A stretch of DNA of 64,000 bases from the NCBI GenBank assembly GCA_020848545.1, contig JADLHZ010000139.1, forward strand, positions 1-64,000, read 5' to 3'. The notes beneath the pieces were generated by a model, which worked only from the letters and a program-made list of their open reading frames with translations, ran no database searches and was not told where the DNA came from. The position numbers and the translations under genes are program-made. Shown in pieces: positions 1-64,000 of this stretch. Each line of letters begins with the position of its first letter. The stretch's first letter is position 1. The DNA comes from Deltaproteobacteria bacterium (GTDB lineage: Bacteria; Myxococcota; JADLHZ01).

Positions 1-97
1 CCTAGGAGCGCGTCGGGAGAAGCCCCTGTCGCGCCGGCGCCGTCTTCCCCGAAGTGCACGACGACACCAAGGTGCCCGCCCACCCCAGACGGCGCCT
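1..97 (-). repeat. Left arm of inverted coding duplication flanking the IS
   Basis: Bases 32-97 are the reverse complement of 1616-1681 with one mismatch (position 51 against 1662). Similarity continues outward: 2-20 matches 1699-1717 with one mismatch, separated from the inner block by a diverged stretch that fits an in-frame 6-nt indel. Read on the minus strand, the arm encodes a peptide like VGGHLGVVVHFGEDGAG, the same as the right arm with a synonymous TTC/TTT change. It therefore looks like a fragment of a paralogous gene that runs off the left edge, not just a transposon terminus. Confidence 0.75.
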
Positions 98-165
98 GAT
101 ACGTTATTGGAGCCGGAACGGGTGCTTCGTGCGCCGGGGCGGCGATCGCACCCGGGCTGCGCTAC

Positions 166-1539
166 TTACGCGATGCACGGTCTGTATCCCGCTGGCGCGT
201 TACGAAAGAGTTTGAGCACGTTGTGCGCCATGCAGACGAGCTTCCACTCGGCGCGCACGCGATCGAGCCCGCGCAAAGAGAAGCGCCGAAAGCCGCGCGC
301 CTGTTTGATTTGTCCAAACACTGGTTCCACGATCGCCTTGCGCATCCTGTAAACGTCGTGGCCCTCTTCGCTGCGCAACTTGTCGCGCATTCGATTGGCA
401 GCAGTGTCCGTTTCGCCCTTTGGCCGCGGCAGCGGCTCATTGTGCTTGTGTCTGTCCGGCGGCACGTAGAGTTCGACTCCAAGATCGCTCGCTTCGTTGA
501 TCGCCGCTTCGCTGAAGTAGCCACTGTCGGCACTTGCGCATGCCGGCAATGCGCCTGCGTCCACCTGCACCACTTCGAGCATCGCCACGAGCTCATGCTT
601 GTCATTGGGATTCTGCGTCACTTCCGCCGCAACGATCACCTGACAATGCGAATCGACCGCCGCTTGCGCGTTGTACGCTTGCTCGAATGACTTGCTGGCG
701 CCGTCCAACATGATCCGGCTCTCTGGATCGGTGAAGTTCTTCTGGGCCGTCCCTTCTGGCTTGGCGTCGTCGACGTTCGGGACCTTGTGCTTCCTGCCTG
801 GTTTGCCTTTCCTCTCTTCGTTTTTGCGCTGCGCTTCTGCTGCGACCTTTGCGGCCTTGTCCCGCGCCTCTTGCTCCAGCGCCGCCTTGGCCTGTTGAAT
901 TTTCTCCAGCCGACTCTGCCGGCGCGCAAGCTCATCGGGTAACTCATCGCCACGCTTGCCCTTGCCGAAACGCGCGTCTTCCTCTGCGTCCGCGCGCTCA
1001 GCGTCCGCCATCAACTTCTTCACCTCTTCCTGGAGCCGCTTCTCCGCCCTGAGCATCCGCTCATAACTCATGGCCTTGTGTTTGGAAGCGTTGGCTTTGA
1101 CCTTCGTGCCATCGAGTGCCACATGCCCGAGCTTTACGAGCCCGGCCTTCTGACACATCGCCAACACCTGCACGAACAACGCACAAAGCTCCGGTAAAAC
1201 GCGCCGTCTAAAGTCGGCGATCGTGTCGTGATCCGGATGCTGGTCTCCGCTCAGGACGCGGAACGCGACGTCCTCGAATGTCGCTCGCTCGATTCGCCGT
1301 GACGATGGGATCCCTACGCAGTAGCCGTAGATCAGCACCTTCACCAGCATCAGAGGGTGGTATGCCGCCCCACCACGCGTCTCGTCCTTGGCTACGCGCT
1401 TCAGCAGCGCCGACAGATCCAACGCATCAACAACGTCACTGACGAACAGCGCCAGGTGCCCTTCCGGTAGCCACTCGCGCATGTTCGGCGGCAACAAAAG
1501 CATCTGGTCCATGCTGTACGCTCGAAAGGTCTTTGACAT
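166..1539 (-). CDS. IS1182-family transposase
   Basis: A 457-residue DDE transposase. The N-terminal part (about 1-130, MDQMLLLPPNMREWLPEGH then HPLMLVKVLIYGYC and the DHDTIADFRRR motif) is the DUF772/InsH-type N domain. Candidate catalytic acids are Asp in VALDGTKVKANASKHK, Asp in ASADSGYFSE, and Glu in IVEPVFGQIKQARGFRRFSLRG. A Lys/Glu/Ala-rich coiled stretch lies between the first two. The frame is intact, so the enzyme could be active. The ATG lies against an 8-bp hairpin (1539-1556) that could limit its expression. Neighbouring genes are unrelated host genes. Confidence 0.9.
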   Translation of the reverse strand: MSKTFRAYSMDQMLLLPPNMREWLPEGHLALFVSDVVDALDLSALLKRVAKDETRGGAAYHPLMLVKVLIYGYCVGIPSSRRIERATFEDVAFRVLSGDQHPDHDTIADFRRRVLPELCALFVQVLAMCQKAGLVKLGHVALDGTKVKANASKHKAMSYERMLRAEKRLQEEVKKLMADAERADAEEDARFGKGKRGDELPDELARRQSRLEKIQQAKAALEQEARDKAAKVAAEAQRKNEERKGKPGRKHKVPNVDDAKPEGTAQKNFTDPESRIMLDGASKSFEQAYNAQAAVDSHCQVIVAAEVTQNPNDKHELVAMLEVVQVDAGALPACASADSGYFSEAAINEASDLGVELYVPPDRHKHNEPLPRPKGETDTAANRMRDKLRSEEGHDVYRMRKAIVEPVFGQIKQARGFRRFSLRGLDRVRAEWKLVCMAHNVLKLFRNAPAGYRPCIA

Positions 1540-1556
1540 GTATTGATTTCAATACA
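1539..1556. promoter_or_regulatory. Hairpin at the transposase start codon
   Basis: TGTATTGA-TT-TCAATACA is a perfect 8-bp inverted repeat with a 2-nt loop that overlaps the transposase ATG. It could be an operator or an mRNA hairpin that masks initiation. The role is inferred from position only. Confidence 0.45.
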
Positions 1557-1615
1557 TCGATCGCCGCTGAGCGTCGAGCCTCCGCCCCTCTGAAACTTGA
1601 TGGTGCTGCTGTTTT

Positions 1616-1717
1616 AGGCGCCGTCTGGGGTGGGCGGGCACCTTGGTGTCGTCGTGCACTTTGGGGAAGACGGCGCCGGCGTGAGAGAGGCTTGGTTTTC
1701 TCCCGACGGGCTCCTAG
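1616..1717 (+). repeat. Right arm of inverted coding duplication
   Basis: The inner part (1616-1681) pairs with 32-97 (65 of 66 bases) and the outer part (1699-1717) with 2-20. Between them this copy has TGG TTT codons that the left arm lacks. In frame with the downstream beta-helix ORF it reads APSGVGGHLGVVVHFGEDGAG. A TAG stop falls exactly at the inner border (1615-1617), so the IS junction truncates that ORF. Confidence 0.75.
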
Positions 1718-2406
1718 AGTCCCCGCAAGACAACGGCCCGCTGATCTCGCAAGGCGCGGGCGCCGAGCCACTCCTCTGCGAGTTCGCCTGGAACGAGATG
1801 GAGCGCGTCGGTGATTGTGGCCGCTTCGGCTTTTCCAACGTTCACACGCTGCTCTACCACGACAACTGCTGCAACGTACCGCGCTGGAGCGACCTCGAGC
1901 TCGAGGCGCTGCACCAAGGCAGCTCCATCCACAACAACGTCATCATCGGAGGAGGCAAGCTGTGGGTCGACAACCTCGTGGCCGACGCGACGGCGCCGCA
2001 GGTGCGCATCGCCCACAACACGATGCTCGGCGTGACGCACGGTCTCGTGCGCACGAACCCCGCCTTCGCCACGCCTCAGATTGTCTTCGCGAACAACGTC
2101 TTCGACGGCGCCGGCACCACGACCGTCGCCGACCCGAACGTGCGCAGCGCAGTGAGCGCAGAGGGCAACGTCTACCACGACGTCGCAGGTGGCACGACGC
2201 CGAGCGGGGACTCCTCGCCGATCGCCGCAAATCTCCTGCTGACGGCATCAGCCGACGCTTGCCCCTTCGACGGCGAATACGAGCCGCAGCGCGCGCCGAG
2301 CGCGAGCCCAGCGCTCGACGCCGCCGTGCCCTCGAGCATCTGCGCCGATTACTTCGGCCGGGTGCGTGGGGCAGCGCCCGACATCGGCGCCGTGGAGGCC
2401 CCATGA
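1630..2406 (+). CDS. 5'-truncated right-handed beta-helix protein
   Basis: This is the 3' part of a larger gene; the frame opens at the IS junction and GTG 1630 is only the first possible start. The visible 258 residues hold beta-helix coils with asparagine ladders (IHNNVIIGGG, VRIAHNTMLG, IVFANNVFDG) and end with SPALDAAVPSS..DYFGRVRGAAPDIGAVE, the closing motif of choice-of-anchor-Q / DUF1565-like surface proteins. No signal peptide remains, so secretion and function are probably lost unless a fusion start is used. Its stop overlaps the next ATG by 4 nt (ATGA), so the two genes were one transcription unit. The specific function is unknown. Confidence 0.65.
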   Translation: MGGHLGVVVHFGEDGAGVREAWFSPDGLLESPQDNGPLISQGAGAEPLLCEFAWNEMERVGDCGRFGFSNVHTLLYHDNCCNVPRWSDLELEALHQGSSIHNNVIIGGGKLWVDNLVADATAPQVRIAHNTMLGVTHGLVRTNPAFATPQIVFANNVFDGAGTTTVADPNVRSAVSAEGNVYHDVAGGTTPSGDSSPIAANLLLTASADACPFDGEYEPQRAPSASPALDAAVPSSICADYFGRVRGAAPDIGAVEAP

Positions 2407-3806
2407 GCCCGATGTGGATCGCAGGTATCCTGCTCGCTGGCGCACCCGTCGAGAAGCTCGTCGTCGTCACCGACGCCGCCGTCCCCGCCGCAGACGTGAT
2501 CCTGCGCGAAAAGCTCACAGCCGCCGGGCGTGAGGTCGTACTCGTCCGAGTCGCCGCGGGCGACGACAGTGAGCTCGTCGAGCACCGCGCCCACATCACG
2601 AAGGCGAAGGAGATCCTGCTTCAGGCGCGCCGCGCAACGCTCGAGCTGCGAACGAGCGAGGCCATCGAGCTCTTCGAGGAAGCGCAGACGTGGTTCCTGC
2701 GCGGCATCGCCGCCATCGACGACTACGCCGTGCTCGCGCGGAGCTTCGTCGAGCAGGGCGCCGCGTACATCGACGCCGGCAGAAACGACAAAGCGCTCGC
2801 CGCATTCAAGCGTGCGCTGGCCATCGGCGCCCAGCTGAAGATCGACCCGAAGTCCTTCAACCCCTCGACGGTCGCCGCGTTCCAGCGCGCGCAAAAGCAA
2901 AGCGATCGGGCGGCCCGCGCCATTCTGACCGTCGTCACGAAACCGGAGCGGGCTCGGGTCGTGCTCGATGGCAAGGACATGGGCGAGACACCCGTCTCGC
3001 TCAACGACCTCGTGCCGGGCGAGCATTGGCTCGTCATCGTGGCACCCGGCTACTTCCGCCACAGCGCGCGGATCGCCGTCGCACCCGGAACGAGCGAGCG
3101 GGCGGAGGTGTTCCTGCGCCGGGCCGAGGACGCCCGGAGCGTCGCCGCGCGCGCCCTCGGCGAGCTGCGCTTGGATGGCATTTCCGAAACGACGCTCGCC
3201 GCGCTGCTCGAGGTACAAAAAGCGACGAGCGTGATCGTGCTCGCCGAGCGCGGCAGCGCGCTTCACTGCGCCTACGCCGGCGTCAACGGGGCGCGCGGCG
3301 CACACCGCATCACGAGCGTGGACGCCGTCGACGCCTGCACCAGCGCCGACCGCACCTCCGCGCTCGACCCGCCGGAGCCGACGACGGCGGTCAGAGCGCC
3401 ATCCGAACGCGAGCCCGGACCCGCGGCGGCACCGGCCACGCGCCAGGCGACCGCGCCGAGCGCTGCAGCGCCCGTCAACGTCCTCGCCCCGCGCGCCCCC
3501 GTGCCCCTCATCGTCGCCATCTTGCCCTTCGGTATCGGGCAATTCGCCGAGAAACGCCCCGTGGCAGGAGCGCTCTTGCTCGCCTCGCAGCTCGCGCTCG
3601 TCGCCGTCAACGTCGCCGTGGCGGCGCTCTATTACGCTTCCGCGCCGAGCGCCGTCTCGGGCGGCTTTCCGCTGCAGACCCGCGCGTTTTCGACGGGCGC
3701 CGAGCTCGATCGGGCGCGCGCGCTGCAAGTCGTTTCGTGGGTGAGCGGCATCGCGCTCGCCGCCGACATCGTGGCCGGGGCCATCGACGGCGGCGTGCAT
3801 CGCTGA
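2403..3806 (+). CDS. PEGA-domain membrane protein with TPR-like region
   Basis: A 467-residue protein starting at ATG 2403 inside the upstream stop. It has an N-terminal signal/anchor (MSPMWIAGILLAGAP), an alpha-helical TPR-like region at about 60-150 (ELFEEAQTWFLRG, YIDAGRNDKALAAFKRALAIG), a PEGA domain at about 175-245 (TVVTKPERARVVLDGKDMGETP, PGEHWLVIVAPGY), a Pro/Ala linker near 320-370, and two or three hydrophobic C-terminal helices (VPLIVAILPFGIGQFAEKR, AGALLLASQLALVAVNVAVA). PEGA proteins with this layout are envelope proteins common in Myxococcota. A role with the adjacent beta-helix protein is inferred from the overlap. Confidence 0.7.
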   Translation: MSPMWIAGILLAGAPVEKLVVVTDAAVPAADVILREKLTAAGREVVLVRVAAGDDSELVEHRAHITKAKEILLQARRATLELRTSEAIELFEEAQTWFLRGIAAIDDYAVLARSFVEQGAAYIDAGRNDKALAAFKRALAIGAQLKIDPKSFNPSTVAAFQRAQKQSDRAARAILTVVTKPERARVVLDGKDMGETPVSLNDLVPGEHWLVIVAPGYFRHSARIAVAPGTSERAEVFLRRAEDARSVAARALGELRLDGISETTLAALLEVQKATSVIVLAERGSALHCAYAGVNGARGAHRITSVDAVDACTSADRTSALDPPEPTTAVRAPSEREPGPAAAPATRQATAPSAAAPVNVLAPRAPVPLIVAILPFGIGQFAEKRPVAGALLLASQLALVAVNVAVAALYYASAPSAVSGGFPLQTRAFSTGAELDRARALQVVSWVSGIALAADIVAGAIDGGVHR

Positions 3807-3829
3807 CCGCGCGGCGGCGCTCTGGTCCG

Positions 3830-3843
3830 TTGTCCAAAGACAA
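3830..3843. promoter_or_regulatory. Palindrome upstream of radical SAM gene
   Basis: TTGTC-CAAA-GACAA is an inverted repeat about 95 nt before ATG 3939. It contains TGTCCA, which resembles a half-site of the 16-bp operator family seen at 12494, 25548 and elsewhere, but the spacing differs. Weak evidence. Confidence 0.3.
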
Positions 3844-3938
3844 AGCTGTGTCGAAGATATGACCGGGCTTTTACAGTCCCTTCGTTGTTCGCTTTGCGCT
3901 GCACCGATACTGCCCGTGCAACTTTTCGAGGAGGCATC

Positions 3939-5774
3939 ATGTCGTCGAAGTTGCTGCTCACGAGCGTTTGCCGTCCGTTCGGTGGCCCGGGCGAGGGAGA
4001 TTCGGTCGGCGCGGAGCTCTTTCACGCGCAGGTCACACGGGCGCAGGGGCCCTTCAGCTTGCGCCAGACCATTCGCGTCTGGGCGCTCGACTACCTCGCC
4101 GAGAACCTCACGGTGCCGACCGTGGCGCTGCATTACCCGTCGCGTCGCGAGCTCATCGCCGAGCTGCGCCGGGGCGATTACACGCACGTCGGGATCAACT
4201 TCGTCGTCGCCACGTTCCATAAGGTGCGCGCGATGACGGCGCTCATCCGCCGCTACGCGCCGCGCGCGAAGATCATCCTCGGCGGCTACGGAACGGTGTT
4301 GCCAGACGAGGTCCTTGGCCCCTACGCGGATTACGTCTGCCGCGAGGAGGGAATCCGCTTCTTGCGCCGGCTCTTCGGGGAGCCAGAGGACGCGCCGCTC
4401 AGCGTGCCTTATGCGCCCATCCCGAGCGTGGCCGTGCTCTCCCATCAACAAGGAAACGTCGTGGGCCACGTCACCGCCGGCCTCGGCTGCACGAACGGCT
4501 GCGACTTCTGTTGCACCTCGCACTTCTTCAAGCAGAAGTACGTGCGCTTCCTCGAGACCGGGCGGGACATCTTCGAGGCGCTCGTCTCGGCGCGCGAGCG
4601 AGCCGCGCGCGAGGGCCTGCGCATGGAGAGCCACGTCATCATCGACGAGGATTTCTTCTTGCACCAAAAGCGCGCGCGAGAGTTTCTCGACTGCGTGCGC
4701 GAAAGCGGCGAGGTCTTCTCGCTGATGGGCTTCGGCAGCGTGCGCGGGTTGTCGCTCTACTCCGCTCGGGAAATCGCCGAGATGGGATTCACGCTCGTGT
4801 GGAACGCCTTCGAGGGCAAGCGGGCAGGCTACGAGAAGCAACGCGGCCGCTCGTACCCAGAGCTCTATCGCGGCCTCCGTGCGGTCGGCTGCGCGCAGCT
4901 CACGTCGATGATCATCGGCTTTCCTTATCAGGACGAGGCGCTCATCCGCGCCGAGTTCGAGGAGCTCATGGCGCTCGAGCCTGCGCTGACGCAGATCCTC
5001 ATCTACTTCGCCTTCCCGGGCACGCCCTTTCACGCGCAGGTCGTGAGCGAAGGCCGCTACCGACCCGAGTTCCGCGCCGCGCCCGACCTGCGGCGCTGGG
5101 ACGGCTTCGCGATGCACTTCGAGCACCCAAAGTTCAAAGACCCGAGCGAGATCGAGCGCCTGCAGCTCCAGCTCTACGAGAGCGACTTCCGCCGCCTCGG
5201 CCCGAGCATCATGCGCCTCTCGCAGGTGTGGCTCGAGGGAGCGCGGACGCTCGAGCACGACGAGAGCCCGCTGCTGCGCCGCCGCGCCGAGCGCCTGCGC
5301 GACGACGCCCGCGCGGCGCTCCCGGTCCTCGCGGCGATCGACAGGTTCCCGCCGAGTGAGCCCGTGCGAGAAGCGGCCCAGCGACTCCGCGCGGACATCG
5401 TGCGGCAGTCCGGCGCGCTCAGCCTGGCCGAGAAGATCGCCTCCGAGGCAGCGCCGCTCTTGTACCGCCGTGCGCACTTGTTGACGCGGGCGCGCCTCCT
5501 GCAGCAGCCAGGACTTCTCCGCCTGTCGTATCGGACGGCCGATAGCGAGCGCTCGGCGGACACGAAGCAGATCTTCCGGCTACAGGGCGGCAGGTTCGCC
5601 GGGCTCGCGCGGATGCTGCGCGACGATGTCGAGAACGGTCTCGCCGCGCGCGCCGGTCGGTTGTCGGCGGCGTTGCCCGCGTGGCTCCGCGACGTCGCCG
5701 TCACGAGCCCCGCGCCGGCCTCGCTCGCCACCGTCACGGCGCGGGCGACGGGGATGCAGCCGTCGCTCGGCTAG
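3939..5774 (+). CDS. B12-binding-type radical SAM protein
   Basis: A 611-residue protein. ATG 3939 is preceded by GAGGAGG, which decides the start. The N-terminal about 150 residues have the Rossmann pattern of a cobalamin-binding domain (LIAELRRGDYTHVGINFVV, KIILGGYGTVLPDE, DYVCREEG). The radical SAM core follows, with the 4Fe-4S motif GCTNGCDFC (Cys184, 188, 191) and an IIDEDFF strand. The C-terminal about 170 residues are helical and unassigned. Such enzymes typically methylate unactivated carbons or rearrange rings; the substrate cannot be read from sequence. It ends 2 nt from a convergent lipoprotein gene. Confidence 0.8.
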   Translation: MSSKLLLTSVCRPFGGPGEGDSVGAELFHAQVTRAQGPFSLRQTIRVWALDYLAENLTVPTVALHYPSRRELIAELRRGDYTHVGINFVVATFHKVRAMTALIRRYAPRAKIILGGYGTVLPDEVLGPYADYVCREEGIRFLRRLFGEPEDAPLSVPYAPIPSVAVLSHQQGNVVGHVTAGLGCTNGCDFCCTSHFFKQKYVRFLETGRDIFEALVSARERAAREGLRMESHVIIDEDFFLHQKRAREFLDCVRESGEVFSLMGFGSVRGLSLYSAREIAEMGFTLVWNAFEGKRAGYEKQRGRSYPELYRGLRAVGCAQLTSMIIGFPYQDEALIRAEFEELMALEPALTQILIYFAFPGTPFHAQVVSEGRYRPEFRAAPDLRRWDGFAMHFEHPKFKDPSEIERLQLQLYESDFRRLGPSIMRLSQVWLEGARTLEHDESPLLRRRAERLRDDARAALPVLAAIDRFPPSEPVREAAQRLRADIVRQSGALSLAEKIASEAAPLLYRRAHLLTRARLLQQPGLLRLSYRTADSERSADTKQIFRLQGGRFAGLARMLRDDVENGLAARAGRLSAALPAWLRDVAVTSPAPASLATVTARATGMQPSLG

Positions 5775-5776
5775 GC

Positions 5777-6736
5777 TCAGAGAGAAAACAAGATCGTCGA
5801 GCCCGAAAAATCTGCGAGGGCAAACGGCAGATCGCCGCTGACGAAGAGCGGCATCGCGTCGACGTCCGCGGCCAAGCTCGCGCACGCGGTCGGTGCCGAG
5901 GCTGCTCCGGTCGCGGCAGCGAAGTCACTCTCCTTCGCGTCGCTCGCAAGGCAGTAGTAGGTCGCCGGCATCGCGCCTTTCGTGTGCTTGAACAGCATCA
6001 GCGATCCGGCGCCCTGCGAGACTCCTTTTCCGGCGAACGAAGAGACGCCCGATGCAGCATTGCGCAGCGCGCTGCGGATCGAGAACGCGTGCGTCCCCGA
6101 GTTGCCTTGGATCTCGCTGCGCACCGTGAACGACCGGTCGCCGCCCGCGCCGCAGTTGACGCAGTTGACCATCTCGTAGAGGAGGTCTTTTTTTGCTGTG
6201 TCGAGCCTCGCTTGAATGACTCCCACCGAGCCCCCTTCGGCGTTCTTTGCCCATTGAAAGCCGTAGAGCGCGTGCGTCACGCTGGCCTCTCTCTTCATGG
6301 CGAAGCTCAGAGGGTAGGCGTCCGTCATCTTGCCTTCGTTGAACGCGCACGAAAAATCGTAGGTCGTCGAAAAGCCGGCGAACGGCGCGGTGATCGACTT
6401 CGACGCCGCGAGCTTCGCCTGCTCACAGCTTGCTTCGGCGTCGTTCATCCGTTTTTCCATCGTAGAGAGCGTCTTGTACATGTTGCTCATGTCGATCTTG
6501 CCCTCGTCCTGCGGGTGTTTGTAGGCCCGCAACAGCTGGAAGATCTCGTAGCTTCCGCTGCCTGGGCCCCACGTATCGGCGGCGCGCGCCGGTCCGCTGC
6601 GCGCCGCCGTCGTATTCGCCACGAACGAGGGCGCTGTGTCCTTCACCTCCGTGGCGACGACGGTGCCGATCGTGCCGGTCTTTGCGCAAGCCGCGACGAG
6701 AAATAGAAGTGAAACCGTGAGCCGACGCGAGTCCAC
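5777..6736 (-). CDS. Hypothetical lipoprotein
   Basis: About 319 residues, unrecognised. GTG 6736 is preferred because it places a compact signal (DSRRLTVSLLFLVAAC) directly before a lipobox cysteine. An in-frame ATG at 6838 would add 34 residues ahead of it. The mature part has a Ser/Thr-rich segment, two close cysteines (MVNCVNCGAGGDR), and no recognised domain. It is convergent with the radical SAM gene and downstream of an SDR on the same strand, with 155 nt between, so it may have its own promoter. Confidence 0.55.
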   Translation of the reverse strand: MDSRRLTVSLLFLVAACAKTGTIGTVVATEVKDTAPSFVANTTAARSGPARAADTWGPGSGSYEIFQLLRAYKHPQDEGKIDMSNMYKTLSTMEKRMNDAEASCEQAKLAASKSITAPFAGFSTTYDFSCAFNEGKMTDAYPLSFAMKREASVTHALYGFQWAKNAEGGSVGVIQARLDTAKKDLLYEMVNCVNCGAGGDRSFTVRSEIQGNSGTHAFSIRSALRNAASGVSSFAGKGVSQGAGSLMLFKHTKGAMPATYYCLASDAKESDFAAATGAASAPTACASLAADVDAMPLFVSGDLPFALADFSGSTILFSL

Positions 6737-6891
6737 GGCGACACGATCGCGATCGCCGTCGCGGATGACGGCCGCACTGGTGAGGTACGCGCGCTGGGTG
6801 ATGAGCAGATGCAGAGGGATGAAGTGTGAAGACGACATGCGCGAGAGCATCCTCGCCGCCGCGCCCCGCGTCAACGAGGCCCTGCGGCGCG

Positions 6892-7728
6892 TCACGGGAT
6901 CTGCATGCCACCCGAGACGTTGAGCTCCTGGCCGGTGACGAAGTCCGACAGCGGCCCGCAGAAGAACAACACGACCCGCGCGACGTCGATGGGCTCGGCC
7001 GGGCGCCCGAAGGGGATGCGCTTGATCATCGCCTCGGCTTGATCGGCGGGGACGCCCAGATCGGCGCCGGCCTCCTTCGGCTGCGTCATGCGCGTGTTGG
7101 TGAAGCCCGGCGCCACCGCGTTGACGTTGATGCAAAACCGGCCCCACTCCTGAGCGATGGTGCGCGTGATGCCGACGTTGCCCATCTTCGCCGCGGCGTA
7201 GTTCACCTGCCCGGGGTTGCCGCGGATCGCCGCCGTCGAGAAGAAGTTGACGATCTTGCGGTGGTAGCGGACGCGCCCGTCGCGCTCGAGCTCGGCCTTC
7301 GCCGGGTCGCGCAGGTAGGGCGCCGCCGAGCGGATGCAGTTGAAGGTCCCCTTCAGGTTGACGTCGATGACGAGATCCCACGCCTCGTCGCTCATTTGGT
7401 GAACGACCTTGTCTCGGCTGATCCCTGCGTTGTTGACGAGGATGTCGAGCTTGCCAAAGCGCGCGACCGCCGCCCGCATCATCGCGTCGGTGTCTTGCCG
7501 CTTGGTCACCGAGCCGACGAAGATGGCCGCGGCGCCTGGGCGAATTGCCTCGCAGGCCGCGAGCGCCTCTTCGGCCGGCGCGTCGTCGACGTCGTTGATG
7601 AGCACGCTGGCGCCTTCGCCGACGAGCAGCTCGGCGCATGCGCGACCGATGCCGCGCCCGGCGCCGGTGATGACGGCGACCCGATCACTCAATTGCTGGA
7701 CATGCGTGTCCTGAATTGTCACTGCCAT
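6892..7728 (-). CDS. Short-chain dehydrogenase/reductase (FabG-like)
   Basis: 278 residues of classical SDR. The cofactor motif TGAGRGIG is near residue 21, NNAGISRDKV follows, the catalytic Tyr and Lys are in VNYAAAKMG with an upstream Ser (FFSTAAIRG), and the end motif is GPLSDFVTGQELNVSGGMQIP. The D in NDVDDAP after beta2 points to NAD(H) preference. An insert (PYLRDPAKAELERDGRVRYHRK) lies before the catalytic strand. It is divergent from the molybdenum hydroxylase operon across a short intergenic palindrome (7730-7744), so it may act on the same substrate. Role inferred; fold certain. Confidence 0.85.
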   Translation of the reverse strand: MAVTIQDTHVQQLSDRVAVITGAGRGIGRACAELLVGEGASVLINDVDDAPAEEALAACEAIRPGAAAIFVGSVTKRQDTDAMMRAAVARFGKLDILVNNAGISRDKVVHQMSDEAWDLVIDVNLKGTFNCIRSAAPYLRDPAKAELERDGRVRYHRKIVNFFSTAAIRGNPGQVNYAAAKMGNVGITRTIAQEWGRFCINVNAVAPGFTNTRMTQPKEAGADLGVPADQAEAMIKRIPFGRPAEPIDVARVVLFFCGPLSDFVTGQELNVSGGMQIP

Positions 7729-7729
7729 T

Positions 7730-7744
7730 CAATATCAGACATTG
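7730..7744. promoter_or_regulatory. Palindrome between divergent SDR and Mo-hydroxylase genes
   Basis: CAATATC-A-GACATTG is an inverted repeat (6 of 7 positions pair) 34 nt before GTG 7778 and next to the SDR start. Its position suits an operator controlling both units. No regulator gene is adjacent. Confidence 0.35.
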
Positions 7745-7777
7745 CATCGCGCAGGACGAAAAATTATGGAGGCAGTC

Positions 7778-8281
7778 GTGAGCGACGCACCCGAGACGCT
7801 GATGGCGCTGACGCTCACGGTCAACGGTGACCGCGTGCGCGTCGCCGTCTCGCCAACGCGAACCCTGCTCGAGCTGCTGCGCTACGACCTCGGCCTCACC
7901 GGCACCAAGCAAGGCTGCGACAAGGGGGACTGCGGCGCCTGCACGGTGCTCCTCGACGGCCGACCGGTCAACGCTTGCATCACGCTCGCGCTGAGCGTCG
8001 AAGGCGCGCGAGTCGACACCGTCGAAGGCCTCGCCGACGGCCCTCGGCTGCACCCGTTGCAAGACGCGTTCGTTCGACTCGGCGCTGCTCAGTGTGGGTT
8101 CTGCACATCGGGCGTGCTCCTGAGCGCCAAAGCCTTGCTCGCCGAGAATCCCGCGCCTGCGCGCCTGCAGATCAAGCAGGCGCTCTCGGGCAATCTTTGC
8201 CGCTGCACTGGCTACACGAAGATCCTCGACGCAGTCGAAGACGCGGCCCGCGCACTCTGCAGCAAAGGGCAGCAGCCATGA
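7778..8281 (+). CDS. hcrC: Molybdenum hydroxylase 2Fe-2S subunit (4-hydroxybenzoyl-CoA reductase gamma-like)
   Basis: A 167-residue electron-transfer subunit. GTG 7778 is preferred: GGAGG at 7768-7772 lies 5 nt upstream, although ATG 7766 and ATG 7742 are in frame. The plant-type 2Fe-2S motif is CDKGDCGACTVLLDGRPVNAC; the second all-helical 2Fe-2S domain has QCGFCTSGVL and GNLCRCTGY. It passes electrons between the Mo cofactor and the FAD/4Fe-4S subunit. Its TGA overlaps the ATG of the large subunit by 4 nt. Subunit order small-large-FAD matches one arrangement of xanthine-oxidase-family operons; the specific assignment rests on the third gene. Confidence 0.8.
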   Translation: MSDAPETLMALTLTVNGDRVRVAVSPTRTLLELLRYDLGLTGTKQGCDKGDCGACTVLLDGRPVNACITLALSVEGARVDTVEGLADGPRLHPLQDAFVRLGAAQCGFCTSGVLLSAKALLAENPAPARLQIKQALSGNLCRCTGYTKILDAVEDAARALCSKGQQP

Positions 8282-10566
8282 GCGAATCAGTCATAGGGCG
8301 CCGGTTGCCCAACGTCGAGGCGGTCGAGCGCGTGACCGGCCGTGCGCGCTATACCGACGATTTGAGCTTCCCGGGCATGCTGCACGCAAAGCTCGTCAGG
8401 AGCCCGCACGCCCACGCGCGCATCAAGAACATCGACCTGAGCGCGGCCCTGAATATCACCGGCGTGCGCGCCGCGATCACCGGCGCGGACATGCCCGAGC
8501 GCTACGGCATCATCCCGTGGACCCGTGACGAGCAGGCGCTCACGACCGACCGCGCCCGCTACGTCGGTGAAGCGGTGGCCGCTGTCGCTGCCGTCGACGA
8601 AGCCACGGCGGCGCTCGCCGTGGGCGCCGTCCGCGTCGACTACGAGCCGTTGCCGCACGTCGTCGATCCCAAGGCTGCGCTCGCGCCCGAGGCCGTCAAG
8701 GTGAACGACTGCGCCAAGGAAGGCAACGTCACCAAGCATGTCCACTTGGAGTTTGGCGACGTCGAGGCGAGCCTCGCCGCGAGCGACGTCGTGGTCAGCG
8801 GCGAGTACTTCTTCGAGGGTACCACCCACGCCGCGATCGAGCCTCACTGCGCCATCGGGCAGTGGGACCCGCGCGGCCTCCTCACCGTGATGAGCGCCAC
8901 GCAGGTGCCGCATTACCTGCACCGCGAGCTCGCGCGGGTGTTGGGCCTCGGGGCCGACCGCGTGCGCGTCATTCAACCGCCGATCGGCGGCGCCTTCGGT
9001 GGCAAGAGCGAGCCCTTCGATCTCGAGTTTTGTGTCGCGAAGCTCTCGATGATCACCGGGCGAGCGGTGAAGCTGCTCTATACGCGGGAGGAGGTGTTCT
9101 ACGCGCACCGCGGCCGCCACCCGATGCAAATGCACTACCGCTTGGGGGCGATGCGCGACGGCCGGCTCACCGGCTGCGACGCGAAGACGCTCATCGACGG
9201 GGGCGCCTACGCGTCGTTCGGGCTCGTCACCAGCTACTACTCGGGCCAGCTCGTGACCGCGCCGCTAAAGCTCGCGGCGTACCGCTTCGACTCGACGCGC
9301 GTCTATACGAACAAGCCGGCCTGCGGGCCGAAGCGTGGCCATGGCAGCGTTCAGCCGCGCTTCGCCTTCGAGGTGACGCTCGACAAGTTGGCCCAGCGCC
9401 TCGGGCTCGATCCCATCGCGCTGCGCAGAAAGAACCTGCTCGCGGCCGGGGAGCGGACGGTGAACGAGCTCTTGATCCGCTCGACCGGCTTTGCCGAGTG
9501 CCTCGATCGCGTCGAGGCGGCGAGCGGGTGGCGGCAGAAGTTTCGCCAGCTGCCTTTCGGGCGCGGCGTCGGCGTCGCCGGCTCGTTCTACATCAGCGGC
9601 ACGAATTATCCGATCTATCCAAACGAGATGCCGCAGAGCGGTGTGCAGCTGAAGATCGATCGCTCCGGCCGTGTCACCGTCTTTTCCGGCACGAGCGAGA
9701 TCGGTCAAGGCTCGAGCTCGATGCTCGCGTACATCGTCTGCGAAGAGCTCGGAGTCGAGCTCGACTCCGTGCGGGTCGTCTCGGGCGACACCGATCTCAC
9801 GCCGGTGGATCTCGGCGCCTACTCTAGCCGCATCACGCTCATGGCGGGCAACGCGTGCCTGATGGCAGCCCGCGGGCTCGGCAAGAAGATTCGCGGCGTC
9901 GTCGCCAAGCGCTGGGGTGTCCCGGCGCGACAGGTGGTGCTCGCAGCGGGACAGGCCATGCGGCGCGGTGACACCGCGGAGCGCATCTCGATCGCCGAGG
10001 CGTTTCAATGGGCCGAGGCCGAGCTCGGGACGCTCGGCGGGGTCGGTCACTACCAGACGAGAAAGGACGGGCACGGCGACTATCGCGGCGGCACCATCGG
10101 CGCATCGCCCGCCTACTCGTTCACGGCGCAAGTCGCCGAGGTGAGCGTGGATGCCGAGACCGGCGCGCTCACGGTGGAAAAGATCTGGATCGCCCACGAC
10201 GCCGGCCGGGCGCTCAACCCCGTCCTCGTCGAGGGGCAGATCGAGGGCAGCGCCTACATGGGCTTTGGCGAAGCGGCGATGGAGGCCCACCTCGTCCATC
10301 CGTCCGGGTTGCACAAAGGTCCGACGCTGCTCGACTACCGCATCCCGACGACGCTCGACACCCCGGAGCTGGCTGCGATGATCGTCGAATCCCACGATCC
10401 CGAGGGCCCGTACGGCGCCAAAGAGGCAGGCGAAGGGCCGCTGCATCCGTCGATCCCGGCGATCGCCAACGCGATCTATGACGCGGTCAAAGTACGCGTC
10501 GACAGCACGCCGTTCTCGGCCGCGAAGATCCTCGCGGCGCTCCGTGAGCCGGCGACGCGATGTTGA
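8278..10566 (+). CDS. hcrA: Molybdenum hydroxylase large (Mo-cofactor) subunit, 4-hydroxybenzoyl-CoA reductase alpha-like
   Basis: A 762-residue xanthine-oxidase-family catalytic subunit. The N-terminal a/b hammerhead domain starts RRLPNVEAVERVTGRARYTDDL. The cofactor-binding part includes PPIGGAFGGKSEPFD and GTSEIGQGSSSMLAYI, and the catalytic glutamate is in YGAKEAGEGPLHPSIPAIANAI near the C terminus. Length is typical of HcrA (about 750-770). In known 4-HBCR the enzyme removes the phenolic hydroxyl of 4-hydroxybenzoyl-CoA using low-potential electrons; whether this protein shares that substrate is inference from the beta subunit. Its stop overlaps the FAD gene start. Confidence 0.82.
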   Translation: MSESVIGRRLPNVEAVERVTGRARYTDDLSFPGMLHAKLVRSPHAHARIKNIDLSAALNITGVRAAITGADMPERYGIIPWTRDEQALTTDRARYVGEAVAAVAAVDEATAALAVGAVRVDYEPLPHVVDPKAALAPEAVKVNDCAKEGNVTKHVHLEFGDVEASLAASDVVVSGEYFFEGTTHAAIEPHCAIGQWDPRGLLTVMSATQVPHYLHRELARVLGLGADRVRVIQPPIGGAFGGKSEPFDLEFCVAKLSMITGRAVKLLYTREEVFYAHRGRHPMQMHYRLGAMRDGRLTGCDAKTLIDGGAYASFGLVTSYYSGQLVTAPLKLAAYRFDSTRVYTNKPACGPKRGHGSVQPRFAFEVTLDKLAQRLGLDPIALRRKNLLAAGERTVNELLIRSTGFAECLDRVEAASGWRQKFRQLPFGRGVGVAGSFYISGTNYPIYPNEMPQSGVQLKIDRSGRVTVFSGTSEIGQGSSSMLAYIVCEELGVELDSVRVVSGDTDLTPVDLGAYSSRITLMAGNACLMAARGLGKKIRGVVAKRWGVPARQVVLAAGQAMRRGDTAERISIAEAFQWAEAELGTLGGVGHYQTRKDGHGDYRGGTIGASPAYSFTAQVAEVSVDAETGALTVEKIWIAHDAGRALNPVLVEGQIEGSAYMGFGEAAMEAHLVHPSGLHKGPTLLDYRIPTTLDTPELAAMIVESHDPEGPYGAKEAGEGPLHPSIPAIANAIYDAVKVRVDSTPFSAAKILAALREPATRC

Positions 10567-11597
10567 CGCTTCCTCCCTTCGCCTTCGCTCGCCCAACCAC
10601 GATCGAGGCCGCGCTCGACGCGCTCGCAACGGGCGATGCGCTCCTGATCGCCGGCGGCACGGATCTCTTGCCGAGCATGAAGCAGGGCTTGTTCGCGCCG
10701 AAGACCTTGGTGAGCCTCGGCGCCATTGCGGAGCTCGAGACCCTCAGCGTCGCGCCGGACGGCAGCCTCGTCATCGGCGCCGGCGTGACGCTCAGCCGCC
10801 TCGCGACCGACCCCGAGGTCGCCGCCCGCTGCCCTGCGCTCGGGCAAGCGGCGGCGCTCGTCGCGAGCCCGCAAGTGAGAAACGCCGCTTCGCTCGGCGG
10901 CAACCTGTGCCTCGACACCCGCTGCCCCTACTACAACCAGAGCGAATTTTGGCGTTCGGCGCTGGGCTTCTGTCTCAAGAAAGACGGCGACGTCTGCCAT
11001 GTGGTGCCGAAGGGGCAAAGATGCGTCGCGGCCTTCTCTGCCGATACGCCGCTGCCGCTCATCGCCTACGGCGGGAGCGTCGTGCTGAGATCGCGCGGCT
11101 CGCAGCGCACGTTGCCGCTGCGCGATTTCTATGTCGCCGACGGCGTGAAGAACACGGTTCGCGCCGACGATGAGCTCTTGACCGCGGTCGTCGTCCCGCC
11201 CCAGCCGAGCGGCACGCGCGCGATCTATCGCAAGCTGCGCGTCCGCCAAGCGATCGATTTTCCGGCGCTGAGCGTCGCCGTATGTGGACGTCAGGACGCG
11301 CACGGCAACGTCGTCGCGCTCAACATCGTCGTCGGCGCCATCGCGGCGGCCCCGCGCGTCATCGCCGGGCTCGACGCGCTCGCGGTCGGACGAAAGCTCG
11401 AGCGCGCGCTGATCGAACGAGTGGCGGAGCACGTTCGCCGCCAGTGCCAGCCGCTCAAGAACATCGATCTCGATCCCGGCTGGCGACGCGAGGTGCTCGC
11501 GACGGAGGTGACGCGCGCGTTGGAGCAGCTTTCGAGCTGCGGGCCCAGCTCCGTCGCGTTTGGCGCCAACCCTGAAGCGACGGAGGAGACATCGTGA
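10560..11597 (+). CDS. hcrB: Molybdenum hydroxylase FAD subunit with 4Fe-4S insertion (4-hydroxybenzoyl-CoA reductase beta-like)
   Basis: A 345-residue CoxM/CutM-type FAD-binding subunit (IAGGTDLLPSM, SLGGNLCLDTRC). It carries the roughly 40-residue loop found in 4-hydroxybenzoyl-CoA reductase beta and absent from most xanthine dehydrogenases, with cysteines at 122, 138, 146 and 155 (RCPYYN, GFCLKKDGDVCHV, GQRC). In the known enzyme this loop holds a 4Fe-4S cluster that helps run electrons in the reverse, reductive direction. This is the best evidence for the operon's identity. ATG 10560 overlaps the upstream stop, and the gene ends in GTGA shared with the next frame. Confidence 0.82.
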   Translation: MLTLPPFAFARPTTIEAALDALATGDALLIAGGTDLLPSMKQGLFAPKTLVSLGAIAELETLSVAPDGSLVIGAGVTLSRLATDPEVAARCPALGQAAALVASPQVRNAASLGGNLCLDTRCPYYNQSEFWRSALGFCLKKDGDVCHVVPKGQRCVAAFSADTPLPLIAYGGSVVLRSRGSQRTLPLRDFYVADGVKNTVRADDELLTAVVVPPQPSGTRAIYRKLRVRQAIDFPALSVAVCGRQDAHGNVVALNIVVGAIAAAPRVIAGLDALAVGRKLERALIERVAEHVRRQCQPLKNIDLDPGWRREVLATEVTRALEQLSSCGPSSVAFGANPEATEETS

Positions 11598-12398
11598 CCC
11601 AGCTAGACGCCGCGACAACAACGGACACCGCGTGGCCCAGACGGTTGACCCGCAGGTATGTGCTGGCGCTTGTCAGCACAGCCATCGCCTTGCTCTGCGC
11701 GCAGCTCGTCATTCAACCCGAGATTGCCCGGCAACAGCAGCGCGTTGAGGCTGCGAGCGCCCTCGGTCGGCAGCGCTATCTCGCCGCACGGCTGGTCGGG
11801 ATGAGCTCTCGCTGTGGAGCGGTTGACCGAGCGATGTGCGCCGCGAATCTCGCGGGCATGGTGGACGAGCTGCGTCGGCAGCATGTGCGCGCCGTCGAGT
11901 TGGGGGAGGGGCGCTGGCCTGTTCGACGCGTCGACGGCGCCGCCGCAGCTCAGAGAGGAGGCCTTCGCCGGAACCGACACCGCGGTTCTCATCGTCGCCA
12001 CCGACGACTACGTCGCAGCGGTCGACGAGACCCTCGCCATCGCGGCGCGCTCAATCGCCAAGCGTGCGTTCGACATTCGCCTCGTCGCGGGAACGTTCTT
12101 CTCCGTAGTCATTGCGCTGCTGCTCACTCAGGGCCTCTTCGTGTTTCGCCCGGCCGTGCGCAGCGTTGGAGCGCACATTGACGCAATCAACGACGCACGA
12201 AAGAAGCTCGAAGTCGCGCTGCAGCATGTGAAGCAACTCCAGGGCCTGCTGCCGATCTGTATGTACTGCAAGCGCATTCGCGATGCTCACCAAGACTGGC
12301 AGCGGCTCGAGAGCTATCTCAACGAGCACGCGGGTGTGGAGTTCTCGCACGGGATCTGCGTCGAGTGCTTCGCCAAGCACTACCCCGAAAGCCCCTGA
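11594..12398 (+). pseudogene. Frameshifted membrane sensor protein
   Basis: Two overlapping frames make one protein of about 267 residues. The first (from GTG 11594, overlapping the upstream stop) gives a cytoplasmic start, a TM helix (YVLALVSTAIALLCAQLVI) and a PilJ/NIT-like periplasmic helical domain (AASALGRQRYLAARLVGMSSRC). The second continues with LREEAFAGTDTAVLIVATDDYVAAVDETLAIAA (in pieces), a second TM (AGTFFSVVIALLLTQGLFVF), a coiled coil, and a Cys-rich tail (LPICMYCKRIRD..HGICVECFAKHYPE) that often ends PAS/kinase proteins. The switch falls at a G-rich run (11902-11911). It is either a real decay, a sequencing error, or programmed shifting. It may have sensed the substrate of the linked reductase. 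Confidence 0.7.
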
Positions 12399-12547
12399 CC
12401 AAAGAAAGACCGAGGGGCAGCATATCTTCACGCGGTCGCGGCAGTGCGCATCAGCCCGCATGAGCATTGGCGACAAGTCGAATGGATGTATAATGGATAA
12501 ATGAATCCAGAATTGAGCGGCGCGCACGAGCGCCGGGCGAGTGCACT
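12399..12547. other. Intergenic region with promoter and operator
   Basis: No coding capacity is seen. The last 80 nt carry a near-consensus sigma70 promoter and an overlapping palindrome, described separately. Confidence 0.6.
12467..12509 (+). promoter_or_regulatory. Sigma70-type promoter overlapped by TGGA-N8-TCCA operator
   Basis: TTGGCG at 12467-12472, a 16-nt spacer, and a perfect TATAAT at 12489-12494 preceded by TG. The palindrome TGGATAAATGAATCCA (12494-12509) begins on the last base of the -10 and covers the expected start site, the classic place for a repressor. It stands 39 nt before ATG 12548. The same 16-bp pattern recurs at 23725, 25548, 34121 and 35960. Confidence 0.65.
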
Positions 12548-13831
12548 ATGAAACAACGCATCGCGATCATCGGCGGCGGCGTGGCCGGACTGACCGCCGC
12601 CTACCTGCTGCACCGCCGCTACGACGTCGCGCTATTCGAACGGCAGAGCCGGCTCGGCGGCAACGCCTACACCTTGCACACCGACGACGGTCACTCGGTC
12701 GACATCGCTGTGGCGGCGTTCGGGCGGGCCGGCTACAAGCAGTTCTATCGCTTGCTCGACGAGCTCGGGGTCGACACCTGCGCCTGCGCCGGCTCTTTAA
12801 TGAGCTTTCACGATCTCGACGCGCGCGACGGTTTGTACATGACCCCGGCCTGGAGCGGCCTTCGCCGCCAGCGCTTCGACATCCTGCGTCCGCACAAGCT
12901 CGGCACCTTCTTCGAGCTCGCGCGCCGCATCTCCGACGCCGTGCGCCGCGAGCGAGCCGGAGAGCTCGATGGGATGACCGTCGCCAACGCGCTCGACCGC
13001 GTCGGCGCCTTGAGCCCGAGCGCCAGAGCCGTCGCGCTCAGCGTGTTCTGCCTGCTCTCATCGATGAGCGGGGCAGAGGTCTTGGCCGCGCCAGCGTCGT
13101 TCTTCTTTCGCAAGATCGCCAAGCACAACGACGTCGTCTCGCCGCGCGCGCTCTACTCGGTCCGCGCCGTCGTTGGCCGCACGCAACGCTACGTCGCCGC
13201 GCTCGCTGCGCCCTTCCTCGACCGCATCACGCTCAACGCGTCGATCGCAAAGGTGTTGAGGGCGCGCGATGGCGTCACCATCACCTTCGCCGACGGGCAA
13301 ACCCAGGGCTTCGACCACGTGGTCTTCGCCTGCAACGCCGACCAAGCGCTGCGCCTGCTCGCGGCGCCGACGCCCCTCGAGCGAGAGCTGCTCGGGGCCT
13401 GGCGCTATAAAGACGGTCGCGTGGTCGTGCATCGTGATCACTCTGCGTTTCCTGCCGACGAGCTCATCCAGGCCTACACCTTCCTCTACCGCCACCTCCG
13501 CGACGGCGGCTTCGAGACGTCGGTCAACGGCAGCCTCCGCCACGAGCCGGGCGTCGCGAAGACGTGCGATCTCATCAGCTCGCAGCATCCGAACTTTCCC
13601 ATCGATCCGACGAGGATCGTGCTCGACACCGTGCTCAGGACGCCGATCTTCGACTTCGCCGGCTGCGCGACCCAGCGCCGCCTTCCGATGCTCAACGGCA
13701 GAGAGCGCAGCTACTATTGTGGAAGCCACTTCGGCTTCGGCCTGCACGAGGATGCCGTCCGCTCCGCGATCGAGGTCGCGGCCGCGCTCGGCGTGCGGGA
13801 GAGCTGGAGCGAATGGGTGCGCGCCGCGTGA
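12548..13831 (+). CDS. FAD-dependent amine-oxidase-like oxidoreductase
   Basis: 427 residues. The N-terminal dinucleotide fold is IAIIGGGVAGLTAAYLLHRRYDVALFE (shown here in the order of the motif GGGVAGLTAAYLL with E after beta2), followed by the R-LGGNAYT motif of NAD(P)-binding_8 / amine-oxidase proteins. A second FAD strand (FDHVVFACNADQALRLL) and a C-terminal GSHFGFGLHEDAVRSAIEVA motif complete the FAD site. The family includes desaturase-like and cyclopropane-lipid-linked flavoproteins; the substrate is unknown. It heads an operon with an SDR and an acetoacetate-decarboxylase-like protein under the 12467-12509 promoter/operator. Confidence 0.75.
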   Translation: MKQRIAIIGGGVAGLTAAYLLHRRYDVALFERQSRLGGNAYTLHTDDGHSVDIAVAAFGRAGYKQFYRLLDELGVDTCACAGSLMSFHDLDARDGLYMTPAWSGLRRQRFDILRPHKLGTFFELARRISDAVRRERAGELDGMTVANALDRVGALSPSARAVALSVFCLLSSMSGAEVLAAPASFFFRKIAKHNDVVSPRALYSVRAVVGRTQRYVAALAAPFLDRITLNASIAKVLRARDGVTITFADGQTQGFDHVVFACNADQALRLLAAPTPLERELLGAWRYKDGRVVVHRDHSAFPADELIQAYTFLYRHLRDGGFETSVNGSLRHEPGVAKTCDLISSQHPNFPIDPTRIVLDTVLRTPIFDFAGCATQRRLPMLNGRERSYYCGSHFGFGLHEDAVRSAIEVAAALGVRESWSEWVRAA

Positions 13832-14670
13832 GACGATCGCTACAAGGCAAGCACGTGCTCATCACCGGCGCCTCTGGGGGTATCGGCGGGGCGCTCGCGC
13901 GGCAGTTTGCGCAGCGCCGTTCTGCGCGCCTCGTCCTCGTCGACCGTGATGCCGCGGCGCTGGCGGCGATCGCGCGGGAGCTCTGCGAAGGCGATCGCGG
14001 CGTCGATGTGGAGCAGCATGTCGTCGACATCACCCAGCCGGAGCAAGTGGCCGAGCTCGCGCTGCGACTCAGCGGCGCGCCGATTGACGTGTTGGTCAAC
14101 TGCGCCGGCATCGCCATGGTCGGGCCGTTTTCGACGATGCCGTTCGCCGACGTCGAGGCGGTGCTCAGCGTCGATCTCGTGGCGACCATGCGCTTCACCC
14201 ACGCGCTGCTGCCGCTCGTGCGACGCGGGTCGTGGGCGTGCGTCGTCAACATGGCTTCCGCGGCCGGGCTGGCTGCGCCGGGCGGGCTCGCCGCGTACGC
14301 CGCCGCGAAGTTTGGCGTCGTCGGCTTTTCGCAGGCGTTGCGCATCGAGCTGCGGCGCGAGGGGATCGACGTCGTCTGCGTCTGTCCGGCGTTCGTACGC
14401 ACCGCTCTGCTGCGCAACAGCGGGCGCCGCTCGAGCGCCCCTGATCAGGCCATCGAGCGGATGCACGCGCTCATGCAGCGGGCGGGGCGCTCGACCGACT
14501 CGGTCGCTCGGCGCACCTGCCGCGCGATCGAGCGTAACGAGGGGTTGGTGGTGATGGAGCTCTGGGTGCGCGCCGTGCTCGGCATGATGCTCTACACCCC
14601 GTTTGCCGCCGAGCGCGTCGGCGGCGTCGTGTACCAGGGCCTTTCGCGCATGGGAGCATTCGGCCGATGA
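13813..14670 (+). CDS. Short-chain dehydrogenase
   Basis: 285 residues from ATG 13813. GTG 13828, which overlaps the upstream TGA in GTGA, is an equally good start and would cost 5 residues. Cofactor motif TGASGGIG, then NCAGIAM, with catalytic Ser in NMASAAGLAAP and YAAAKFG supplying Tyr/Lys. The C-terminal extension past the SDR core (VVMELWVRAVLGMMLYTPFAAERVGG, hydrophobic) suggests membrane association, as in SDRs acting on lipids. Translationally coupled on both sides. Substrate unknown; a lipid or polycyclic alcohol/ketone is a reasonable guess from context. Confidence 0.82.
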   Translation: MGARRVRRSLQGKHVLITGASGGIGGALARQFAQRRSARLVLVDRDAAALAAIARELCEGDRGVDVEQHVVDITQPEQVAELALRLSGAPIDVLVNCAGIAMVGPFSTMPFADVEAVLSVDLVATMRFTHALLPLVRRGSWACVVNMASAAGLAAPGGLAAYAAAKFGVVGFSQALRIELRREGIDVVCVCPAFVRTALLRNSGRRSSAPDQAIERMHALMQRAGRSTDSVARRTCRAIERNEGLVVMELWVRAVLGMMLYTPFAAERVGGVVYQGLSRMGAFGR

Positions 14671-15467
14671 TGCAGAGCTCGTTCTTCGCGGGCATCCCGC
14701 AGACACCCATCGACATCCGCGGCGTCGCCGCCGAAAACCCGCTGTTCTATCGCGAGCTGTCGATGATGTTTGCCGTCTTCAGCGCGCCGACAGACGCCTG
14801 TGCGGCACACGTCGGCGCGCCGGAGGTCGTCCCGCTCGAGCTCGCCGCGAACAGGACGCTCGTCGCCGTTCAGTGCTTCGAGTACCGGCATTGCGGCGTC
14901 GGCCCGTACAACGAGGTGTCGATCGCCGTCGCCGTGCGCCGCCGCGAAGAGCACCGCGCGCGCACCCTGTTGCGCACGCTCACGCGCCGACAGTTTGGCG
15001 GTTTCGTCGTCGATCTCCCGGTCAACACCGACGTGGCGCTACACGCCGGGCTCGACATCTTCGGCTACCCGAAGTGGCGCGCGCGCATCGAGTTCGAGGA
15101 CATCGGAGACGAGCGGCGCTGCTCCGTGCGCGATGGGACGACCGGTGAGCTCGTGTACGCCTTCACCGGCGATCGTCTTCGCACGGTGGCGCGGGGGCCC
15201 CTGCCGTCGGCGGCAGCCGGCCATGGCCGCGAGACCGCGCTCTTTCGCACCTATCCGGTCAAGGACGGCCGCACTCTGGCCGCGACCATGCTGCTCAACG
15301 AGCGCGCGGCGGGCGTGTCAGTCCTCCGGCCGAGCGCGTTCTGCGTTGAGCTCGGGACGCACCCGGCCGCGATGAAGCTGCGGTCGCTGCGTCTCGGCCG
15401 CTTGCTCGCCTATCGCTACGTGCCCGAGAGCGAGGCGATCTTGTTCGCGCCGGCACCGCTTCTATAG
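14667..15467 (+). CDS. Acetoacetate decarboxylase-family protein
   Basis: 266 residues with the ADC fold pattern: VQCFEYRHCGVGPYNEVSIAV, VVDLPVNTDVALHAGLDIFGYPKWRA (in segments), where the Lys of GYPK sits at the position of the Schiff-base lysine of acetoacetate decarboxylase. Many ADC-like proteins are not true decarboxylases but aldolases/dehydratases, and this one lies with oxidoreductases, so the reaction is open. ATG 14667 overlaps the upstream TGA by 4 nt. It ends the operon 12548-15467. Confidence 0.75.
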   Translation: MMQSSFFAGIPQTPIDIRGVAAENPLFYRELSMMFAVFSAPTDACAAHVGAPEVVPLELAANRTLVAVQCFEYRHCGVGPYNEVSIAVAVRRREEHRARTLLRTLTRRQFGGFVVDLPVNTDVALHAGLDIFGYPKWRARIEFEDIGDERRCSVRDGTTGELVYAFTGDRLRTVARGPLPSAAAGHGRETALFRTYPVKDGRTLAATMLLNERAAGVSVLRPSAFCVELGTHPAAMKLRSLRLGRLLAYRYVPESEAILFAPAPLL

Positions 15468-15482
15468 AGGTAGGTGTGGCCG

Positions 15483-15739
15483 ATGAAGCCATGGCTGGGC
15501 TTCTTTGACTTGCGCGCACCCGACGAGCGGATTTTCTGGCCGTATCGTGGCACCCGAGCGCGCGAATCGACTACGCGCTGTGCGCCTTTCGCGCGGTGCT
15601 CGATGTGCTGATCATCGCGCCGTTGCTCGTCAGCGCTGCCGTGGTCGCCGTCAATGTCGTGGTGTTGCTCTACCGCGTGGTGGGCACGCCACCGGCTTGG
15701 CCGCTCGGGAAGGCGGGCACGACCATCCGTGCACGCTGA
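15483..15739 (+). pseudogene. Frameshifted small membrane protein
   Basis: From ATG 15483 one frame reads MKPWLGFFDLRAPDERIFWP and soon loses sense. A second frame then gives DYALCAFRAVLDVLIIAPLL followed by VSAAVVAVNVVVLLYRVVG, a hydrophobic helical pair, ending at TGA 15737. The two together would make a protein of about 85 residues with one or two TM helices. The shift lies near 15545-15570. The remaining 60 nt before the convergent efflux gene hold nothing recognisable. No family assigned. Confidence 0.4.
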
Positions 15740-15800
15740 GCGGCTTCACGAAGCCGAGCCCTTCCATCTCGTGTTCGTCTTTCTCGGTGGGCGACGAGGA

Positions 15801-17183
15801 TCAAAGCCCGCTGCGGCCGACGAACGCGCCGGAGACCTTCTCGACGCGGAGCTTGGCGAGCTCGGCGCTCAGTCTTTCGGTGAGCACGGAGAGCTCGGCG
15901 CGGCGCGCGGCATCGAGCGCGTCGGCGTAGTCAATATACGTGGTGGTGCCCGCGTCGTAGTTGTTCTTCGCGAGCTCCGCCGCCTCGCGCGTGAGCTCGA
16001 GCTGTTCGGTGGCGATGGCGAGCGTCGCCTCGGCGCCCCGCAGCTCGATCAGCGCACGCTCTTGCTCCGCGCGCGCCTTGTTCTCCGTCGCGCGCTGCTG
16101 GTGCTCGGCTTCGCTCAGGCGCGCGTGCGCGGCGCGCAGGCTCGCTTCCCTCGCGCCGCCGTCCCAGATGTTCCACTCGAGCCCCACGGTCATGGACCAG
16201 AGATCGTTCCTGCCGTAGAGTCCCGGGAGGTTGCTCCAGCGGTACTCGCCGCTCACGCCCACGTTCGGCGCGTAGGCGAAGGCCTCGGCCCGCGCTTGCC
16301 CCCGCGCGAGCCGTACGGACGCGCCGGCAGCGCGCACGTCGGCGCGCTGGGACACGGGGGTGCTAGGCGCCGGGCCCCGTCGCATCGGCGGCAGCTCGAC
16401 CTCGAAGCTCGCGTCGCGCGCGAGCATCGCGGCGAGCGCGATCTTCGTGCTCGCATACGCACTCTGCGAGCGCGCGAGCTCCTGCTCGAGGCGCGTGCGG
16501 TCGAGCTCGGTGCGGAGCAAGTCGGCGCGGCCGAGCGCCCCGGCGGCGTGTCGTGACCGCGCGTCGCGCTCGCGCTCTTGCTGGCTCTGCAAGAGCTTGC
16601 GCTGCACCGCGCACACTTCCCGTAGCGTCGCTGCCCCATAGTAGAGCTGCGCCACGCCGAAGAGCATCTCGCCGCGCGCGCTCTCCACCTGCAGCTCGGC
16701 CGCGGCCACCGCGAGGTAGGCGTTTTGGATCAGCGGCCAAACGGCGGGGGCGAGCAGCGCCTGGCTGAGCTTCACCTGCGCGCCGTACTGCTGGCGGCCG
16801 GCGAACACGATCTCGCGCATGCCGCTCGGCGCGAGCGCGAGCGTCGTCGGCTGCCCAGGCGGGTTCGTTGTCGACGGCGCGCGATTCGGATCGAAAGGCG
16901 GGCTCGTCGGCTGCCCGAAGTCTCGCACGTAGTGCCCCGTCGGTACCGTCAACGTCGCGGCTGCGGAGTTGAGGGTGTAGCCGGCCGACGCGCTCAAGTG
17001 CGGAAAGTATGCAGCCCAAGCGCGGTGCGTGAGCGTCCTCGTCTCCGCCAAGCGATCGCGCGCCACCATGAGGTCCAAGTTCTGCGCGTCCGCCGCGGCG
17101 AGCGCGGCCTCGTAGCTGAGGATCTCGGCCGGCGCCGCTGCGAGCCATGCCAGCGCCGCAAGAAGTGCGAGCGTCACGGCCAC
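15801..17183 (-). CDS. TolC-like outer membrane efflux protein
   Basis: 460 residues starting at GTG 17183 with a signal peptide (VTLALLAALAWLAAAPAE). Two repeats of the outer-membrane-efflux-protein domain are visible as long heptad-rich helices (LRAAHARLSEAEHQQRATE, KARAEQERALIELRGAEATL) with strand segments (PNVGVSGEYRWSNLPGLYG, MTVGLEWNIWDGG). The NYDAGTTTYIDYADALDAAR motif is typical of TolC/NodT-type channels. It overlaps the RND pump gene by 10 nt and is the last gene of the lipoprotein-TetR-MFP-RND-OMP operon. It forms the exit duct of the tripartite pump. Confidence 0.87.
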   Translation of the reverse strand: MAVTLALLAALAWLAAAPAEILSYEAALAAADAQNLDLMVARDRLAETRTLTHRAWAAYFPHLSASAGYTLNSAAATLTVPTGHYVRDFGQPTSPPFDPNRAPSTTNPPGQPTTLALAPSGMREIVFAGRQQYGAQVKLSQALLAPAVWPLIQNAYLAVAAAELQVESARGEMLFGVAQLYYGAATLREVCAVQRKLLQSQQERERDARSRHAAGALGRADLLRTELDRTRLEQELARSQSAYASTKIALAAMLARDASFEVELPPMRRGPAPSTPVSQRADVRAAGASVRLARGQARAEAFAYAPNVGVSGEYRWSNLPGLYGRNDLWSMTVGLEWNIWDGGAREASLRAAHARLSEAEHQQRATENKARAEQERALIELRGAEATLAIATEQLELTREAAELAKNNYDAGTTTYIDYADALDAARRAELSVLTERLSAELAKLRVEKVSGAFVGRSGL

Positions 17184-20100
17184 CTCACGGCGCGCAGGTC
17201 GCGCACGCAGACGGCGTAGAGCACCGGCACCAACACGAGCGTGATGAGCGTGGCGATCGTCAGGCCGCCGATCTGCGCGAAGCAGAGCGGCTCCCAGAGC
17301 GGCCCGCCGTGCGCCGCGAGCGGAAAGAGTGCGAACACGGTGGCGGCCACGGTGATGACCACCGGGCGCATGCGCGCGACGCCGGCCTCGATCAGCGCCT
17401 CCTCGAGCGGCCGCCCGCGGTGGCGCTCTTCTTCGATGAACTCGAAGAGCACGATGACATGACTGACGATGACGCCGGTGAGGCTGGCGATGCCAAGAAA
17501 CGCCATGAAGCCGAAGGGCGCTTGCATGGCGGAGAGCGAGAGCAGCGCGCCCACGACGCCGAAGGGGATGGCGGCGAAGACGATGAGCGGCTTGATGACG
17601 TGACGCAGCTCGATGGCGAGCGTCAGAAAGATCAACGCAACGGACACGATCATCGCCAGCGCCACTTGGCCAAACGCCTTGCTCTGCGCCTCGTGCTCAC
17701 CGCCTACCTGCATCGCGTAGCCGGGCGGCAGGCGCCCGCGCAGCTGCTCGAGCGCCGGCATCGCGCGCTCGAGCACGGCCGCCGGCAGCACGTACGCGGC
17801 CGGGAACGCGCTGACGGTGATCGTGCGAAAGTGATTGCGAGCGCGCAGCTTGCCGCTCTCGAGCGCGTAATCGATGTGCGAGACCTGTCCCAGCGGCACC
17901 CGAGCGTTCGAGCGCGTGGAGTAGACGTAGAGGTTCGACAGGTCGGCCAAGCGCGCGCGCTCGGCCGGCCGCATGCGCGCGATGATCGGGATGTTGCGGC
18001 TGCCTTCGCGCAGGGCGCCCACCTCCATTCCGTTCATGGCGCTCACCGAAGAGACGGCTACGTCCAGGTTCGTCACCCCGGCGAGGTTGGCGCGATCGGC
18101 GTCCACCTCGAGGCGCGCGACGAAGCTCTCCGGGCCCCAGTCGTCACGCACGCGGCGCGCCTCTGGCACCGCGCGCAGGATCGCCTTGGCCTCCTCTGCG
18201 ATCGCGCGCAGCGCCTCGATGGACTCACCTGCAAAGCGGATCGACACAGGCACGCCCACGGGCTCGCCCGTCTCGAGCTCGCGCACGTCTACGCGCGCGC
18301 CGCTCACCCGCGCCGAGAGCGCCTCCTGCAACGGAGCGACGAAGGCCAGCGTGTCGTGCTTGTCGTGCATCGTGACGACGAGCTGCGCGAAGTTGAGCTG
18401 CTGCTGCTCCGGGATGAGCGAGAACCAGAAGCGCGGGCTGCCCGCGCCCACGTAGGTCGAGACTGAGTCCACGACGCGCCGTCCGAGCTGCGCCTCGCGC
18501 CCGGCGGCCTGCTCGCGAATGACGGCCTCTACGTCTGCGGCGGCGCGATCCGTGGCGGAGAGCGGCGCGTCCTCCGGCAGCCACACGTCGACGTAGAAGA
18601 GGTACGAAAGGTCTTTAGGAAAGAAGCTGCGCTCGAGCCGCGTCGCCCCGTAGGCCGAGGCGGCGAGCGCCGCCACAGCGACGAAGAGCACCAGGCGCCG
18701 GTGCGCGATCGCAGCGTGCGCGAGGCGCGCGTACCCACGCAGGATCGCGGGGCGCGGCTTATCTTCCTCGCGCTTCGTCGCAGGCAGGTAGCTGCCGAGG
18801 AGCGGCACGAAGGTCATCGACACCAGGCGCGAGGCGACGAGCGAGCAGGCGAGCACGACTGGCAGCGTGTGGATGAAGCGCCCGATGTCTCCCTTCAGCA
18901 GCAAGAGCGGCAAATATGCGACGATGTTGATGAGCGTCGCGAAGAGGATCGCCTTGGCGAGCTTGGTCGGCCCGAGCCACGCTGCCACGCGCGCGGAGTG
19001 GCCCCGGGCGATCTCGTGCTTGATTGCATCCCCTGCCACCACCGGATCGTCGACGAGCAGCCCGAGCGCGATGATGAGCGAGCCTATTGACACCTGCTGC
19101 AGATCGACGCCGAGCACGTGCATGAAGCCGAAGGTCATCGCCAGCGTGAGCGGGATGCTCACGGCCATGATCAACGAGCTGCGCCACTCCCAAAATCCGA
19201 TGAGCGCGATGGCGATGACGAGCAGCACAGCCTCGTAGAGGCTCTTCATGAAGAGGTCGACGTTCTCAGCGACCTGCCGCGGCTGGTCGCTCACGCGCGC
19301 GAGCACCAGGTCCGGTGGCAGCAGCGCGCGCGCCTCGCTCAACGCTCCCTCGACGGCCGCGCCAAAGGCAGCGATCTGCTGGTTCTGCCGCATGTACACC
19401 GCCAGGCTCACCGCGCGGCTGCGTCGCCAGCCGCCGTCGGCGTCACGCCAGGCAAGGTGGTTCAGCACGCGCGGCGGATCCTCGTAGCTGCGGGTGACGT
19501 CGACGACGTCACGCAGGTAAACCGGCGAGCCGCGCGGGGAGGCGCCGGCGATGATCGCAGCGAGCTCGTCTTCGCTCGTGAGCGCGCCGCGCGGATCGAT
19601 CGTGAGATTCTTCCTCGAAACGGGGAGCACGCCGCCGGGCACTGCGATGTTGCGTGCGGAGACGAGATCCTTCAGCTGGGCCGGCGCGAGGTCGTAGGCT
19701 GCCAAGCGCTCTTGTGAATAGCTGAGATAGACAGCCTCCGGGCGCACGCCCGTGCGGATCACCTTCGCCACGGACGGCGCGGCGCGGAGCGTGCGCTCGA
19801 GCGCTTCGGAGTAGTCGTCGAGCTCGCGGTAAGTGTAGCGCGCGCCAGCGGTCGCCGTCAGGAGGCCTTCGACGGCCTCGAGGTCCGGCACGACGATCGG
19901 GGGCCACACGTCCGGGTGCAGCGGCTGGAGATAGGTCTCGGCGTGCGCCGCGACGAGCGCGCCGAGCTGCTCGTCCGCACGCGGCCCCGCTGCGAGGGCG
20001 AAGTCGACGGCGACGAAGCCGCTGCCCCGGGTGAGGCGGAGGTCTTGCGCGAGGCCGCTCGCCTCGAGCTTCGTCGCCAAGAAGGTCTGCTCGCGCTCGA

Positions 20101-20710
20101 ACACGAGGCCCCGCGTCGCGTGCGCAAAGCTCACGACGACGCTGCGCCGCGCTCCACCGCGTGGCGCCGCAGCCCGCGCGCTCGCGAGGCCTCGCCGCAC
20201 CTCGCGGGCACGCAGCATCAGGTCCACCTCGCTCACGGGCGGGCTGGCAAGCGTGACGAGGAGCGACGCCGTGTCGCCAAAGTCCTTGTAGAACCGCACG
20301 GGCCCGGCGCCCTCGGGAAGGTCGCTGACGGCGTCGAGCTTGAGCTGGATGTCGTCGAGCTCCTTGCCCACGTCCGTGACGCGCTCGTCGATGGTGATCT
20401 GCACGACCGCGAAGCCGTTGCGCGAGATGGACTCGATGCGCTCGACCTTGGCGTTCTCTGCGATCTTGGCCTCGAGCTTGCGCGTGACGAGCTGCTCGAC
20501 CTTCTCCGCCTTCGCCGCCGGCCAGGGGCAGACGAGGAGCGCGAAGCGAAAGGGGATCACCGGATCCTTGCGCTTGGGCATCTGCTGGTAGGCGAAGACG
20601 CCCCAGGCGAGCGTGCACACGAGGAGCAGCCACGCGAGCTGCTTATTCTCCACGAAGTAGCGCGCGACGCGGCCGGCGTGCGCGTGGGTCTTCACCTCAT
20701 CGTTCAGCAT
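17174..20710 (-). CDS. RND-family efflux pump inner membrane subunit
   Basis: 1178 residues, slightly longer than AcrB-type pumps (about 1030-1050). The first TM (LAWLLLVCTLAWGVFAYQQMP) is followed by a porter domain, then TM4 with the proton-relay pair in ALGLLVDDPVVAGD, a second porter half with FFPKDLSYLFYVDVWLPE, and C-terminal TMs (LTLAIELRHVIKPLIVFAAIPFG, FMAFLGIASLTGVIVSHVIVLFEF). The extra length is spread through the porter domain. The family of origin is the broad AcrB/MMPL-like HAE group; heavy-metal motifs were not seen. It exports hydrophobic compounds using proton motive force; the neighbouring lipid-like pathway suggests a natural product or lipid. Confidence 0.9.
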   Translation of the reverse strand: MLNDEVKTHAHAGRVARYFVENKQLAWLLLVCTLAWGVFAYQQMPKRKDPVIPFRFALLVCPWPAAKAEKVEQLVTRKLEAKIAENAKVERIESISRNGFAVVQITIDERVTDVGKELDDIQLKLDAVSDLPEGAGPVRFYKDFGDTASLLVTLASPPVSEVDLMLRAREVRRGLASARAAAPRGGARRSVVVSFAHATRGLVFEREQTFLATKLEASGLAQDLRLTRGSGFVAVDFALAAGPRADEQLGALVAAHAETYLQPLHPDVWPPIVVPDLEAVEGLLTATAGARYTYRELDDYSEALERTLRAAPSVAKVIRTGVRPEAVYLSYSQERLAAYDLAPAQLKDLVSARNIAVPGGVLPVSRKNLTIDPRGALTSEDELAAIIAGASPRGSPVYLRDVVDVTRSYEDPPRVLNHLAWRDADGGWRRSRAVSLAVYMRQNQQIAAFGAAVEGALSEARALLPPDLVLARVSDQPRQVAENVDLFMKSLYEAVLLVIAIALIGFWEWRSSLIMAVSIPLTLAMTFGFMHVLGVDLQQVSIGSLIIALGLLVDDPVVAGDAIKHEIARGHSARVAAWLGPTKLAKAILFATLINIVAYLPLLLLKGDIGRFIHTLPVVLACSLVASRLVSMTFVPLLGSYLPATKREEDKPRPAILRGYARLAHAAIAHRRLVLFVAVAALAASAYGATRLERSFFPKDLSYLFYVDVWLPEDAPLSATDRAAADVEAVIREQAAGREAQLGRRVVDSVSTYVGAGSPRFWFSLIPEQQQLNFAQLVVTMHDKHDTLAFVAPLQEALSARVSGARVDVRELETGEPVGVPVSIRFAGESIEALRAIAEEAKAILRAVPEARRVRDDWGPESFVARLEVDADRANLAGVTNLDVAVSSVSAMNGMEVGALREGSRNIPIIARMRPAERARLADLSNLYVYSTRSNARVPLGQVSHIDYALESGKLRARNHFRTITVSAFPAAYVLPAAVLERAMPALEQLRGRLPPGYAMQVGGEHEAQSKAFGQVALAMIVSVALIFLTLAIELRHVIKPLIVFAAIPFGVVGALLSLSAMQAPFGFMAFLGIASLTGVIVSHVIVLFEFIEEERHRGRPLEEALIEAGVARMRPVVITVAATVFALFPLAAHGGPLWEPLCFAQIGGLTIATLITLVLVPVLYAVCVRDLRAVRWP

Positions 20711-20730
20711 GGCTCGTCCACCCTCTTCGC

Positions 20731-21846
20731 CTACGGCACGATCGCGACCGCCGCGCCGTCGTGGAGCAGGCTTGCGCCGCTCACGACTACGCGCTCGGTC
20801 TCCGCCAGCCCGTCGAGCACCTCGACGTCGTTGCCGTCGATGTCGCCCACTTGCACGACCCGCGTGCGGGCCACGCTCCGCGCTGCCGTGCCGTCGATCA
20901 CCATCGTGGCAAAGCGCCCCGCCTCGCCCGGCGCGCGCACGATCGCGTCGAGCGGCACCCAGAGCCGGCTCTTGGCGCGGTCGCCGTCCGGCACGCCGAG
21001 CGCCGCGATCATGCCGGCCCGCAGGCGCCCGTCGGCGTTGTCGAGGGTCAGCTCGATGTCGAAGACGCGGCTGCTCATGTCCGCTACGGCGGCGACGCGG
21101 CTCACGGTGCCGCGCAGGAGCTGGCGTCCGAGCGCGTCCACGCTCACGTCCAGGTCCGTGCCCAGGGTGATCTTCTCGAGCATGTAGTCCGGCACCCCGA
21201 AGACCGCCTTCATCTTGGTGGTGTCTGCGATGACGAAACCCGGGCTGCCGGGGCCAACCAAGGTGCCTACCTCCACGAAGCGGCGCAGCACGATGCCCGA
21301 GAGCGGCGCTCGTAGCGACGAGTCCGCCATGGCCAAGCGCGCCTCGTCGAGCTGCGCCCGCGCGGCGGCGAAGGTGGCGCGGCCTGCCTCTGCGCGCGCG
21401 CTGGCGCCTTCGAACGCCATCGGGGTGATCGAGCTCGAGCTCTGCAGCTGCTGCGCGCGCGCGAGGTCGAGCGCGGCGTGCTCCGTGGCCGCCTTGGCCT
21501 GGGCGAGCTGCGCGCGCGCTTGCTCGAGCTTGACGCGGTAGTCGCTCGCGCGCAGGCGAGCGAGCACGGTGCCAGCCTGGACGCTGTCGCCCTCCTGAAT
21601 GAGGCGCGTCCTCGCCGCGCCGCGCGCCGTCTCCTTGGTCGTGGCGATGGTCTGCACGTAACCGCCCACCTTGAACGCGAGATCAACCCGCGTGGCCGGC
21701 TCGATGTTCGCCGCGTAGCGCAGCGCGCGGTCGAGGGCACGGCGAGCCACCGGGCGCACGCGGACGGGGATGTCTGGCGGCGGCGGCGGCGGCGGCGGGC
21801 GGGCACACCCAGCGACGAACAGCAAAGCGAGCAACGATCGCATCAT
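20731..21846 (-). CDS. Periplasmic adaptor (membrane fusion) lipoprotein
   Basis: 371 residues. Signal plus lipobox LALLFVAGC, then a proline run (ARPPPPPPPPDIPV). Lipoyl/hairpin halves (RLIQEGDSVQAGTVLARLRA and STSLRAPLSGIVLRRFVEVG-like segment), a coiled-coil hairpin (QARAQLAQAKAATEHAALDL), and beta-barrel/membrane-proximal parts (LTLDNADGRLRAGMIAALGV). It links the RND pump to the outer membrane channel. Its start overlaps the TetR stop (ATGA), and the RND start follows 20 nt downstream. Confidence 0.88.
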   Translation of the reverse strand: MMRSLLALLFVAGCARPPPPPPPPDIPVRVRPVARRALDRALRYAANIEPATRVDLAFKVGGYVQTIATTKETARGAARTRLIQEGDSVQAGTVLARLRASDYRVKLEQARAQLAQAKAATEHAALDLARAQQLQSSSSITPMAFEGASARAEAGRATFAAARAQLDEARLAMADSSLRAPLSGIVLRRFVEVGTLVGPGSPGFVIADTTKMKAVFGVPDYMLEKITLGTDLDVSVDALGRQLLRGTVSRVAAVADMSSRVFDIELTLDNADGRLRAGMIAALGVPDGDRAKSRLWVPLDAIVRAPGEAGRFATMVIDGTAARSVARTRVVQVGDIDGNDVEVLDGLAETERVVVSGASLLHDGAAVAIVP

Positions 21847-22475
21847 GACAAAGCCCTCGCCGCGCCCATGAACGCCTGGTGCGCCTGCGTGGCGCAGTCC
21901 TCAACGTCGGGCCGCAGCTCGCCGCTCAGATAGTGGCTCACGGTGGCGTGGAAGGTGGCGAGCGCGAGCTGCGTGAGAAGGCCAGCGTCGCCCGGCGGGA
22001 TCGCTCCCTCCTTGATCGCGCGCTGGATCAGCTTGCGCAGCCGCGCCTCTTCCGCGCGGTAGGCGCGGCGGACCTCGTCGCTGAAGCTCGAGGCGTTTCC
22101 CCACGCGAAGTTCACCTGCTCGCGCAAGTAGGTGGGGAAGAAGTGCGGCGCGGTCATGAAGAGCTCGGCGAAGACGCGCGCGACGCCGCGCATCGCCTCG
22201 ACGGCGTCGCGGGCGTCTCGCATGACGGCGTCTGCCCGGCCGCGATAGACGCTCAGCCTGTCGAGCAGCAGCGCCTCGTAGAGAGCCTCCTTCGAGGGAA
22301 AGAGCGCGTAGAGCGCCTGCATGCCTAGATCGACCGCCTGCGCGATCTCCGCCATCGACACGCGGTCGAAGCCCGCAGAAGCGAAGGCCAGCTCGGCGGC
22401 GCCGATCACCAGCGCCCGCCGCGCTTGCCGCTCGAGCTCCTTGCGGCGCAGCGGCGTCTTCACCGCGCGGCTCAC
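21843..22475 (-). CDS. TetR-family transcriptional regulator
   Basis: 210 residues. GTG 22475 is chosen because it overlaps the upstream TGA (GTGA). The HTH is at about residues 20-65 (GAAELAFASAGFDRVSMAEIA then LGMQALYALFPSKEALYEALL). The C-terminal ligand domain is of the broad TetR_C type (VARVFAELFMTAPHFFPTYLREQV). Embedded in the operon it probably represses, and the 26-bp palindrome at 23720-23745 upstream of that operon is the obvious operator. The same 16-bp core elsewhere in the window suggests a wider set of targets; that is inference. Confidence 0.85.
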   Translation of the reverse strand: MSRAVKTPLRRKELERQARRALVIGAAELAFASAGFDRVSMAEIAQAVDLGMQALYALFPSKEALYEALLLDRLSVYRGRADAVMRDARDAVEAMRGVARVFAELFMTAPHFFPTYLREQVNFAWGNASSFSDEVRRAYRAEEARLRKLIQRAIKEGAIPPGDAGLLTQLALATFHATVSHYLSGELRPDVEDCATQAHQAFMGAARALS

Positions 22476-23689
22476 TTGCGCGCCCTCAGGGTGACGGCGG
22501 CGCTCGCGCCTTCCACGCAGGCGGGGTCGCGCTTTGTGTACACACAAATGAGCGCCGAGAGGGGAACGCTGCTTGCTTTGTTGACGCCTGCCGCTTGCAC
22601 CATCACGGTCTGCAAGGCGTTGAAGATCACGCGCTCCGGCGGCGCGGCCGCGTCGTAGCCGGGCGCGGCGGTGTCGAGGCCGCCCGTGGACCACGCGATG
22701 GTGAGCAGCTGCCCGTCGATCGTCAAGGAGACGCCGCGCTCGGCCACGCTCGCAGACGAGCTCGGCTTCAGCGGATTGCTCGGCGCCGGCTCGATCGCGA
22801 CGGCGTTGTCAAGCTGCTCGCGAAACACGCCGAGCTCGGCGCGCGGATCGAGTTGCGCAGGCTGGTTGAGCACGAACACGAGGCGCGCGTCGGTGACGAT
22901 CGCCGCTTCGTCGACGTTCGAATACGCGAGCATCAGCGGCGCCTGCAGCTGCGGCTGCAGCGTGATCGGCACGCCGTCCACGTTGCCGGCGACGTAGGGT
23001 GGATCGTTCGCGGCCGCGGTCTTCGCCTGGTAGCCGCTGACCCCCCACACGTCGACGGCGTAGGGCACCCCGTACGCGAGCTCGCCCTCGTCGAGCACGA
23101 TCGCCCCGTCGGCGAAGGTCTTGACCACGGTCGCTTGCTGCGCGTCGAGCGCGTTGCGCCAGCGCAGCAGCGCTGCCGGCGTGATGAGCGGCAGCTGCAG
23201 GGTGCTCGCAGCGAGCGGCACGAAGCGCGCGGTGCCGGCCGGCCGCGCGCTCGAGTCGGCGAGCAGCACGGGGACCGCGGCCGCGGGCGCCACGAGCTCG
23301 CTCGGGAAGAGCACGGCCTCGACGCTCAAGGTCTCTGTCGCATAGCGCGCGTCGTCCTGGCCGCCGGGCACCAGCGTGCCCACGTCGGCCGGATCGGCGG
23401 TCACGTCCCCGAGCCGCTTGTTGAAGGAGCGAAACGGCCGGTAGCCCTCGGCCGTGATCACCACCTCGTAGTCGACGAGCGACGGAAACTCCGAGATCAC
23501 GAAGCGACCGCCGCCGCCGACCGTCGCCGCGAGCGTCTTCTGGCCGTACTCGAGGCGCAGCGTGTAGCCGCTGAGCGGCTGGCCGCTCGTGCCGTCGTAG
23601 ACGTAGCCGGTGAAGTCGTAGTGCTTCGAACGACAGCCCGGCGAGGCGCCGATACCCAAGGAGATGATGAGAAGCGTCCGAGCCAACAT
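22472..23689 (-). CDS. Lipoprotein with carboxypeptidase-regulatory-like domain
   Basis: 405 residues, first gene of the efflux operon. The signal (LARTLLIISLGIGASPGC) ends in a cysteine suited to lipidation. Residues about 25-90 look like a CarboxypepD_reg / transthyretin-like sandwich (YDFTGYVYDGTSGQPLSGY, RFVISEFPSLVDYEVVITAEGY). The rest is beta-rich and unassigned. A single C-terminal disulfide is possible (LICVYTKRDPACVEG). Its coupling (GTGA) to the TetR gene implies a role in sensing, substrate capture or export. No named homologue recognised. Confidence 0.7.
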   Translation of the reverse strand: MLARTLLIISLGIGASPGCRSKHYDFTGYVYDGTSGQPLSGYTLRLEYGQKTLAATVGGGGRFVISEFPSLVDYEVVITAEGYRPFRSFNKRLGDVTADPADVGTLVPGGQDDARYATETLSVEAVLFPSELVAPAAAVPVLLADSSARPAGTARFVPLAASTLQLPLITPAALLRWRNALDAQQATVVKTFADGAIVLDEGELAYGVPYAVDVWGVSGYQAKTAAANDPPYVAGNVDGVPITLQPQLQAPLMLAYSNVDEAAIVTDARLVFVLNQPAQLDPRAELGVFREQLDNAVAIEPAPSNPLKPSSSASVAERGVSLTIDGQLLTIAWSTGGLDTAAPGYDAAAPPERVIFNALQTVMVQAAGVNKASSVPLSALICVYTKRDPACVEGASAAVTLRARK

Positions 23690-23991
23690 GCTTTTCCTTC
23701 GATTGAGAATTTCTGTTCCCTTTTTGGAATATATATTCCAAAAAGTAAATAGATATTCTTATCGATTGAATCGTGCGCTCCCTGTCTCGAGCGCGCCGTT
23801 GCTGAAGCCATCGGAGCAGCCTGCGTGTGGCGCAGCGCGGGCGTCGAACGATGAGTGCAACGACCGACAAGTGAGAGACAACGGCGCCCGAGGTCAGTGC
23901 CATCGGCGCGTCTTCTTGGTGGCTCGAAGCGCTGCGGGCCCTCACCTCCCATTTGCAGCGGGCGATGAGCTCATGACCGCTGCGATCTCAT
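23690..23991. other. 302-nt intergenic region with palindromic operator
   Basis: Between the efflux operon start and the end of a radical SAM gene. An AT-rich stretch at 23700-23765 holds the palindrome at 23720-23745; the remainder (23766-23991) is GC-rich with no convincing gene. Confidence 0.6.
23720..23745. promoter_or_regulatory. 26-bp perfect palindrome, operator of efflux operon
   Basis: All 26 bases are self-complementary around 23732/23733. The core TGGAATATATATTCCA (23725-23740) fits the TGGA-N8-TCCA pattern, flanked by runs of T and A. It lies 31-56 nt upstream of ATG 23689 in a very AT-rich patch that would also suit a -10 region. The most likely ligand is the TetR protein encoded in the operon. 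Confidence 0.7.
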
Positions 23992-25527
23992 CTAAAGGAG
24001 GCGCTCTTCGACGGCGAGCGGCTGCTCACGCCGATCCGTGTAGCCTGCCCGGTGCAAGAACGGGCTCGCGCTAGACAGCGGCGGGAAGCGCGCGCCGGGC
24101 ACCTCGCTCGCGCGAACGTGATCGCGTGACCAAAAATTCGTCCGGCGCAGGTGGTCCTTCAGGTACTTGTGCTTGTTGACGGACACCAGGCGCTCATAAA
24201 GCCAGTTGAGGCTCGGGACCATCCGGTAGTGCCATTGGTAGACTTGATACATGCCGAGGAACACGAGCGCCGGCGTGCGCAGCGCCCGTGGGCCTAGGCT
24301 CGCGAGCTTCTTGTTCTGAACGGCACGCTTGATCCGCCGCGCGGCCCGCCGCGGCGAGTAGTACTGCGTGGTCAACCAGCGGATGCCCTGCCAGAGCTGC
24401 TCTTCGCTCATCAGCGTTGGCCTGACGATGACGTGGCCCTTGCCGACGTAGGCGTCGTAGTCGTGGCTGAGCAAGCGCCCCTCGCGCTCGTAGCGCCGCC
24501 AGATCGCCGTGCCTGGGAACGGGATCTCGGTCGTGAAGGTGCTGTGGAGCAGGTCCGAGGAGTCGAGGAACTCGAGCGTCTCTTCGAAGACCTCGGGGGT
24601 GTCCGAGTCGAAGCCGAACATCCAGTTGCCGCTGCCCATGATCCCGGCGTCGTAGATATTGGCGGCCGCCTGCCGGTAGTTGCCCGCCTGCGCGCGCTTG
24701 CCTGTGCGATCGAGCGTCTGCTGGCTCACCGATTCGTAGCCGGACGAAATGAACACGCAGCCGGCGTCGTGCGCTTGCGCGAGGCGATCCCGATCGAGCG
24801 CGAACTCGTTGCGCGCTTGCATCCCGAACGGCACCTTGAGCTTCGAGAGCTCGAAGAACAGCTCGCGCGAGTGATCGGGATCGGCCGGCAGGTTGTCGTC
24901 GACGAAGTACATGCTGCGAATGAACGCCGGTCGCCGCTTCACCTGCTCGATGACGTGCGCGATCGGGTAGGTGCGAAAGCCCTGCGTCATGCGCTTGGCG
25001 AAGCAGAAGCCGCACTTCTCCGGGCAGCCGCGGCTGGCGATGATCGGATAGTAGAAGCTCCCGTAGCGATCGAGCTTCATCAGATCGATCCGCGGCTGCG
25101 GCAGCGCGGCGAGATCGGGCGGCGGATCGCGGTAGATGCCTGAGACGCGCGAAGGGTTCGAAAGAAACTCGTCGCAGATCCGCATCCATGACGTCTCGCC
25201 TTCGCCGCAGACGACCGCGTCGGCGTGCGCGAGCGCTTCCTCCGGCAGCGCGGTGGCGTGGTGGCCGCCGAGGACCACCGTCACCCCCTTGCTTCGGTAC
25301 AAATCCGCCAACGCATACGCGGCGTTGATTCGCGGGGTCGAGGCGCTGATCCCGACGAGATCGGTCGGCTCGTCGAGGAACAAACGCTCGCGGAGCAGAT
25401 CGACGATGCAGATGTCGAAGTGAGGCGGGGTCACGCTGGCAAGCGTCGCCAAGCTCAGGGTCGGAACCTCGAGCTCCCACGGGATGGTGATGAGCTTGAC
25501 GCGAGGACGGCGCATGGATGAAGCCAT
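23992..25527 (-). CDS. B12-binding-type radical SAM enzyme
   Basis: 511 residues. The N-terminal cobalamin-type domain (about 20-135: TDLVGISASTPRINAAYALAD, GVTVVLGGHHATALPEEAL, ADAVVCGEGE) is followed by a radical SAM core with CPEKCGFC (Cys168, 172, 175), YFVDDNLPADP, and SSGYESVSQQTLDRTGKRA, typical of the BchE/HpnJ-like class. The C-terminal 120 residues are basic and helical. Related enzymes methylate or modify lipids such as hopanoids and tetrapyrroles; here the divergent squalene-monooxygenase-like gene suggests a terpenoid substrate. Divergent operator at 25548-25563. Confidence 0.82.
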   Translation of the reverse strand: MASSMRRPRVKLITIPWELEVPTLSLATLASVTPPHFDICIVDLLRERLFLDEPTDLVGISASTPRINAAYALADLYRSKGVTVVLGGHHATALPEEALAHADAVVCGEGETSWMRICDEFLSNPSRVSGIYRDPPPDLAALPQPRIDLMKLDRYGSFYYPIIASRGCPEKCGFCFAKRMTQGFRTYPIAHVIEQVKRRPAFIRSMYFVDDNLPADPDHSRELFFELSKLKVPFGMQARNEFALDRDRLAQAHDAGCVFISSGYESVSQQTLDRTGKRAQAGNYRQAAANIYDAGIMGSGNWMFGFDSDTPEVFEETLEFLDSSDLLHSTFTTEIPFPGTAIWRRYEREGRLLSHDYDAYVGKGHVIVRPTLMSEEQLWQGIRWLTTQYYSPRRAARRIKRAVQNKKLASLGPRALRTPALVFLGMYQVYQWHYRMVPSLNWLYERLVSVNKHKYLKDHLRRTNFWSRDHVRASEVPGARFPPLSSASPFLHRAGYTDRREQPLAVEERLL

Positions 25528-25547
25528 GCTCGGTCATTAGATCTTTG

Positions 25548-25563
25548 TGGACAATACTGTCTA
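25548..25563. promoter_or_regulatory. TGGA-N8-TCTA operator between divergent genes
   Basis: TGGACAATACTGTCTA has inverted half-sites TGGACA and TGTCTA. It lies 20 nt from the radical SAM ATG (25527) and 73 nt before ATG 25637, so it can serve both. It is one member of the 16-bp family described in the findings. Confidence 0.55.
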
Positions 25564-25636
25564 CTTTCTCTGACTGCGGAAAATGGACAAGCGCATCGCC
25601 TTCGTGCAAGGAGGCGAGCCAAAACGAGGGGTCACG

Positions 25637-26944
25637 ATGAAGGCACGTCATGACGCGGTAGTGATCGGTGGCTCGTTTGCCGGCGCAGCGTCCGCGGTGG
25701 CGCTCGCCAGGGAGGGCCTCGATGTTCTGCTGCTCGAGCCTGGCCTCGCCGACGCGCGGCGTCTCGCCGGTGAGCTGATTCAGGCACCGGGGGTGGAAGC
25801 GCTCGCGGGCATCGGCTTGCTCGACGCCGTTTGGGCTGCTGGTGCGGTCGCTTCTTGTGGCTTTGCGATTGTCACGCCCGACTCGGAGCCGGTGGTGCTC
25901 TCCTACGCCGAGAGCGAGGGTTGTCACCCAAACGGGCTCGCCATCGAGCACGCCACGCTCGCGCGGGTCCTGCTCGACACGGCGGCCGCCACCGCGAACG
26001 TCACCTTGGTCCGGGGGCGTGTCACGTCGGTGCGCCAGTCGAGCCACGGTCCCGCGCAGGTCACCATCTCGGAAGGCGGCAGTGAGAGGACGATCGACAC
26101 CGATCTCGTCGTCGCGGCCGACGGACGCATGTCGAAGACCCGCGAGAGCGCGGGCATCAGCGTGAAGCGCAGCGAGGGCTTCCGCATGCTCGGCTGCAAG
26201 CTCGACGGCGAGCACCTGCCCTTCGAGGGTTTCGGCCACGTCTTTCTCGGAGGGCGCCGTCCGATCCTCTGCTACCGCGTCGCGGCTGACTCACTGCGGA
26301 TCATGTTCGAGCTGACCGACGATGCCGCCGACAAGAAGCAGCCGTGCGAAGCCGATCTCGACGTGCTGCCGGCGCGGATCGCTACAGCGGTGCGCCGCGA
26401 GTTCGCCGCCGGGCGCGGCATCTCCGCCATGGTGTTCGGGCTGAGCCCCGAGCGCGCCGCCGCGGGGCGCGTGGCGCTCGTCGGCGACTCGGGCGGCTGC
26501 GTTCACCCGATCACCGCGACTGGCGTTTCGTTCTGCTTCAAGGACGCCGCGTTACTGGCACGCTGCGTTGCGCGTTCGCCGGGGGACGTCCCGCGCGCGC
26601 TCTTGGCCTACAATGAGGAGCGCGCGCGGCCGATGCTGACCCGGGTCTTGCTCGGGCCCCTGCTCGCCGAAGCCCTCGGCGATCCGGCGCCCGAGATGAA
26701 GGCGCTGCGGGACGGCTTGCTTCTCTACTGGCGGCGTGACCGGAGCGGCCGCGCCGCGTCGATGGGGCTCTTGTCGACGCACGAGCCGAGCAAGCTCGTG
26801 CTCGCACGGGAGTACGCGAAGGTCGCGGCGTACGCATTCTTGGGCTTGGTCGACGCCGAGAAGGCCCCGCCCGACCGGGTGAAGATCGCGCTAGCGCTCG
26901 GTAAACGTGCGGTGAAAGTGGCGCGCGACGTGCTCGCGCCCTGA
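25637..26944 (+). CDS. FAD-dependent monooxygenase, squalene-epoxidase-like
   Basis: 435 residues. ATG 25637 has ACGAGGGG just upstream and puts the FAD fold at residue 7 (HDAVVIGGSFAGAASAVALA); an in-frame ATG at 25583 is weaker. E at the end of beta2 (LLLEPG), the RLAGELIQAPGVEAL region, and GRVALVGDSGGCVHPITATGVSFCFKDAALLA resemble squalene monooxygenases (GELLQPGG and GD..HPLTGGG motifs) and UbiH relatives. Asp of GDS binds the FAD ribityl chain. With the CYP51-like P450 and Rieske oxygenase beside it, a triterpenoid or sterol substrate is plausible; a polyketide or ubiquinone-type substrate cannot be excluded. Confidence 0.72.
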   Translation: MKARHDAVVIGGSFAGAASAVALAREGLDVLLLEPGLADARRLAGELIQAPGVEALAGIGLLDAVWAAGAVASCGFAIVTPDSEPVVLSYAESEGCHPNGLAIEHATLARVLLDTAAATANVTLVRGRVTSVRQSSHGPAQVTISEGGSERTIDTDLVVAADGRMSKTRESAGISVKRSEGFRMLGCKLDGEHLPFEGFGHVFLGGRRPILCYRVAADSLRIMFELTDDAADKKQPCEADLDVLPARIATAVRREFAAGRGISAMVFGLSPERAAAGRVALVGDSGGCVHPITATGVSFCFKDAALLARCVARSPGDVPRALLAYNEERARPMLTRVLLGPLLAEALGDPAPEMKALRDGLLLYWRRDRSGRAASMGLLSTHEPSKLVLAREYAKVAAYAFLGLVDAEKAPPDRVKIALALGKRAVKVARDVLAP

Positions 26945-26961
26945 CGCGGGCGAGGGCGCCC

Positions 26962-28071
26962 TCACGCTTCCAAGAGCGTTTCAACGACGGTGGGCGAACC
27001 ACGCTTGTTCTGGAGTCGCTGCGCGAGGCTCGCTTGATACTCTTCCCACTTGCGCAGCGTCAGCTGCTGCGCTTTGACGACGAAGGGGTTGAACTCGTAG
27101 ACCGGCCGGCCGCCGTGCACGTCGTGGCCGAGCTGCTCTTCGGCCATGATCCAGTTGTCCTGCGCGAGCACCGGCAAGACATAGATCTTGCTCGTGAGCT
27201 TGATGAGCGGCGCGATCAGCGCTTTCGGCAGCGTGAAGTTGGTGAACGGGAGCTTGAAGCTCTTGAAGGTGAACAAATAAAAGACGTGCGTCGTTCGCTC
27301 GTCGATCGGTCGCAGGAACAACCAGTGCAGGTACTTGCCGTCGATGTCCGAGCGTTGGAACGGGTACTGATACCAGAGCTTGATCTGGCTCAGGTTCACC
27401 GAGCCCGTATCGGCGAAGTACTTCACGAACGGGCCGCCGCCGAGCGTGGTCTCGTAGCTGACCTCGATGGCGTCCTTCGTCGCTTCGACGCTGAGCAGCT
27501 TCGCCTTGTGGAACGGCCGGTAATCGCGGTGCAGAAACTCGTGGTAGAAGTCGCACACGTTCTCGACGATCATCGAGTGGTGGCACTTGTTGACGAAGTC
27601 GACCGGGATCGTGGTCCAGCCCGCGTCGATCGGATCGAGCTGCGGTAGGGCGGAGAGCGTGGCCTTCGAGCGGTCGCCGGGAAAGATCCAAACGATGCCG
27701 TACTTCTCGGCGACGGGGAAGTTGCCGACGCGGATGTCTGGCTTGTTCTTCGTGCGAACCTCGTGCGGGATGTCGGTGCACCTGCCTTCACCGTTGAACA
27801 CCCAGCCGTGATACGGGCACTGGACTCCGCAGCCCTTCACCTCGCCGAGTGAGAGCTTGATGTTGCGGTGCGGACAGCGGTCCTCGATCGCTTGAACGCG
27901 GCCTTCCTCGTCGCGGAACACGGCGATCGACTGCTTCCAGAAGACGACCTCTTTGACGTCCCCCTTCTGCAAATCCTTCGACCACATGGCCGGATACCAA
28001 TAGTCGCCCGAAAGTCCGGCGGCACGGACGCGTTCCCGATGCGTGAGGGTTGGCTCGCTCGTGGTGGTCAT
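26962..28071 (-). CDS. Rieske oxygenase (KshA/SdmA-like)
   Basis: 369 residues from ATG 28071, which has a GGAG just upstream; the frame stays open further but without a good start. Rieske 2Fe-2S ligands Cys66, His68, Cys85, His88 (DRCPHRN, QCPYHGW). The mononuclear iron site is NVCDFYHEFLH (Asn171, Asp174, His177, His181). One alpha-type subunit without a beta partner resembles steroid-ring hydroxylases such as KshA and the sterol C-4 demethylase SdmA of methanotrophs. No reductase is adjacent, so a housekeeping reductase must supply electrons. It lies 13 nt downstream of the P450 gene, as one operon. Confidence 0.85.
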   Translation of the reverse strand: MTTTSEPTLTHRERVRAAGLSGDYWYPAMWSKDLQKGDVKEVVFWKQSIAVFRDEEGRVQAIEDRCPHRNIKLSLGEVKGCGVQCPYHGWVFNGEGRCTDIPHEVRTKNKPDIRVGNFPVAEKYGIVWIFPGDRSKATLSALPQLDPIDAGWTTIPVDFVNKCHHSMIVENVCDFYHEFLHRDYRPFHKAKLLSVEATKDAIEVSYETTLGGGPFVKYFADTGSVNLSQIKLWYQYPFQRSDIDGKYLHWLFLRPIDERTTHVFYLFTFKSFKLPFTNFTLPKALIAPLIKLTSKIYVLPVLAQDNWIMAEEQLGHDVHGGRPVYEFNPFVVKAQQLTLRKWEEYQASLAQRLQNKRGSPTVVETLLEA

Positions 28072-28084
28072 TCGCTTCTCCTTC

Positions 28085-29479
28085 TCAACCGGCCGCTTGA
28101 ATGGGCGCCGCGTCGAGCGGGCTCGTGAGGGGTACTTGGACGAGGGGGCGCTTCTTGCGCCGGTAGCGCGCGCGGCACGGCTGGTGCGGACCAACGAGGA
28201 TGCGCTTGTAGTCGGGGTAATAGCGCGGCTCGAGGAGCTCGAGCTCGAAGTGGCGCGCCAGGACGCTCGACGTGGCGACCAGCTGCAGCGTTGCGAAGAC
28301 GGCGCCGAGGCAGCGGTGCTTGCCGCCGCCGAAGGCGATGAACGCGAGCGGGTGCTGGCGGTCTTCTTCGCGCCCCGGCCCGTAGCGATCGGGATCGTAC
28401 TTCCACGGATCCTTGAAGATCGTCTCGATGTGGTGCGAGGCGGCCGGCGAGCACAGGGCCATCTGCCCCGCCTTCACCTCGTACTGCTCGTAGCTGAAGT
28501 CCTTGAGCACGCGGCGCATCAGCATGATGATCGCCGGGTACATGCGTAGGGTCTCCTTGACGCTCCGCTCGAGCAAGGTCATCGCCCGCAGGTCTTCGAC
28601 CTTCAGCGTCGTCCTGTCCCCGAGCACGGCCTTTTGCTCCTCCATCACCCGCGCGAAGTAGGCCGGATGTTGGTTCATCAAGATCGTGTTCCAGCAGAAG
28701 GTGACGCCGCTCGTGTGGTGGCCGGCGAACATCACGGTGAGCAGGATGCCGACGATCTCGTCGTCGCTGAGCGCGCGGCCGTCCGAGTACTTCGCCTCGA
28801 GCAGCGTCTGCAGGATGTCGGACTCCTGCCGTCCCTCGCGGCGGCGCTCGTCGACGATGCGCTTGATCATCTCGCCCATCTTCACGCGCGCCTTGTCGCG
28901 GCGGCGGTGCGCAGGGATTGGGAGGTACGGGTTCAAGAACGACCAGAGCGTCAGCCCCCCTTCGAGCTCTTGGTACAGCCGCGCGAACTCGCCCGAGAGG
29001 TGCTTTCTGAAGTCGCCCCCGAGCAGCGCGCGGCTCGACGTGTAGATCGTCAGCTCGTTGCCGATGTCGTAGAGGTCGACCACGCCTTCGTTGTCCCAGC
29101 GATCGAAGAACGCCTCGGCTTCTTCGACGAAGAGCTCGGCGTAGGTGCGCAGGCGCGCCTCGCGCAGCCCCGGATGAAGAAACGCCATTTGCTCCTTCAT
29201 CAGCTCGGGCGTCGTATCGTAGGCGATGCCCTTGCCGAAGATCGGCACCATGAACTGGTAGACCTCCTTCTGGCTCAGCACCTCGTCGGGCTGGCGAAAG
29301 AAGGCCTCGTGCGCCTTGAGGCCGGAGAACACGACGGTGTCGGCCCCCGGTAGCTTCATGCCGAAGACATCACCGTGCCTTCGTCTTCCGCGCAGGAGAA
29401 AGTCGACGGGGTCTCTGCGTATCTCGAGCGCGTGCCCTAGAAACGGGACCAAACCATCCATCATTGCTGGTCTTGTCAT
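28085..29479 (-). CDS. Cytochrome P450, CYP51-like
   Basis: 464 residues. Haem motif FGGGKHRCLG with Cys390; ExxR at 309-312 (ETLR); I-helix AGHHTS at 252-257, the form typical of CYP51 (sterol 14-alpha demethylase) rather than the usual AGxDT; FGKGIAYDTTPELMKEQ in the B'-C region also resembles CYP51. No N-terminal membrane anchor, so soluble as in bacterial CYP51. CYP51 removes the 14-alpha methyl of lanosterol-type sterols. Sequence-level assignment to that activity is probable, not certain. Followed by the Rieske oxygenase, a combination known from bacterial sterol pathways. Confidence 0.85.
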   Translation of the reverse strand: MTRPAMMDGLVPFLGHALEIRRDPVDFLLRGRRRHGDVFGMKLPGADTVVFSGLKAHEAFFRQPDEVLSQKEVYQFMVPIFGKGIAYDTTPELMKEQMAFLHPGLREARLRTYAELFVEEAEAFFDRWDNEGVVDLYDIGNELTIYTSSRALLGGDFRKHLSGEFARLYQELEGGLTLWSFLNPYLPIPAHRRRDKARVKMGEMIKRIVDERRREGRQESDILQTLLEAKYSDGRALSDDEIVGILLTVMFAGHHTSGVTFCWNTILMNQHPAYFARVMEEQKAVLGDRTTLKVEDLRAMTLLERSVKETLRMYPAIIMLMRRVLKDFSYEQYEVKAGQMALCSPAASHHIETIFKDPWKYDPDRYGPGREEDRQHPLAFIAFGGGKHRCLGAVFATLQLVATSSVLARHFELELLEPRYYPDYKRILVGPHQPCRARYRRKKRPLVQVPLTSPLDAAPIQAAG

Positions 29480-29513
29480 GAGGGAAATCGCCCTAGCAAG
29501 CGAGGCGCGATTG

Positions 29514-29529
29514 CGTCAACTTTTGTCTA
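29514..29529. promoter_or_regulatory. Degenerate operator upstream of P450 operon
   Basis: The reverse complement, TAGACAAAAGTTGACG, shares the TAGACA half with the site at 25548-25563 but the second half is poor. It lies 35 nt upstream of the P450 ATG. Weak member of the family, or chance. Confidence 0.3.
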
Positions 29530-29653
29530 AAATGACCGCGAAAAACCGGTCGTCGTGTCCAGTGATGCGGCACGCGTTCAGTGCGGTGTGTCGATGATTG
29601 AGTCAAATAACGACATCATTATCTACAGATTGTGTGCTTCGTTGGCGCCCCGC

Positions 29654-31111
29654 TCAGCGCAAGGCCTGAATGACTGCCTCGAGTGACTTCTTCGCGTCGC
29701 CGAAGAGCATGCGGGTGTTGTCGATGTAAAACAGCGGGTTCTCGACGCCTGCGTAGCCGGCGGCCATGCCGCGCTTGACCACCACCGTGACCCGCGCTTT
29801 CCACACCTCGAGCACCGGCATACCGTAGATGCTCGAGCTCGTGTCGGTCAGCGCGCCAGGGTTGACGATGTCGTTGGCGCCAATCACCAGCACGACATCG
29901 GTCGCCGCGAAGTCCTGGTTGACGTGCTCCATCTCGTGGACGATGTCGTAAGGAACGCCCGCCTCCGCAAGCAGCACGTTCATGTGACCGGGCAGCCGTC
30001 CGGCGACCGGATGGATGGCAAAGCGCACGTTGACGCCCCTGCTGCGGAGCAGCGCGGTCAGCTCCTTCACGGCGAGCTGCGCCCGTGAGACCGCCATGCC
30101 GTAGCCGGGCACGACGATCACGCTGCGAGCGTCGCGCAGGCGCGCGGCGACTTCGTCCGCTTTGACCTCCGTCACATCACCGGCCGGCGCGACGACGGAC
30201 TGCGGCTTGCTGTCGGCGGTGCCGAAGCCACCGAAGACGACGTTGAGGATCGAACGGTTCATCGCGCGGCACATGATGATCGACAGGATCGTCCCGCTCG
30301 AACCGACGAGCGCGCCGGTCACGATCAAGAGGTCGTTGGCGAGCATGAAGCCCGCGGCCGCGGCGGCCCACCCAGAGTAGCTGTTGAGCAAGGACACGAC
30401 GACCGGCATGTCAGCGCCACCGATCGCCATCACGAGGTGCACGCCGGCGAGCCCGGCGAGCGTCGTCGCGAGCACGAGATGGAGGACGGCGCTGGGGGCT
30501 TCTGCGAGCATGAACGGGCCGGCGAGCCCTATGATGAGGAGGGCGAGGATCGCGTTCATCAGGTGACGTCCCGGCAACAAGAGCGGCTTGCCGGAGATCG
30601 TGCCCTTCAACTTGCCCCATGCGACGACAGAGCCGGTGAAGGTGATGGCGCCAACCGCCACGCCTACCCAGACCTCGGCGAGGTGCACGATGCGCTCGCC
30701 CTCCGTGCCTGCGGTGGGTGCGGTGGGTGCGAGGTACGAGGCGAAGCCGACGAGCACGGCGGCGAGGCCAACGAAGCTGTGCAAGACAGCGACGAGCTCG
30801 GGCATGGCGGTCATCTCGACGCGCCGCGCGAGCGAGACTCCGATCCCCGAGCCGACAAGAACCGTTGCCCCGAGCGCCACGACGCTCGCCGTGGGCAGCG
30901 CGGAGAGCGACTCTGGCAGCGACTCCGAGAGTGCGCTCGGGCTGACGTGACGGAGCAGCCACGCGACGACCGTGATCACCCCGGCGACGGTCATGCCGAT
31001 CATCGCGTAGACGTTGCCCTGTCTGGCCGTCTCTTGCTTCGACAACGCGCCGAGCGCGCGAATGAAGAGCACCCCGGCGAGGAGGTAGGCCACGATCATG
31101 ACGCCGTTCAC
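29654..31111 (-). CDS. pntB: NAD(P) transhydrogenase subunit beta
   Basis: 485 residues. Nine or so N-terminal TM helices ([18 protein letters not shown] ... [39 protein letters not shown] in segments), then the NADP(H)-binding domain III with [47 protein letters not shown] and [17 protein letters not shown]. It uses the proton motive force to drive hydride transfer from NADH to NADP+. Start GTG 31111 overlaps the alpha-subunit stop. It would supply NADPH for the neighbouring P450, Rieske and reductase steps, which is inference from location. Confidence 0.95.
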
Positions 31112-32679
31112 TGCCGCCCGCCTTTTCTCCCGCTCGGCGCGTCACGGTGGAACATCCGCAGCATGCGATTGGTGACGAAGAACCCGCCCGCGATGTTCAC
31201 CGCTGCGAGCAGCACAGCAATGAGGCCGATGATCGTCGCGGCATTGAGCTGAGTGCCCACTTGCAAGATGCCGCCGATGATGATGATGCCCGAGATGGCG
31301 TTGGTGACGCTCATCAGCGGCGTGTGCAGCGCGGGGGTCACCGACCACACGACCTGCCAACCGACGAAGCAGGCCAGCACGAACACCGTGGAATGACGGA
31401 GGAACTCCGCTGGCGCGAAGCGTCCGAGCACGAAGAAGGCGATGATCGCGAAGAAGCCGGCGAGGTTTGTGCCCCAAGCGATGCGGGTCGGACGCATGAT
31501 CTCCTGCTGCTGTGCCTTGGCGGTCGGCGGCGGCGGCAAGGCGCGCTTGTGGGGCGGCGGCGCGGCGGGCCGCGGCGGCATCTTTGGCGGCGGCCCGCCG
31601 TTGTAGAGGAGGAGGGCCGGATGAATGACCTCGTTGTCGAGGGCGATGACGACGCCGTCGCCGACGGTGATCTCGGCGAGGAGATTGAGCAGGTTCATCG
31701 CGAAGAAGCGCGTCGCGGTGCTCGCCATGCGGCTCGCCAGATCGGTGAAGCCGATGATCTTGACGCCGTTGTGCTCGACGACGGCGCCCGGCTGACAGAG
31801 CTCGCAGTTGCCACCTTGCTCGGCCGCCATGTCGACCACGAGCGATCCGGGCTTGAGCGCCTCGACGACGTCGCGTGGCAAGAGAAGCGGCGCCTTCGAG
31901 CCCGGCACCAGGGCCGTCGTGATAATGACGTCTACCTCCTTCGCCTGCGCGCGAAAAAGGTCCATCTCGGCGGCGATGAACTCTGGGCTCATGCCTTTGG
32001 CGTAGCCGCCTTGTCCTTCACCGCTCTCGGTCAGGGCGACCGTCAGAAACTTGCCGCCGAGGCTCTCGACCTGCTCGCGCGCGGCGGCGCGGGTGTCGAA
32101 CGCAGACACCTCGGCGCCGAGCGCGCGCGCTGCGCCAAGCGCCGCGAGGCCGGCGACGCCGGCGCCGATGACGAGGACCTTTGCCGGCGGCGTGGAGCCC
32201 GCCGCGGTCACCTGAGGACCGAAGAAGCCCTGCGAGTGCGCCGCTGCCTCGATGACGGCGCGGTAGCCGGCGAGGTTCGCCATCGACGACAAGACGTCCA
32301 TCTTCTGCGCCCGCGTGATGCGCGGGATCTTCTCGAGCGCGATGACCGTGGCGCCGCGCGCAGCGAGTGCGTCGATGAGCCCGGGGTTGCGATCCGGATA
32401 GACGAGGCTCACCAAGATCGCGCCGTGCTTGAGCCGGCTCACTTCCTCGAGCGTTGGCGGGCGGACCTTGAGCACGACGTCCGCGTCCCACGCGTTCGAG
32501 ACGATCTCCGCGCCGGCGGCAGCAAGCGCTTCGTCGCTCTGGCTGGCCGCCGCCCCGGCCGCCGTCTCGACGCGCACGACGAGGCCGCTGCGCCTAAACG
32601 CCTTGACCGCTTGGACGCTGATGGCGACGCGCTTTTCACCGGGGAAGCTCTCTTTGACGATGCCGACGATGCTGCTCAC
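31108..32679 (-). CDS. pntA: NAD(P) transhydrogenase subunit alpha
   Basis: 523 residues, full-length single-chain alpha as in E. coli. Start GTG 32679 ([21 protein letters not shown]). NAD-binding domain I has [24 protein letters not shown] and [16 protein letters not shown]; a proline-rich linker (about 375-410) leads to four C-terminal TM helices ([53 protein letters not shown]). Ends in GTGA shared with pntB. A weak sigma54-like match (32693-32708) lies just ahead of the start. Confidence 0.95.
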
Positions 32680-32730
32680 GGATTCGCCTCTACGCGACGT
32701 GGGTCCCACTCACAACGATCGCGGCCGCGA

Positions 32731-34038
32731 TCATGGCTCGGTGACCGGCTTTAGGTGCGGTGCCTTCGCCCGCCTCCGCGTCGGCGCTGCCACGAGCGCT
32801 TCGGCCGCCTGGCACTTCGGCACCGCGTGGATGTTGCAGCCCCACCGCAAGCGCTCGTCGAGGCGGCAGGACCAGTGCAGCTCGCCGTTGTGCACCGTCA
32901 TGTCAGGGCAGCCGTCGCACATGTTCGCTTCGCCGTCCGCCATGACGTCGATCGGCTGGATGATCACCACCGACTGGAAGTACATCCTGCGAGCCTTCCA
33001 CGGCGCGCGCACGACGTCGCGCGCAAACTCCTTCATGGCGCGACGGGTCCCTTCGTCGAAGGGGAGAAAGGGCAGCGACGTCAGCTGACCCAGGCTGAGC
33101 AGCTTCGGCGACGAGTAGGCGAGGTACTTGCCGGTCAGCAGGTGGCTCGCCGTCTGCACGATCTCCATGTAGCGCCGGCCAACGTAGCCGTAGGTCTTGC
33201 CGGGCCGTCCCAGGCGGCCGGCGAGCAGCCACTTGAAGGTGTTTGGGTCCTTGGTGCCGCCGAGGTACGCGCACGGATCGTAGCACGGCTCGCTCTGGCG
33301 GATCCGCGCAACGATCTCGCGCGCCTCGAGCTCGCGCGGGTTCTTGTCTTGATCATAATAGACGAGCTCGTCGGCATTGATGCGAGCGCCGTTGGCGAAG
33401 TAGTCGTACTGATCGGTGCGCATGGTGCGAAAGAGGATGAAGACCATGCCGTGCACGACGTCGATATGGTCGCGCGCCCAGTCCATCAGGGCCGGCACGT
33501 GCTGCACCGTGTGCGGGAACACCGTCGAATTGAAGGCCGCGCTCAGGCCGAGCTTCTGGCACAGCTTCGCGTAGTGCAGGCGCAGCTCGCAGAGCTCGAG
33601 CTCGTTCTTGTCTTTCCAGCCCGGGCGGCCCTGGCTCGAGTCGATGTGGAAGGTGAAGCCGTGCAGCCCCGCCGCGGCGAGATCGCGGGCGAGCGCCTCG
33701 GTCAGGGCCAAGCCGTTCGTGTTGAGGATGCACTTCATGCCGAACTCGCCGGTGACCATCCGGACGATGTCGACGATCTGCGGGTGCACGAGCGGGTCGC
33801 CGCCGGCGATGGAGATGCCGTCCATGTTGCGCAGCCGCGTGAAGACCTGCAGGTCCGAGCGCACCTGCTCGAGGGACTTGTCGCTCTTCTTGTCGTTTCG
33901 CGAGTAGCATCCCTCGCAGTAGAGGTTGCAGCGCTTGGTCGGCTCGAGCCAACCGAGGATGTTGTCGTTTATCGTCCAAGGCAAGCGGTAGTAGTCGGTG
34001 CTGCGAAGGTCGGCTTTCAGGGGTGCGGTGGCTTGCAT
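32731..34038 (-). CDS. Radical SAM protein with C-terminal cysteine motif
   Basis: 435 residues. CNLYCEGCYS supplies Cys37, 41, 44 for the SAM cluster; SIAGGDPLVHP is the GGE-like motif; LNTNGLALTEALA follows. Near the C terminus, MCDGCPD and CRLDERLRWGCNIHAVPKC look like a shortened SPASM/twitch auxiliary cluster region. Such proteins include HpnH-like lipid enzymes and peptide-modifying maturases. No peptide precursor was found close by; the surrounding oxidative enzymes favour a small-molecule or lipid substrate. It carries a perfect operator palindrome upstream (34121-34136). Confidence 0.78.
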   Translation of the reverse strand: MQATAPLKADLRSTDYYRLPWTINDNILGWLEPTKRCNLYCEGCYSRNDKKSDKSLEQVRSDLQVFTRLRNMDGISIAGGDPLVHPQIVDIVRMVTGEFGMKCILNTNGLALTEALARDLAAAGLHGFTFHIDSSQGRPGWKDKNELELCELRLHYAKLCQKLGLSAAFNSTVFPHTVQHVPALMDWARDHIDVVHGMVFILFRTMRTDQYDYFANGARINADELVYYDQDKNPRELEAREIVARIRQSEPCYDPCAYLGGTKDPNTFKWLLAGRLGRPGKTYGYVGRRYMEIVQTASHLLTGKYLAYSSPKLLSLGQLTSLPFLPFDEGTRRAMKEFARDVVRAPWKARRMYFQSVVIIQPIDVMADGEANMCDGCPDMTVHNGELHWSCRLDERLRWGCNIHAVPKCQAAEALVAAPTRRRAKAPHLKPVTEP

Positions 34039-34120
34039 GTTCTACACTCTCCTGCACCAGGCGGTGCATCCGGTTGTTGCGGCCGCGCAGGTCCTAGCCG
34101 AGATGACGGCGCGAATAAAG

Positions 34121-34136
34121 TGGATATAGATATCCA
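34121..34136. promoter_or_regulatory. Perfect TGGA-N8-TCCA palindrome
   Basis: TGGATAT-AG-ATATCCA pairs in all seven positions. It is 83 nt before the radical SAM ATG (34038) and 15 nt past the stop of the GH44 gene, so control of the radical SAM gene is the sensible reading. Confidence 0.6.
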
Positions 34137-34150
34137 GTATTGGTGATCGT

Positions 34151-35860
34151 CTATGGGGTTGGCGTGATGACGGAGACGCTCATCGCCGGCATGTCATAGC
34201 TGAAGTGGTTGGCGGCCGACGCTGCGAGGTCCGCCGCCGCGACGACCGCGGCCGAGGCGCCGGTGAGCTGATAGACGTGCGCGCGTGTGTACGAGGTCGC
34301 GTGAGTCAAGTCGATCTCGGCGCGCAGCGGCACCGAGCGCTTGTTCAGGGCGACGATCACCACGCGGCTCGGGTTCGCGGCGTCGATGCTCGCGTAGACG
34401 GAGCTCGCCTCGGCGTCGCTGGTGGTCGCCGAAACAGAGGTGTCTCCAAACTGCCCGCTCTTGCCGTCGAAGTTCCGATAGGCCGCGAACGCCGCTTCGG
34501 CGAACGCCTCGTTGGCCGAGAGCTTCCAGTAGGCGCCGATGCCGACGCCGCGCTGTCCGAAGATACCGAGCACGTCAGCCGTCGCAATGGCGCCGCTGAT
34601 ATGGCTTCCGCCGCCGAAGTTCCACTCGGTGAACGCGAGCTGCGTACCCGGGTAGCCGCCTGCGATCTGCGCCTCGAGCCGATCGAGCAGCGCGATGGGC
34701 GCGTCGAGGTAGTCGGCGATCCAGCTGTCCTCGCGGTAGCTCGGATCCCACAGTGAGCGCGGCGCCTGCAAGCGTGCCGCCACCAGGGCAGCGCCGGTTC
34801 CGTTGCCTGTGATGCGTGCGCCTCCGCCGCGCGCCTCCGGGTACCAATGCAGGTCGAGATAGTCGATGAGCCGGCGCCCGGCGCCCGTGCTCGCGTCGCG
34901 CATCTTGGCGAGGTAATAGTCGATGAAGTCGCCGTGACTCGAGGCGTCCGGCGCGTCTTGGAGCGTCACGTAGCCGCCAAAGCCGTAAGAGACGAAGCCG
35001 GAGACGGGCGCGCTCGGCCACACCGCCTTGACCGCGGTCGCGTAGCGGACGGTGCGCTCGACGAGCTCCTCGTACGTGACCGGCGAGGGATGCACCTCGG
35101 CGTGCGTGTCGGCCCAAAGATCGGGCTCGTTGTCGAGCGAGAAGAGGACGGGCACAGCGCCCGCCTCGGCCTTCACCCAAGCGACGAACTCGTCCTGGTA
35201 GACGAAGCCGTCGGTGGTGTTCGGCGGGGTGGTGAACGGCTGGCCTTTCGTCGCTCGGTTTTGCCGAAAGCGCGTCGAGAGGTAGCTTGGGCCGGAGTTG
35301 CGCACGTCGCCGCCGCCGCTCCTGTCGGCCGCGACGTAGTCGAGGATCGGCACCGTGACGAGCGCGGCAGCCCCGATCCCGCGGGCGGCGTCGATCCGGT
35401 CGCCCACCGCGGCGCCGGGGACGATGTTCGCGGAGAGATATCCGTCGTTTTGGTAGAGCCAATCCGAGCCCGCGTTCGAGGCGTTGTTCTCCCAGTTGTA
35501 GGCGCTGAAGCGGTTGCCGCCAAAGCGCAGCAGGCCGTAGCGCGTCGCAGGGGTCGACGCGTCCTGGTTCATTCCGTAGACCAGCGGCGAGATCGCGCGC
35601 CGGCTTGCGTTCGCGTCGACGCGCAAGACAACGGACGACGTCGGCGCCGTGGGACCGCTGGCGCCGCTCGTGGCGCCTGTCGCGGGCGCAGGGGGTGGCG
35701 GGGTCGCAGGGTCACGCTGGGTCGAGGGTGACGCCGACTTTGGGGTTGGCTCCTCCCAAGCCGGAAGCGCCGCGCGCCCGTCACCGCACGCGTTGCTCGC
35801 GAGCACGAAGCAGAGGACGGGGAGCAGAGCTCGGGGGTTGCTGATCGCTCTTCGGTTCAT
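34151..35860 (-). CDS. GH44-family glycoside hydrolase, secreted
   Basis: 569 residues from ATG 35860. A signal peptide (ALLPVLCFVLASNAC) with a possible but imperfect lipobox precedes a Pro/Ser/Thr linker (about 35-78). The GH44 catalytic domain contains FSLDNEPDLW (acid/base Glu245) and LAFTEWNFGGGSH (nucleophile Glu, near 410), with the YGMNQD start strand. The C-terminal beta-sandwich (about 500-569) is usual for GH44. Known members cut xyloglucan, CMC or glucomannan outside the cell. It sits among lipid-oxidation genes and has two operator-like sites upstream, which is unexpected for a polysaccharide hydrolase. Confidence 0.8.
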   Translation of the reverse strand: MNRRAISNPRALLPVLCFVLASNACGDGRAALPAWEEPTPKSASPSTQRDPATPPPPAPATGATSGASGPTAPTSSVVLRVDANASRRAISPLVYGMNQDASTPATRYGLLRFGGNRFSAYNWENNASNAGSDWLYQNDGYLSANIVPGAAVGDRIDAARGIGAAALVTVPILDYVAADRSGGGDVRNSGPSYLSTRFRQNRATKGQPFTTPPNTTDGFVYQDEFVAWVKAEAGAVPVLFSLDNEPDLWADTHAEVHPSPVTYEELVERTVRYATAVKAVWPSAPVSGFVSYGFGGYVTLQDAPDASSHGDFIDYYLAKMRDASTGAGRRLIDYLDLHWYPEARGGGARITGNGTGAALVAARLQAPRSLWDPSYREDSWIADYLDAPIALLDRLEAQIAGGYPGTQLAFTEWNFGGGSHISGAIATADVLGIFGQRGVGIGAYWKLSANEAFAEAAFAAYRNFDGKSGQFGDTSVSATTSDAEASSVYASIDAANPSRVVIVALNKRSVPLRAEIDLTHATSYTRAHVYQLTGASAAVVAAADLAASAANHFSYDMPAMSVSVITPTP

Positions 35861-35959
35861 GTGCGCCTCCTCGTCGCAGTGTGCGAGAAATGGCAGGCCG
35901 TCCGCACTGCCAATCTGCACGCTCGCTGCAAATTCACTTCGAGGGGTGAGCTATAACAA

Positions 35960-35975
35960 TGGATATATAAGTCCA
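35960..35975. promoter_or_regulatory. TGGA-N8-TCCA operator upstream of GH44 gene
   Basis: TGGATATATAAGTCCA, 100 nt upstream of ATG 35860, in an AT-rich patch. On the minus strand the same patch includes TTATATA, a possible -10. Confidence 0.5.
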
Positions 35976-36039
35976 GAATAAAACGTTCCGCTTTCGCGGA
36001 CATGGCCCAGGATGGCTTGGCGCGGCGCGACGGCGCTAC

Positions 36040-36055
36040 TGGACAACTATATCTG
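36040..36055. promoter_or_regulatory. Second, degenerate operator upstream of GH44 gene
   Basis: TGGACAACTATATCTG keeps the left half TGGACA and most of a right TCTA-type half. It is centred 80 bp from the 35960 site. Low confidence by itself; the pair suggests cooperative binding. Confidence 0.35.
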
Positions 36056-36096
36056 CTCTTTGCGCGCGCCGCCGAGGACCGAGCAGGAGCGAGCGC

Positions 36097-36516
36097 TCAC
36101 TTGATGAAGTAGCCGGACACGCGCCACTTGCCGTCTTTGTCGAGCATCGGCGTGACCGTTTCAACCGCCTCTTTCTTGTTCTCGAAGCTCGTCTCGAAGG
36201 TGATGACCACGTACTTACCGTCCGGGGCTCCCGGGAGCTTTTCGGCGTACTTCTTGGTCGAGACCTTGCGCGTGACCAACTTGCCGAGCGGCCCGCGCAC
36301 GCCCTTGATCGTCTTGTCCCAGTCGGCCTTGGTGACGGCGCCCTTGAACAACTGGGCCGCTTCGTCCCAGCTCTTGGCGTAGTCGCTCGCGTCGACGAGC
36401 TTCAGCCACGTCTCGGCGGCCGTGACGGCGGCCTTCTCCGCGGCTTCGTCGGCGGCGGCGGCGGTGTTCGCAAACGCGAGGGTGGTGGCGAGAACAGCAA
36501 AACAAAGGGTCTTCAT
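36097..36516 (-). CDS. DUF4019-domain exported protein
   Basis: 139 residues from ATG 36516. A clean signal peptide (CFAVLATTLAFANTAAAA) and a mature part matching DUF4019: AAETWLKLVDASDYAKSWDEAA, FKGAVTKADW, RGPLGKLVTRKV, then a beta strand pair (KYVVITFETSFENKK, VTPMLDKDGKWRVSGYFIK). Small periplasmic protein of unknown role, widespread in Proteobacteria. Divergent from an APC permease. Confidence 0.75.
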   Translation of the reverse strand: MKTLCFAVLATTLAFANTAAAADEAAEKAAVTAAETWLKLVDASDYAKSWDEAAQLFKGAVTKADWDKTIKGVRGPLGKLVTRKVSTKKYAEKLPGAPDGKYVVITFETSFENKKEAVETVTPMLDKDGKWRVSGYFIK

Positions 36517-36606
36517 GGGTGGCCTCCTGGGTGGTTCAAACGGCTGAAGGCACGAAACTCTAGTGCCGATCCCATACGCGTGTATATAGGAGCACTCGCA
36601 ACCGTC

Positions 36607-38571
36607 ATGAGTCACCAACTGAAGCTGCCGCCGTTGAAAGAGCTACGGCGACGAGAGCCAACAACCGCGCTTGGCAAGTGGCTCTATGCCGGTCACCAAA
36701 TCGACGAAGCCGACAAGCATACGTACACGTCCAAGTGGTACTGGGTGCTCTGGCTGTCCGGCGTCGACTACTTTTCGACGCTTGGCTATCAGCCCGGCAT
36801 TGCGCTCATCGCGGCCGGCGCGTTGTCGCCGATCGCGACGGCGATCTTGGTCGTGGTCACGCTCTTCGGCGCGCTGCCCGTCTACGCCGAAGTCGCGGCG
36901 CGCTCTTTCGCCGGCCAAGGCTCGATCGCCATGCTCGAGAACCTGGTCGGCGGCTGGCTCGGGAAGATCCTCGTCCTCGTGCTCCTCGGCTTCGCCGCGA
37001 CCGACTTCATCATCACGATGACGCTCTCCGCCGCCGACGCCGCCGTGCATGCGGCAGACAATCCGCTCCTGCATCCCTACCTCGGCGAGTCGCACGTGTT
37101 GCTGACGCTCGGCCTGCTGGCGCTGCTGGCCGCCGTCTTCCTGCGCGGTTTCCGCGAAGCGGTCGGGCTCGCCTCGGTCGTGGCGATTCCCTATCTCGTG
37201 CTCAACGCGGTCGTGCTCACGGCCGCCACGGTCGCCCTGATCCACGACGGCGGCTCGTTTCAAGCGTGGTCGGCGAGCGTGCACCACGTGGGCGACTGGA
37301 CCGGGATCCTCATCGCATCGGCGCTCATCTTTCCAAAGCTGGCGCTCGGCATGTCCGGTTTCGAGACCGGCGTCAGCGTCATGCCGCTCATCGAGTCGAG
37401 CGAGACGGACGGCAAAGGCGTGCCGGTCGGGCGCGTCCGCGCCGCGCGCAAGCTGCTCGGCAGCGCCGCTCTGGTGATGAGCGCGTATCTCGTGGCGTCG
37501 AGCTTCATCTCGGCGCTGCTGATCCCGCCGGCGGCGTATGCAGCGGGCGGCAAAGCCAACGGCCGCGCGATCGCTTATCTGGCGCACGAGATCCTGGGTC
37601 CGACGTTTGGCACCGTCTACGACGTCTCGACGATCATCATCCTCTGGTTTGCCGGCGCCAGCGCGATGACGGGGTTGCTGAGCCTGATCCCCCGTTACTT
37701 GCCGCGCTTCGGCATGGCGCCGCAGTGGATCACCTATCCGCGACCGCTCGTCATTCTGCTGTTTCTGATCGACGTGGTCGTGACGCTCATCTTCCACGCG
37801 GACGTGGAAGCGCAGGGCGGCGCCTACGCGACCGGCGTCCTCGTGCTCATCTTGTCCGCTGCAGTCGCCGTCTCGATCGCGCTGTGGACCGAGTTCCGCT
37901 CCGGGCTCGGGCGAAAGAAGCTCGCGCTCTGCATCTACTTCGTGCTCGTCTCGTGCGTCTTCGCCTTCACGCTCGTGGACAACGTGATCGTGCGGCCGGA
38001 CGGCGTGATCATCGCGAGCGTCTTCATCGGCGCCATCATCATTCTCGGCGCGCTCTCTCGCTACACCCGAGCGACCGAGATGCGGATCTCCGAGTTCACC
38101 TTCATCGATCAGGAGTCGGCGATCCTCTGGCTGTCGACCGTCGGCAAGACCGTGAATCTGGTCCCGTTGCGCACGAACTCCCCGCAAGCGCGTCGCGAGA
38201 AGGGCACCGAGATCCGAAAATACTATTCGGTGCAAGGTCCGCTCGCCTTCGTTCACGTGAGCATGGTCGACAATCGAAGTGAATTCGTCGCGCCGCTGCA
38301 AGTGCGCGTGCGGGAGGAAGAGGGCAACGTCGTCGTCGAAGTGTTCGGCGCGATCGCGATCGCCAACACCATCGCCTACATCAGCGAGCTCATCGATCCG
38401 ATCAGCTTGTTCCTCGGGTTGACGCGCCAGAATCTGATGACGCAGGCGCTACGCTACATCTTCTGGGGCGAAGGCGAGACCGGCCTCATGGTCTACACGA
38501 TCCTGCTGCGCTACTGGGATTCCACGCCCGAGGACGACGTGCGACCACTCATTTTCCTGATGAGTGAGTAG
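36607..38571 (+). CDS. APC-superfamily permease
   Basis: 654 residues from ATG 36607. About twelve TM helices between residues 45 and 480, starting YWVLWLSGVDYFSTLGYQPGI, which is the unwound TM1 motif of APC amino-acid/cation transporters, and SALIFPKLALGMSGFETGVSVMPLIE. A soluble tail of about 150 residues follows (ISEFTFIDQESAILWLSTVGK, VSMVDNRSEFVAPLQVRVREEE). Substrate undetermined; amino acid, polyamine or K+ are possible. Its last codons overlap the beta-barrel gene start, suggesting an inner/outer membrane pair. A short TATATA near 36583-36588 could be its -10. Confidence 0.8.
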   Translation: MSHQLKLPPLKELRRREPTTALGKWLYAGHQIDEADKHTYTSKWYWVLWLSGVDYFSTLGYQPGIALIAAGALSPIATAILVVVTLFGALPVYAEVAARSFAGQGSIAMLENLVGGWLGKILVLVLLGFAATDFIITMTLSAADAAVHAADNPLLHPYLGESHVLLTLGLLALLAAVFLRGFREAVGLASVVAIPYLVLNAVVLTAATVALIHDGGSFQAWSASVHHVGDWTGILIASALIFPKLALGMSGFETGVSVMPLIESSETDGKGVPVGRVRAARKLLGSAALVMSAYLVASSFISALLIPPAAYAAGGKANGRAIAYLAHEILGPTFGTVYDVSTIIILWFAGASAMTGLLSLIPRYLPRFGMAPQWITYPRPLVILLFLIDVVVTLIFHADVEAQGGAYATGVLVLILSAAVAVSIALWTEFRSGLGRKKLALCIYFVLVSCVFAFTLVDNVIVRPDGVIIASVFIGAIIILGALSRYTRATEMRISEFTFIDQESAILWLSTVGKTVNLVPLRTNSPQARREKGTEIRKYYSVQGPLAFVHVSMVDNRSEFVAPLQVRVREEEGNVVVEVFGAIAIANTIAYISELIDPISLFLGLTRQNLMTQALRYIFWGEGETGLMVYTILLRYWDSTPEDDVRPLIFLMSE

Positions 38572-39805
38572 CGCGTTGGTTGGGATCCCTCCGCATGCGG
38601 TCGCGAGGCTGACCCGGATCTCCGTGCTTCTCGCAACGTTTGCGGCCAACGCCGAAGAGAACGCTGCGTCTTCGCAAGCCGTCGAAGACAAAGCTGCGAA
38701 CCGGCAAGCGCAGGCGGTGAACATCGGTGAGCTCTTCGGCCTCGCGTCCAACGGACAGAAACCGTTCTTGCTCGGTGGCTACGCGGAGATCCTCTACCAA
38801 TGGAACTTCAACAACCCGTCGAACCGGATCACGAGCTATCGCGGCTTCGACAATCGCCACAACACTTTCTCGATCTCGAACGTCGCGCTCGACGTGCAGT
38901 GGGACTACAAGGACATCGTCGGCCGGCTCACGCTGCAAATCGGGGACACCCCGAACACGTACTATCAAGGAGAGCCAGCGCTGCCGGGAACGTCAGGGAC
39001 GGCGCCGAGCGGCGCCGAGGTCTGGAAGTACATTCAACAGGCGTATGCGGGGTATCGCATTCCGCTCGGCGCCGGGCTGCTCGCGCAATTCGGGATCTTC
39101 CTCTCGCCGATCGGCCCAGAAGGCATGCCGATCAAGGACAACTGGAACTGGTCGCGCAGCAACCTCTTCTTCGGCCTGCCGTTCTACCACGCGGGCGGCA
39201 AGCTGACCTACCCGTTTACGGAGCGCTTCTCGTTGACGGCGGCCGTCTACAACGGTTGGAACAACGTCAGCGACAACAACTCGGAGAAGTCGCTCTCTCT
39301 CCAAGCCACCTACGCGATCCCTGATCAAATCTCGGTCAGCGTCTTGTACTTCACGGGCGTCGAGCGATCGCCCGGGGCGCCAGAGGGACGCGCGTGGCGA
39401 CACCTGCTCGACGCCCACGTCACCTTGCGGCTGACGCCGTGGCTCGAAGTGCTCGCGCACGCAAACGGCGGCTTCGAGCCCAACGCGATCGGCGTGAGCG
39501 GCTGGATCTGCGGCGCCGCTTATCTCCGCTTTCAGGTCGCGACGCCGTTCTTCATCGCCCTTCGCGGCGACGTTTTCTGGGAGCACGTTCCGACGAACGC
39601 CGCCGGCGAGACCGCGAGCGCGATCTTCTGGCCGGTCGCTTGGGTCAGCTCGGGCACGCTCACGCTCGACTATCGGCCGATCGATCGCATCTCGATCCGC
39701 CTCGAGTACCGGCACGACCACGCCGCGGGCGACTTGTACTTCGCCGGCGGCGTGCGGCGAGACTTCCAAGACACGCTGACGCTCGGCATCGTCGGCTGGT
39801 TCTAG
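38564..39805 (+). CDS. Outer membrane beta-barrel protein (BBP2/OmpL-like)
   Basis: 413 residues starting at GTG 38564, overlapping the permease stop by 8 nt. A signal segment (ISVLLATFAANAEE) is followed by alternating amphipathic strands: LLGGYAEILYQWNFN, FSISNVALDVQWDYK, AGYRIPLGAGLLAQFGIFLSPIG, YPFTERFSLTAAVYNGWNN, ending in the aromatic GIVGWF, a BamA-recognised C terminus. The pattern fits the BBP2 porin family. Likely a diffusion pore serving the permease substrate. Confidence 0.8.
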   Translation: MSSALVGIPPHAVARLTRISVLLATFAANAEENAASSQAVEDKAANRQAQAVNIGELFGLASNGQKPFLLGGYAEILYQWNFNNPSNRITSYRGFDNRHNTFSISNVALDVQWDYKDIVGRLTLQIGDTPNTYYQGEPALPGTSGTAPSGAEVWKYIQQAYAGYRIPLGAGLLAQFGIFLSPIGPEGMPIKDNWNWSRSNLFFGLPFYHAGGKLTYPFTERFSLTAAVYNGWNNVSDNNSEKSLSLQATYAIPDQISVSVLYFTGVERSPGAPEGRAWRHLLDAHVTLRLTPWLEVLAHANGGFEPNAIGVSGWICGAAYLRFQVATPFFIALRGDVFWEHVPTNAAGETASAIFWPVAWVSSGTLTLDYRPIDRISIRLEYRHDHAAGDLYFAGGVRRDFQDTLTLGIVGWF

Positions 39806-39816
39806 AGCGGGCGCCG

Positions 39817-40176
39817 TCACACGGCGTGGAGGGGGTTGTTGAAGAACTTGCGGGCGAGCGCTTTGAGCTGACCGTCGGTCGGATGATCGGCGCTTTCTAC
39901 GCCCAACACCTTCGCCGCCAGCTTCGGATCGTGCTTGTCCAAGTGGTGCTTGAAGTGCGTCCTCCCGACGCCAGGCCCGACGATGAGGATGCCTTTGGCG
40001 TCGCGGAGCTCGGCAGCGATCGAATGATAGAACTTCTCCGACTCGTGCTCTTCGGCATCAGGGCCTCGAGTCTTGTGATCCGGTTGCTTCCAATGCAGCT
40101 CCAGGTCCTCGCTGTTCGCGCCAAGCTTGAAGATCTTGGCGTTCTGGCGGTCCGTCCAAACGATATAGAGTGCCAT
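39817..40176 (-). CDS. Small eRF1-domain/host-attachment-like protein
   Basis: 119 residues from ATG 40176 (AGGAG 8 nt upstream). It begins MALYIVWTDRQNAKIFKLG, a strand pattern of baeRF/eRF1-like small proteins and of the host-attachment family found again at 59154. KFYHSIAAELRDAKGILIVGPG and HFKHHLDKHDPKLAAKVLG suit the release-factor-derived fold. Possible stress or ribosome function; not established. A sigma54-like promoter lies at 40212-40227, so it is probably transcribed separately from the response regulator gene. Confidence 0.65.
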   Translation of the reverse strand: MALYIVWTDRQNAKIFKLGANSEDLELHWKQPDHKTRGPDAEEHESEKFYHSIAAELRDAKGILIVGPGVGRTHFKHHLDKHDPKLAAKVLGVESADHPTDGQLKALARKFFNNPLHAV

Positions 40177-40211
40177 CTTGGGTTCTCCTCTGTGTGTCGC
40201 TGCTCTACGCG

Positions 40212-40227
40212 TGCATTTCTCGATCCA
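40212..40227 (-). promoter_or_regulatory. Sigma54-type promoter
   Basis: Minus-strand TGGATCGAGAAATGCA: GG and GC elements have the required 10-bp gap and the -12 ends TGCA. It sits 36-51 nt upstream of ATG 40176. Confidence 0.5.
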
Positions 40228-40244
40228 CGCGAGGGCGCGAACCC

Positions 40245-40700
40245 TCACTTCTTGGCTTCGGCTCTCGGGAGCTCGACGACGTTGAACCAGTAGCTTCCAA
40301 GCGCCTTCATGACGTCCACCAGGCCGGAGAACGATACCGGCTTCGCGATGTAGGAGCTCACACCGAGGTGGTAGGTCCGGTAGATGTCCTCTTCCGCCTT
40401 CGACGTCGTCAGCACGACGACCGGAATCTGCTTCAGGTCGGCGTGCTCCTTGATCTCTTTGAGCGCCTCGCGGCCGTCCTTACGCGGCATGTTCAAGTCG
40501 AGCAAGATGAGGCCGGGCCGCGGTGACTTCGCCGGGTCCTCGTACTTGCCGCGGCGGAGGAGGTAATCGAGAAGCTCCTCGCCGTCGCACACGAAGCGCA
40601 TGTCGTTGAGCAGTCGGCTTTCCGTCAGAGCATCGCGCGCGAGCATGCGATCCTCTTGGTCGTCGTCCGCCATGAGAATGGTCACTGACGGTGAATGCAT
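40245..40700 (-). CDS. Response regulator, single receiver domain (Rcp1-like)
   Basis: 151 residues, receiver only. Acid pocket ADDDQEDR, phospho-Asp in LILLDLNMPRKDG, Thr in VVVLTTSKAEED and Lys in SYIAKPVSFSGL. The inserted LLRRGKYEDPAKSPRPG segment is typical of Rcp1-type regulators paired with PAS/phytochrome-like kinases. No output domain, so it signals by protein contact or phosphorelay. Start ATG 40700 is 31 nt after the kinase stop. Belongs to the TRAP-kinase operon. Confidence 0.9.
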   Translation of the reverse strand: MHSPSVTILMADDDQEDRMLARDALTESRLLNDMRFVCDGEELLDYLLRRGKYEDPAKSPRPGLILLDLNMPRKDGREALKEIKEHADLKQIPVVVLTTSKAEEDIYRTYHLGVSSYIAKPVSFSGLVDVMKALGSYWFNVVELPRAEAKK

Positions 40701-40731
40701 CGCATGCCTCCAACTGACGGGTCGCGCGCAC

Positions 40732-41940
40732 TTAGCCGTGTTTCGTCGGCAAGACAACGGTGAACGTCGCGCCCGCGCCGGGCTGGCCGGTCGCGGTCAA
40801 ACGCCCTCCGTGGCGATCGGCGATCTTTCGGCAGATCGCCAAGCCGACGCCGCTGCCCTCGTATACGTCGCGGCTGTGCAGACGTTGAAATAGCCCGAAA
40901 ATTCGTTCTGTAAAGCGGGGCTCGAAGCCGATTCCGTTGTCGGAGATGTCGAGCTCGTACCATTCCTTGCCGGTCACCTCGTCTTTGATCGTGCGCCCGG
41001 CGATGCGGACGACGTGAGGGCGGCCCGGATCGCGGAACTTCAGGGCGTTGCCGATGAGGTTCTGAAGGAGCTGGCGGAACTGCGTCGGATCGCCGAGCAC
41101 AATGGCGAGCGGCCGCTCAGCTTCGATCTTCGCTCCGGTCTCTTCGATGCGTATTTCGAGATCGGACAGCACTTCGGAGAGAATGCGATCGAGCGAGACG
41201 GCCTCGAACGGCGCCGCCTTCGTTGTCACTTGGGAGAAGGCGAGCAGGTCCTGAATGAGCCGCTGCATGCGCGCGGCGGCGTTCTGCATGCGGCCGAGGT
41301 AATCTTTGGCGGCGTCATCGAGCCCCGTCGCCTGCGTCTTGAGTCGTTCGCCGAAGGCTTGGATCTTCCGCAGCGGCTCCTGCAAGTCATGCGAAGCGAC
41401 GTAGGCGAAATCCTGTAGCTCGCGATTCGATCGCGCGAGCGCGTCGTTCGCCACCGAGAGCTCCTGCGTTCGCTTTTCCACGCGATGCTCGAGCTCGTCA
41501 TGGGCTTTTTGCAGCGCCTTCTGAGCCATCTGCCGCTCGGTGATGTCGCGCACGATGCACGCGACGCTCGCGCCTCGATCGGACAGCTGCGGGCCGAGCG
41601 CGACCTCGACGGCGATCTCCCTGCCGTCTTTGTGCCGTGCCCAGAGCTCCTGACTCGCGGCCATTCTCCGCGGGCGCGGCGCCTCGCTGTACCCATCGCG
41701 CAGGCCGACGTGGCGAGCGCGAAAGCGTTCAGGGATCAGAACCTCGATGAGCTGACCCTCGATCTCTTTGGCCGAGTACCCGAAGAGCAGCTCCGCTTGT
41801 GGATTGACGCGAAGAATACGCCCGCCGGCGCCGACGAGCAGGATCGCATCGGGAGCGAATTCGAAAAGTGTCTCTTCGAGCTGACTCGGCTTGTGGGTGG
41901 GCACCGGCTGCCTCTCTTCCGTTTCTATCGCGCTGTCCAC
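40732..41940 (-). CDS. PAS-domain sensor histidine kinase
   Basis: 402 residues, soluble. GTG 41940 (or the adjacent GTG 41943) overlaps the TRAP permease stop. The PAS domain covers about 22-135 (LFEFAPDAILLVGAGGRILRVN, FGYSAKEIEG, IVRDITERQ). A coiled coil leads to the HisKA box ASHDLQEPLRKIQAF (His near 184). The ATPase domain has NLIGNALKFRD (N box), DNGIGFEP (G1), and GSGVGLAICRKIADRHGG (G2). It resembles kinases paired with Rcp1-like regulators. Lacking TM segments, it may sense the transported ligand or redox state inside the cell. Confidence 0.9.
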   Translation of the reverse strand: MDSAIETEERQPVPTHKPSQLEETLFEFAPDAILLVGAGGRILRVNPQAELLFGYSAKEIEGQLIEVLIPERFRARHVGLRDGYSEAPRPRRMAASQELWARHKDGREIAVEVALGPQLSDRGASVACIVRDITERQMAQKALQKAHDELEHRVEKRTQELSVANDALARSNRELQDFAYVASHDLQEPLRKIQAFGERLKTQATGLDDAAKDYLGRMQNAAARMQRLIQDLLAFSQVTTKAAPFEAVSLDRILSEVLSDLEIRIEETGAKIEAERPLAIVLGDPTQFRQLLQNLIGNALKFRDPGRPHVVRIAGRTIKDEVTGKEWYELDISDNGIGFEPRFTERIFGLFQRLHSRDVYEGSGVGLAICRKIADRHGGRLTATGQPGAGATFTVVLPTKHG

Positions 41941-43763
41941 CACTCGGCGAGCGTCAGTGAGAGCGGTGGGATGAAGGTGACGAGCACGACGACGATCGCG
42001 ATGGCGACGAGGAACGGGAGCACCGCTCTGAACACCTCCATCACCGGCCGTTCGAAGCGGTAAGACGCGAGGAACAAGTTCTCGCCGACGGGCGGCAGCA
42101 AGTACCCGAGCTGCAGGTTCGTCAGGAACATCACGCCGAGGTGAACCGGGTGAACGCCGTAGATGGCGGCCATCGGGGTGATCAGCGGGACGATCACCAA
42201 GATCGCAGAGTAGATGTCGGTCGCGGCGCCGACGATGAGCAGGAAGCCGTTGAGGATGATCAAGAAGACGACGCGCGACTCGACGTGCGCTTGCACCCAG
42301 GCGGCGCCTTTCATCGGCACCTCTGCGTCCATCAAGTAGTTCGTGAGCCCCATCGCCACGCCGAGCACGAGGAGCACGCCGCCCGTCAGGGTCGCGCAGT
42401 CGACGATCGCTTGCGGCAGCTTCTTCCTGAACTCGCTTTCGCGGTGAAACACGAGCTCGACGAAGAGGGCGTACGCCACCGTCAGCGCCGAAGCCTCGGT
42501 CAGCGTCGCGAAGCCGCCGAAGATCCCGACCATCACGATCAGCGGAAGGAGCAGATCCCAGCGCGCGACCCAAACGGCTTTGGCTGCCGCGCGAAGCACG
42601 AAGCGGCGCCTTTGGTGCTTCTGCCGTACCGCCTGAAAGACGCCGAGCGACGCGACGGCGATGATCAACAACAGGCCCGGAATGAAGCCGCCGGCGAAGA
42701 GCGCGTCCATCGGGGTTTGCGCGCTGACGCCATAAAGAATGACGGGGAGCGACGGCGGGAAAAGGAGGCCGATCGAGCCCGCCGTCGTCAGCAGCCCAAG
42801 GGCGAAGCGTTGCGAGAAGCCGGTCTGAATCAAGACGGGCATGAGCAAGCCGCCCATCGACAGGATCGTGACCCCGGACGCGCCGGTGAAGCTCGTGAAG
42901 AACGCGAAGGCGAGCGTCGTCACGATCGCCGGTCCGCCGGGGATCCACCCGAAGCAGGCCTCGAAGACGCGCACGAGCCGCTGACTCGCGTTGCCGGCGC
43001 TCAGCACGTAGCCGCCGAGCGTCAACAGGGGAATCGCCGGGAAGAGCGGCGACGCGCTCAGCCGGTACATCTCGAGTGGGACCGACGCGATCGGCGTTCC
43101 GTCGTGGAAGAAGAAGAGCATCGCGGCGCCGCCGAGGAGCGCGAACATCGGCAAGCCGAGCGCCGCGGCGGCGACGAGCACGATCGCCGCGAACGGCGCC
43201 GCACCTCGCGCGAAGGCGAGCGAGTCGTCGGAGACGAGCGTGAACGCAAGAACGCTGGCGAGCGACGGCAGCGCCACGAGCAAGCGCGCCGCCGTCTTCT
43301 TCGCGCTCTTTCGGATCGAGCGCCAGGCGATGACCATCAAGAGCGCCGGCATCAGCGCGACGACGATCCACGTTGGGATCCCGAGCGCCACGTGCTCCGC
43401 CGCTTCGCGTTCGCTCGCCACCAGGCTCAGACTGGCGAGGGCCAAGGTGGTGGCGATGAGCGCTGCGATGCTGCCGATGATCGCGCTCACGGCAGAGCGT
43501 CCACGTTCGGGCACGAGGGAGCCCGTGGCCAACGCGAGCAGCTTGCTCTCTCTCGCCGCGATGGCCGCGCCGAGAAACGCGACCACGAAGGTGAGGTGCT
43601 GGACGAGGATCGGCGCCCCGGCGATGCCTTCATGCCGGACGATGCGCGCCGCCATCTCGAGCAGTGGCAGCGCCGCCATCACGATGAGGGCCAGCGTCAC
43701 GAGCCCGTCCTCGACGCGCACGACGATCGCGCGCTTCTTGCCCGCTTCGACGGCGCGCAGCAT
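41925..43763 (-). CDS. TRAP transporter fused small-large permease (DctQM)
   Basis: 612 residues. The N-terminal about 170 residues form the DctQ-like four-TM unit (LVTLALIVMAALPLLEMAARI, LVQHLTFVVAFLGAAIAARE). The rest is the DctM-type permease (LGLPMFALLGGAAMLFFF, FTSFTGASGVTILSMGGLL, GSIGLLFPPSLPVILYG, PPVGENLFLASYRF). Fused QM proteins are a known TRAP variant. Sodium- or proton-coupled uptake of organic acids. The start shares one base with the DctP stop (TGATG). Confidence 0.9.
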   Translation of the reverse strand: MLRAVEAGKKRAIVVRVEDGLVTLALIVMAALPLLEMAARIVRHEGIAGAPILVQHLTFVVAFLGAAIAARESKLLALATGSLVPERGRSAVSAIIGSIAALIATTLALASLSLVASEREAAEHVALGIPTWIVVALMPALLMVIAWRSIRKSAKKTAARLLVALPSLASVLAFTLVSDDSLAFARGAAPFAAIVLVAAAALGLPMFALLGGAAMLFFFHDGTPIASVPLEMYRLSASPLFPAIPLLTLGGYVLSAGNASQRLVRVFEACFGWIPGGPAIVTTLAFAFFTSFTGASGVTILSMGGLLMPVLIQTGFSQRFALGLLTTAGSIGLLFPPSLPVILYGVSAQTPMDALFAGGFIPGLLLIIAVASLGVFQAVRQKHQRRRFVLRAAAKAVWVARWDLLLPLIVMVGIFGGFATLTEASALTVAYALFVELVFHRESEFRKKLPQAIVDCATLTGGVLLVLGVAMGLTNYLMDAEVPMKGAAWVQAHVESRVVFLIILNGFLLIVGAATDIYSAILVIVPLITPMAAIYGVHPVHLGVMFLTNLQLGYLLPPVGENLFLASYRFERPVMEVFRAVLPFLVAIAIVVVLVTFIPPLSLTLAEWWTAR

Positions 43764-44743
43764 CAGGGCGCTCGTGCGTTGAGTGGCTGACCGCGCAGCG
43801 CTTTAATCTGATCGAAGAGCGGCGCCGGACAGGTCGTGTCGCGCAGGCGGGACCAAGCGACCTCGGCCTGCGCTCGCCACAGACCGCGCATGCGATCGTC
43901 GGCATGGTTCACCGTGAGCCCGCGCTGCTTCATGGCTCCGACGGCTTCTTCGGACAGCTGGCGAATCCGAGCGCGGTAGCTCACCCCGAGCTGACGCGCG
44001 CTCGCGGCCAGGGCGTCGCGCTCTTCCGGCGCGAGCTTGTCCCAGATCTTTTGTGTCACGATCGTCGCTCCGACGACCGGCGCCCAGTTGATGTCGAGCA
44101 TGTGCGGCGCGGAGGGAAACCACTGGTTGAGCAGCGCCAGCAGCGGCGGCACGTCGAAGGCGTCGATCATGCCCGTGCTGAGCGCGGTCTGCATGTCGGT
44201 CGTCGCCAGCGGAACGACCTTGAAGCCGGCGGCGCGGTAGTTCTTCAGCGTCACTTCGTCGGCGGCGCTGGTGAAGAGCTTCATCGTTTGGATGTCTTGC
44301 GGCGTGAAGGCCGGACGCTTGGTGAAGAAGCGCACCCAGCCCGCGTCGGACCAGTTGAGCACGACGAAGCCCTTCTCACGCAAGCGCCGCTCGATCTCGG
44401 GCGCGATGAGGTCGCGCGCGCGATCGAGCTCTTCGTAGGTGTCGAACATCAAGGGAAGCTGCAGGCAGGTGACCGCCGGCTCGAGGTGCTCCATGCCGGA
44501 GCCAGAGAGCGCGACGGCGTGGATCTGGCCGATGCGCAGCTTCTTCACGAGGTCCGTTTCGTCCCCGAGCACGCCGCCGGGATAGACGCGCAAGGTGACG
44601 CGGCCCGAGGTGCGGCGCGACCAGTCTTCGTTCAGCTCGCGCAGCAGCTGTTGCCACGGCGAGCCTTCTGGCGCGACGGTTCCGAGCTTGATGACGATCG
44701 GTGGGGGGCTCGACGAGAGGAGCAGAGACAACAGCAGGATCAT
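43763..44743 (-). CDS. dctP: TRAP transporter substrate-binding protein
   Basis: 326 residues. ATG 44743 is favoured because the sigma54 promoter at 44755-44770 would start transcription immediately before it, and it opens a signal peptide (MILLLSLLLSSSPP). DctP features: IKLGTVAPEGSPWQQLLREL, RVYPGGVLGDETDLVKKLRIGQ, SGMEHLEP, and the specificity Arg region WVRFFTKRPAFTPQDIQTMKLF. Ligands are usually carboxylates; the exact one is unknown. First gene of a TRAP-kinase-regulator operon. Confidence 0.88.
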   Translation of the reverse strand: MILLLSLLLSSSPPPIVIKLGTVAPEGSPWQQLLRELNEDWSRRTSGRVTLRVYPGGVLGDETDLVKKLRIGQIHAVALSGSGMEHLEPAVTCLQLPLMFDTYEELDRARDLIAPEIERRLREKGFVVLNWSDAGWVRFFTKRPAFTPQDIQTMKLFTSAADEVTLKNYRAAGFKVVPLATTDMQTALSTGMIDAFDVPPLLALLNQWFPSAPHMLDINWAPVVGATIVTQKIWDKLAPEERDALAASARQLGVSYRARIRQLSEEAVGAMKQRGLTVNHADDRMRGLWRAQAEVAWSRLRDTTCPAPLFDQIKALRGQPLNARAP

Positions 44744-44754
44744 GCCGCGAGAAG

Positions 44755-44770
44755 AGCAAGACATGCGCCA
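44755..44770 (-). promoter_or_regulatory. Sigma54 promoter of TRAP operon
   Basis: Minus-strand TGGCGCATGTCTTGCT matches the TGGCAYG-N4-TTGCW consensus at all key bases. The -12 GC lies 13-14 nt before ATG 44743, implying a leader of one or two bases. Confidence 0.7.
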
Positions 44771-44810
44771 GCAGGCCCAGGCGCGCGTAGCCATCGGGGA
44801 CGTTTCGAGT

Positions 44811-44829
44811 CGGTGACCCTTCGTTACCG
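44811..44829. promoter_or_regulatory. GGTRAC inverted repeat, enhancer-like site
   Basis: CGGTGAC-CCTT-CGTTACCG: two inverted GGTRACG words, centred at 44820, exactly midway between the two divergent sigma54 promoters (44770 and 44870). Confidence 0.6.
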
Positions 44830-44869
44830 ATCGGAAGCGTTTGCTTGCTGCGTCGCGCGTGGCGCCGGC

Positions 44870-44885
44870 TGGTCCACGACCTGCA
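44870..44885 (+). promoter_or_regulatory. Sigma54-like promoter of methyltransferase-family gene
   Basis: TGGTCCACGACCTGCA has TGG and TGCA at the right spacing but a poorer -24. It is 48 nt before ATG 44933. Confidence 0.45.
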
Positions 44886-44932
44886 ATACGCCGAGCCCCA
44901 TGCAGGCCTTGACCTCGTCACCACCGCGCTCG

Positions 44933-45637
44933 ATGTCGTCCACGAAGACTGCGGCGCTCGCCTCGATCGCTGCGACGCTGGCGTTGCTCGTGTTCGGCGC
45001 TTCGCTCTTTCTCGCTGCTGGCACGCTGCGATGGCCGGGAGCGTGGTGGTACGTGCTGATCATGGCGATCGGGCAAGGCGTCACCACCGTGGTGCTGCTG
45101 CGCGATTCTCTCGATCTGCTGCGCGAGCGTCTGCAGCGGCCGCGGAGGCTGAGCGGCGTTCAACGTTGGGACTTGCTGCTCTCGAAGACGATGGGCCTCA
45201 TCGGGCCGCTGGCGATCAACGTCGTCGCAGGGCTCGATCGGCGCTTCGAGCTCAGTCCTGGCGCCGGTCCGAGCGACGGCGTCGTGATCCTCGCGATCGG
45301 CGCGGCGATCGGGGGCCAGGCCTTCGTCAGCGCCGCGATGATCGCGAATCGCTTCTTCTCGGCGGTGGTGCGGATCCAGTCCGATCGCCACCACGCCATC
45401 GTCACGAGCGGCCCATATCGCCTGGTGCGCCATCCGGGCTACGCGGGCGCGCTGCTGTTCTTTGGCGTCGCGCCGATCGTGCTCGGCTCTCTTTGGGCGC
45501 TCGTTCCGCTCGCCGGCTACGTCGTGCTCGTGGTCGTGCGCACGGCAAAGGAAGATCGCTTCTTGCGCCGGGAGCTCGCGGGTTACGAAGCGTACTGCGC
45601 GAAGACACCATGGCGACTCGTTCCCTTCGTGTGGTGA
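44933..45637 (+). CDS. Isoprenylcysteine methyltransferase (ICMT/PEMT)-like membrane protein
   Basis: 234 residues from ATG 44933 with about five TM helices (ALASIAATLALLVFGASLFL, WWYVLIMAIGQGVTTVVLLR, ILAIGAAIGGQAFVSAAMI). The C-terminal SAM-binding motif is SGPYRLVRHPGYAGALLFFG followed by a conserved Glu-containing tail (RTAKEDRFLRRELAGYEAYC). In bacteria this family methylates small molecules or lipids; the substrate here is unknown. It converges on the FNT channel gene, with stops 1 nt apart. Confidence 0.8.
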   Translation: MSSTKTAALASIAATLALLVFGASLFLAAGTLRWPGAWWYVLIMAIGQGVTTVVLLRDSLDLLRERLQRPRRLSGVQRWDLLLSKTMGLIGPLAINVVAGLDRRFELSPGAGPSDGVVILAIGAAIGGQAFVSAAMIANRFFSAVVRIQSDRHHAIVTSGPYRLVRHPGYAGALLFFGVAPIVLGSLWALVPLAGYVVLVVVRTAKEDRFLRRELAGYEAYCAKTPWRLVPFVW

Positions 45638-45638
45638 G

Positions 45639-46460
45639 CTACGGCCCGCCGCGTTTGCGCAAGTAAATGGTCCAGTACACGGCGGCGACCAGCAGCGTTC
45701 CGCCGGCAATGTTACCGAGGGTGACGACGACGATGTTCCAAGTCGAGCCGAGGATGGCGTCCAGGCGGTAGCCGTCGAGCGTCAGCGCCCAGGGCAAGAG
45801 GAACATGTTCGCGATGCTGTGCTCGAAGCCGATCGCGACGAACGCCGTCACCGGGAACACGACCGCCAACACCTTGTCGGTCACGCTGCGCGCAGCGAGG
45901 GTCAGCCAAACCGCCAGGCACACGAGGGCGTTGCCCAGCACGCCGAGCGCGAACGCTTGGGATGTGTGGAGGGCGAGCTTGTGCGCTGCGATCCGTCGCA
46001 GCGTCTCTCCGAAGGCACCAAGCTCACCAAACTCGTGGACGCGTCCAACGAAGACCAGCGCGACCGTCGCGAGCGCGCCGCACAGGTTGCCGATGTACAC
46101 GATGACCCAGCTGCGCAGGACTTCCCGAAAGCTCACGAGCCCTGATGCCCAGGCCATCGCGGTGAGAACGTTGCCGGTGAACAGCTCCGCACCGGCGACG
46201 ACGACGAGGATCAACCCCAGGCTGAACCCGACTCCAGCGAGGAGTCGGGTCGCGCCGAACCCGAGCGCGCTCCCAGTGTTGACGACGACAAACAGTAACG
46301 CGCCAAGACTGATGAAGGCGCCGGCGAGCACCGCAAGCGCGAACATGCTGAAGGTGTCATTTCGGACCTTGGTCACGCCGAGGTCGCGCGCGCGCGAGGC
46401 GACCTGCGAAGGCGAATACGCGTCGCCCTGTCCCGCGCCCTGGGGTCCGGTATCTGTCAC
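45639..46460 (-). CDS. Formate/nitrite transporter (FNT) family channel
   Basis: 273 residues. GTG 46460 is chosen because it keeps the family's N-terminal DAYSPSQVASRARDLGVTK helix; later starts would lose it. Six TM helices, with FALAVLAGAFISLGALLF, GAELFTGNVLTAMAW (the L/T-G-N motif of the pore), IVYIGNLCGALATVALVF and FVAIGFEHSIANMFLLP (second broken helix with pore His region). Divergent from formate dehydrogenase, so formate is the likely ion. Own sigma54-like promoter 26-41 nt upstream. Confidence 0.88.
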   Translation of the reverse strand: MTDTGPQGAGQGDAYSPSQVASRARDLGVTKVRNDTFSMFALAVLAGAFISLGALLFVVVNTGSALGFGATRLLAGVGFSLGLILVVVAGAELFTGNVLTAMAWASGLVSFREVLRSWVIVYIGNLCGALATVALVFVGRVHEFGELGAFGETLRRIAAHKLALHTSQAFALGVLGNALVCLAVWLTLAARSVTDKVLAVVFPVTAFVAIGFEHSIANMFLLPWALTLDGYRLDAILGSTWNIVVVTLGNIAGGTLLVAAVYWTIYLRKRGGP

Positions 46461-46485
46461 GTCTGTGATCTCCAGGTTTAGCCGG

Positions 46486-46501
46486 TGCAAGGCGAACGCC
46501 A
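46486..46501 (-). promoter_or_regulatory. Sigma54 promoter of FNT channel gene
   Basis: Minus-strand TGGCGTTCGCCTTGCA, all of TGGC, TTGCA and the spacing present; TSS expected about 15 nt before GTG 46460. Confidence 0.65.
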
Positions 46502-46532
46502 AGCGCCTCAACCCGCCTCTCTCTGCGCCACG

Positions 46533-46548
46533 TGGCACACCGAGTGCA
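46533..46548 (+). promoter_or_regulatory. Sigma54 promoter of formate dehydrogenase
   Basis: TGGCACACCGAGTGCA has the canonical TGGCAC -24 and TGCA -12. It lies 51-66 nt before ATG 46599, on the opposite strand to the FNT promoter, 31 bp away. Confidence 0.65.
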
Positions 46549-46598
46549 GCGCTGACGCAGAGCGCGTCTCGTTGTAGATGGCGTGACGCGAGGTGAGC

Positions 46599-49271
46599 AT
46601 GCCGAAGGTCATCATCGACGGCAAAGAGATCGAGGTCGCGGACGGGACGATGTTGATCGAGGCCGTGGCGAAGCGTGGCGTCTCGTTGCCCGCGCTCTGC
46701 AACGACCCGCGCCTCGAGCCGTCGTCGTCCTGCCGGCTTTGCGAAGTCGACGTCCGCGGGCGGCAAAAGAGCGCCTGCGCCTGCGCGACGCCGGTCGAAG
46801 ACGGCATGGTGGTCGAAACGCAGAGCGAGCGACTCGTCGAATTTCGCCGCACGGTGTTGGGCTTCTTCGCCGACAAGTATCCCCGCGACGCCGCGCTCCG
46901 CTCTCCGGAAAAGGACTTCCATCGCCACCTGCGTGAGCACGGGCTCCTCGAGCGTACGGTCGTCGAGAAGCCCGTGGGCGAAGTAGATGACGCGCACCCC
47001 TACATCCACGTCGACATGTCGCAGTGTGTTCACTGCTATCGCTGCATTCGGATCTGCGAAGAGCTGCAGGGGCAGTTCGTCTGGGGCGCCTACGGTCACG
47101 GCGAGCAAACCCGCGTGCTTCCAGACTCCGGCTCCACGCTCAAGGCCAGCAGCTGCGTGAGCTGCGGCGCCTGCGTCGACACCTGTCCGAGCGGCGCGCT
47201 CGAAGACAAGACGATCCTTGCGCTCGGGGCGCCCGAAGCGTGGCAGCGCACGACCTGTCCTTACTGCGGCGTCGGCTGTGAGCTGTCGGTTGGCGTGTCG
47301 AAGGATCGCATCGTGGCGGTTCGCCCGGTGCTCGACGCGCCGGTGAGCAAAGGGCACCTCTGCGTCAAAGGGCGCTACAGCACCGGGTTCGTCGACGCCG
47401 CAGACCGGATCACGACGCCGATGGTCAGGAAGAACGGCGCCTGGACCAAGGTGAGTTGGAACGAAGCGCTCGACGCCGCGGCGGACGCGCTCCGGCGCAC
47501 CCGCGATGCCGCCGGCGCCGACGCGAACTACGTCTTGGGCTCGGCGCGGGCGACGAACGAGGAGTGCTACCTCATCGCCAAGCTCGCGCGCGTTGCGCTC
47601 GGCACCAACAACGTCGACTGCTGCGCGCGCGTTTGTCATGCTCCGAGCGCGGCCGGCCTCGCCGCGGTGTTCGGCGCCGGCGCCGCGACGAACAGCTTCG
47701 ATGACATCGAGGACGCCGCGGCGATCATGGTCGTCGGCGCGAACCCGCTCGAGAACCATCCGATCGTCGGCGCGCGGATCCGGCAACGGGCGCTCGCCGG
47801 CGTGCCGTTGATCGTGATCGATCCACGCCGGACCGAGCTCGCGGCGCAGGCGCGACTGCACTTGCAGCTCAAACCCGGCACGAACATCCCGTTGCTCAAC
47901 GCCATGGCCGCGGTGATCATCACGGAGGGCCTCGCCAACATGGCGTTCGTCGAGGAGCGCTGCGAGGGCTTGGTCGACTTCGCCAACAGCGTCGCTGCCT
48001 GGCCCGCGGATCGCGCGGCGAAGGAATGCGGCGTCGATGCCGAGCTGATCCGCAAGGCCGCGCGCCTCTACGCCGGCGCGAAGCCCGCGAGCATCTTCAA
48101 CGGTCTTGGCGTCACCGAGCACATCCAGGGCACGGAAGCCGTGATGGCCTTGGCGAGCCTTGCGCTCCTCACCGGCAACGTCGGCGTGCGCGGTGGCGGC
48201 GTCAATCCGCTGCGGGGGCAGAACAACGTGCAGGGTGCCGCGAACATGGGCTGCGAGCCGAGCAAGCTCACCGGCTATCAACCGATCGCCAAGGCGCGCT
48301 CGCTCCACGAAACCGTTTGGCAGACGCAGGTGCCGGACGCGCCTGGGCTCACCGCCATGGAGATGATCGAGGCGGCGACCGCTGGGCGGCTCGCGTGCAT
48401 GCTGGTCGCCGGCTACGACGTGCTCCTCTCACATCCGAACGCGAAGGCCACGCACGCCGCGCTCGCGAAGCTCGATGCGCTCATCGTGATCGATCTCTTC
48501 ATGACGAAGACCGCCGAAGCGTATGGCACGGTGTTTCTGCCGGCGGTGAGCTCGTTCGAGAAGGACGGCACGTTCATGAATGGCGAGCGGCGGATTCAGC
48601 GCGTGCGGCGCGCCGTTTCGCCGCGCGGTGAGGCCAAGACGGATCTCGAAATCGCTTGCGCGCTGGCGCAGCGGCTCGGCCATGGGGCGGCGTTCCAGTT
48701 CTCGGACGCCGAGGCCGTGTGGAACGAGGTCCGCGCCGTCTGGCCGGCGGTCGCGGGAATCAGCTACGCGCGGCTCGAGCACGGGGGAATCCAGTGGCCC
48801 TGCCCGACGGAGTCACATCCGGGAACGCGTGTGCTCCATGAGAAGAGCTTCGGCGTGGGACCGCGCGCCAAGCTTCGGCCGATCGACTACCGGCCGAGCG
48901 CCGAGCAGCCGAGCGACGAATACCCCTTCGTGCTGAATACGGGCCGGACGCTCTATCATTTCAACGCCAGCACGATGACGGGGCACAGCAAGAACAGAGA
49001 GCTCGGCCCGGACGATTTCGTACAAGTCCATCCGAACGACGCCGAGCGGCTGCAGATAAGGAATGGCGCGAGCATCCGCGTGCGCAGCCAGCACGGGAGC
49101 TTCGTCGGCCGAGCGCAGCTGACCGACGCCGTGAGACCCGGTGAGCTCTTCTCGACGTTTCACGATCTGCGCGCTCTGGTGAACGACGCGACGGGCCGCG
49201 GGCGAGATTCGGTGACGAGCACCCCGGAGTACAAGGTGACCGCTGTGACGCTCGAGCCTGTCAGCGCCTGA
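46599..49271 (+). CDS. fdhA: Formate dehydrogenase catalytic subunit (Cys type) with ferredoxin N-domain
   Basis: 890 residues. ATG 46599 has GAGG 6 nt upstream; GTG 46593 is in frame. N-terminal 2Fe-2S domain (Cys34, 45, 48, 60), two ferredoxin 4Fe-4S clusters (CVHCYRCIRIC 143-153, CVSCGACVDTC 186-196), then the molybdopterin oxidoreductase with its own cluster (CPYCGVGC 220-227 and Cys255). The catalytic Mo/W ligand is Cys346 in RVCHAPSAAGL, where FdhF has selenocysteine. The C-terminal MGD-binding domain begins near YPFVLNTGRTLYHF. This is the NADH-linked cytoplasmic architecture, but no NuoE/NuoF-like diaphorase follows, so the electron partner lies elsewhere. Confidence 0.92.
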   Translation: MPKVIIDGKEIEVADGTMLIEAVAKRGVSLPALCNDPRLEPSSSCRLCEVDVRGRQKSACACATPVEDGMVVETQSERLVEFRRTVLGFFADKYPRDAALRSPEKDFHRHLREHGLLERTVVEKPVGEVDDAHPYIHVDMSQCVHCYRCIRICEELQGQFVWGAYGHGEQTRVLPDSGSTLKASSCVSCGACVDTCPSGALEDKTILALGAPEAWQRTTCPYCGVGCELSVGVSKDRIVAVRPVLDAPVSKGHLCVKGRYSTGFVDAADRITTPMVRKNGAWTKVSWNEALDAAADALRRTRDAAGADANYVLGSARATNEECYLIAKLARVALGTNNVDCCARVCHAPSAAGLAAVFGAGAATNSFDDIEDAAAIMVVGANPLENHPIVGARIRQRALAGVPLIVIDPRRTELAAQARLHLQLKPGTNIPLLNAMAAVIITEGLANMAFVEERCEGLVDFANSVAAWPADRAAKECGVDAELIRKAARLYAGAKPASIFNGLGVTEHIQGTEAVMALASLALLTGNVGVRGGGVNPLRGQNNVQGAANMGCEPSKLTGYQPIAKARSLHETVWQTQVPDAPGLTAMEMIEAATAGRLACMLVAGYDVLLSHPNAKATHAALAKLDALIVIDLFMTKTAEAYGTVFLPAVSSFEKDGTFMNGERRIQRVRRAVSPRGEAKTDLEIACALAQRLGHGAAFQFSDAEAVWNEVRAVWPAVAGISYARLEHGGIQWPCPTESHPGTRVLHEKSFGVGPRAKLRPIDYRPSAEQPSDEYPFVLNTGRTLYHFNASTMTGHSKNRELGPDDFVQVHPNDAERLQIRNGASIRVRSQHGSFVGRAQLTDAVRPGELFSTFHDLRALVNDATGRGRDSVTSTPEYKVTAVTLEPVSA

Positions 49272-49313
49272 TGGCTGGGCGCGACGACACCGACCGGTGG
49301 CATGGTGTTTCGA

Positions 49314-49325
49314 CTCGGTAACGAG
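49314..49325. promoter_or_regulatory. GGTAACG enhancer-like palindrome
   Basis: CTCG-GTAA-CGAG, nested inside a wider TTTCGAC (49309-49315) ... GTCGAAA inverted repeat (to 49339). It ends 31 nt before the -24 element of the adjacent sigma54 promoter. Confidence 0.55.
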
Positions 49326-49355
49326 ACGATGTGTCGAAAGCCGGCTTTTTCACAG

Positions 49356-49371
49356 TGGCGCGTGTCTTGCT
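49356..49371 (+). promoter_or_regulatory. Sigma54 promoter of usp-mgtE operon
   Basis: TGGCGCGTGTCTTGCT: TGGC, CG, TTGCT and 10-bp GG-GC gap all match. TSS expected near 49382, giving a 16-nt leader to ATG 49398 with GGGAGG as ribosome site. Confidence 0.7.
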
Positions 49372-49397
49372 GAAACCCTCGATGGGAGGCCACGACC

Positions 49398-50249
49398 ATG
49401 CGACGAGTTCTCATTCCTTACGATTTCTCGCCCTACGCGCGCCGGGCCCTCGCGCTCGCGTTGAGCGGCGTTCCCTTTGGTCCGGACGTCGTGATCGACG
49501 CGCTCCACGTGGTCGACGATCGGCTTTACAGCCGTCCCGGAGTCGAGCCGCCCTCGGACTCGGCGCTCGACGGTTACTTTCGCGCCGAGGTGCAGCGCGC
49601 GGCGACGCCGGAGCGCCGAGTCTCTGAAGCGCCGACGCTCAAGATCGCGCGCGGGCGCCCGGCGACCGAGATCCTCAATCGCCTCGGCGACTATGGCGGG
49701 ATCATGATCGGCGGTCAGGGACACGGTGGGCTCAGCGAGAAGTTCCTCGGCACGACCGCGGTGCGTGTGGTTCGTGACTCGCCGGTGAGTGTGTACGTGG
49801 CGAAGAAATCACAGTCGCTCGCGACGCCCGGCCGGGTGCTCTGCGCGCTCGAATCCGACGACACCTCCCGGCGCGCATTGAAGGAGGCCTATGCACTTTG
49901 TCGCCAATGCAATGCGTCGCTCGCGTTGATGCGCTCGATCATGCTCGTGCCCGTCTACACCGAGTGGCCCGTCGTGGTTCCGCCTCCGGACGCCCGCGTC
50001 GTGAACACGGAGCGGGAGCGCCTGATCTCGTTCGAGATCGATACGACGAAGGAGAGCTTCGCGACTCAACATGACGTGCAGTTCACCCACGGCGGCATCG
50101 CCGGCGACATCACCCACCGCGCCCTGCTCGACCGCATCGACACCATCGTGGTCGGCGCCCACAGCCAGAGCGTCGGCAAGCGCTTGTTGGGCTCGACCAG
50201 CGAGAGTGTCGTGCAGCGCGCGTCTTGCGACGTCTTCGTCGTGCGCTGA
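49398..50249 (+). CDS. Two-domain universal stress protein
   Basis: 283 residues, two UspA folds. Domain 1 begins RRVLIPYDFSPYARRALALAL and ends with the nucleotide loop GGQGHGGLSEKFLGTTAVRVV; domain 2 begins GRVLCALESDDTSRRALKEA and ends GAHSQSVGKRLLGSTSESVVQRASCDVFVVR. Both loops keep the small-residue pattern of ATP-binding UspA proteins, best in domain 2. Cytoplasmic stress protein; target unknown. Closest in style to the protein at 58140, from which it probably duplicated. MgtE-like gene follows 2 nt after the stop. Confidence 0.88.
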   Translation: MRRVLIPYDFSPYARRALALALSGVPFGPDVVIDALHVVDDRLYSRPGVEPPSDSALDGYFRAEVQRAATPERRVSEAPTLKIARGRPATEILNRLGDYGGIMIGGQGHGGLSEKFLGTTAVRVVRDSPVSVYVAKKSQSLATPGRVLCALESDDTSRRALKEAYALCRQCNASLALMRSIMLVPVYTEWPVVVPPPDARVVNTERERLISFEIDTTKESFATQHDVQFTHGGIAGDITHRALLDRIDTIVVGAHSQSVGKRLLGSTSESVVQRASCDVFVVR

Positions 50250-50251
50250 AG

Positions 50252-51232
50252 ATGGTGAATCCGCAGCGGGCAACGACCGATCGCGACTGTGCGGCGCAGC
50301 ACTTGCTCGCTTCCGTTGCGACCGCGCGCGCGGGAGAGACGGCCGGCGGTGCGCTCGATCGGCTCGAGCGTGCACCGCCCGCGTTGCTCGATCCGGTGTT
50401 CGTGCTCGACGATCGCGATGGCCTCGTCGGGATCTGCTCGCTCGGCCGGGTCATGGCCGCCGATCGCGCAGCGCGCTGCGATGTGCTGATGGCTCCCGTC
50501 GCGGTGAGCGTCCTGCCGAGCGACGACCAGGAGCACGTCGCGCTGCTCGCGATTCAGCACCGCACGAGCACCGTGCCGGTCGTGAGCGTGGACGGAAAGT
50601 TCATGGGAGTCGTTCCGCCTGCCGCGCTCTTCGACATCCTTTATCATGAGCACACCGAAGACCTGCATCGCCTCGCGGGTATCAGCCGCGAAGTCGTGCG
50701 CGCTCAGGCGGCCATCGAGGCGCCCCCCGTGCGGCGCGCGCGCGATCGCTTGCCCTGGTTGCTCGTCGGTCTCGCCGGCAGCAGCTTGGCGACGCTCGTC
50801 ATGGCGGCGTTCGAGCGGGTGATCGCGGAGCGCGTCGCCATCGCGTTCTTCGTTCCGGCCATCGTCTATCTCGCCGATGCGATGGGGACGCAGACCGAGG
50901 CGGTCGCGGTACGCGGCCTGTCGTTGAGCCGAGCCTCGATCTGGCACCTGTTGCGCGGCGAAGTTTGGACCGGCCTCATCATCGGGTCTGCGCTTGCGTT
51001 GATCGCGTTGGTCCTCGTCGGGATCGGCTTTCACGACTTCCGCCTCGGGCTCACCGTCGCGTTGTCGGTGCTCTCCGCCGGCGCGGTGGCGGCATCGCTA
51101 GGGTTGGCGCTGCCGTGGGTGCTGTCGCGCGCCGGGATCGATCCCGCGTTCGGCTCAGGACCGCTCGCGACGATCATCCAGGACGTGGTGAGCATCGGCA
51201 TCTACTTCGGGATGGTGACCTTGCTCTTGTGA
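50252..51232 (+). CDS. mgtE: MgtE-type divalent cation transporter lacking the N domain
   Basis: 326 residues from ATG 50252 (an in-frame ATG at 50225 lies inside the usp gene). Two CBS repeats at about 20-130 (VFVLDDRDGLVGICSLGRVMA, HRTSTVPVVSVDGKFMGVVPPAALFDIL) are followed by five TM helices (LPWLLVGLAGSSLATLVMAAFE, AIAFFVPAIVYLADAMGTQTEAVAVRGL, GSGPLATIIQDVVSIGIYFGMVTLLL). MgtE proteins usually have an extra N-terminal helical domain of about 130 residues that closes the gate at high Mg2+; it is missing here, so regulation must differ. Cotranscribed with the stress protein. Confidence 0.85.
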   Translation: MVNPQRATTDRDCAAQHLLASVATARAGETAGGALDRLERAPPALLDPVFVLDDRDGLVGICSLGRVMAADRAARCDVLMAPVAVSVLPSDDQEHVALLAIQHRTSTVPVVSVDGKFMGVVPPAALFDILYHEHTEDLHRLAGISREVVRAQAAIEAPPVRRARDRLPWLLVGLAGSSLATLVMAAFERVIAERVAIAFFVPAIVYLADAMGTQTEAVAVRGLSLSRASIWHLLRGEVWTGLIIGSALALIALVLVGIGFHDFRLGLTVALSVLSAGAVAASLGLALPWVLSRAGIDPAFGSGPLATIIQDVVSIGIYFGMVTLLL

Positions 51233-51551
51233 GCGGGTTGGCGGGTCGTCTCAGCGCTCAAGCAGGCACGCCCTGGCCTCCCACGCCTTGGCCTCCCACG
51301 CCCCTGGCCGCGCACGCGCACCTGACCGTGAACCCGGCCCTGGCCTCTTGCTGAGGGCGTTCAGCGGCAAAGACGCGCGGTCATGGACAGGGTCAGGTGC
51401 GCGTGCGCGGCCAGGGGCGTAGGAGGCCAAGGGCGTAGGAGGCCAAGGGCGTGGGAGGCCACGGGGCTTGGGCTGCTCAAGTCGATGCTGCTGATAACGT
51501 TCTACACGGTGCGCAGCGAATGCATGTTCTGCGAGCAGCTCGACTACAACC
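51233..51551. other. 319-nt gap between convergent genes
   Basis: It holds the long inverted/tandem repeat at 51271-51462 and no convincing gene. Short open frames across it are repeat-derived. Confidence 0.6.
51271..51462. repeat. Long inverted repeat built from 16-bp tandem units
   Basis: Left arm 51275-51327 pairs with 51391-51444 with two mismatches and one indel; the inner 30 bp are perfect. The loop is 63 nt. The outer parts are tandem copies of a unit like GGGCGTAGGAGGCCAA (three copies at 51415-51462 on the right, two on the left). Such a structure between converging genes could end transcription from both sides or be a decayed mobile element. Confidence 0.7.
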
Positions 51552-53951
51552 TCATCCGAATGGCGAAGCCCCTCCCGGCGATAGCCGCTCCTCCGCCGCG
51601 CGCACGCGCTCGCGGACCGCGATGACCGAGTCCGGGTTGAGCGAGATCGAGTCGATGCCGTACTCGACGAGCATCTCCGCGAAGGCGGGGTCGTCGCTCG
51701 GCGCCTGGCCGCAGAGACCCACCGTGACGCCGGCCGCATGCGCGCGCTCGATCACTTCGAGGATGAGCGTGGTGACGGCTTCGTTCTTCTCGTCGAAGCT
51801 CTCGGCCAGCAGCTCGGAGTCGCGATCGATGCCGAGCGTGAGCTGGGTGAGGTCGTTGCTGCCGATCGAGAAGCCGTCGAAGCGCTTGGCGAACTTCTCC
51901 GCCAAGATGACGTTCGACGGGATCTCGCACATGACGAGGACCTTGAGCTCGTGCTTGCCGCGCGCGAGCCCTGCTTCCGCCATGACCGAGAGCACCTTGT
52001 CCGCTTCGGCGAGCGTCCGGCAGAAGGGGATCATCAGCGCGATGTTGCCGAGCCCGAGCTCTTCGCGCGCCATCTTCATCGCCGCGCACTCGAGGAGGAA
52101 GGCCTCCTTGTAGCGCGGATGGTAGTAGCGGGACGCGCCGCGAAAGCCGATCATCGGGTTCTCTTCCGCCGACTCGAAGTCGCGGCCGCCGAGCAGGTTC
52201 GCGTACTCGTTGGTCTTGAAGTCGCTCATGCGGACGATGACGGGCTTTGGGTACTGCGAGGCGGCGAGCGTGGCGACACCTTGGGCGAGACGTTCGACGA
52301 AGAAGCGCCCGCCGCCCAGCGCTTCGAGCTTCGCGCGGGTCTCCGCGTCCGTCACGCGTTCGGGATGAAGCAGCGCCATCGGGTGCACGCCGATCTCGTT
52401 CGCGATGATGAACTCCATGCGGGCGAGCCCGATGCCGTCGGTCGGCAGGCGCCAATGCCGAAAGGCGCTCCCGGGGTCGGCCAGGTTCATCATGATCTTC
52501 GTGCGCGTCTTTGCCGCCGTGCCGATCGTCACGGCGCGCTTCTCGAAACGGAGCCGTCCGGCATAGACGCGCCCTTCGTCGCCTTCTGCGCACGAGACGG
52601 TGATCTCGCCCGCGAGGACTTGCGTGCCATTGCCGGTGCCGACGATCGCCGGGATGCCGAGCTCGCGGCTCAAGATCGCCGCGTGACAAGTGCGGCCACC
52701 GTGATTGGTCACGACGGCGGCGGCCTTGCGCATCAACGGGAGCCAATCCGGATCGGTCATCTCGGTCACGAGCACGCTTCCGGGCTCGAAGGGCTCGTCA
52801 GGACGAGAGAGAACGCGGGCACGTCCGGCGGCGATCGCGTCGCCGACGCTGCGCCCGCGGGCGAGCACGTTGCCAGAGTCCTGCAGCGTGAAGCGCGTGA
52901 CGGAGCCGGCGACCGCTTGCGACTGCACCGTCTCCGGGCGCGCTTGCACGATGAAGAGCTCGCCGGTGAGCCCGTCCTTGGCCCACTCGATGTCCATCGG
53001 CGTCTTCTTGCCGGCGCGCTTCGAGTAGTGATCTTCGATCTGCACCGCCCAGCGCGCGAGCGCCAGGGCGTCGTCGTCGTTCAACGCGAGCGCTGCGCGT
53101 GCGGCGTCCGGTGTGTCGATGTTCTTCGTCGTGCTGGCGCCACCCGCGAAGACCATCGTGTGGGCCTTGCTGCCGATCTTCTTGCGCAGGATCGGGCGCT
53201 GCGTGGCGTCTGCGAGCGCCGGCTTGAAGATCCAGATCTCGTCCGGGTCGATCGCGCCCTTCACGACGTTCTCGCCCAGGCCGTAGGCGGCGTTGATGAG
53301 GACGACGTTCGGAAAGCCGGTCTCGGTGTCGATGGTGAACATCACTCCGGCGCTGCCTTTGTCCGAGCGCACCATCTCCTGGACGCCGATCGAGAGCGCG
53401 ACCTTGCTGTGCTCGAAGCCCTTACTCTCGCGATAGGCGATGGCGCGGTCGGTGAAGAGCGAGGCGTAGCAACGCGTGCAGGCGGCGAGCAGCTCCGCGT
53501 CGCCGACGATGTTCAAGAACGTCTCCTGTTGGCCGGCGAAGCTCGCGGTCGGCAGATCCTCGGCGGTCGCGCTGCTGCGCACGGCCACCGAGACCGACGC
53601 GCCGCGACGGCGACACAGCTCGGCGTACGCCGCTGTGATCTCTCGCTTCAACTCGGCCGGAAGCTCGGCAGCGAGAAAGAGCCCGCGGATGGCGCGTCCA
53701 GCGGCGGTCAGCGACTGCTCGCCGCGGTGGTAGCGGTCGAGCGCTTGCTGAATGAGCGGCGCGAGGCCGTTGTGCTCGAGCAAGCTCCGATAGGCGCGCG
53801 AGGTCAGCGCAAAGCCTCCAGGCACGCGAATGCCCGCCGCGCCGAGCTCGCGGATCATCTCGCCGAGTGAGGCGTTCTTGCCGCCCACGGTCGGCACGTC
53901 GTGGTTGTTGATGGCGTCGAACCAAACGAGGAGGGCGTCGCGTCGAGTCAT
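51552..53951 (-). CDS. ppsA: Phosphoenolpyruvate synthase (pyruvate, water dikinase)
   Basis: 799 residues. ATP-grasp domain about 20-340 (VGGKNASLGEMIREL, VAVRSSATAEDLPTASFAGQQETFLN), swivelling phosphohistidine domain with GGRTCHAAILSRELGIPAI (His423), and PEP-binding barrel (NPMIGFRGASRYYHP, CEIPSNVILAEKFA, IGSNDLTQLTLGIDRDS, catalytic Cys in VGLCGQAPSDDP). Converts pyruvate and ATP to PEP, AMP and Pi, the entry to gluconeogenesis. Last gene of a Usp-Ca2+ ATPase-NTPase-PpsA operon. Linking it to stress proteins suggests a carbon-conserving response. Confidence 0.95.
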   Translation of the reverse strand: MTRRDALLVWFDAINNHDVPTVGGKNASLGEMIRELGAAGIRVPGGFALTSRAYRSLLEHNGLAPLIQQALDRYHRGEQSLTAAGRAIRGLFLAAELPAELKREITAAYAELCRRRGASVSVAVRSSATAEDLPTASFAGQQETFLNIVGDAELLAACTRCYASLFTDRAIAYRESKGFEHSKVALSIGVQEMVRSDKGSAGVMFTIDTETGFPNVVLINAAYGLGENVVKGAIDPDEIWIFKPALADATQRPILRKKIGSKAHTMVFAGGASTTKNIDTPDAARAALALNDDDALALARWAVQIEDHYSKRAGKKTPMDIEWAKDGLTGELFIVQARPETVQSQAVAGSVTRFTLQDSGNVLARGRSVGDAIAAGRARVLSRPDEPFEPGSVLVTEMTDPDWLPLMRKAAAVVTNHGGRTCHAAILSRELGIPAIVGTGNGTQVLAGEITVSCAEGDEGRVYAGRLRFEKRAVTIGTAAKTRTKIMMNLADPGSAFRHWRLPTDGIGLARMEFIIANEIGVHPMALLHPERVTDAETRAKLEALGGGRFFVERLAQGVATLAASQYPKPVIVRMSDFKTNEYANLLGGRDFESAEENPMIGFRGASRYYHPRYKEAFLLECAAMKMAREELGLGNIALMIPFCRTLAEADKVLSVMAEAGLARGKHELKVLVMCEIPSNVILAEKFAKRFDGFSIGSNDLTQLTLGIDRDSELLAESFDEKNEAVTTLILEVIERAHAAGVTVGLCGQAPSDDPAFAEMLVEYGIDSISLNPDSVIAVRERVRAAEERLSPGGASPFG

Positions 53952-53988
53952 GGAGCGCTCCGATGCAAAGCGAAAGCCAAGCGTGGGA

Positions 53989-54597
53989 TCATGCGCTCTC
54001 CCGGCAGCACGCAGGCAGCTCGTTGCGCAGGCAGTCGACGGCGGCCTGCGCCTTCGCCAGGAAGTTCGTCGTCGCCGGCACGATCGTCCGCCGGGGATGC
54101 CCGGCCCAAAGGGCTTCGATCCTGGCGTCGATGGCCGCCGCCTCCTTCGCGGATTCGATGCGCAGCGGGTTGTCGTGGTTGTAGCCGTTGTGGGCCGGCG
54201 GTGTGCGCAGATGAATGACGACCTCGTAGCGCGCAAGCTCGCTCGCGAGCGAGGTGCCGACGGCCGACCAGAGATCGCCGGGACCCGGCCAGTACGCGCC
54301 GCCATCGACGGTCCCTCGATCGCACAGCACCAAGGCGGCGTTCTGGGCCTCGGCGATGGCTTCGAGCTCGCGCTGAACGAAGTAGATCGCGCGTTGCCCT
54401 GCCTGGCGTATCAGCGGATCCGCGGCGCGCGGAAAGCCACCGCTGAACAGAATCCCGGCCGACTCGGGCAAGAGGACCACGTGCTTGCAGAATGTCTGCC
54501 GCACCAACTCGAGCACCGCCGTCTTTCCGGCGCCCGGTCCCCCGGTGAGCACGATGCGACGTTGCTTGTGCGATCGATCGCAGTGGCAGGGCTTCAT
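53989..54597 (-). CDS. P-loop NTPase (AAA_28-like)
   Basis: 202 residues. Walker A GGPGAGKT at about 18-25 and a Walker-B-like strand ALVLCDRGTVDGGAYWPG. The N terminus has a Cys/His cluster ([12 protein letters not shown]). The pattern fits AAA_28, small kinase-like ATPases of unknown substrate. ATG 54597 overlaps the ATPase stop by 4 nt, and the PEP synthase gene starts 38 nt downstream. It might phosphorylate or regulate PpsA, but PEP synthase regulatory protein (PSRP) motifs are not seen. Confidence 0.72.
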   Translation of the reverse strand: MKPCHCDRSHKQRRIVLTGGPGAGKTAVLELVRQTFCKHVVLLPESAGILFSGGFPRAADPLIRQAGQRAIYFVQRELEAIAEAQNAALVLCDRGTVDGGAYWPGPGDLWSAVGTSLASELARYEVVIHLRTPPAHNGYNHDNPLRIESAKEAAAIDARIEALWAGHPRRTIVPATTNFLAKAQAAVDCLRNELPACCRESA

Positions 54598-57023
54598 CGA
54601 TGGCTCCAAGCTCGGCGCCCGAGCTTCAGCAGCTCCAGAACGGAGACGGGGACGAAAGCAAGTCCGAGCGCCATGAGCCCGTCGGACCATGCCAACGCTT
54701 CGATCCCGAAGAGTCGCTGCGTGATGGGAAGTTGCTGCACGGCGACCTGCAACGAGGCGGTGACCGCAACGACCGCGAGCAAACGCAGGTTGGTGAACGC
54801 GCCGACCTCCCAGAGGAGCTTCGTCGGGCTTCGCGCGGCGAACGCTCGCAGCACCTCGGAGAAGACGAGCACGAAGAACGCGAGGCTCCGGGCCTGTTGC
54901 AGATCGCGTGCGCCGAGGGCCCAGAAGAACACGCCGAGGACGAGCGCCGCCTCGAGCGAACCGGTGAGCGCGATCGCGAGCCACTGCTTCTTGCCGAGCA
55001 TCGGCTCGTTGGGCGGCCGTGGCGGCGTTTGCATCAGCTCGTCGTTGACGGGATCCGACACGAGCGCGAGGGCCGGCAGCCCGTCGGTGACGAGGTTGAT
55101 CCACAGCAAGTGCAGCGGGAGCAGCGGCGTCGGCAGACCAACGGCGGCGGCGATGAGCATGATGGCGAGCTCGGCCGCGTTTCCCGTGAGCAAGTACACG
55201 AGCGTCTTTCTGATGTTTTCGAAAATGCCGCGCCCTTCGCGCACGCCGGCCACGATGCTCGCGAAGTTGTCATCGGTGAGGATCACGTCCGACGCTTCAC
55301 GGGTCACCTCGGTGCCGGTGCCCATGGCGATGCCGATGTTCGCTTCGCGCAGCGCCGGCGCGTCGTTCACGCCGTCGCCCGTCATCGCCACGATGGCGCC
55401 GCGCTCTTTCCACCGCCGAACGATGTCGAGCTTCTGCTCAGGCGTCGCGCGCGCATGCACGACCTCGCTGGCCGTGTCGGAGGGCGTGAGGATGCCGAGC
55501 TCCCGCGCGATCGCTTGCGCCGTGATCGGGTGATCGCCCGTGATCATCACCGTCTTCACGCCGGCCGCGCGCGCCTCCTTCACCGCGGCGATCGCCTCGG
55601 TGCGCGGTGGATCGGCGATGCCGACGAGCCCGACGAGGGTCAGGCCGTCCTCGTTCGCTCCGGTGCCGGTGGCGACGGCGAGCACACGCAAACCGCGCTC
55701 GGCCATCTGGGCGTTCGCGGTGCGCGCCAAGGGCACGTCGCGCTCGCATTTGTCGAGCACGCGCTCGACGGCGCCTTTGACGTAGAGCACGCCGTCCTGG
55801 CGCTGGATCGACATGCGCTTGCGTTCGGCGTCGAAGGGATTCTCGGCGACCCGCGGGCGGTCGCGTTCGATGTTCGCGCGACGAATGCTTCGTTCGGCGC
55901 CGGCGATCAGGATCGCGAGCTCCGTGGGATCGCCGGTGCCGCCGTGCTCGTCGGCGGAGAGCTCGGCGTCGCAGCAGGCCGCCGCCGCGTCGAGCAGGCG
56001 GAGGTGATCGTCGCCCCAGAGCTCGCGCACGCGCATCACGCCGGTGGTCAGCGTGCCCGTCTTGTCCGTGCAGATGACGGTGGCGGAGCCGAGCGTTTCG
56101 ACGGCCGGAAGCTTCCGAACGAGCACGTGGCGCGAGGCCATGCGCTGCACGCCGAGCGCGAGCGCGATCGTGACGATCGCCGGCAAGCCTTCCGGAACCG
56201 CGGCGACGGCGAGCGAGACCGCGGAGATCAAGACGTCGAGCCAGGCGCGCTGATGCAGAAGTCCGAGCAGCGCGACGAGCACGACGATCCCGAGGCACGC
56301 GTAGAGCAGCATCTGGCTCACGCGGGCGAGCCGTCGCTGCAGAGGCGTCGCTTCGTCGGTGGTCGTCGCCAAGAGGTGCGCGATCTTTCCGAGCTCGGTG
56401 CGCATGCCGGTCGCCTCGACGAGCGCCCGCGCGACGCCGCCGACGACGGCCGTGCCCATGAACACCGTGCTCGGTCGATCGATCGGACCGCGCGCGTCGG
56501 TCTCTCGGCTTTCTCCGGCCGCCTTTTCGACGGGCATGCTCTCGCCGGTGAGCGGCGCTTCGTTCGTCAGGAGGTTGTGCGCTTCGAGGAGTCGCCCGTC
56601 CGCGGCGATGACGTCGCCGGCCTCGAGCAGCAGCACGTCGCCGCGCACAATCTGCGCCGAAGGGATGACGGCCACCGCTCCGTTGCGCAGGACCCGCGCG
56701 CGCGGCGCGGTCATCGAGCGCAACGCCTGCACGGCGCGTTCGGCGCGATACTCCTGCATGAAGCCGACGATGGCGTTGATGATGATGATCGCGGCGATGG
56801 CGATCGCGTCGGCGATTTCACCGAGCGCGGCCGAGAGGGCGCTGGCGCCGAGCAAGAGCAAGACGAGGGGGCTCTTGAACTGACCGAGCAGCAACACCCA
56901 GACGGACGGCGGCGGCGCATGCGCGATCTCGTTCGGACCATCGGCCGCCAGGCGGTGCGCGGCCTCCGAATCGCTCAGCCCCGCTGTCGGGTCGTCGATC
57001 GAGGAGCGCGCGGCGTCGGACAT
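54594..57023 (-). CDS. P-type Ca2+ ATPase (SERCA/PMR1-like)
   Basis: 809 residues. N-terminal cation-ATPase domain ([19 protein letters not shown]), actuator TGES (159-162), TM4 VPEGLP (276-281), phosphorylated Asp320 in DKTGT, nucleotide and hinge motifs ([40 protein letters not shown]). TM5 NAAEL and TM6 [12 protein letters not shown] keep the Asn/Glu and Asn/Thr/Asp ligands of both SERCA Ca2+ sites, so Ca2+ is the likely ion. Exports or sequesters Ca2+. ATG 57023 is used; ATG 57035 is in frame. Second gene of the usp-led minus-strand operon. Confidence 0.92.
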
Positions 57024-57063
57024 GGATGGCCTCATTGCAAGCCGCACGCCCGCCTGCACCCGA

Positions 57064-57972
57064 TCAGGCGAGGGCATTGCCGCGAATGATGAGCACGCTC
57101 CGGTCGGCCACGTTGACGATGCGGCCGGCGGTCGTCCCGAGCACGCGGTCGAGCGCGTCGAAACCGTGCGAGCCGATGACGAGCAAGGTCGCGTCCTTGT
57201 CGCGCGCGATGTCACGCACGATCTCCGACGGAATACCGATGCGCGCGCAGGCCTCGCCCGGAACACCGTCCGGCAGCGAGCCCCGGATCTTGTCGAGCGC
57301 GACCTTTGCCGCCTGCTCGAGCAGCGCCATGATCTCGTCGGGTCCCTTGCCCCAGATCGCCGGCGTCACTTCGTTGGGCGGAACGACGCCGCGAATCAGG
57401 ATGATCCTGCCGCTGCTCGGTCGCGCCAACGCAACGGCCGCATTGAGAACGCCCGTCGCTCGTTCTGAGCCATCATGGGCGACGGCGATGCGCTCGAAAC
57501 CGACAGGTGCCTTCTGCTCCGGCGCCTGGCGCACGACGAGCACCGAACATTCGGCGCGGTTCGCCACCTTCGCTGCCGTCGTGCCGAGCATGCGCTCGAC
57601 CGGCCGGTAGCCGTGCGCGCCGAGGACGATGAGGCTCGCGTTCCGCCGCTTCGCTTCGTTGACCAGCATGCGCCAGGGAGCCGCTGCTTCCACCTTCTGA
57701 TCGATCACGGTGCCCGGGTGGAACTGTTCAGCAGCCTTGGCCACCGCTGCGCGCGTCGATTTGTCGAGCGCGCTCGTGAGGGAATCGCCGTTCCAGGTCG
57801 CGAGCTCCGCTGGAATCAGCCCACGGAGCTCGAGCCCTTCGACGGCACCGGCGAGGACGACGCTTGCGTTCATCCTCTCCGCCATCAGGCGAGCTGCTTC
57901 GATGACTTTTTGGGCGCGGGGAGAAGAGTCGATACCGACGACCATGACGGGTTTGCTCATGCCTTGGTTCAT
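57064..57972 (-). CDS. Two-domain universal stress protein
   Basis: 302 residues, two UspA folds. Domain 1: VMVVGIDSSPRAQKVIEAAR ... LIVLGAHGYRPVERMLGTTAAKVANRAECSVLVVR. Domain 2: ERIAVAHDGSERATGVLNAA ... LLVIGSHGFDALDRVLGTTAGRIVNVADRSVLIIR. Both carry a textbook G-x2-G-x9-G-T ATP loop. ATG 57972 fits the expected start from the sigma54-like element at 57984-57999; ATG 57960 is an alternative. Heads the operon with the Ca2+ ATPase, NTPase and PEP synthase. Closest in window to the protein at 61120. Confidence 0.9.
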   Translation of the reverse strand: MNQGMSKPVMVVGIDSSPRAQKVIEAARLMAERMNASVVLAGAVEGLELRGLIPAELATWNGDSLTSALDKSTRAAVAKAAEQFHPGTVIDQKVEAAAPWRMLVNEAKRRNASLIVLGAHGYRPVERMLGTTAAKVANRAECSVLVVRQAPEQKAPVGFERIAVAHDGSERATGVLNAAVALARPSSGRIILIRGVVPPNEVTPAIWGKGPDEIMALLEQAAKVALDKIRGSLPDGVPGEACARIGIPSEIVRDIARDKDATLLVIGSHGFDALDRVLGTTAGRIVNVADRSVLIIRGNALA

Positions 57973-57983
57973 GCGTCCGAGTT

Positions 57984-57999
57984 TTCACGCGGCATGCCA
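57984..57999 (-). promoter_or_regulatory. Sigma54-like promoter, imperfect -12
   Basis: Minus-strand TGGCATGCCGCGTGAA has an excellent -24 but GTGA rather than TTGC at -12. Distance to ATG 57972 equals that at 44755-44770. Confidence 0.4.
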
Positions 58000-58036
58000 T
58001 GGAAAATCCGAGAAAAGCCGCGAGAAGGGCACCTGC

Positions 58037-58062
58037 CGGTAACGGAGCGTTTCCAAAACGCT
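58037..58062. promoter_or_regulatory. GGTAACG element and adjacent palindrome between divergent usp genes
   Basis: CCGGTAACGG (58036-58045) followed by AGCGTTT-CCA-AAACGCT (58046-58062, a perfect 7-bp inverted repeat). The pair sits midway between the -24 elements at 57999 and 58099. Confidence 0.6.
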
Positions 58063-58098
58063 ACACCTCAGGTGTGCGCTGCGCTTGACGCGCGTCGG

Positions 58099-58114
58099 TG
58101 GCGCGCGCGTTGCA
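58099..58114 (+). promoter_or_regulatory. Sigma54 promoter of usp gene
   Basis: TGGCGCGCGCGTTGCA, full match to the key bases; TSS near 58125, leader about 15 nt with AGAGGAG before ATG 58140. Confidence 0.7.
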
Positions 58115-58139
58115 GACGCGCAGCAGAGGAGACAACCGC

Positions 58140-59024
58140 ATGAAAGAGATCCTGCTTCCGTTCGACTTCTCTCGCCACTCGCAACGCGCGCTCGAGCTCG
58201 CGCTCGCGGGCTGTCCGTTCGGGACCGAAGTGAGCCTGACGGTCGTCCACATCCTCGACGCGGCGCTCTACGATCGCATTCTGCCGGGGCGCCCTTTGCC
58301 ACCGGTCTCTGCCGTCGACGGCTTCCTGCGCGCTGAAGTGGCGAAGGCGAGCGCGCAAGCGCCGGCGAAGATGGCGAAGGTCACGGTGCGCGTCATCACG
58401 GGCAAGGTCGTCCCTGAGCTCGCATCGTTGCTGCGAAGCGCGGCGTATGACGGCGCCGTGATCGGTGGCCAGGGCCACGGCGGCGCCGCCGAAGCGCTGC
58501 TCGGAACCACGGCGCGCAGGCTCGTCCGACAAACGACCGTTCCCGTCTATGTGGTCAAGCGCGCGAACGCGACCACGCTGCCGAAGAAGGTTCTTTGCGC
58601 TGTCGCTCTCGACGAGACGGCGGGTGCGGCATTGCTCGCCGGCCGCGACCTCGTCCGGAAGCTCGACGTCGCGCTCGAGACCCTCACCGTGATTCAAACG
58701 GATGGCTGGCCGTACGCGGCTCACTTTCCTTCTGACTATACTGGGCAGCTCGCGCGCGAGTGGAAGGATGAGGCGCTGAAGGCGTGCGCGAAGGCCGAAA
58801 AGCGGCTCCGCGAGCTCGAGACGGAGATCCTCGGCGAGCTCGCGTCGAAGGCTCAACACGCGGACTGCGGCGCGGTGGCATCGCTCATCGTTCGCCACGG
58901 CGAGCGTTACGACACGATCTTGCTCGCGGCACAGCGGGAAGCGCGACCGGCGTTGCTGACCTTCGGCACGACGATCGAAGGCGTCCTCGAGCGAGCGACC
59001 ACCGACGTCATGATCGCCCGTTAG
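58140..59024 (+). CDS. Two-domain universal stress protein
   Basis: 294 residues. Domain 1: KEILLPFDFSRHSQRALELAL, loop GGQGHGGAAEALLGTTARRLVRQTTVPVYVVK. Domain 2: KKVLCAVALDETAGAALLAGRD and a degenerate C-terminal loop (LLAAQREARPALLTFGTTIEGVLERATTDVMIAR). The N-terminal DFS and GGQGHGG signatures link it to the 49398 protein. Domain 2 probably does not bind ATP. Strong sigma54 promoter and enhancer-like site upstream; divergent from the usp-led operon. Confidence 0.88.
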   Translation: MKEILLPFDFSRHSQRALELALAGCPFGTEVSLTVVHILDAALYDRILPGRPLPPVSAVDGFLRAEVAKASAQAPAKMAKVTVRVITGKVVPELASLLRSAAYDGAVIGGQGHGGAAEALLGTTARRLVRQTTVPVYVVKRANATTLPKKVLCAVALDETAGAALLAGRDLVRKLDVALETLTVIQTDGWPYAAHFPSDYTGQLAREWKDEALKACAKAEKRLRELETEILGELASKAQHADCGAVASLIVRHGERYDTILLAAQREARPALLTFGTTIEGVLERATTDVMIAR

Positions 59025-59039
59025 ACGCTGGTCCCTTGC

Positions 59040-59054
59040 TACCGAAAGGTAACG
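59040..59054. promoter_or_regulatory. GGTAACG inverted repeat
   Basis: TACC-GAAA-GGTA with AACG following, 72 nt before the next sigma54 -24 element and directly after the usp stop. The stem could also act as a weak terminator. Confidence 0.45.
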
Positions 59055-59125
59055 CGTTCGCCATCAGGGTGACGGGTTGGGATCATGCGAAGGGCGGATC
59101 CCACGGCAAACAGGGCCACTTCGGT

Positions 59126-59141
59126 TGGTGTGTCGTTTGCA
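59126..59141 (+). promoter_or_regulatory. Sigma54 promoter of host-attachment-family gene
   Basis: TGGTGTGTCGTTTGCA; -24 partial (TGGTGTG), -12 TTTGCA perfect. Only 12 nt separate it from ATG 59154, so any transcript would be nearly leaderless. Confidence 0.55.
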
Positions 59142-59153
59142 AAACCCACCCAG

Positions 59154-59624
59154 ATGAAGACGATTTGGGTTTTGGTGGCGAACAAAGCGCGGGCGGTGGT
59201 CCTCTCGACGAGCTCACGGCATGAACGGCCGATGGTCGTCGACGTCATCGAGCACCCCGAAGGCCGGCTCTTGGACAGCGCGCTCAAGAGCGATCGGCCG
59301 GGTCAAACCTTCGACAGCCGAGGCGTCGCGCGGCATTCCGTCCAACCGAACGAGAGCCCGAGCAAGCACGAGACGCGCGTCTACGTCCACGAGCTCTCGC
59401 TCATGCTCGACGCGGCCGCCGATGCCGGCAAGTTCGACCAGCTGGTCCTCGTCTGCTCGCACGAGCTCCTCGGTGAGCTGCGCAACGCTTTGCACGCGCA
59501 AGTGTCCGCGCGGGTGGTGCTCGAGGTCGCCAAGGACATCGCCAAGTGGAGCGACCCGGAGATCATCGCCGCGGCCCGCAAGATCATCGACGAAGAAGGT
59601 CGGCTCGGCGTGAGCGGAGCCTGA
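59154..59624 (+). CDS. Host-attachment (pfam10116)-family protein
   Basis: 156 residues from ATG 59154. KTIWVLVANKARAVVLSTS, then the variable middle with FDSRGVARHSVQPNESPSKHETRVYVHELSLML, and FDQLVLVCSHELLGELRNAL ... VVLEVAKDIAKWSDPEIIAAARKII match the family first named for Agrobacterium-like host attachment, structurally related to eRF1 domains. In non-symbionts it is usually in stress clusters; ribosome or stress function is likelier than attachment. No ribosome binding site is visible. Confidence 0.8.
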   Translation: MKTIWVLVANKARAVVLSTSSRHERPMVVDVIEHPEGRLLDSALKSDRPGQTFDSRGVARHSVQPNESPSKHETRVYVHELSLMLDAAADAGKFDQLVLVCSHELLGELRNALHAQVSARVVLEVAKDIAKWSDPEIIAAARKIIDEEGRLGVSGA

Positions 59625-59631
59625 GGTGCGG

Positions 59632-60078
59632 ATGCGATCCGCTTCAAAGAAGGCACACCTGATAGCGCTCATCGCGACGCTGCTCGTTGGCGCCGCGAGC
59701 GTCGAGAAGCGCATGCGCAAGCCGCCGCACATTCCCGCCGAGACGATGAAGGCGCTTGGTGAGAGGATGAACGGACACGGCTTGGCGATGATGGGCTTGT
59801 CGCTCGCCGTGGTGTTGCTCGAGTACGACGGGGTTCAGAAGATGGCCGAGGGCATCGTCACGGAGCCGAAGTTGAAGCGTCCCGCGACGAGCGATCCGTT
59901 GCGGAGCTTGCCGCCGCGCTTCTTCGAGCTCCAAGACGAGCTCAGCGTGCGCGCGCAGGCGCTGGCGGACGCGGCGAAGAAGAAGAACGACGCGGAGATC
60001 GGAGCGGCCTACGCACGAATGATCGAGGCCTGCGTCGCCTGCCACTCGGCGTACTTGGCGCCGGCGAAGCCGCAATAG
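59632..60078 (+). CDS. Cytochrome c'-like monohaem protein
   Basis: 148 residues. ATG 59632 (GTG 59626 in frame), 7 nt after the previous stop. N-terminal signal (SKKAHLIALIATLLVGAAS). A four-helix pattern with the single haem motif ACVACHSAYLAP near the C terminus matches class II cytochrome c arrangement. Probably periplasmic; may bind NO or serve electron transfer. Cotranscribed with the host-attachment-family gene. Confidence 0.75.
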   Translation: MRSASKKAHLIALIATLLVGAASVEKRMRKPPHIPAETMKALGERMNGHGLAMMGLSLAVVLLEYDGVQKMAEGIVTEPKLKRPATSDPLRSLPPRFFELQDELSVRAQALADAAKKKNDAEIGAAYARMIEACVACHSAYLAPAKPQ

Positions 60079-60115
60079 CGATCTTCGAACTCGGGTCTTC
60101 GGCCCTCGGGCGGGT

Positions 60116-60952
60116 TCAGGGCACTGTGTACGGCTTCAGCGGATTCTTAGCGAACGCTTCGAGCAGCTCCCAAAGCGCGCCGGCGGCCGCATCATCCACG
60201 TCGGCGATCGCCGGCATCATGAGGCCTTTGTCGTGCGCGTCGGACTCCCGGTGACGCACGTGCATCGCGAGGCTCTTCGGCGAACGATAGGTGTAGAGCG
60301 CGATCGGCTTGACGTAGTCCCATCCGAAGTTGGCGCCGACACCGCGGGCGCCGTGGCAGAACTGGCAGCGCTCGCGGAAAGTCGCCAGGCCCGCGCGCAC
60401 GTTGGGCGCTTCGCTGACCTCGAACTGCCGATCGTAGGCTCTGCCGTTGACGAGCTCGATGCCGGTGAGCGTGCTCGTGTGTCGAAAGGGCGAGAAGCGC
60501 TTGTCGGCCGCCGCGACGACGACGACCTTGTTCGAGGTGAAGCGAATCGGCCGCCGATCGGCCCAGGGCTGATCCTTCTTTGCGACGGGAGCGAATTCAG
60601 CGGTGCAGGCTTCGGCGCTACAGGTGCGGACGGCGACGAAGACCCCGAGCTTCTCGAGCTCGCGCAGCGGAACGGGCACGAGCATCTCGTTCGAGAAGTG
60701 AAGCAGCGCGGTGTCGACCTCCTTCGGCGCCTCGTAGCTGCGAAGGATCTGCTCGAGCGGCACGCCCTCGTAGTCGCCCATGCGATCGTACTGGAGGTCC
60801 TTCATGCGTTTGCGTTGCACCGGTTCGAGCGGCACTTGCGCTTCGGCGAGACGAGGCGGTTGCTCGCGGCTGTAGTCACCAGAGGCACGCACCCACACCG
60901 GCAGGGCAGGGCTCGATGCGGAGAGCATCGAGACGATCATCAGCGACATCAT
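60116..60952 (-). CDS. Periplasmic cytochrome c (class I-like)
   Basis: 278 residues from ATG 60952 or 60949. A short signal (LMIVSMLSASSPALPVW) precedes a domain without motifs at about 30-185 (MGDYEGVPLEQILRSYEAP, an oxidoreductase-molybdopterin-like scaffold is possible), then a cytochrome c domain with CQFCHGARGVGANFGWDYVKP and distal Met in KGLMMPAIADVDD. Single haem. The N-terminal part resembles SoxA/sulfite-oxidase-like scaffold only weakly. Divergent from a usp gene, with its own sigma54 promoter. Confidence 0.78.
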   Translation of the reverse strand: MMSLMIVSMLSASSPALPVWVRASGDYSREQPPRLAEAQVPLEPVQRKRMKDLQYDRMGDYEGVPLEQILRSYEAPKEVDTALLHFSNEMLVPVPLRELEKLGVFVAVRTCSAEACTAEFAPVAKKDQPWADRRPIRFTSNKVVVVAAADKRFSPFRHTSTLTGIELVNGRAYDRQFEVSEAPNVRAGLATFRERCQFCHGARGVGANFGWDYVKPIALYTYRSPKSLAMHVRHRESDAHDKGLMMPAIADVDDAAAGALWELLEAFAKNPLKPYTVP

Positions 60953-60965
60953 AGAGTGCGCATCG

Positions 60966-60981
60966 AGCAAGTTCCGAGCCG
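60966..60981 (-). promoter_or_regulatory. Sigma54 promoter of cytochrome gene
   Basis: Minus-strand CGGCTCGGAACTTGCT; TTGCT and CG elements match, first base C instead of T. 13 nt from ATG 60952, again a very short leader. Confidence 0.6.
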
Positions 60982-61030
60982 TCGCCAGCGCGGCGCTTTG
61001 TTTCCCGTTGCGCACACCCGGAGGAAAGTG

Positions 61031-61048
61031 CGTTACGTCTCGGTGACG
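61031..61048. promoter_or_regulatory. GGTRAC(G) enhancer-like site
   Basis: CGTTACGTCTCGGTGACG: words CGTTAC and CGGTGACG in opposite orientation, about midway between the divergent -24 elements at 60981 and 61078. Confidence 0.55.
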
Positions 61049-61077
61049 TTTCCGGTCGCGACGCGGCGCATACGCCG

Positions 61078-61093
61078 TGGTACGCGAGCTGCA
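61078..61093 (+). promoter_or_regulatory. Sigma54 promoter of usp gene
   Basis: TGGTACGCGAGCTGCA, with TGG-ACG and CTGCA at proper spacing; TSS near 61104, 16 nt before ATG 61120. Confidence 0.6.
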
Positions 61094-61119
61094 CTTCGAG
61101 GTGCGAAACGAGGGACTGC

Positions 61120-61983
61120 ATGTCGCCGACACCCCATCCGATTCTCGTCGCGCTCGATGACTCACCGCGTGCCCCTGCCGTGCTCCGCGCGGGGGACTTC
61201 TACAGCAAGGTGACCGGCGCGCCGCTCGTGCTCTTGCGCGTGGTTTCGCCACCGGCGCCGTTGCCGGCCGAGGCCCTGCTCGTCGAGCCTGCCGAGATCG
61301 AGCGCTTGCAGTGCGAGGAGGCCCGCGTCGCGATCGAGAAGCTCGGCAAAGGGCTCGTCCCGTCGGTGGCATGGGACGCGGTCGTTCGCGTGGGGATGCC
61401 GTGGGAGGTCATCTGCAGCGAGGCGGCGCGGCTCTCGGCGTCGATGACGATCATTGGCTCGCACGGCTACGACGCGCTCGATCGGATCCTCGGAACGACG
61501 GCGCAGAAGGTCGTCAATCACGCGACGCGTGACGTGCTCGTCGTGCGCAGCGAAGCGCCGTGGACGAAGGTCGTGTGCGCGCTCGATGGCTCGCCGCGGA
61601 GCGCCGGTGTGTTCAAGGCCGCGCGTGTTGTGGCCGATCTCTTCGACGCCGAGCTCGAGCTCGTGCGCGGCGTGACGATCCCGAGCTTGCCGGCGCGAGC
61701 GATTCCTCGCGGTGTTCGCCTCGACGAGCTCCTCGTGCACGACGCGAAGCAGGCGCTGTCCGCCTTTGCGCGGGAGGCGGACGAAGTCACGCGCGTGCGC
61801 ACCGTCGTCGAATTGGAGAACCCGCGTGATCTCGTCGCTCGATGCGCGGCCGGGCGGGGCACGCTCGCGGTGATCGGCGCCCACGGCTATGGCCCGAGCG
61901 AGCGTCTGCTCGGCACGACCGCGGGATGGTTCGTCAATCACCTGCGCTGCTCGGTGCTCGTCGTTCGCGGAAACGGGGCATAA
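61120..61983 (+). CDS. Two-domain universal stress protein
   Basis: 287 residues. Domain 1: HPILVALDDSPRAPAVLRAG ... TIIGSHGYDALDRILGTTAQKVVNHATRDVLVVR. Domain 2: TKVVCALDGSPRSAGVFKAA ... AVIGAHGYGPSERLLGTTAGWFVNHLRCSVLVVR. Both ATP-type loops are complete. Most like the 57064-57972 protein. Its TAA shares a base with the next ATG (TAATG), so an OmpA-like gene is coupled to it. Confidence 0.9.
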   Translation: MSPTPHPILVALDDSPRAPAVLRAGDFYSKVTGAPLVLLRVVSPPAPLPAEALLVEPAEIERLQCEEARVAIEKLGKGLVPSVAWDAVVRVGMPWEVICSEAARLSASMTIIGSHGYDALDRILGTTAQKVVNHATRDVLVVRSEAPWTKVVCALDGSPRSAGVFKAARVVADLFDAELELVRGVTIPSLPARAIPRGVRLDELLVHDAKQALSAFAREADEVTRVRTVVELENPRDLVARCAAGRGTLAVIGAHGYGPSERLLGTTAGWFVNHLRCSVLVVRGNGA

Positions 61984-62759
61984 TGGAACCCATGCGACAC
62001 TCGGTTGCCCTCGCGCTCGTCCTTTGCACGACCACCGCCTTCGCCGCCGAGCCGCCCAAAGAGTTCGTGCTCAAGGACGCGGACCACTCGAAGTCGACCA
62101 AGGTGTCGAAGATCAAAGCGACCGACACCGAAGCCGCGTTGAAGCTCTACGTCGTGGAGAAAGACAAAGCGGCGCCGATCCCCGGCATCATCATCGCGGT
62201 GACCGGGCCCGACGGAAGAAAGTACTACGCCGAGGAGACCGACGCCGACGGCTACGCGGAGCTGCTCGTGCCCGTCGGCCAAAGCTACGAGCTCGCGTAC
62301 CTCGGCCTCGGCCGGCGCGACGTTGCCGCGAAGGTGACGATCGACGGCGAGCCGCGCCAGAACATCAAGCTGACCATGCGCTACAAGCGCTACGACAAGG
62401 TCGCCAAGCCAGAGGCGCCCGAGCCGCGCTTCGTGTTGGAAGGTGTGAACTTCGACAGCGGCAAGGCGCAGATCCGGGCCGAGTCGTATCTGCGGCTCGA
62501 TAGCGTCGTCGAGTACATGACGCACAAGAAGGGCGCGCGGATCGAAGTCTCGGGGCACACCGACAACGCCGGCAACGCGAAGGCGAACAAGGATCTGTCA
62601 CTGCGCCGGGCGCAGGCTTGTCGCGACTATCTCGTGTCGAAAGGGATCGATGGCGCGCGGATCGTCGCGGTGGGCTACGGCGACGAGAAGCCCATCGCGT
62701 TGAATAGTACGGAGGAGGGGAGACAGAAGAACCGGCGCATCGAGGCGACGGAGCTGTAG
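61983..62759 (+). CDS. OmpA-like peptidoglycan-associated protein
   Basis: 258 residues from ATG 61983 (ATG 61992 also possible). Signal peptide RHSVALALVLCTTTAFAAE, a beta-rich domain at about 55-140 resembling a carboxypeptidase-regulatory or Ig-like sandwich (AAPIPGIIIAVTGPDGRKYYAEETDADGYAE in parts), then an OmpA C-terminal domain (VNFDSGKAQIRAESYLRLD, ISVSGHTDN-type EVSGHTDNAGNAKANKDLSLRRA, GYGDEKPIALN, GRQKNRRIE) whose Asp and Arg bind peptidoglycan. No beta-barrel. Coupling to a stress protein suggests envelope maintenance. Confidence 0.88.
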   Translation: MEPMRHSVALALVLCTTTAFAAEPPKEFVLKDADHSKSTKVSKIKATDTEAALKLYVVEKDKAAPIPGIIIAVTGPDGRKYYAEETDADGYAELLVPVGQSYELAYLGLGRRDVAAKVTIDGEPRQNIKLTMRYKRYDKVAKPEAPEPRFVLEGVNFDSGKAQIRAESYLRLDSVVEYMTHKKGARIEVSGHTDNAGNAKANKDLSLRRAQACRDYLVSKGIDGARIVAVGYGDEKPIALNSTEEGRQKNRRIEATEL

Positions 62760-62843
62760 CGTTAGATGGCTGCTGCGGTCGTTTGCGGCCGAATTCTGGA
62801 AGGCGTCGCTGCAACCGCGCGACAGGTCTGCTAGCTCGATCGC

Positions 62844-63380
62844 ATGCGTCGTTCTCTCCTCGTCCTCTGCGTTCTCGTCGCGTGCGAATCCGAGCCTGCC
62901 CCCGCACCTGCGCCGCCAACCGTGGTCACGAAGCCCGCGTCCGCGCCGGCGTCGGCGCCCGCGGCGCAGCCCGCATCGGTGCCCGCGGCGCTGCCCGCAT
63001 CGGCGCCCGCGATCCCTGCTGCGCTGCCGATGGCGATGCCGTCGCTCGACACGAAGGCCGCCGCGCAGCAGCTGAAGAAGCTGCCGAAGCGTAAGTACGG
63101 AAAAGACGTACCGAAGTGGGCGAAGACGCCGATCAAGATCGACGCCAAGAACAAGGTCATCCTCGCCGTCGGCGTCGCGCCGGCCGGCAAGATGAACCTG
63201 CAGCTCGCGCGCGACACGGCGGAGAACCGGGCCCGCGCGATGATCGTCAAGCTGCGCCAAGGCAAGCCCGAGCTCGATCCCGAGCCGTTCGCCGGCACCC
63301 TCGAGGGCGCGCGCATGGTCGACAGCTTCAGCTCGAAGAAAGACGGCAACCTCTACGTGCTCGTCGAAGCGCCGCTGTGA
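62844..63380 (+). CDS. Small lipoprotein with Ala/Pro repeats
   Basis: 178 residues. Signal and lipobox SLLVLCVLVAC; then a low-complexity linker of PASAPA/AALPASA-type repeats (about 22-65) able to cross toward the cell wall; then a compact basic domain (KTPIKIDAKNKVILAVGVAPAG, ARDTAENRARAMIVKLRQGK) of LPP20/DUF-like type. The function is not recognised. The 84 nt upstream contain no clear promoter. Confidence 0.65.
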   Translation: MRRSLLVLCVLVACESEPAPAPAPPTVVTKPASAPASAPAAQPASVPAALPASAPAIPAALPMAMPSLDTKAAAQQLKKLPKRKYGKDVPKWAKTPIKIDAKNKVILAVGVAPAGKMNLQLARDTAENRARAMIVKLRQGKPELDPEPFAGTLEGARMVDSFSSKKDGNLYVLVEAPL

Positions 63381-63447
63381 TCGCGATCAAACGGTCGCGC
63401 TGACATCAGCCACGCAACCGCCGCGGCGCTTTGCCGTATCAGTGATC

Positions 63448-63669
63448 ATGAGCCCCTCCCTCGCAGGCCGCCGGAGCGCCCTCGTTGCGGCGGCGATCGC
63501 AGCCGTCGCCGCGCCGGCGCTCGCGTATCTGATGATTCAGCTTCCGCTGTTTACGCCGCACGTCCTCAGCCTCTACGCCGTGTGCGTCGCTGCTCTCGTC
63601 GCCTTCGCCGCACCCGCCGGCACGTGGCTCGGCCCGCGCGTCGTCGCCGCATCCGACGCCAGCGGGTGA
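63448..63669 (+). CDS. Small two-helix membrane protein
   Basis: 73 residues from ATG 63448 (GTG 63442 in frame). Two hydrophobic helices (RSALVAAAIAAVAAPALAYLMI and LSLYAVCVAALVAFAAPAGTWL). No family recognised, no neighbours to give context; composition and codon use fit a real gene, but it could be spurious. Confidence 0.45.
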   Translation: MSPSLAGRRSALVAAAIAAVAAPALAYLMIQLPLFTPHVLSLYAVCVAALVAFAAPAGTWLGPRVVAASDASG

Positions 63670-63679
63670 ATCCGCAGCG

Positions 63680-63934
63680 TCATTTGCGCGGCTTGCGGCG
63701 AGTGCTCTTCGCTCCTCGCAGCGCTCGAGCGACGCGACGTTCGACGGCGGCGAGCGAAACGCCTTTCACCTTGCCTGTTCGGACGTCGTCCGCCCGACGC
63801 AGGAGCTCCTCTTCCCAGAGCTTGCCGGCGTCGGGATCGATTTCTGGCGAGAGGCTGTCGAGCAGCTCGACCGCGAGTGCTGCGCGCTCGTCTTCCGGGA
63901 GCTTCAGTGCCTGCGCAGCGATCTTCGATGCCAT
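63680..63934 (-). CDS. Addiction-module component (TIGR02574-like)
   Basis: 84 residues from ATG 63934. The N-terminal IAAQALKLPEDERAALAVELLDSL segment and the Trp in GKLWEEELLRRADDVRTGKVKGVSLAAVE are the hallmarks of the putative addiction-module/antitoxin family. A RelE/ParE-type toxin normally follows directly, but downstream there is only the end of the convergent small membrane gene, so it is orphaned here unless a partner lies to the right. Confidence 0.7.
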   Translation of the reverse strand: MASKIAAQALKLPEDERAALAVELLDSLSPEIDPDAGKLWEEELLRRADDVRTGKVKGVSLAAVERRVARALRGAKSTRRKPRK

Positions 63935-64000
63935 GCGAAAAGAGTATTGGGCTTCTCCTCCTTGTGCAAGTCGGCCGATGCGCACGCGCGCCGCGCACGC

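Follow-up and report, generated by a model that had tools for sequence, protein, structure and literature searches.

A predicted second sterol-demethylation operon, CYP51b-SdmAb, in a Myxococcota bacterium with a sterol-synthesis gene set

What is the role of a bacterial locus in which a CYP51-like cytochrome P450, a Rieske oxygenase and a squalene-epoxidase-like flavoenzyme are encoded side by side? The locus lies in a stretch of 64,000 nucleotides (the window) of contig JADLHZ010000139.1 from a Deltaproteobacteria bacterium of the phylum Myxococcota (GCA_020848545.1). The assembly comprises 163 contigs at 100% completeness and 1.8% contamination, and the bacterium is the sole representative of its order among the genomes that we compared. 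A preliminary description had proposed a possible bacterial sterol or triterpenoid pathway. All four open reading frames concerned were found intact at 23992-29479, at the positions noted earlier, within the following arrangement:

15801-21846: RND efflux system; best match is a multidrug-type permease
23992-25527, minus strand: B12-binding radical SAM gene (Pfam B12-binding, Radical_SAM and DUF4070; cluster motif CPEKCGFC)
25528-25582, no strand: divergent promoter region of 55 bp that separates the radical SAM and flavoenzyme genes, as judged from the sequence
25583-26944, plus strand: squalene-epoxidase-family FAD monooxygenase paralog of 453 aa (PF08491; predicted fold), convergent with SdmAb
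26962-28071, minus strand: SdmAb, Rieske-type oxygenase of predicted sterol C-4 demethylation, second copy, 369 aa (model NF052579)
28085-29479, minus strand: CYP51b, predicted sterol 14-alpha-demethylase, second copy, 464 aa (PDB ranking, tree, signatures)
29654-32709, minus strand: PntB/PntA transhydrogenase genes, upstream of CYP51b (open reading frames and translations)

We read this locus as a second sterol-demethylation operon in a bacterium equipped with a sterol-synthesis gene set, which would likely perform the same chemistry as a pair on another contig (C41) and whose neighbours would likely encode tailoring enzymes. We put the probability of this reading at roughly 80%. The stop codon of CYP51b and the start of SdmAb are separated by 13 bp containing an AAGGAG ribosome site, and the two genes thus form an operon.

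The P450 is a true CYP51. Its best PDB match is the CYP51 from M. capsulatus (E = 6e-114), and CYP51s occupy the ranking from 385 to 192 bits, ahead of the first clearly different family (CYP170-type, 3dbg) at 147 bits. The AGHHTS I-helix and the second CYP51 motif region described previously are both present (FAGHHTSG and YQFMVPIFGKGIAYDTTPE), as is the haem motif FGGGKHRCLG, and the family signatures Y-x4-P-x-FG-x-G-x-A/V-Y and A/GG-H/Q-HTS are matched by YQFMVPIFGKGIAY and AGHHTS. A tree was built from 62 P450s, the majority of them encoded at sterol loci; in it, CYP51b falls inside the CYP51 clade (node supports 97 and 99) as the sister of the C41 copy (SH-aLRT 100), and this pair is sister to the CYP51s of Nannocystaceae/Polyangia and other Myxococcota (support 99). 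All trees were quick searches, in which the rows of human SQLE and M. capsulatus CYP51 consist of segments from search matches. Judging from ranking, signatures and clade, sterol 14-demethylation is the predicted reaction. The protein resembles the bacterial CYP51s of M. capsulatus, Nannocystis and Enhygromyxa in signatures, fold family, clade and sterol-gene neighbours. It differs in that this genome has two recent copies, which no other of the 38 genomes giving a CYP51-level match (43 searched) shows.

The Rieske protein matches the SdmA model NF052579 with 407 bits over its full length, far beyond any other family, and retains its iron ligands in the Rieske motif C-x-H...C-x2-H and the mononuclear-iron motif NVCDFYHEFLH. 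The 600-bit cut-off of the model is reached neither by SdmAb nor by the C41 copy (421 bits) or the homologs of genomes G015 (400 bits) and G108 (364 bits), and all myxobacterial SdmAs that we found score below it. We therefore file SdmAb as an SdmA-type homolog outside the equivalog model, whose name points to methanotroph proteins; the low scores may just reflect phylogenetic distance. The SdmA contig of G015 matches the Myxococcota MAG IP29b_bin.29, i.e. the phylum of the present genome. In the search of genome contigs, an SdmA alignment gave matches, and CYP51b as a single-protein query returned none. SdmAb shares the full-length match, the iron ligands and an SdmB in the same genome with the SdmA of the SdmAB/SdmABC C-4 demethylation system (PMC10202945), but differs in scoring under the model cut-off and in lacking an adjacent SdmB; SdmB1 (C41) and SdmB2 (contig C104) both lie outside the window. 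Of the single-subunit KshA/SdmA architecture suggested at the outset, the SdmA part holds, while KshA identity was discarded at 64 bits for the best KshA match in the PDB. Myxococcota include predators, and the Rieske protein and the P450 might thus serve to degrade or remodel sterols from eukaryotic prey. Sterol genes linked to CYP51 are also present in Mycobacteriales that degrade sterols (PMC13277303), but the match to SdmA instead of KshA, together with the genome's own sterol synthesis genes, makes such a role highly improbable.

These synthesis genes lie outside the window, which, as described before, holds no oxidosqualene cyclase (OSC). The only triterpene cyclase of the genome is encoded on C41. 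With 590 bits to human lanosterol synthase against 135 bits to squalene-hopene cyclase, and with the DCT motif present as FDCTSD, its sequence clearly identifies it as an OSC and not a hopene cyclase; no squalene-hopene cyclase was found in the genome. The three residues that determine its product are Y,N,V. This triad has been reported for lanosterol synthases from oomycetes and certain plants, the oomycete enzyme making lanosterol only (PMC5101207), and valine at position 453 also characterises bacterial lanosterol synthases (PMC4919349). The product of the C41 OSC is thus probably lanosterol. C41 also carries a putative CPI-like gene, which is a lead only, from comparison with an Arabidopsis sequence. 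The plant-type cycloartenol pathway hinted at by this gene was not accepted, as the OSC triad points to lanosterol.

C41 further contains an operon of CYP51a, a Rieske ferredoxin, SdmA, SdmB1 (431 bits against the SdmB model) and an ERG24-type reductase, with overlapping or closely spaced gene ends, and a C-24 sterol methyltransferase (SMT) with a Sterol_MT_C domain. In all, five ERG4/ERG24-family reductases are scattered over the genome, including the one on C41. Squalene synthases are present as HpnC/HpnD-type and SQS-type enzymes. The likely true squalene epoxidase of this genome is encoded on contig C9; in the tree, it falls with epoxidases located within sterol clusters of Rokubacteria. 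On C104, SdmB2 (74% identical to SdmB1) and a second SMT flank another cobalamin-type radical SAM gene; this SMT lacks its first ~87 residues and is unlikely to be a working methyltransferase. For an EBP isomerase, no Pfam match was obtained on C41; a weak EBP match of 40 bits is located on contig C72.

The sterol pathway suspected in the preliminary description is therefore borne out as a gene set: CYP51, SdmA, OSC, SdmB, sterol reductases, SMT and a separate squalene epoxidase are all encoded, as are the squalene synthases. Neither of the two outcomes named there as refuting, a P450 outside CYP51 and a genome without a cyclase, was observed. It does not hold for the window as the main locus, which instead represents a duplicate demethylation module. 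Sterol synthesis with CYP51 and SdmAB, including that of cholesterol, is already known from some Myxococcota (PMC10202945, PMC12004948), in agreement with that description, and functional SMTs have been reported (PMC10070321). The genome resembles the cholesterol loci of Sandaracinus and Minicystis (PMC12004948) in phylum, lanosterol-type pathway, SdmAB and sterol reductases, but differs by its OSC with the Y,N,V triad, the SMT, the putative CPI-like protein and the duplicated demethylation module.

The window pair is a second copy, as the C41 sterol locus has its own operon of CYP51, ferredoxin, SdmA, SdmB and sterol reductase. The window and C41 proteins are 78% (CYP51) and 70% (SdmA) identical, and the dS values of 0.58 (0.49-0.73) for the CYP51 pair and 0.62 (0.50-0.79) for the SdmA pair are equal within error. 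The two genes were duplicated jointly, and the window pair is maintained under purifying selection, with dN/dS ratios of 0.29 (CYP51) and 0.37 (SdmA) and intact catalytic residues. The ferredoxin that lies between CYP51a and SdmA on C41 is absent from the window pair, as is SdmB, and both absences count against our reading. A single block duplication of all sterol genes was not supported, since dS is about 1.0 for SdmB2 and SMT2 compared to 0.6 here.

Did the second copy acquire a new substrate? CYP51b, SdmAb and the adjacent epoxidase-like and radical SAM enzymes might make a secondary triterpenoid or steroid that differs from the membrane sterol, and the RND pump at 15801-21846 could serve as its exporter. 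In line with this, SdmAb evolves ~1.6 times faster than SdmAa (branch lengths 0.60 and 0.37), which could reflect an altered substrate, and the window neighbours differ from those on C41; residues that true epoxidases conserve are missing from the epoxidase paralog, and a related operon in another genome ends in a BstA/HpnN-type lipid transporter (see below for both). However, the branches of CYP51b and CYP51a are equally long (0.16 and 0.17), the two proteins do not differ in the I-helix and haem segments, and only one of seven B-C active-site residues (list of PMC2850312) differs, i.e. Met/Val at 106. Moreover, the genome has no second cyclase, and the window RND pump best matches a multidrug-type permease. 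We consider a new substrate unlikely and favour retained chemistry, as the catalytic residues of the window copy are kept and it is maintained by selection.

In the pathway that we infer, the C9 epoxidase would act on squalene from the HpnC/HpnD-type and SQS-type synthases, and the C41 OSC would cyclise the resulting epoxide, probably to lanosterol. SdmA would then oxidise a C-4 methyl, SdmB from C41 or C104 would decarboxylate and reduce, completing C-4 methyl removal, and CYP51 would remove the 14-alpha methyl. CYP51b-SdmAb would most likely do the same, but would be regulated differently or take a later intermediate as substrate, and the adjacent flavoenzyme and cobalamin radical SAM enzyme would most likely act as sterol tailoring enzymes. 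The proposed order rests on position 105 (T. cruzi numbering), which is Phe in both CYP51 copies, Leu in Nannocystis CYP51s and Ile in M. capsulatus. This residue sets the preference of CYP51 for one versus two C-4 methyls, with Phe favouring C-4-monomethyl sterols (PMC2850312, PMC11089504). Phe105 in both copies thus predicts that one C-4 methyl is removed first, followed by C-14, an order that would be plant-like and opposite to that of Enhygromyxa, a member of the same family as Nannocystis, which demethylates C-14 first (PMC10202945). The Phe105 rule comes from eukaryotic enzymes, and Phe105 is widespread in bacterial CYP51s of uncharacterised reaction order, which counts against the prediction.

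The flavoenzyme belongs to the family that the preliminary description had named from squalene-monooxygenase-type motifs. It passes the cut-off of the Pfam squalene-epoxidase family PF08491 (56 versus 20.1 bits), and its predicted model (pLDDT 91.5) finds human SQLE (6c6n) as the top PDB match with an E-value of 1e-29 and a TM-score of 0.86-0.88, the next protein following at 1.7e-21. The fold with its C-terminal helices and the PF08491 domain are shared with human SQLE and bacterial cluster epoxidases. The role of squalene epoxidase, in contrast, could not be upheld: the protein groups with a paralog on contig C31 (support 97), apart from the C9 epoxidase, which is likely the ortholog. Residues His67-Pro68, invariant in 23/23 sterol-locus epoxidases, are replaced by Q and A, S200 is lost as well, and the P225 region reads R-R at 225-226, in common with the C31 paralog. 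We therefore take the flavoenzyme as a paralog with a changed substrate. The sterol side chain might be a plausible target, as it ends in an isoprenyl group as squalene does. A Bsr-type C-24 reductase was not supported given the SQLE fold and a translation without the YxWxFP motif.

The radical SAM protein combines B12-binding and radical SAM domains, with CxxxCxxC at residue 168, but clears no curated family cut-off (at best HpnJ with 92 versus 577.6 bits; HpnR with 47 versus 650) and has just two PDB relatives, both weak. It thus shares the domain set of the hopanoid-modifying enzymes HpnP, HpnR and HpnJ, yet lies far under every family cut-off. A role as HpnJ or in hopanoid modification was rejected, because the genome has no hopene cyclase; for the same reason, if the enzyme acts on a polycyclic triterpenoid, this would be a sterol. 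Among 48 genomes searched, its close relatives are only two copies in the MAG Myxococcales HKST-UBA02 (58-60% identity), which form one clade with it (support 100) on a long stem. One copy is separated by 5 kb from the OSC and ERG24-type genes of HKST-UBA02. The other appears to form an operon with genes for a BioB-like radical SAM protein, a member of the squalene-epoxidase family and a transporter of the RND type. This transporter scores 335 and 319 bits as HpnN/BstA-type, both under cut-off, and also matches a sterol-sensing domain; BstA is a proposed sterol transporter (PMC10942540).

Are the radical SAM and flavoenzyme genes then chance neighbours, unrelated to sterols, with the radical SAM enzyme perhaps maturing a peptide? 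This would be compatible with the demethylation operon itself, and we regard it as a serious possibility just short of even odds. A radical SAM homolog occurs in 0/80 other SdmA loci, the more distant family members inspected have non-sterol neighbours, save the one on C104, and a 115-aa Nif11-leader-like open reading frame (L157:9532-9879; no Pfam or NCBIfam match) overlaps the start of one HKST-UBA02 copy. On the other side, 3/3 members of the subclade adjoin triterpenoid genes, the pairing with the flavoenzyme recurs in HKST-UBA02, and by a rough estimate both HKST-UBA02 copies would lie so near sterol genes by chance in ~1 in 1,000 cases or less. Weighing this, we tentatively suggest that the pair might act in a sterol reaction of any kind, though we lean against it. 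That the radical SAM enzyme modifies sterols, e.g. by C-methylating a ring or the side chain, in analogy to HpnP/HpnR for hopanoids, together with the epoxidase-family monooxygenase, seems rather doubtful. The literature that we searched held no report of a bacterial radical SAM enzyme acting on sterols; a radical SAM route to ring-methylated sterols has been posed as a question, motivated by fossil 2-methylsteranes (PMC6997595). Among the methylation, oxidation and export roles conjectured for the window's radical SAM genes, SDRs and efflux pump, some support falls to the gene at 23992-25527 only.

Two features are thus new with respect to known myxobacterial sterol synthesis. One is a maintained duplicate CYP51-SdmA operon, a modest variant; no other genome that we examined shows a recent duplication of CYP51 and SdmA. 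The other is the conserved pairing, linked to triterpenoid genes, of an epoxidase-family gene with a cobalamin-type radical SAM gene, of interest only if it acts on sterols. The genome adds a Myxococcota sterol-gene lineage with an apparently lanosterol-forming cyclase whose triad is reported from oomycetes and plants, and myxobacterial sterol genes are relevant to the origin of eukaryotic sterol synthesis. If the radical SAM enzyme acts on sterols, it would open up a category of sterol modification in bacteria and offer a testable candidate source of alkylated sterane fossils; as a C-methylase, it would give bacteria a way to make unusual alkylated sterols.

Upstream of CYP51b, PntB/PntA might supply NADPH or possibly are mere neighbours; we found no comparative support for the link, and the 174 bp between them and CYP51b point to a separate promoter. 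The 55-bp divergent region contains an imperfect palindrome, TGGACA-N4-TGTCTA, at 25548-25563, with one more near-match within the window at 7697-7712; a shared operator for the radical SAM and flavoenzyme genes was not counted, as the pattern was taken from that very site. Farther left of the four genes lie a TetR-type regulator and the RND efflux system.

The main sterol locus of the genome (contig C41) encodes an oxidosqualene cyclase (OSC) and a protein resembling the plant cycloeucalenol cycloisomerase CPI1:

C41:19852-21855 (end of locus L014 and start of L015), minus strand: OSC, triad Y,N,V, motif GYHSSELWDT
L014:13475-14224 (C41), plus strand: CPI1-like protein gene
L060:8547-9287: further occurrence of the CPI1-like protein

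Triad and GYHSSELWDT motif set this OSC apart from the GARSxS-WDT type that prevails in bacterial sterol clusters, and its eukaryote-like type is shared by two more MAGs (L053, triad Y,H,I; L157, triad Y,Q,V). The CPI1-like protein shows 31% identity (101 bits) to a plant CPI1 sequence, and searches of Pfam and NCBIfam returned no match for it. Its gene lies within a bacterial sterol locus whose cyclase is of lanosterol-type appearance. The protein is perhaps a ring-B isomerase.

Further sterol genes were found in the same genome, including a tightly packed run on contig C104 and five genes of the ERG4/ERG24 sterol reductase family, which are mostly isolated:

L172:8189-11576 (C104): N-truncated sterol methyltransferase (73% identity to its C41 counterpart), second cobalamin-type radical SAM gene, second SdmB (74%)
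C66:16940; C36:102365; C41:8172; C10:56972; C84:153356: ERG4/ERG24-family genes

Two loci of the MAG Myxococcales HKST-UBA02 carry radical SAM genes:

L158:4167-10891: operon-like run of a cobalamin radical SAM, a BioB-like radical SAM with BATS domain, a squalene-epoxidase-family enzyme and an HpnN/BstA-type RND transporter matching the sterol-sensing domain
L157:9532-9879: 115-aa ORF of Nif11-leader-like appearance with a GG site

This ORF overlaps the radical SAM gene start by 4 bp; a search for a family match to it found none.

The window itself contains additional features:

3939-5774, plus strand: 611-aa protein with a B12-binding domain, lacking a radical SAM match above threshold
7697-7712: palindrome preceding an SDR gene
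25548-25563: palindrome preceding the radical SAM/flavoenzyme pair

Both palindromes follow TGGACA-N4-TGTC(C/T), for which ~0.1 sites are expected per window, the pattern having been chosen after one site had been seen.

SdmA loci (L118, L123 and L088) also occur in Actinomycetota: OSC, CYP51, SdmA and SdmB co-occur in Nonomuraea and Streptomyces curacoi, and the Lentzea locus holds SdmA and SdmB.
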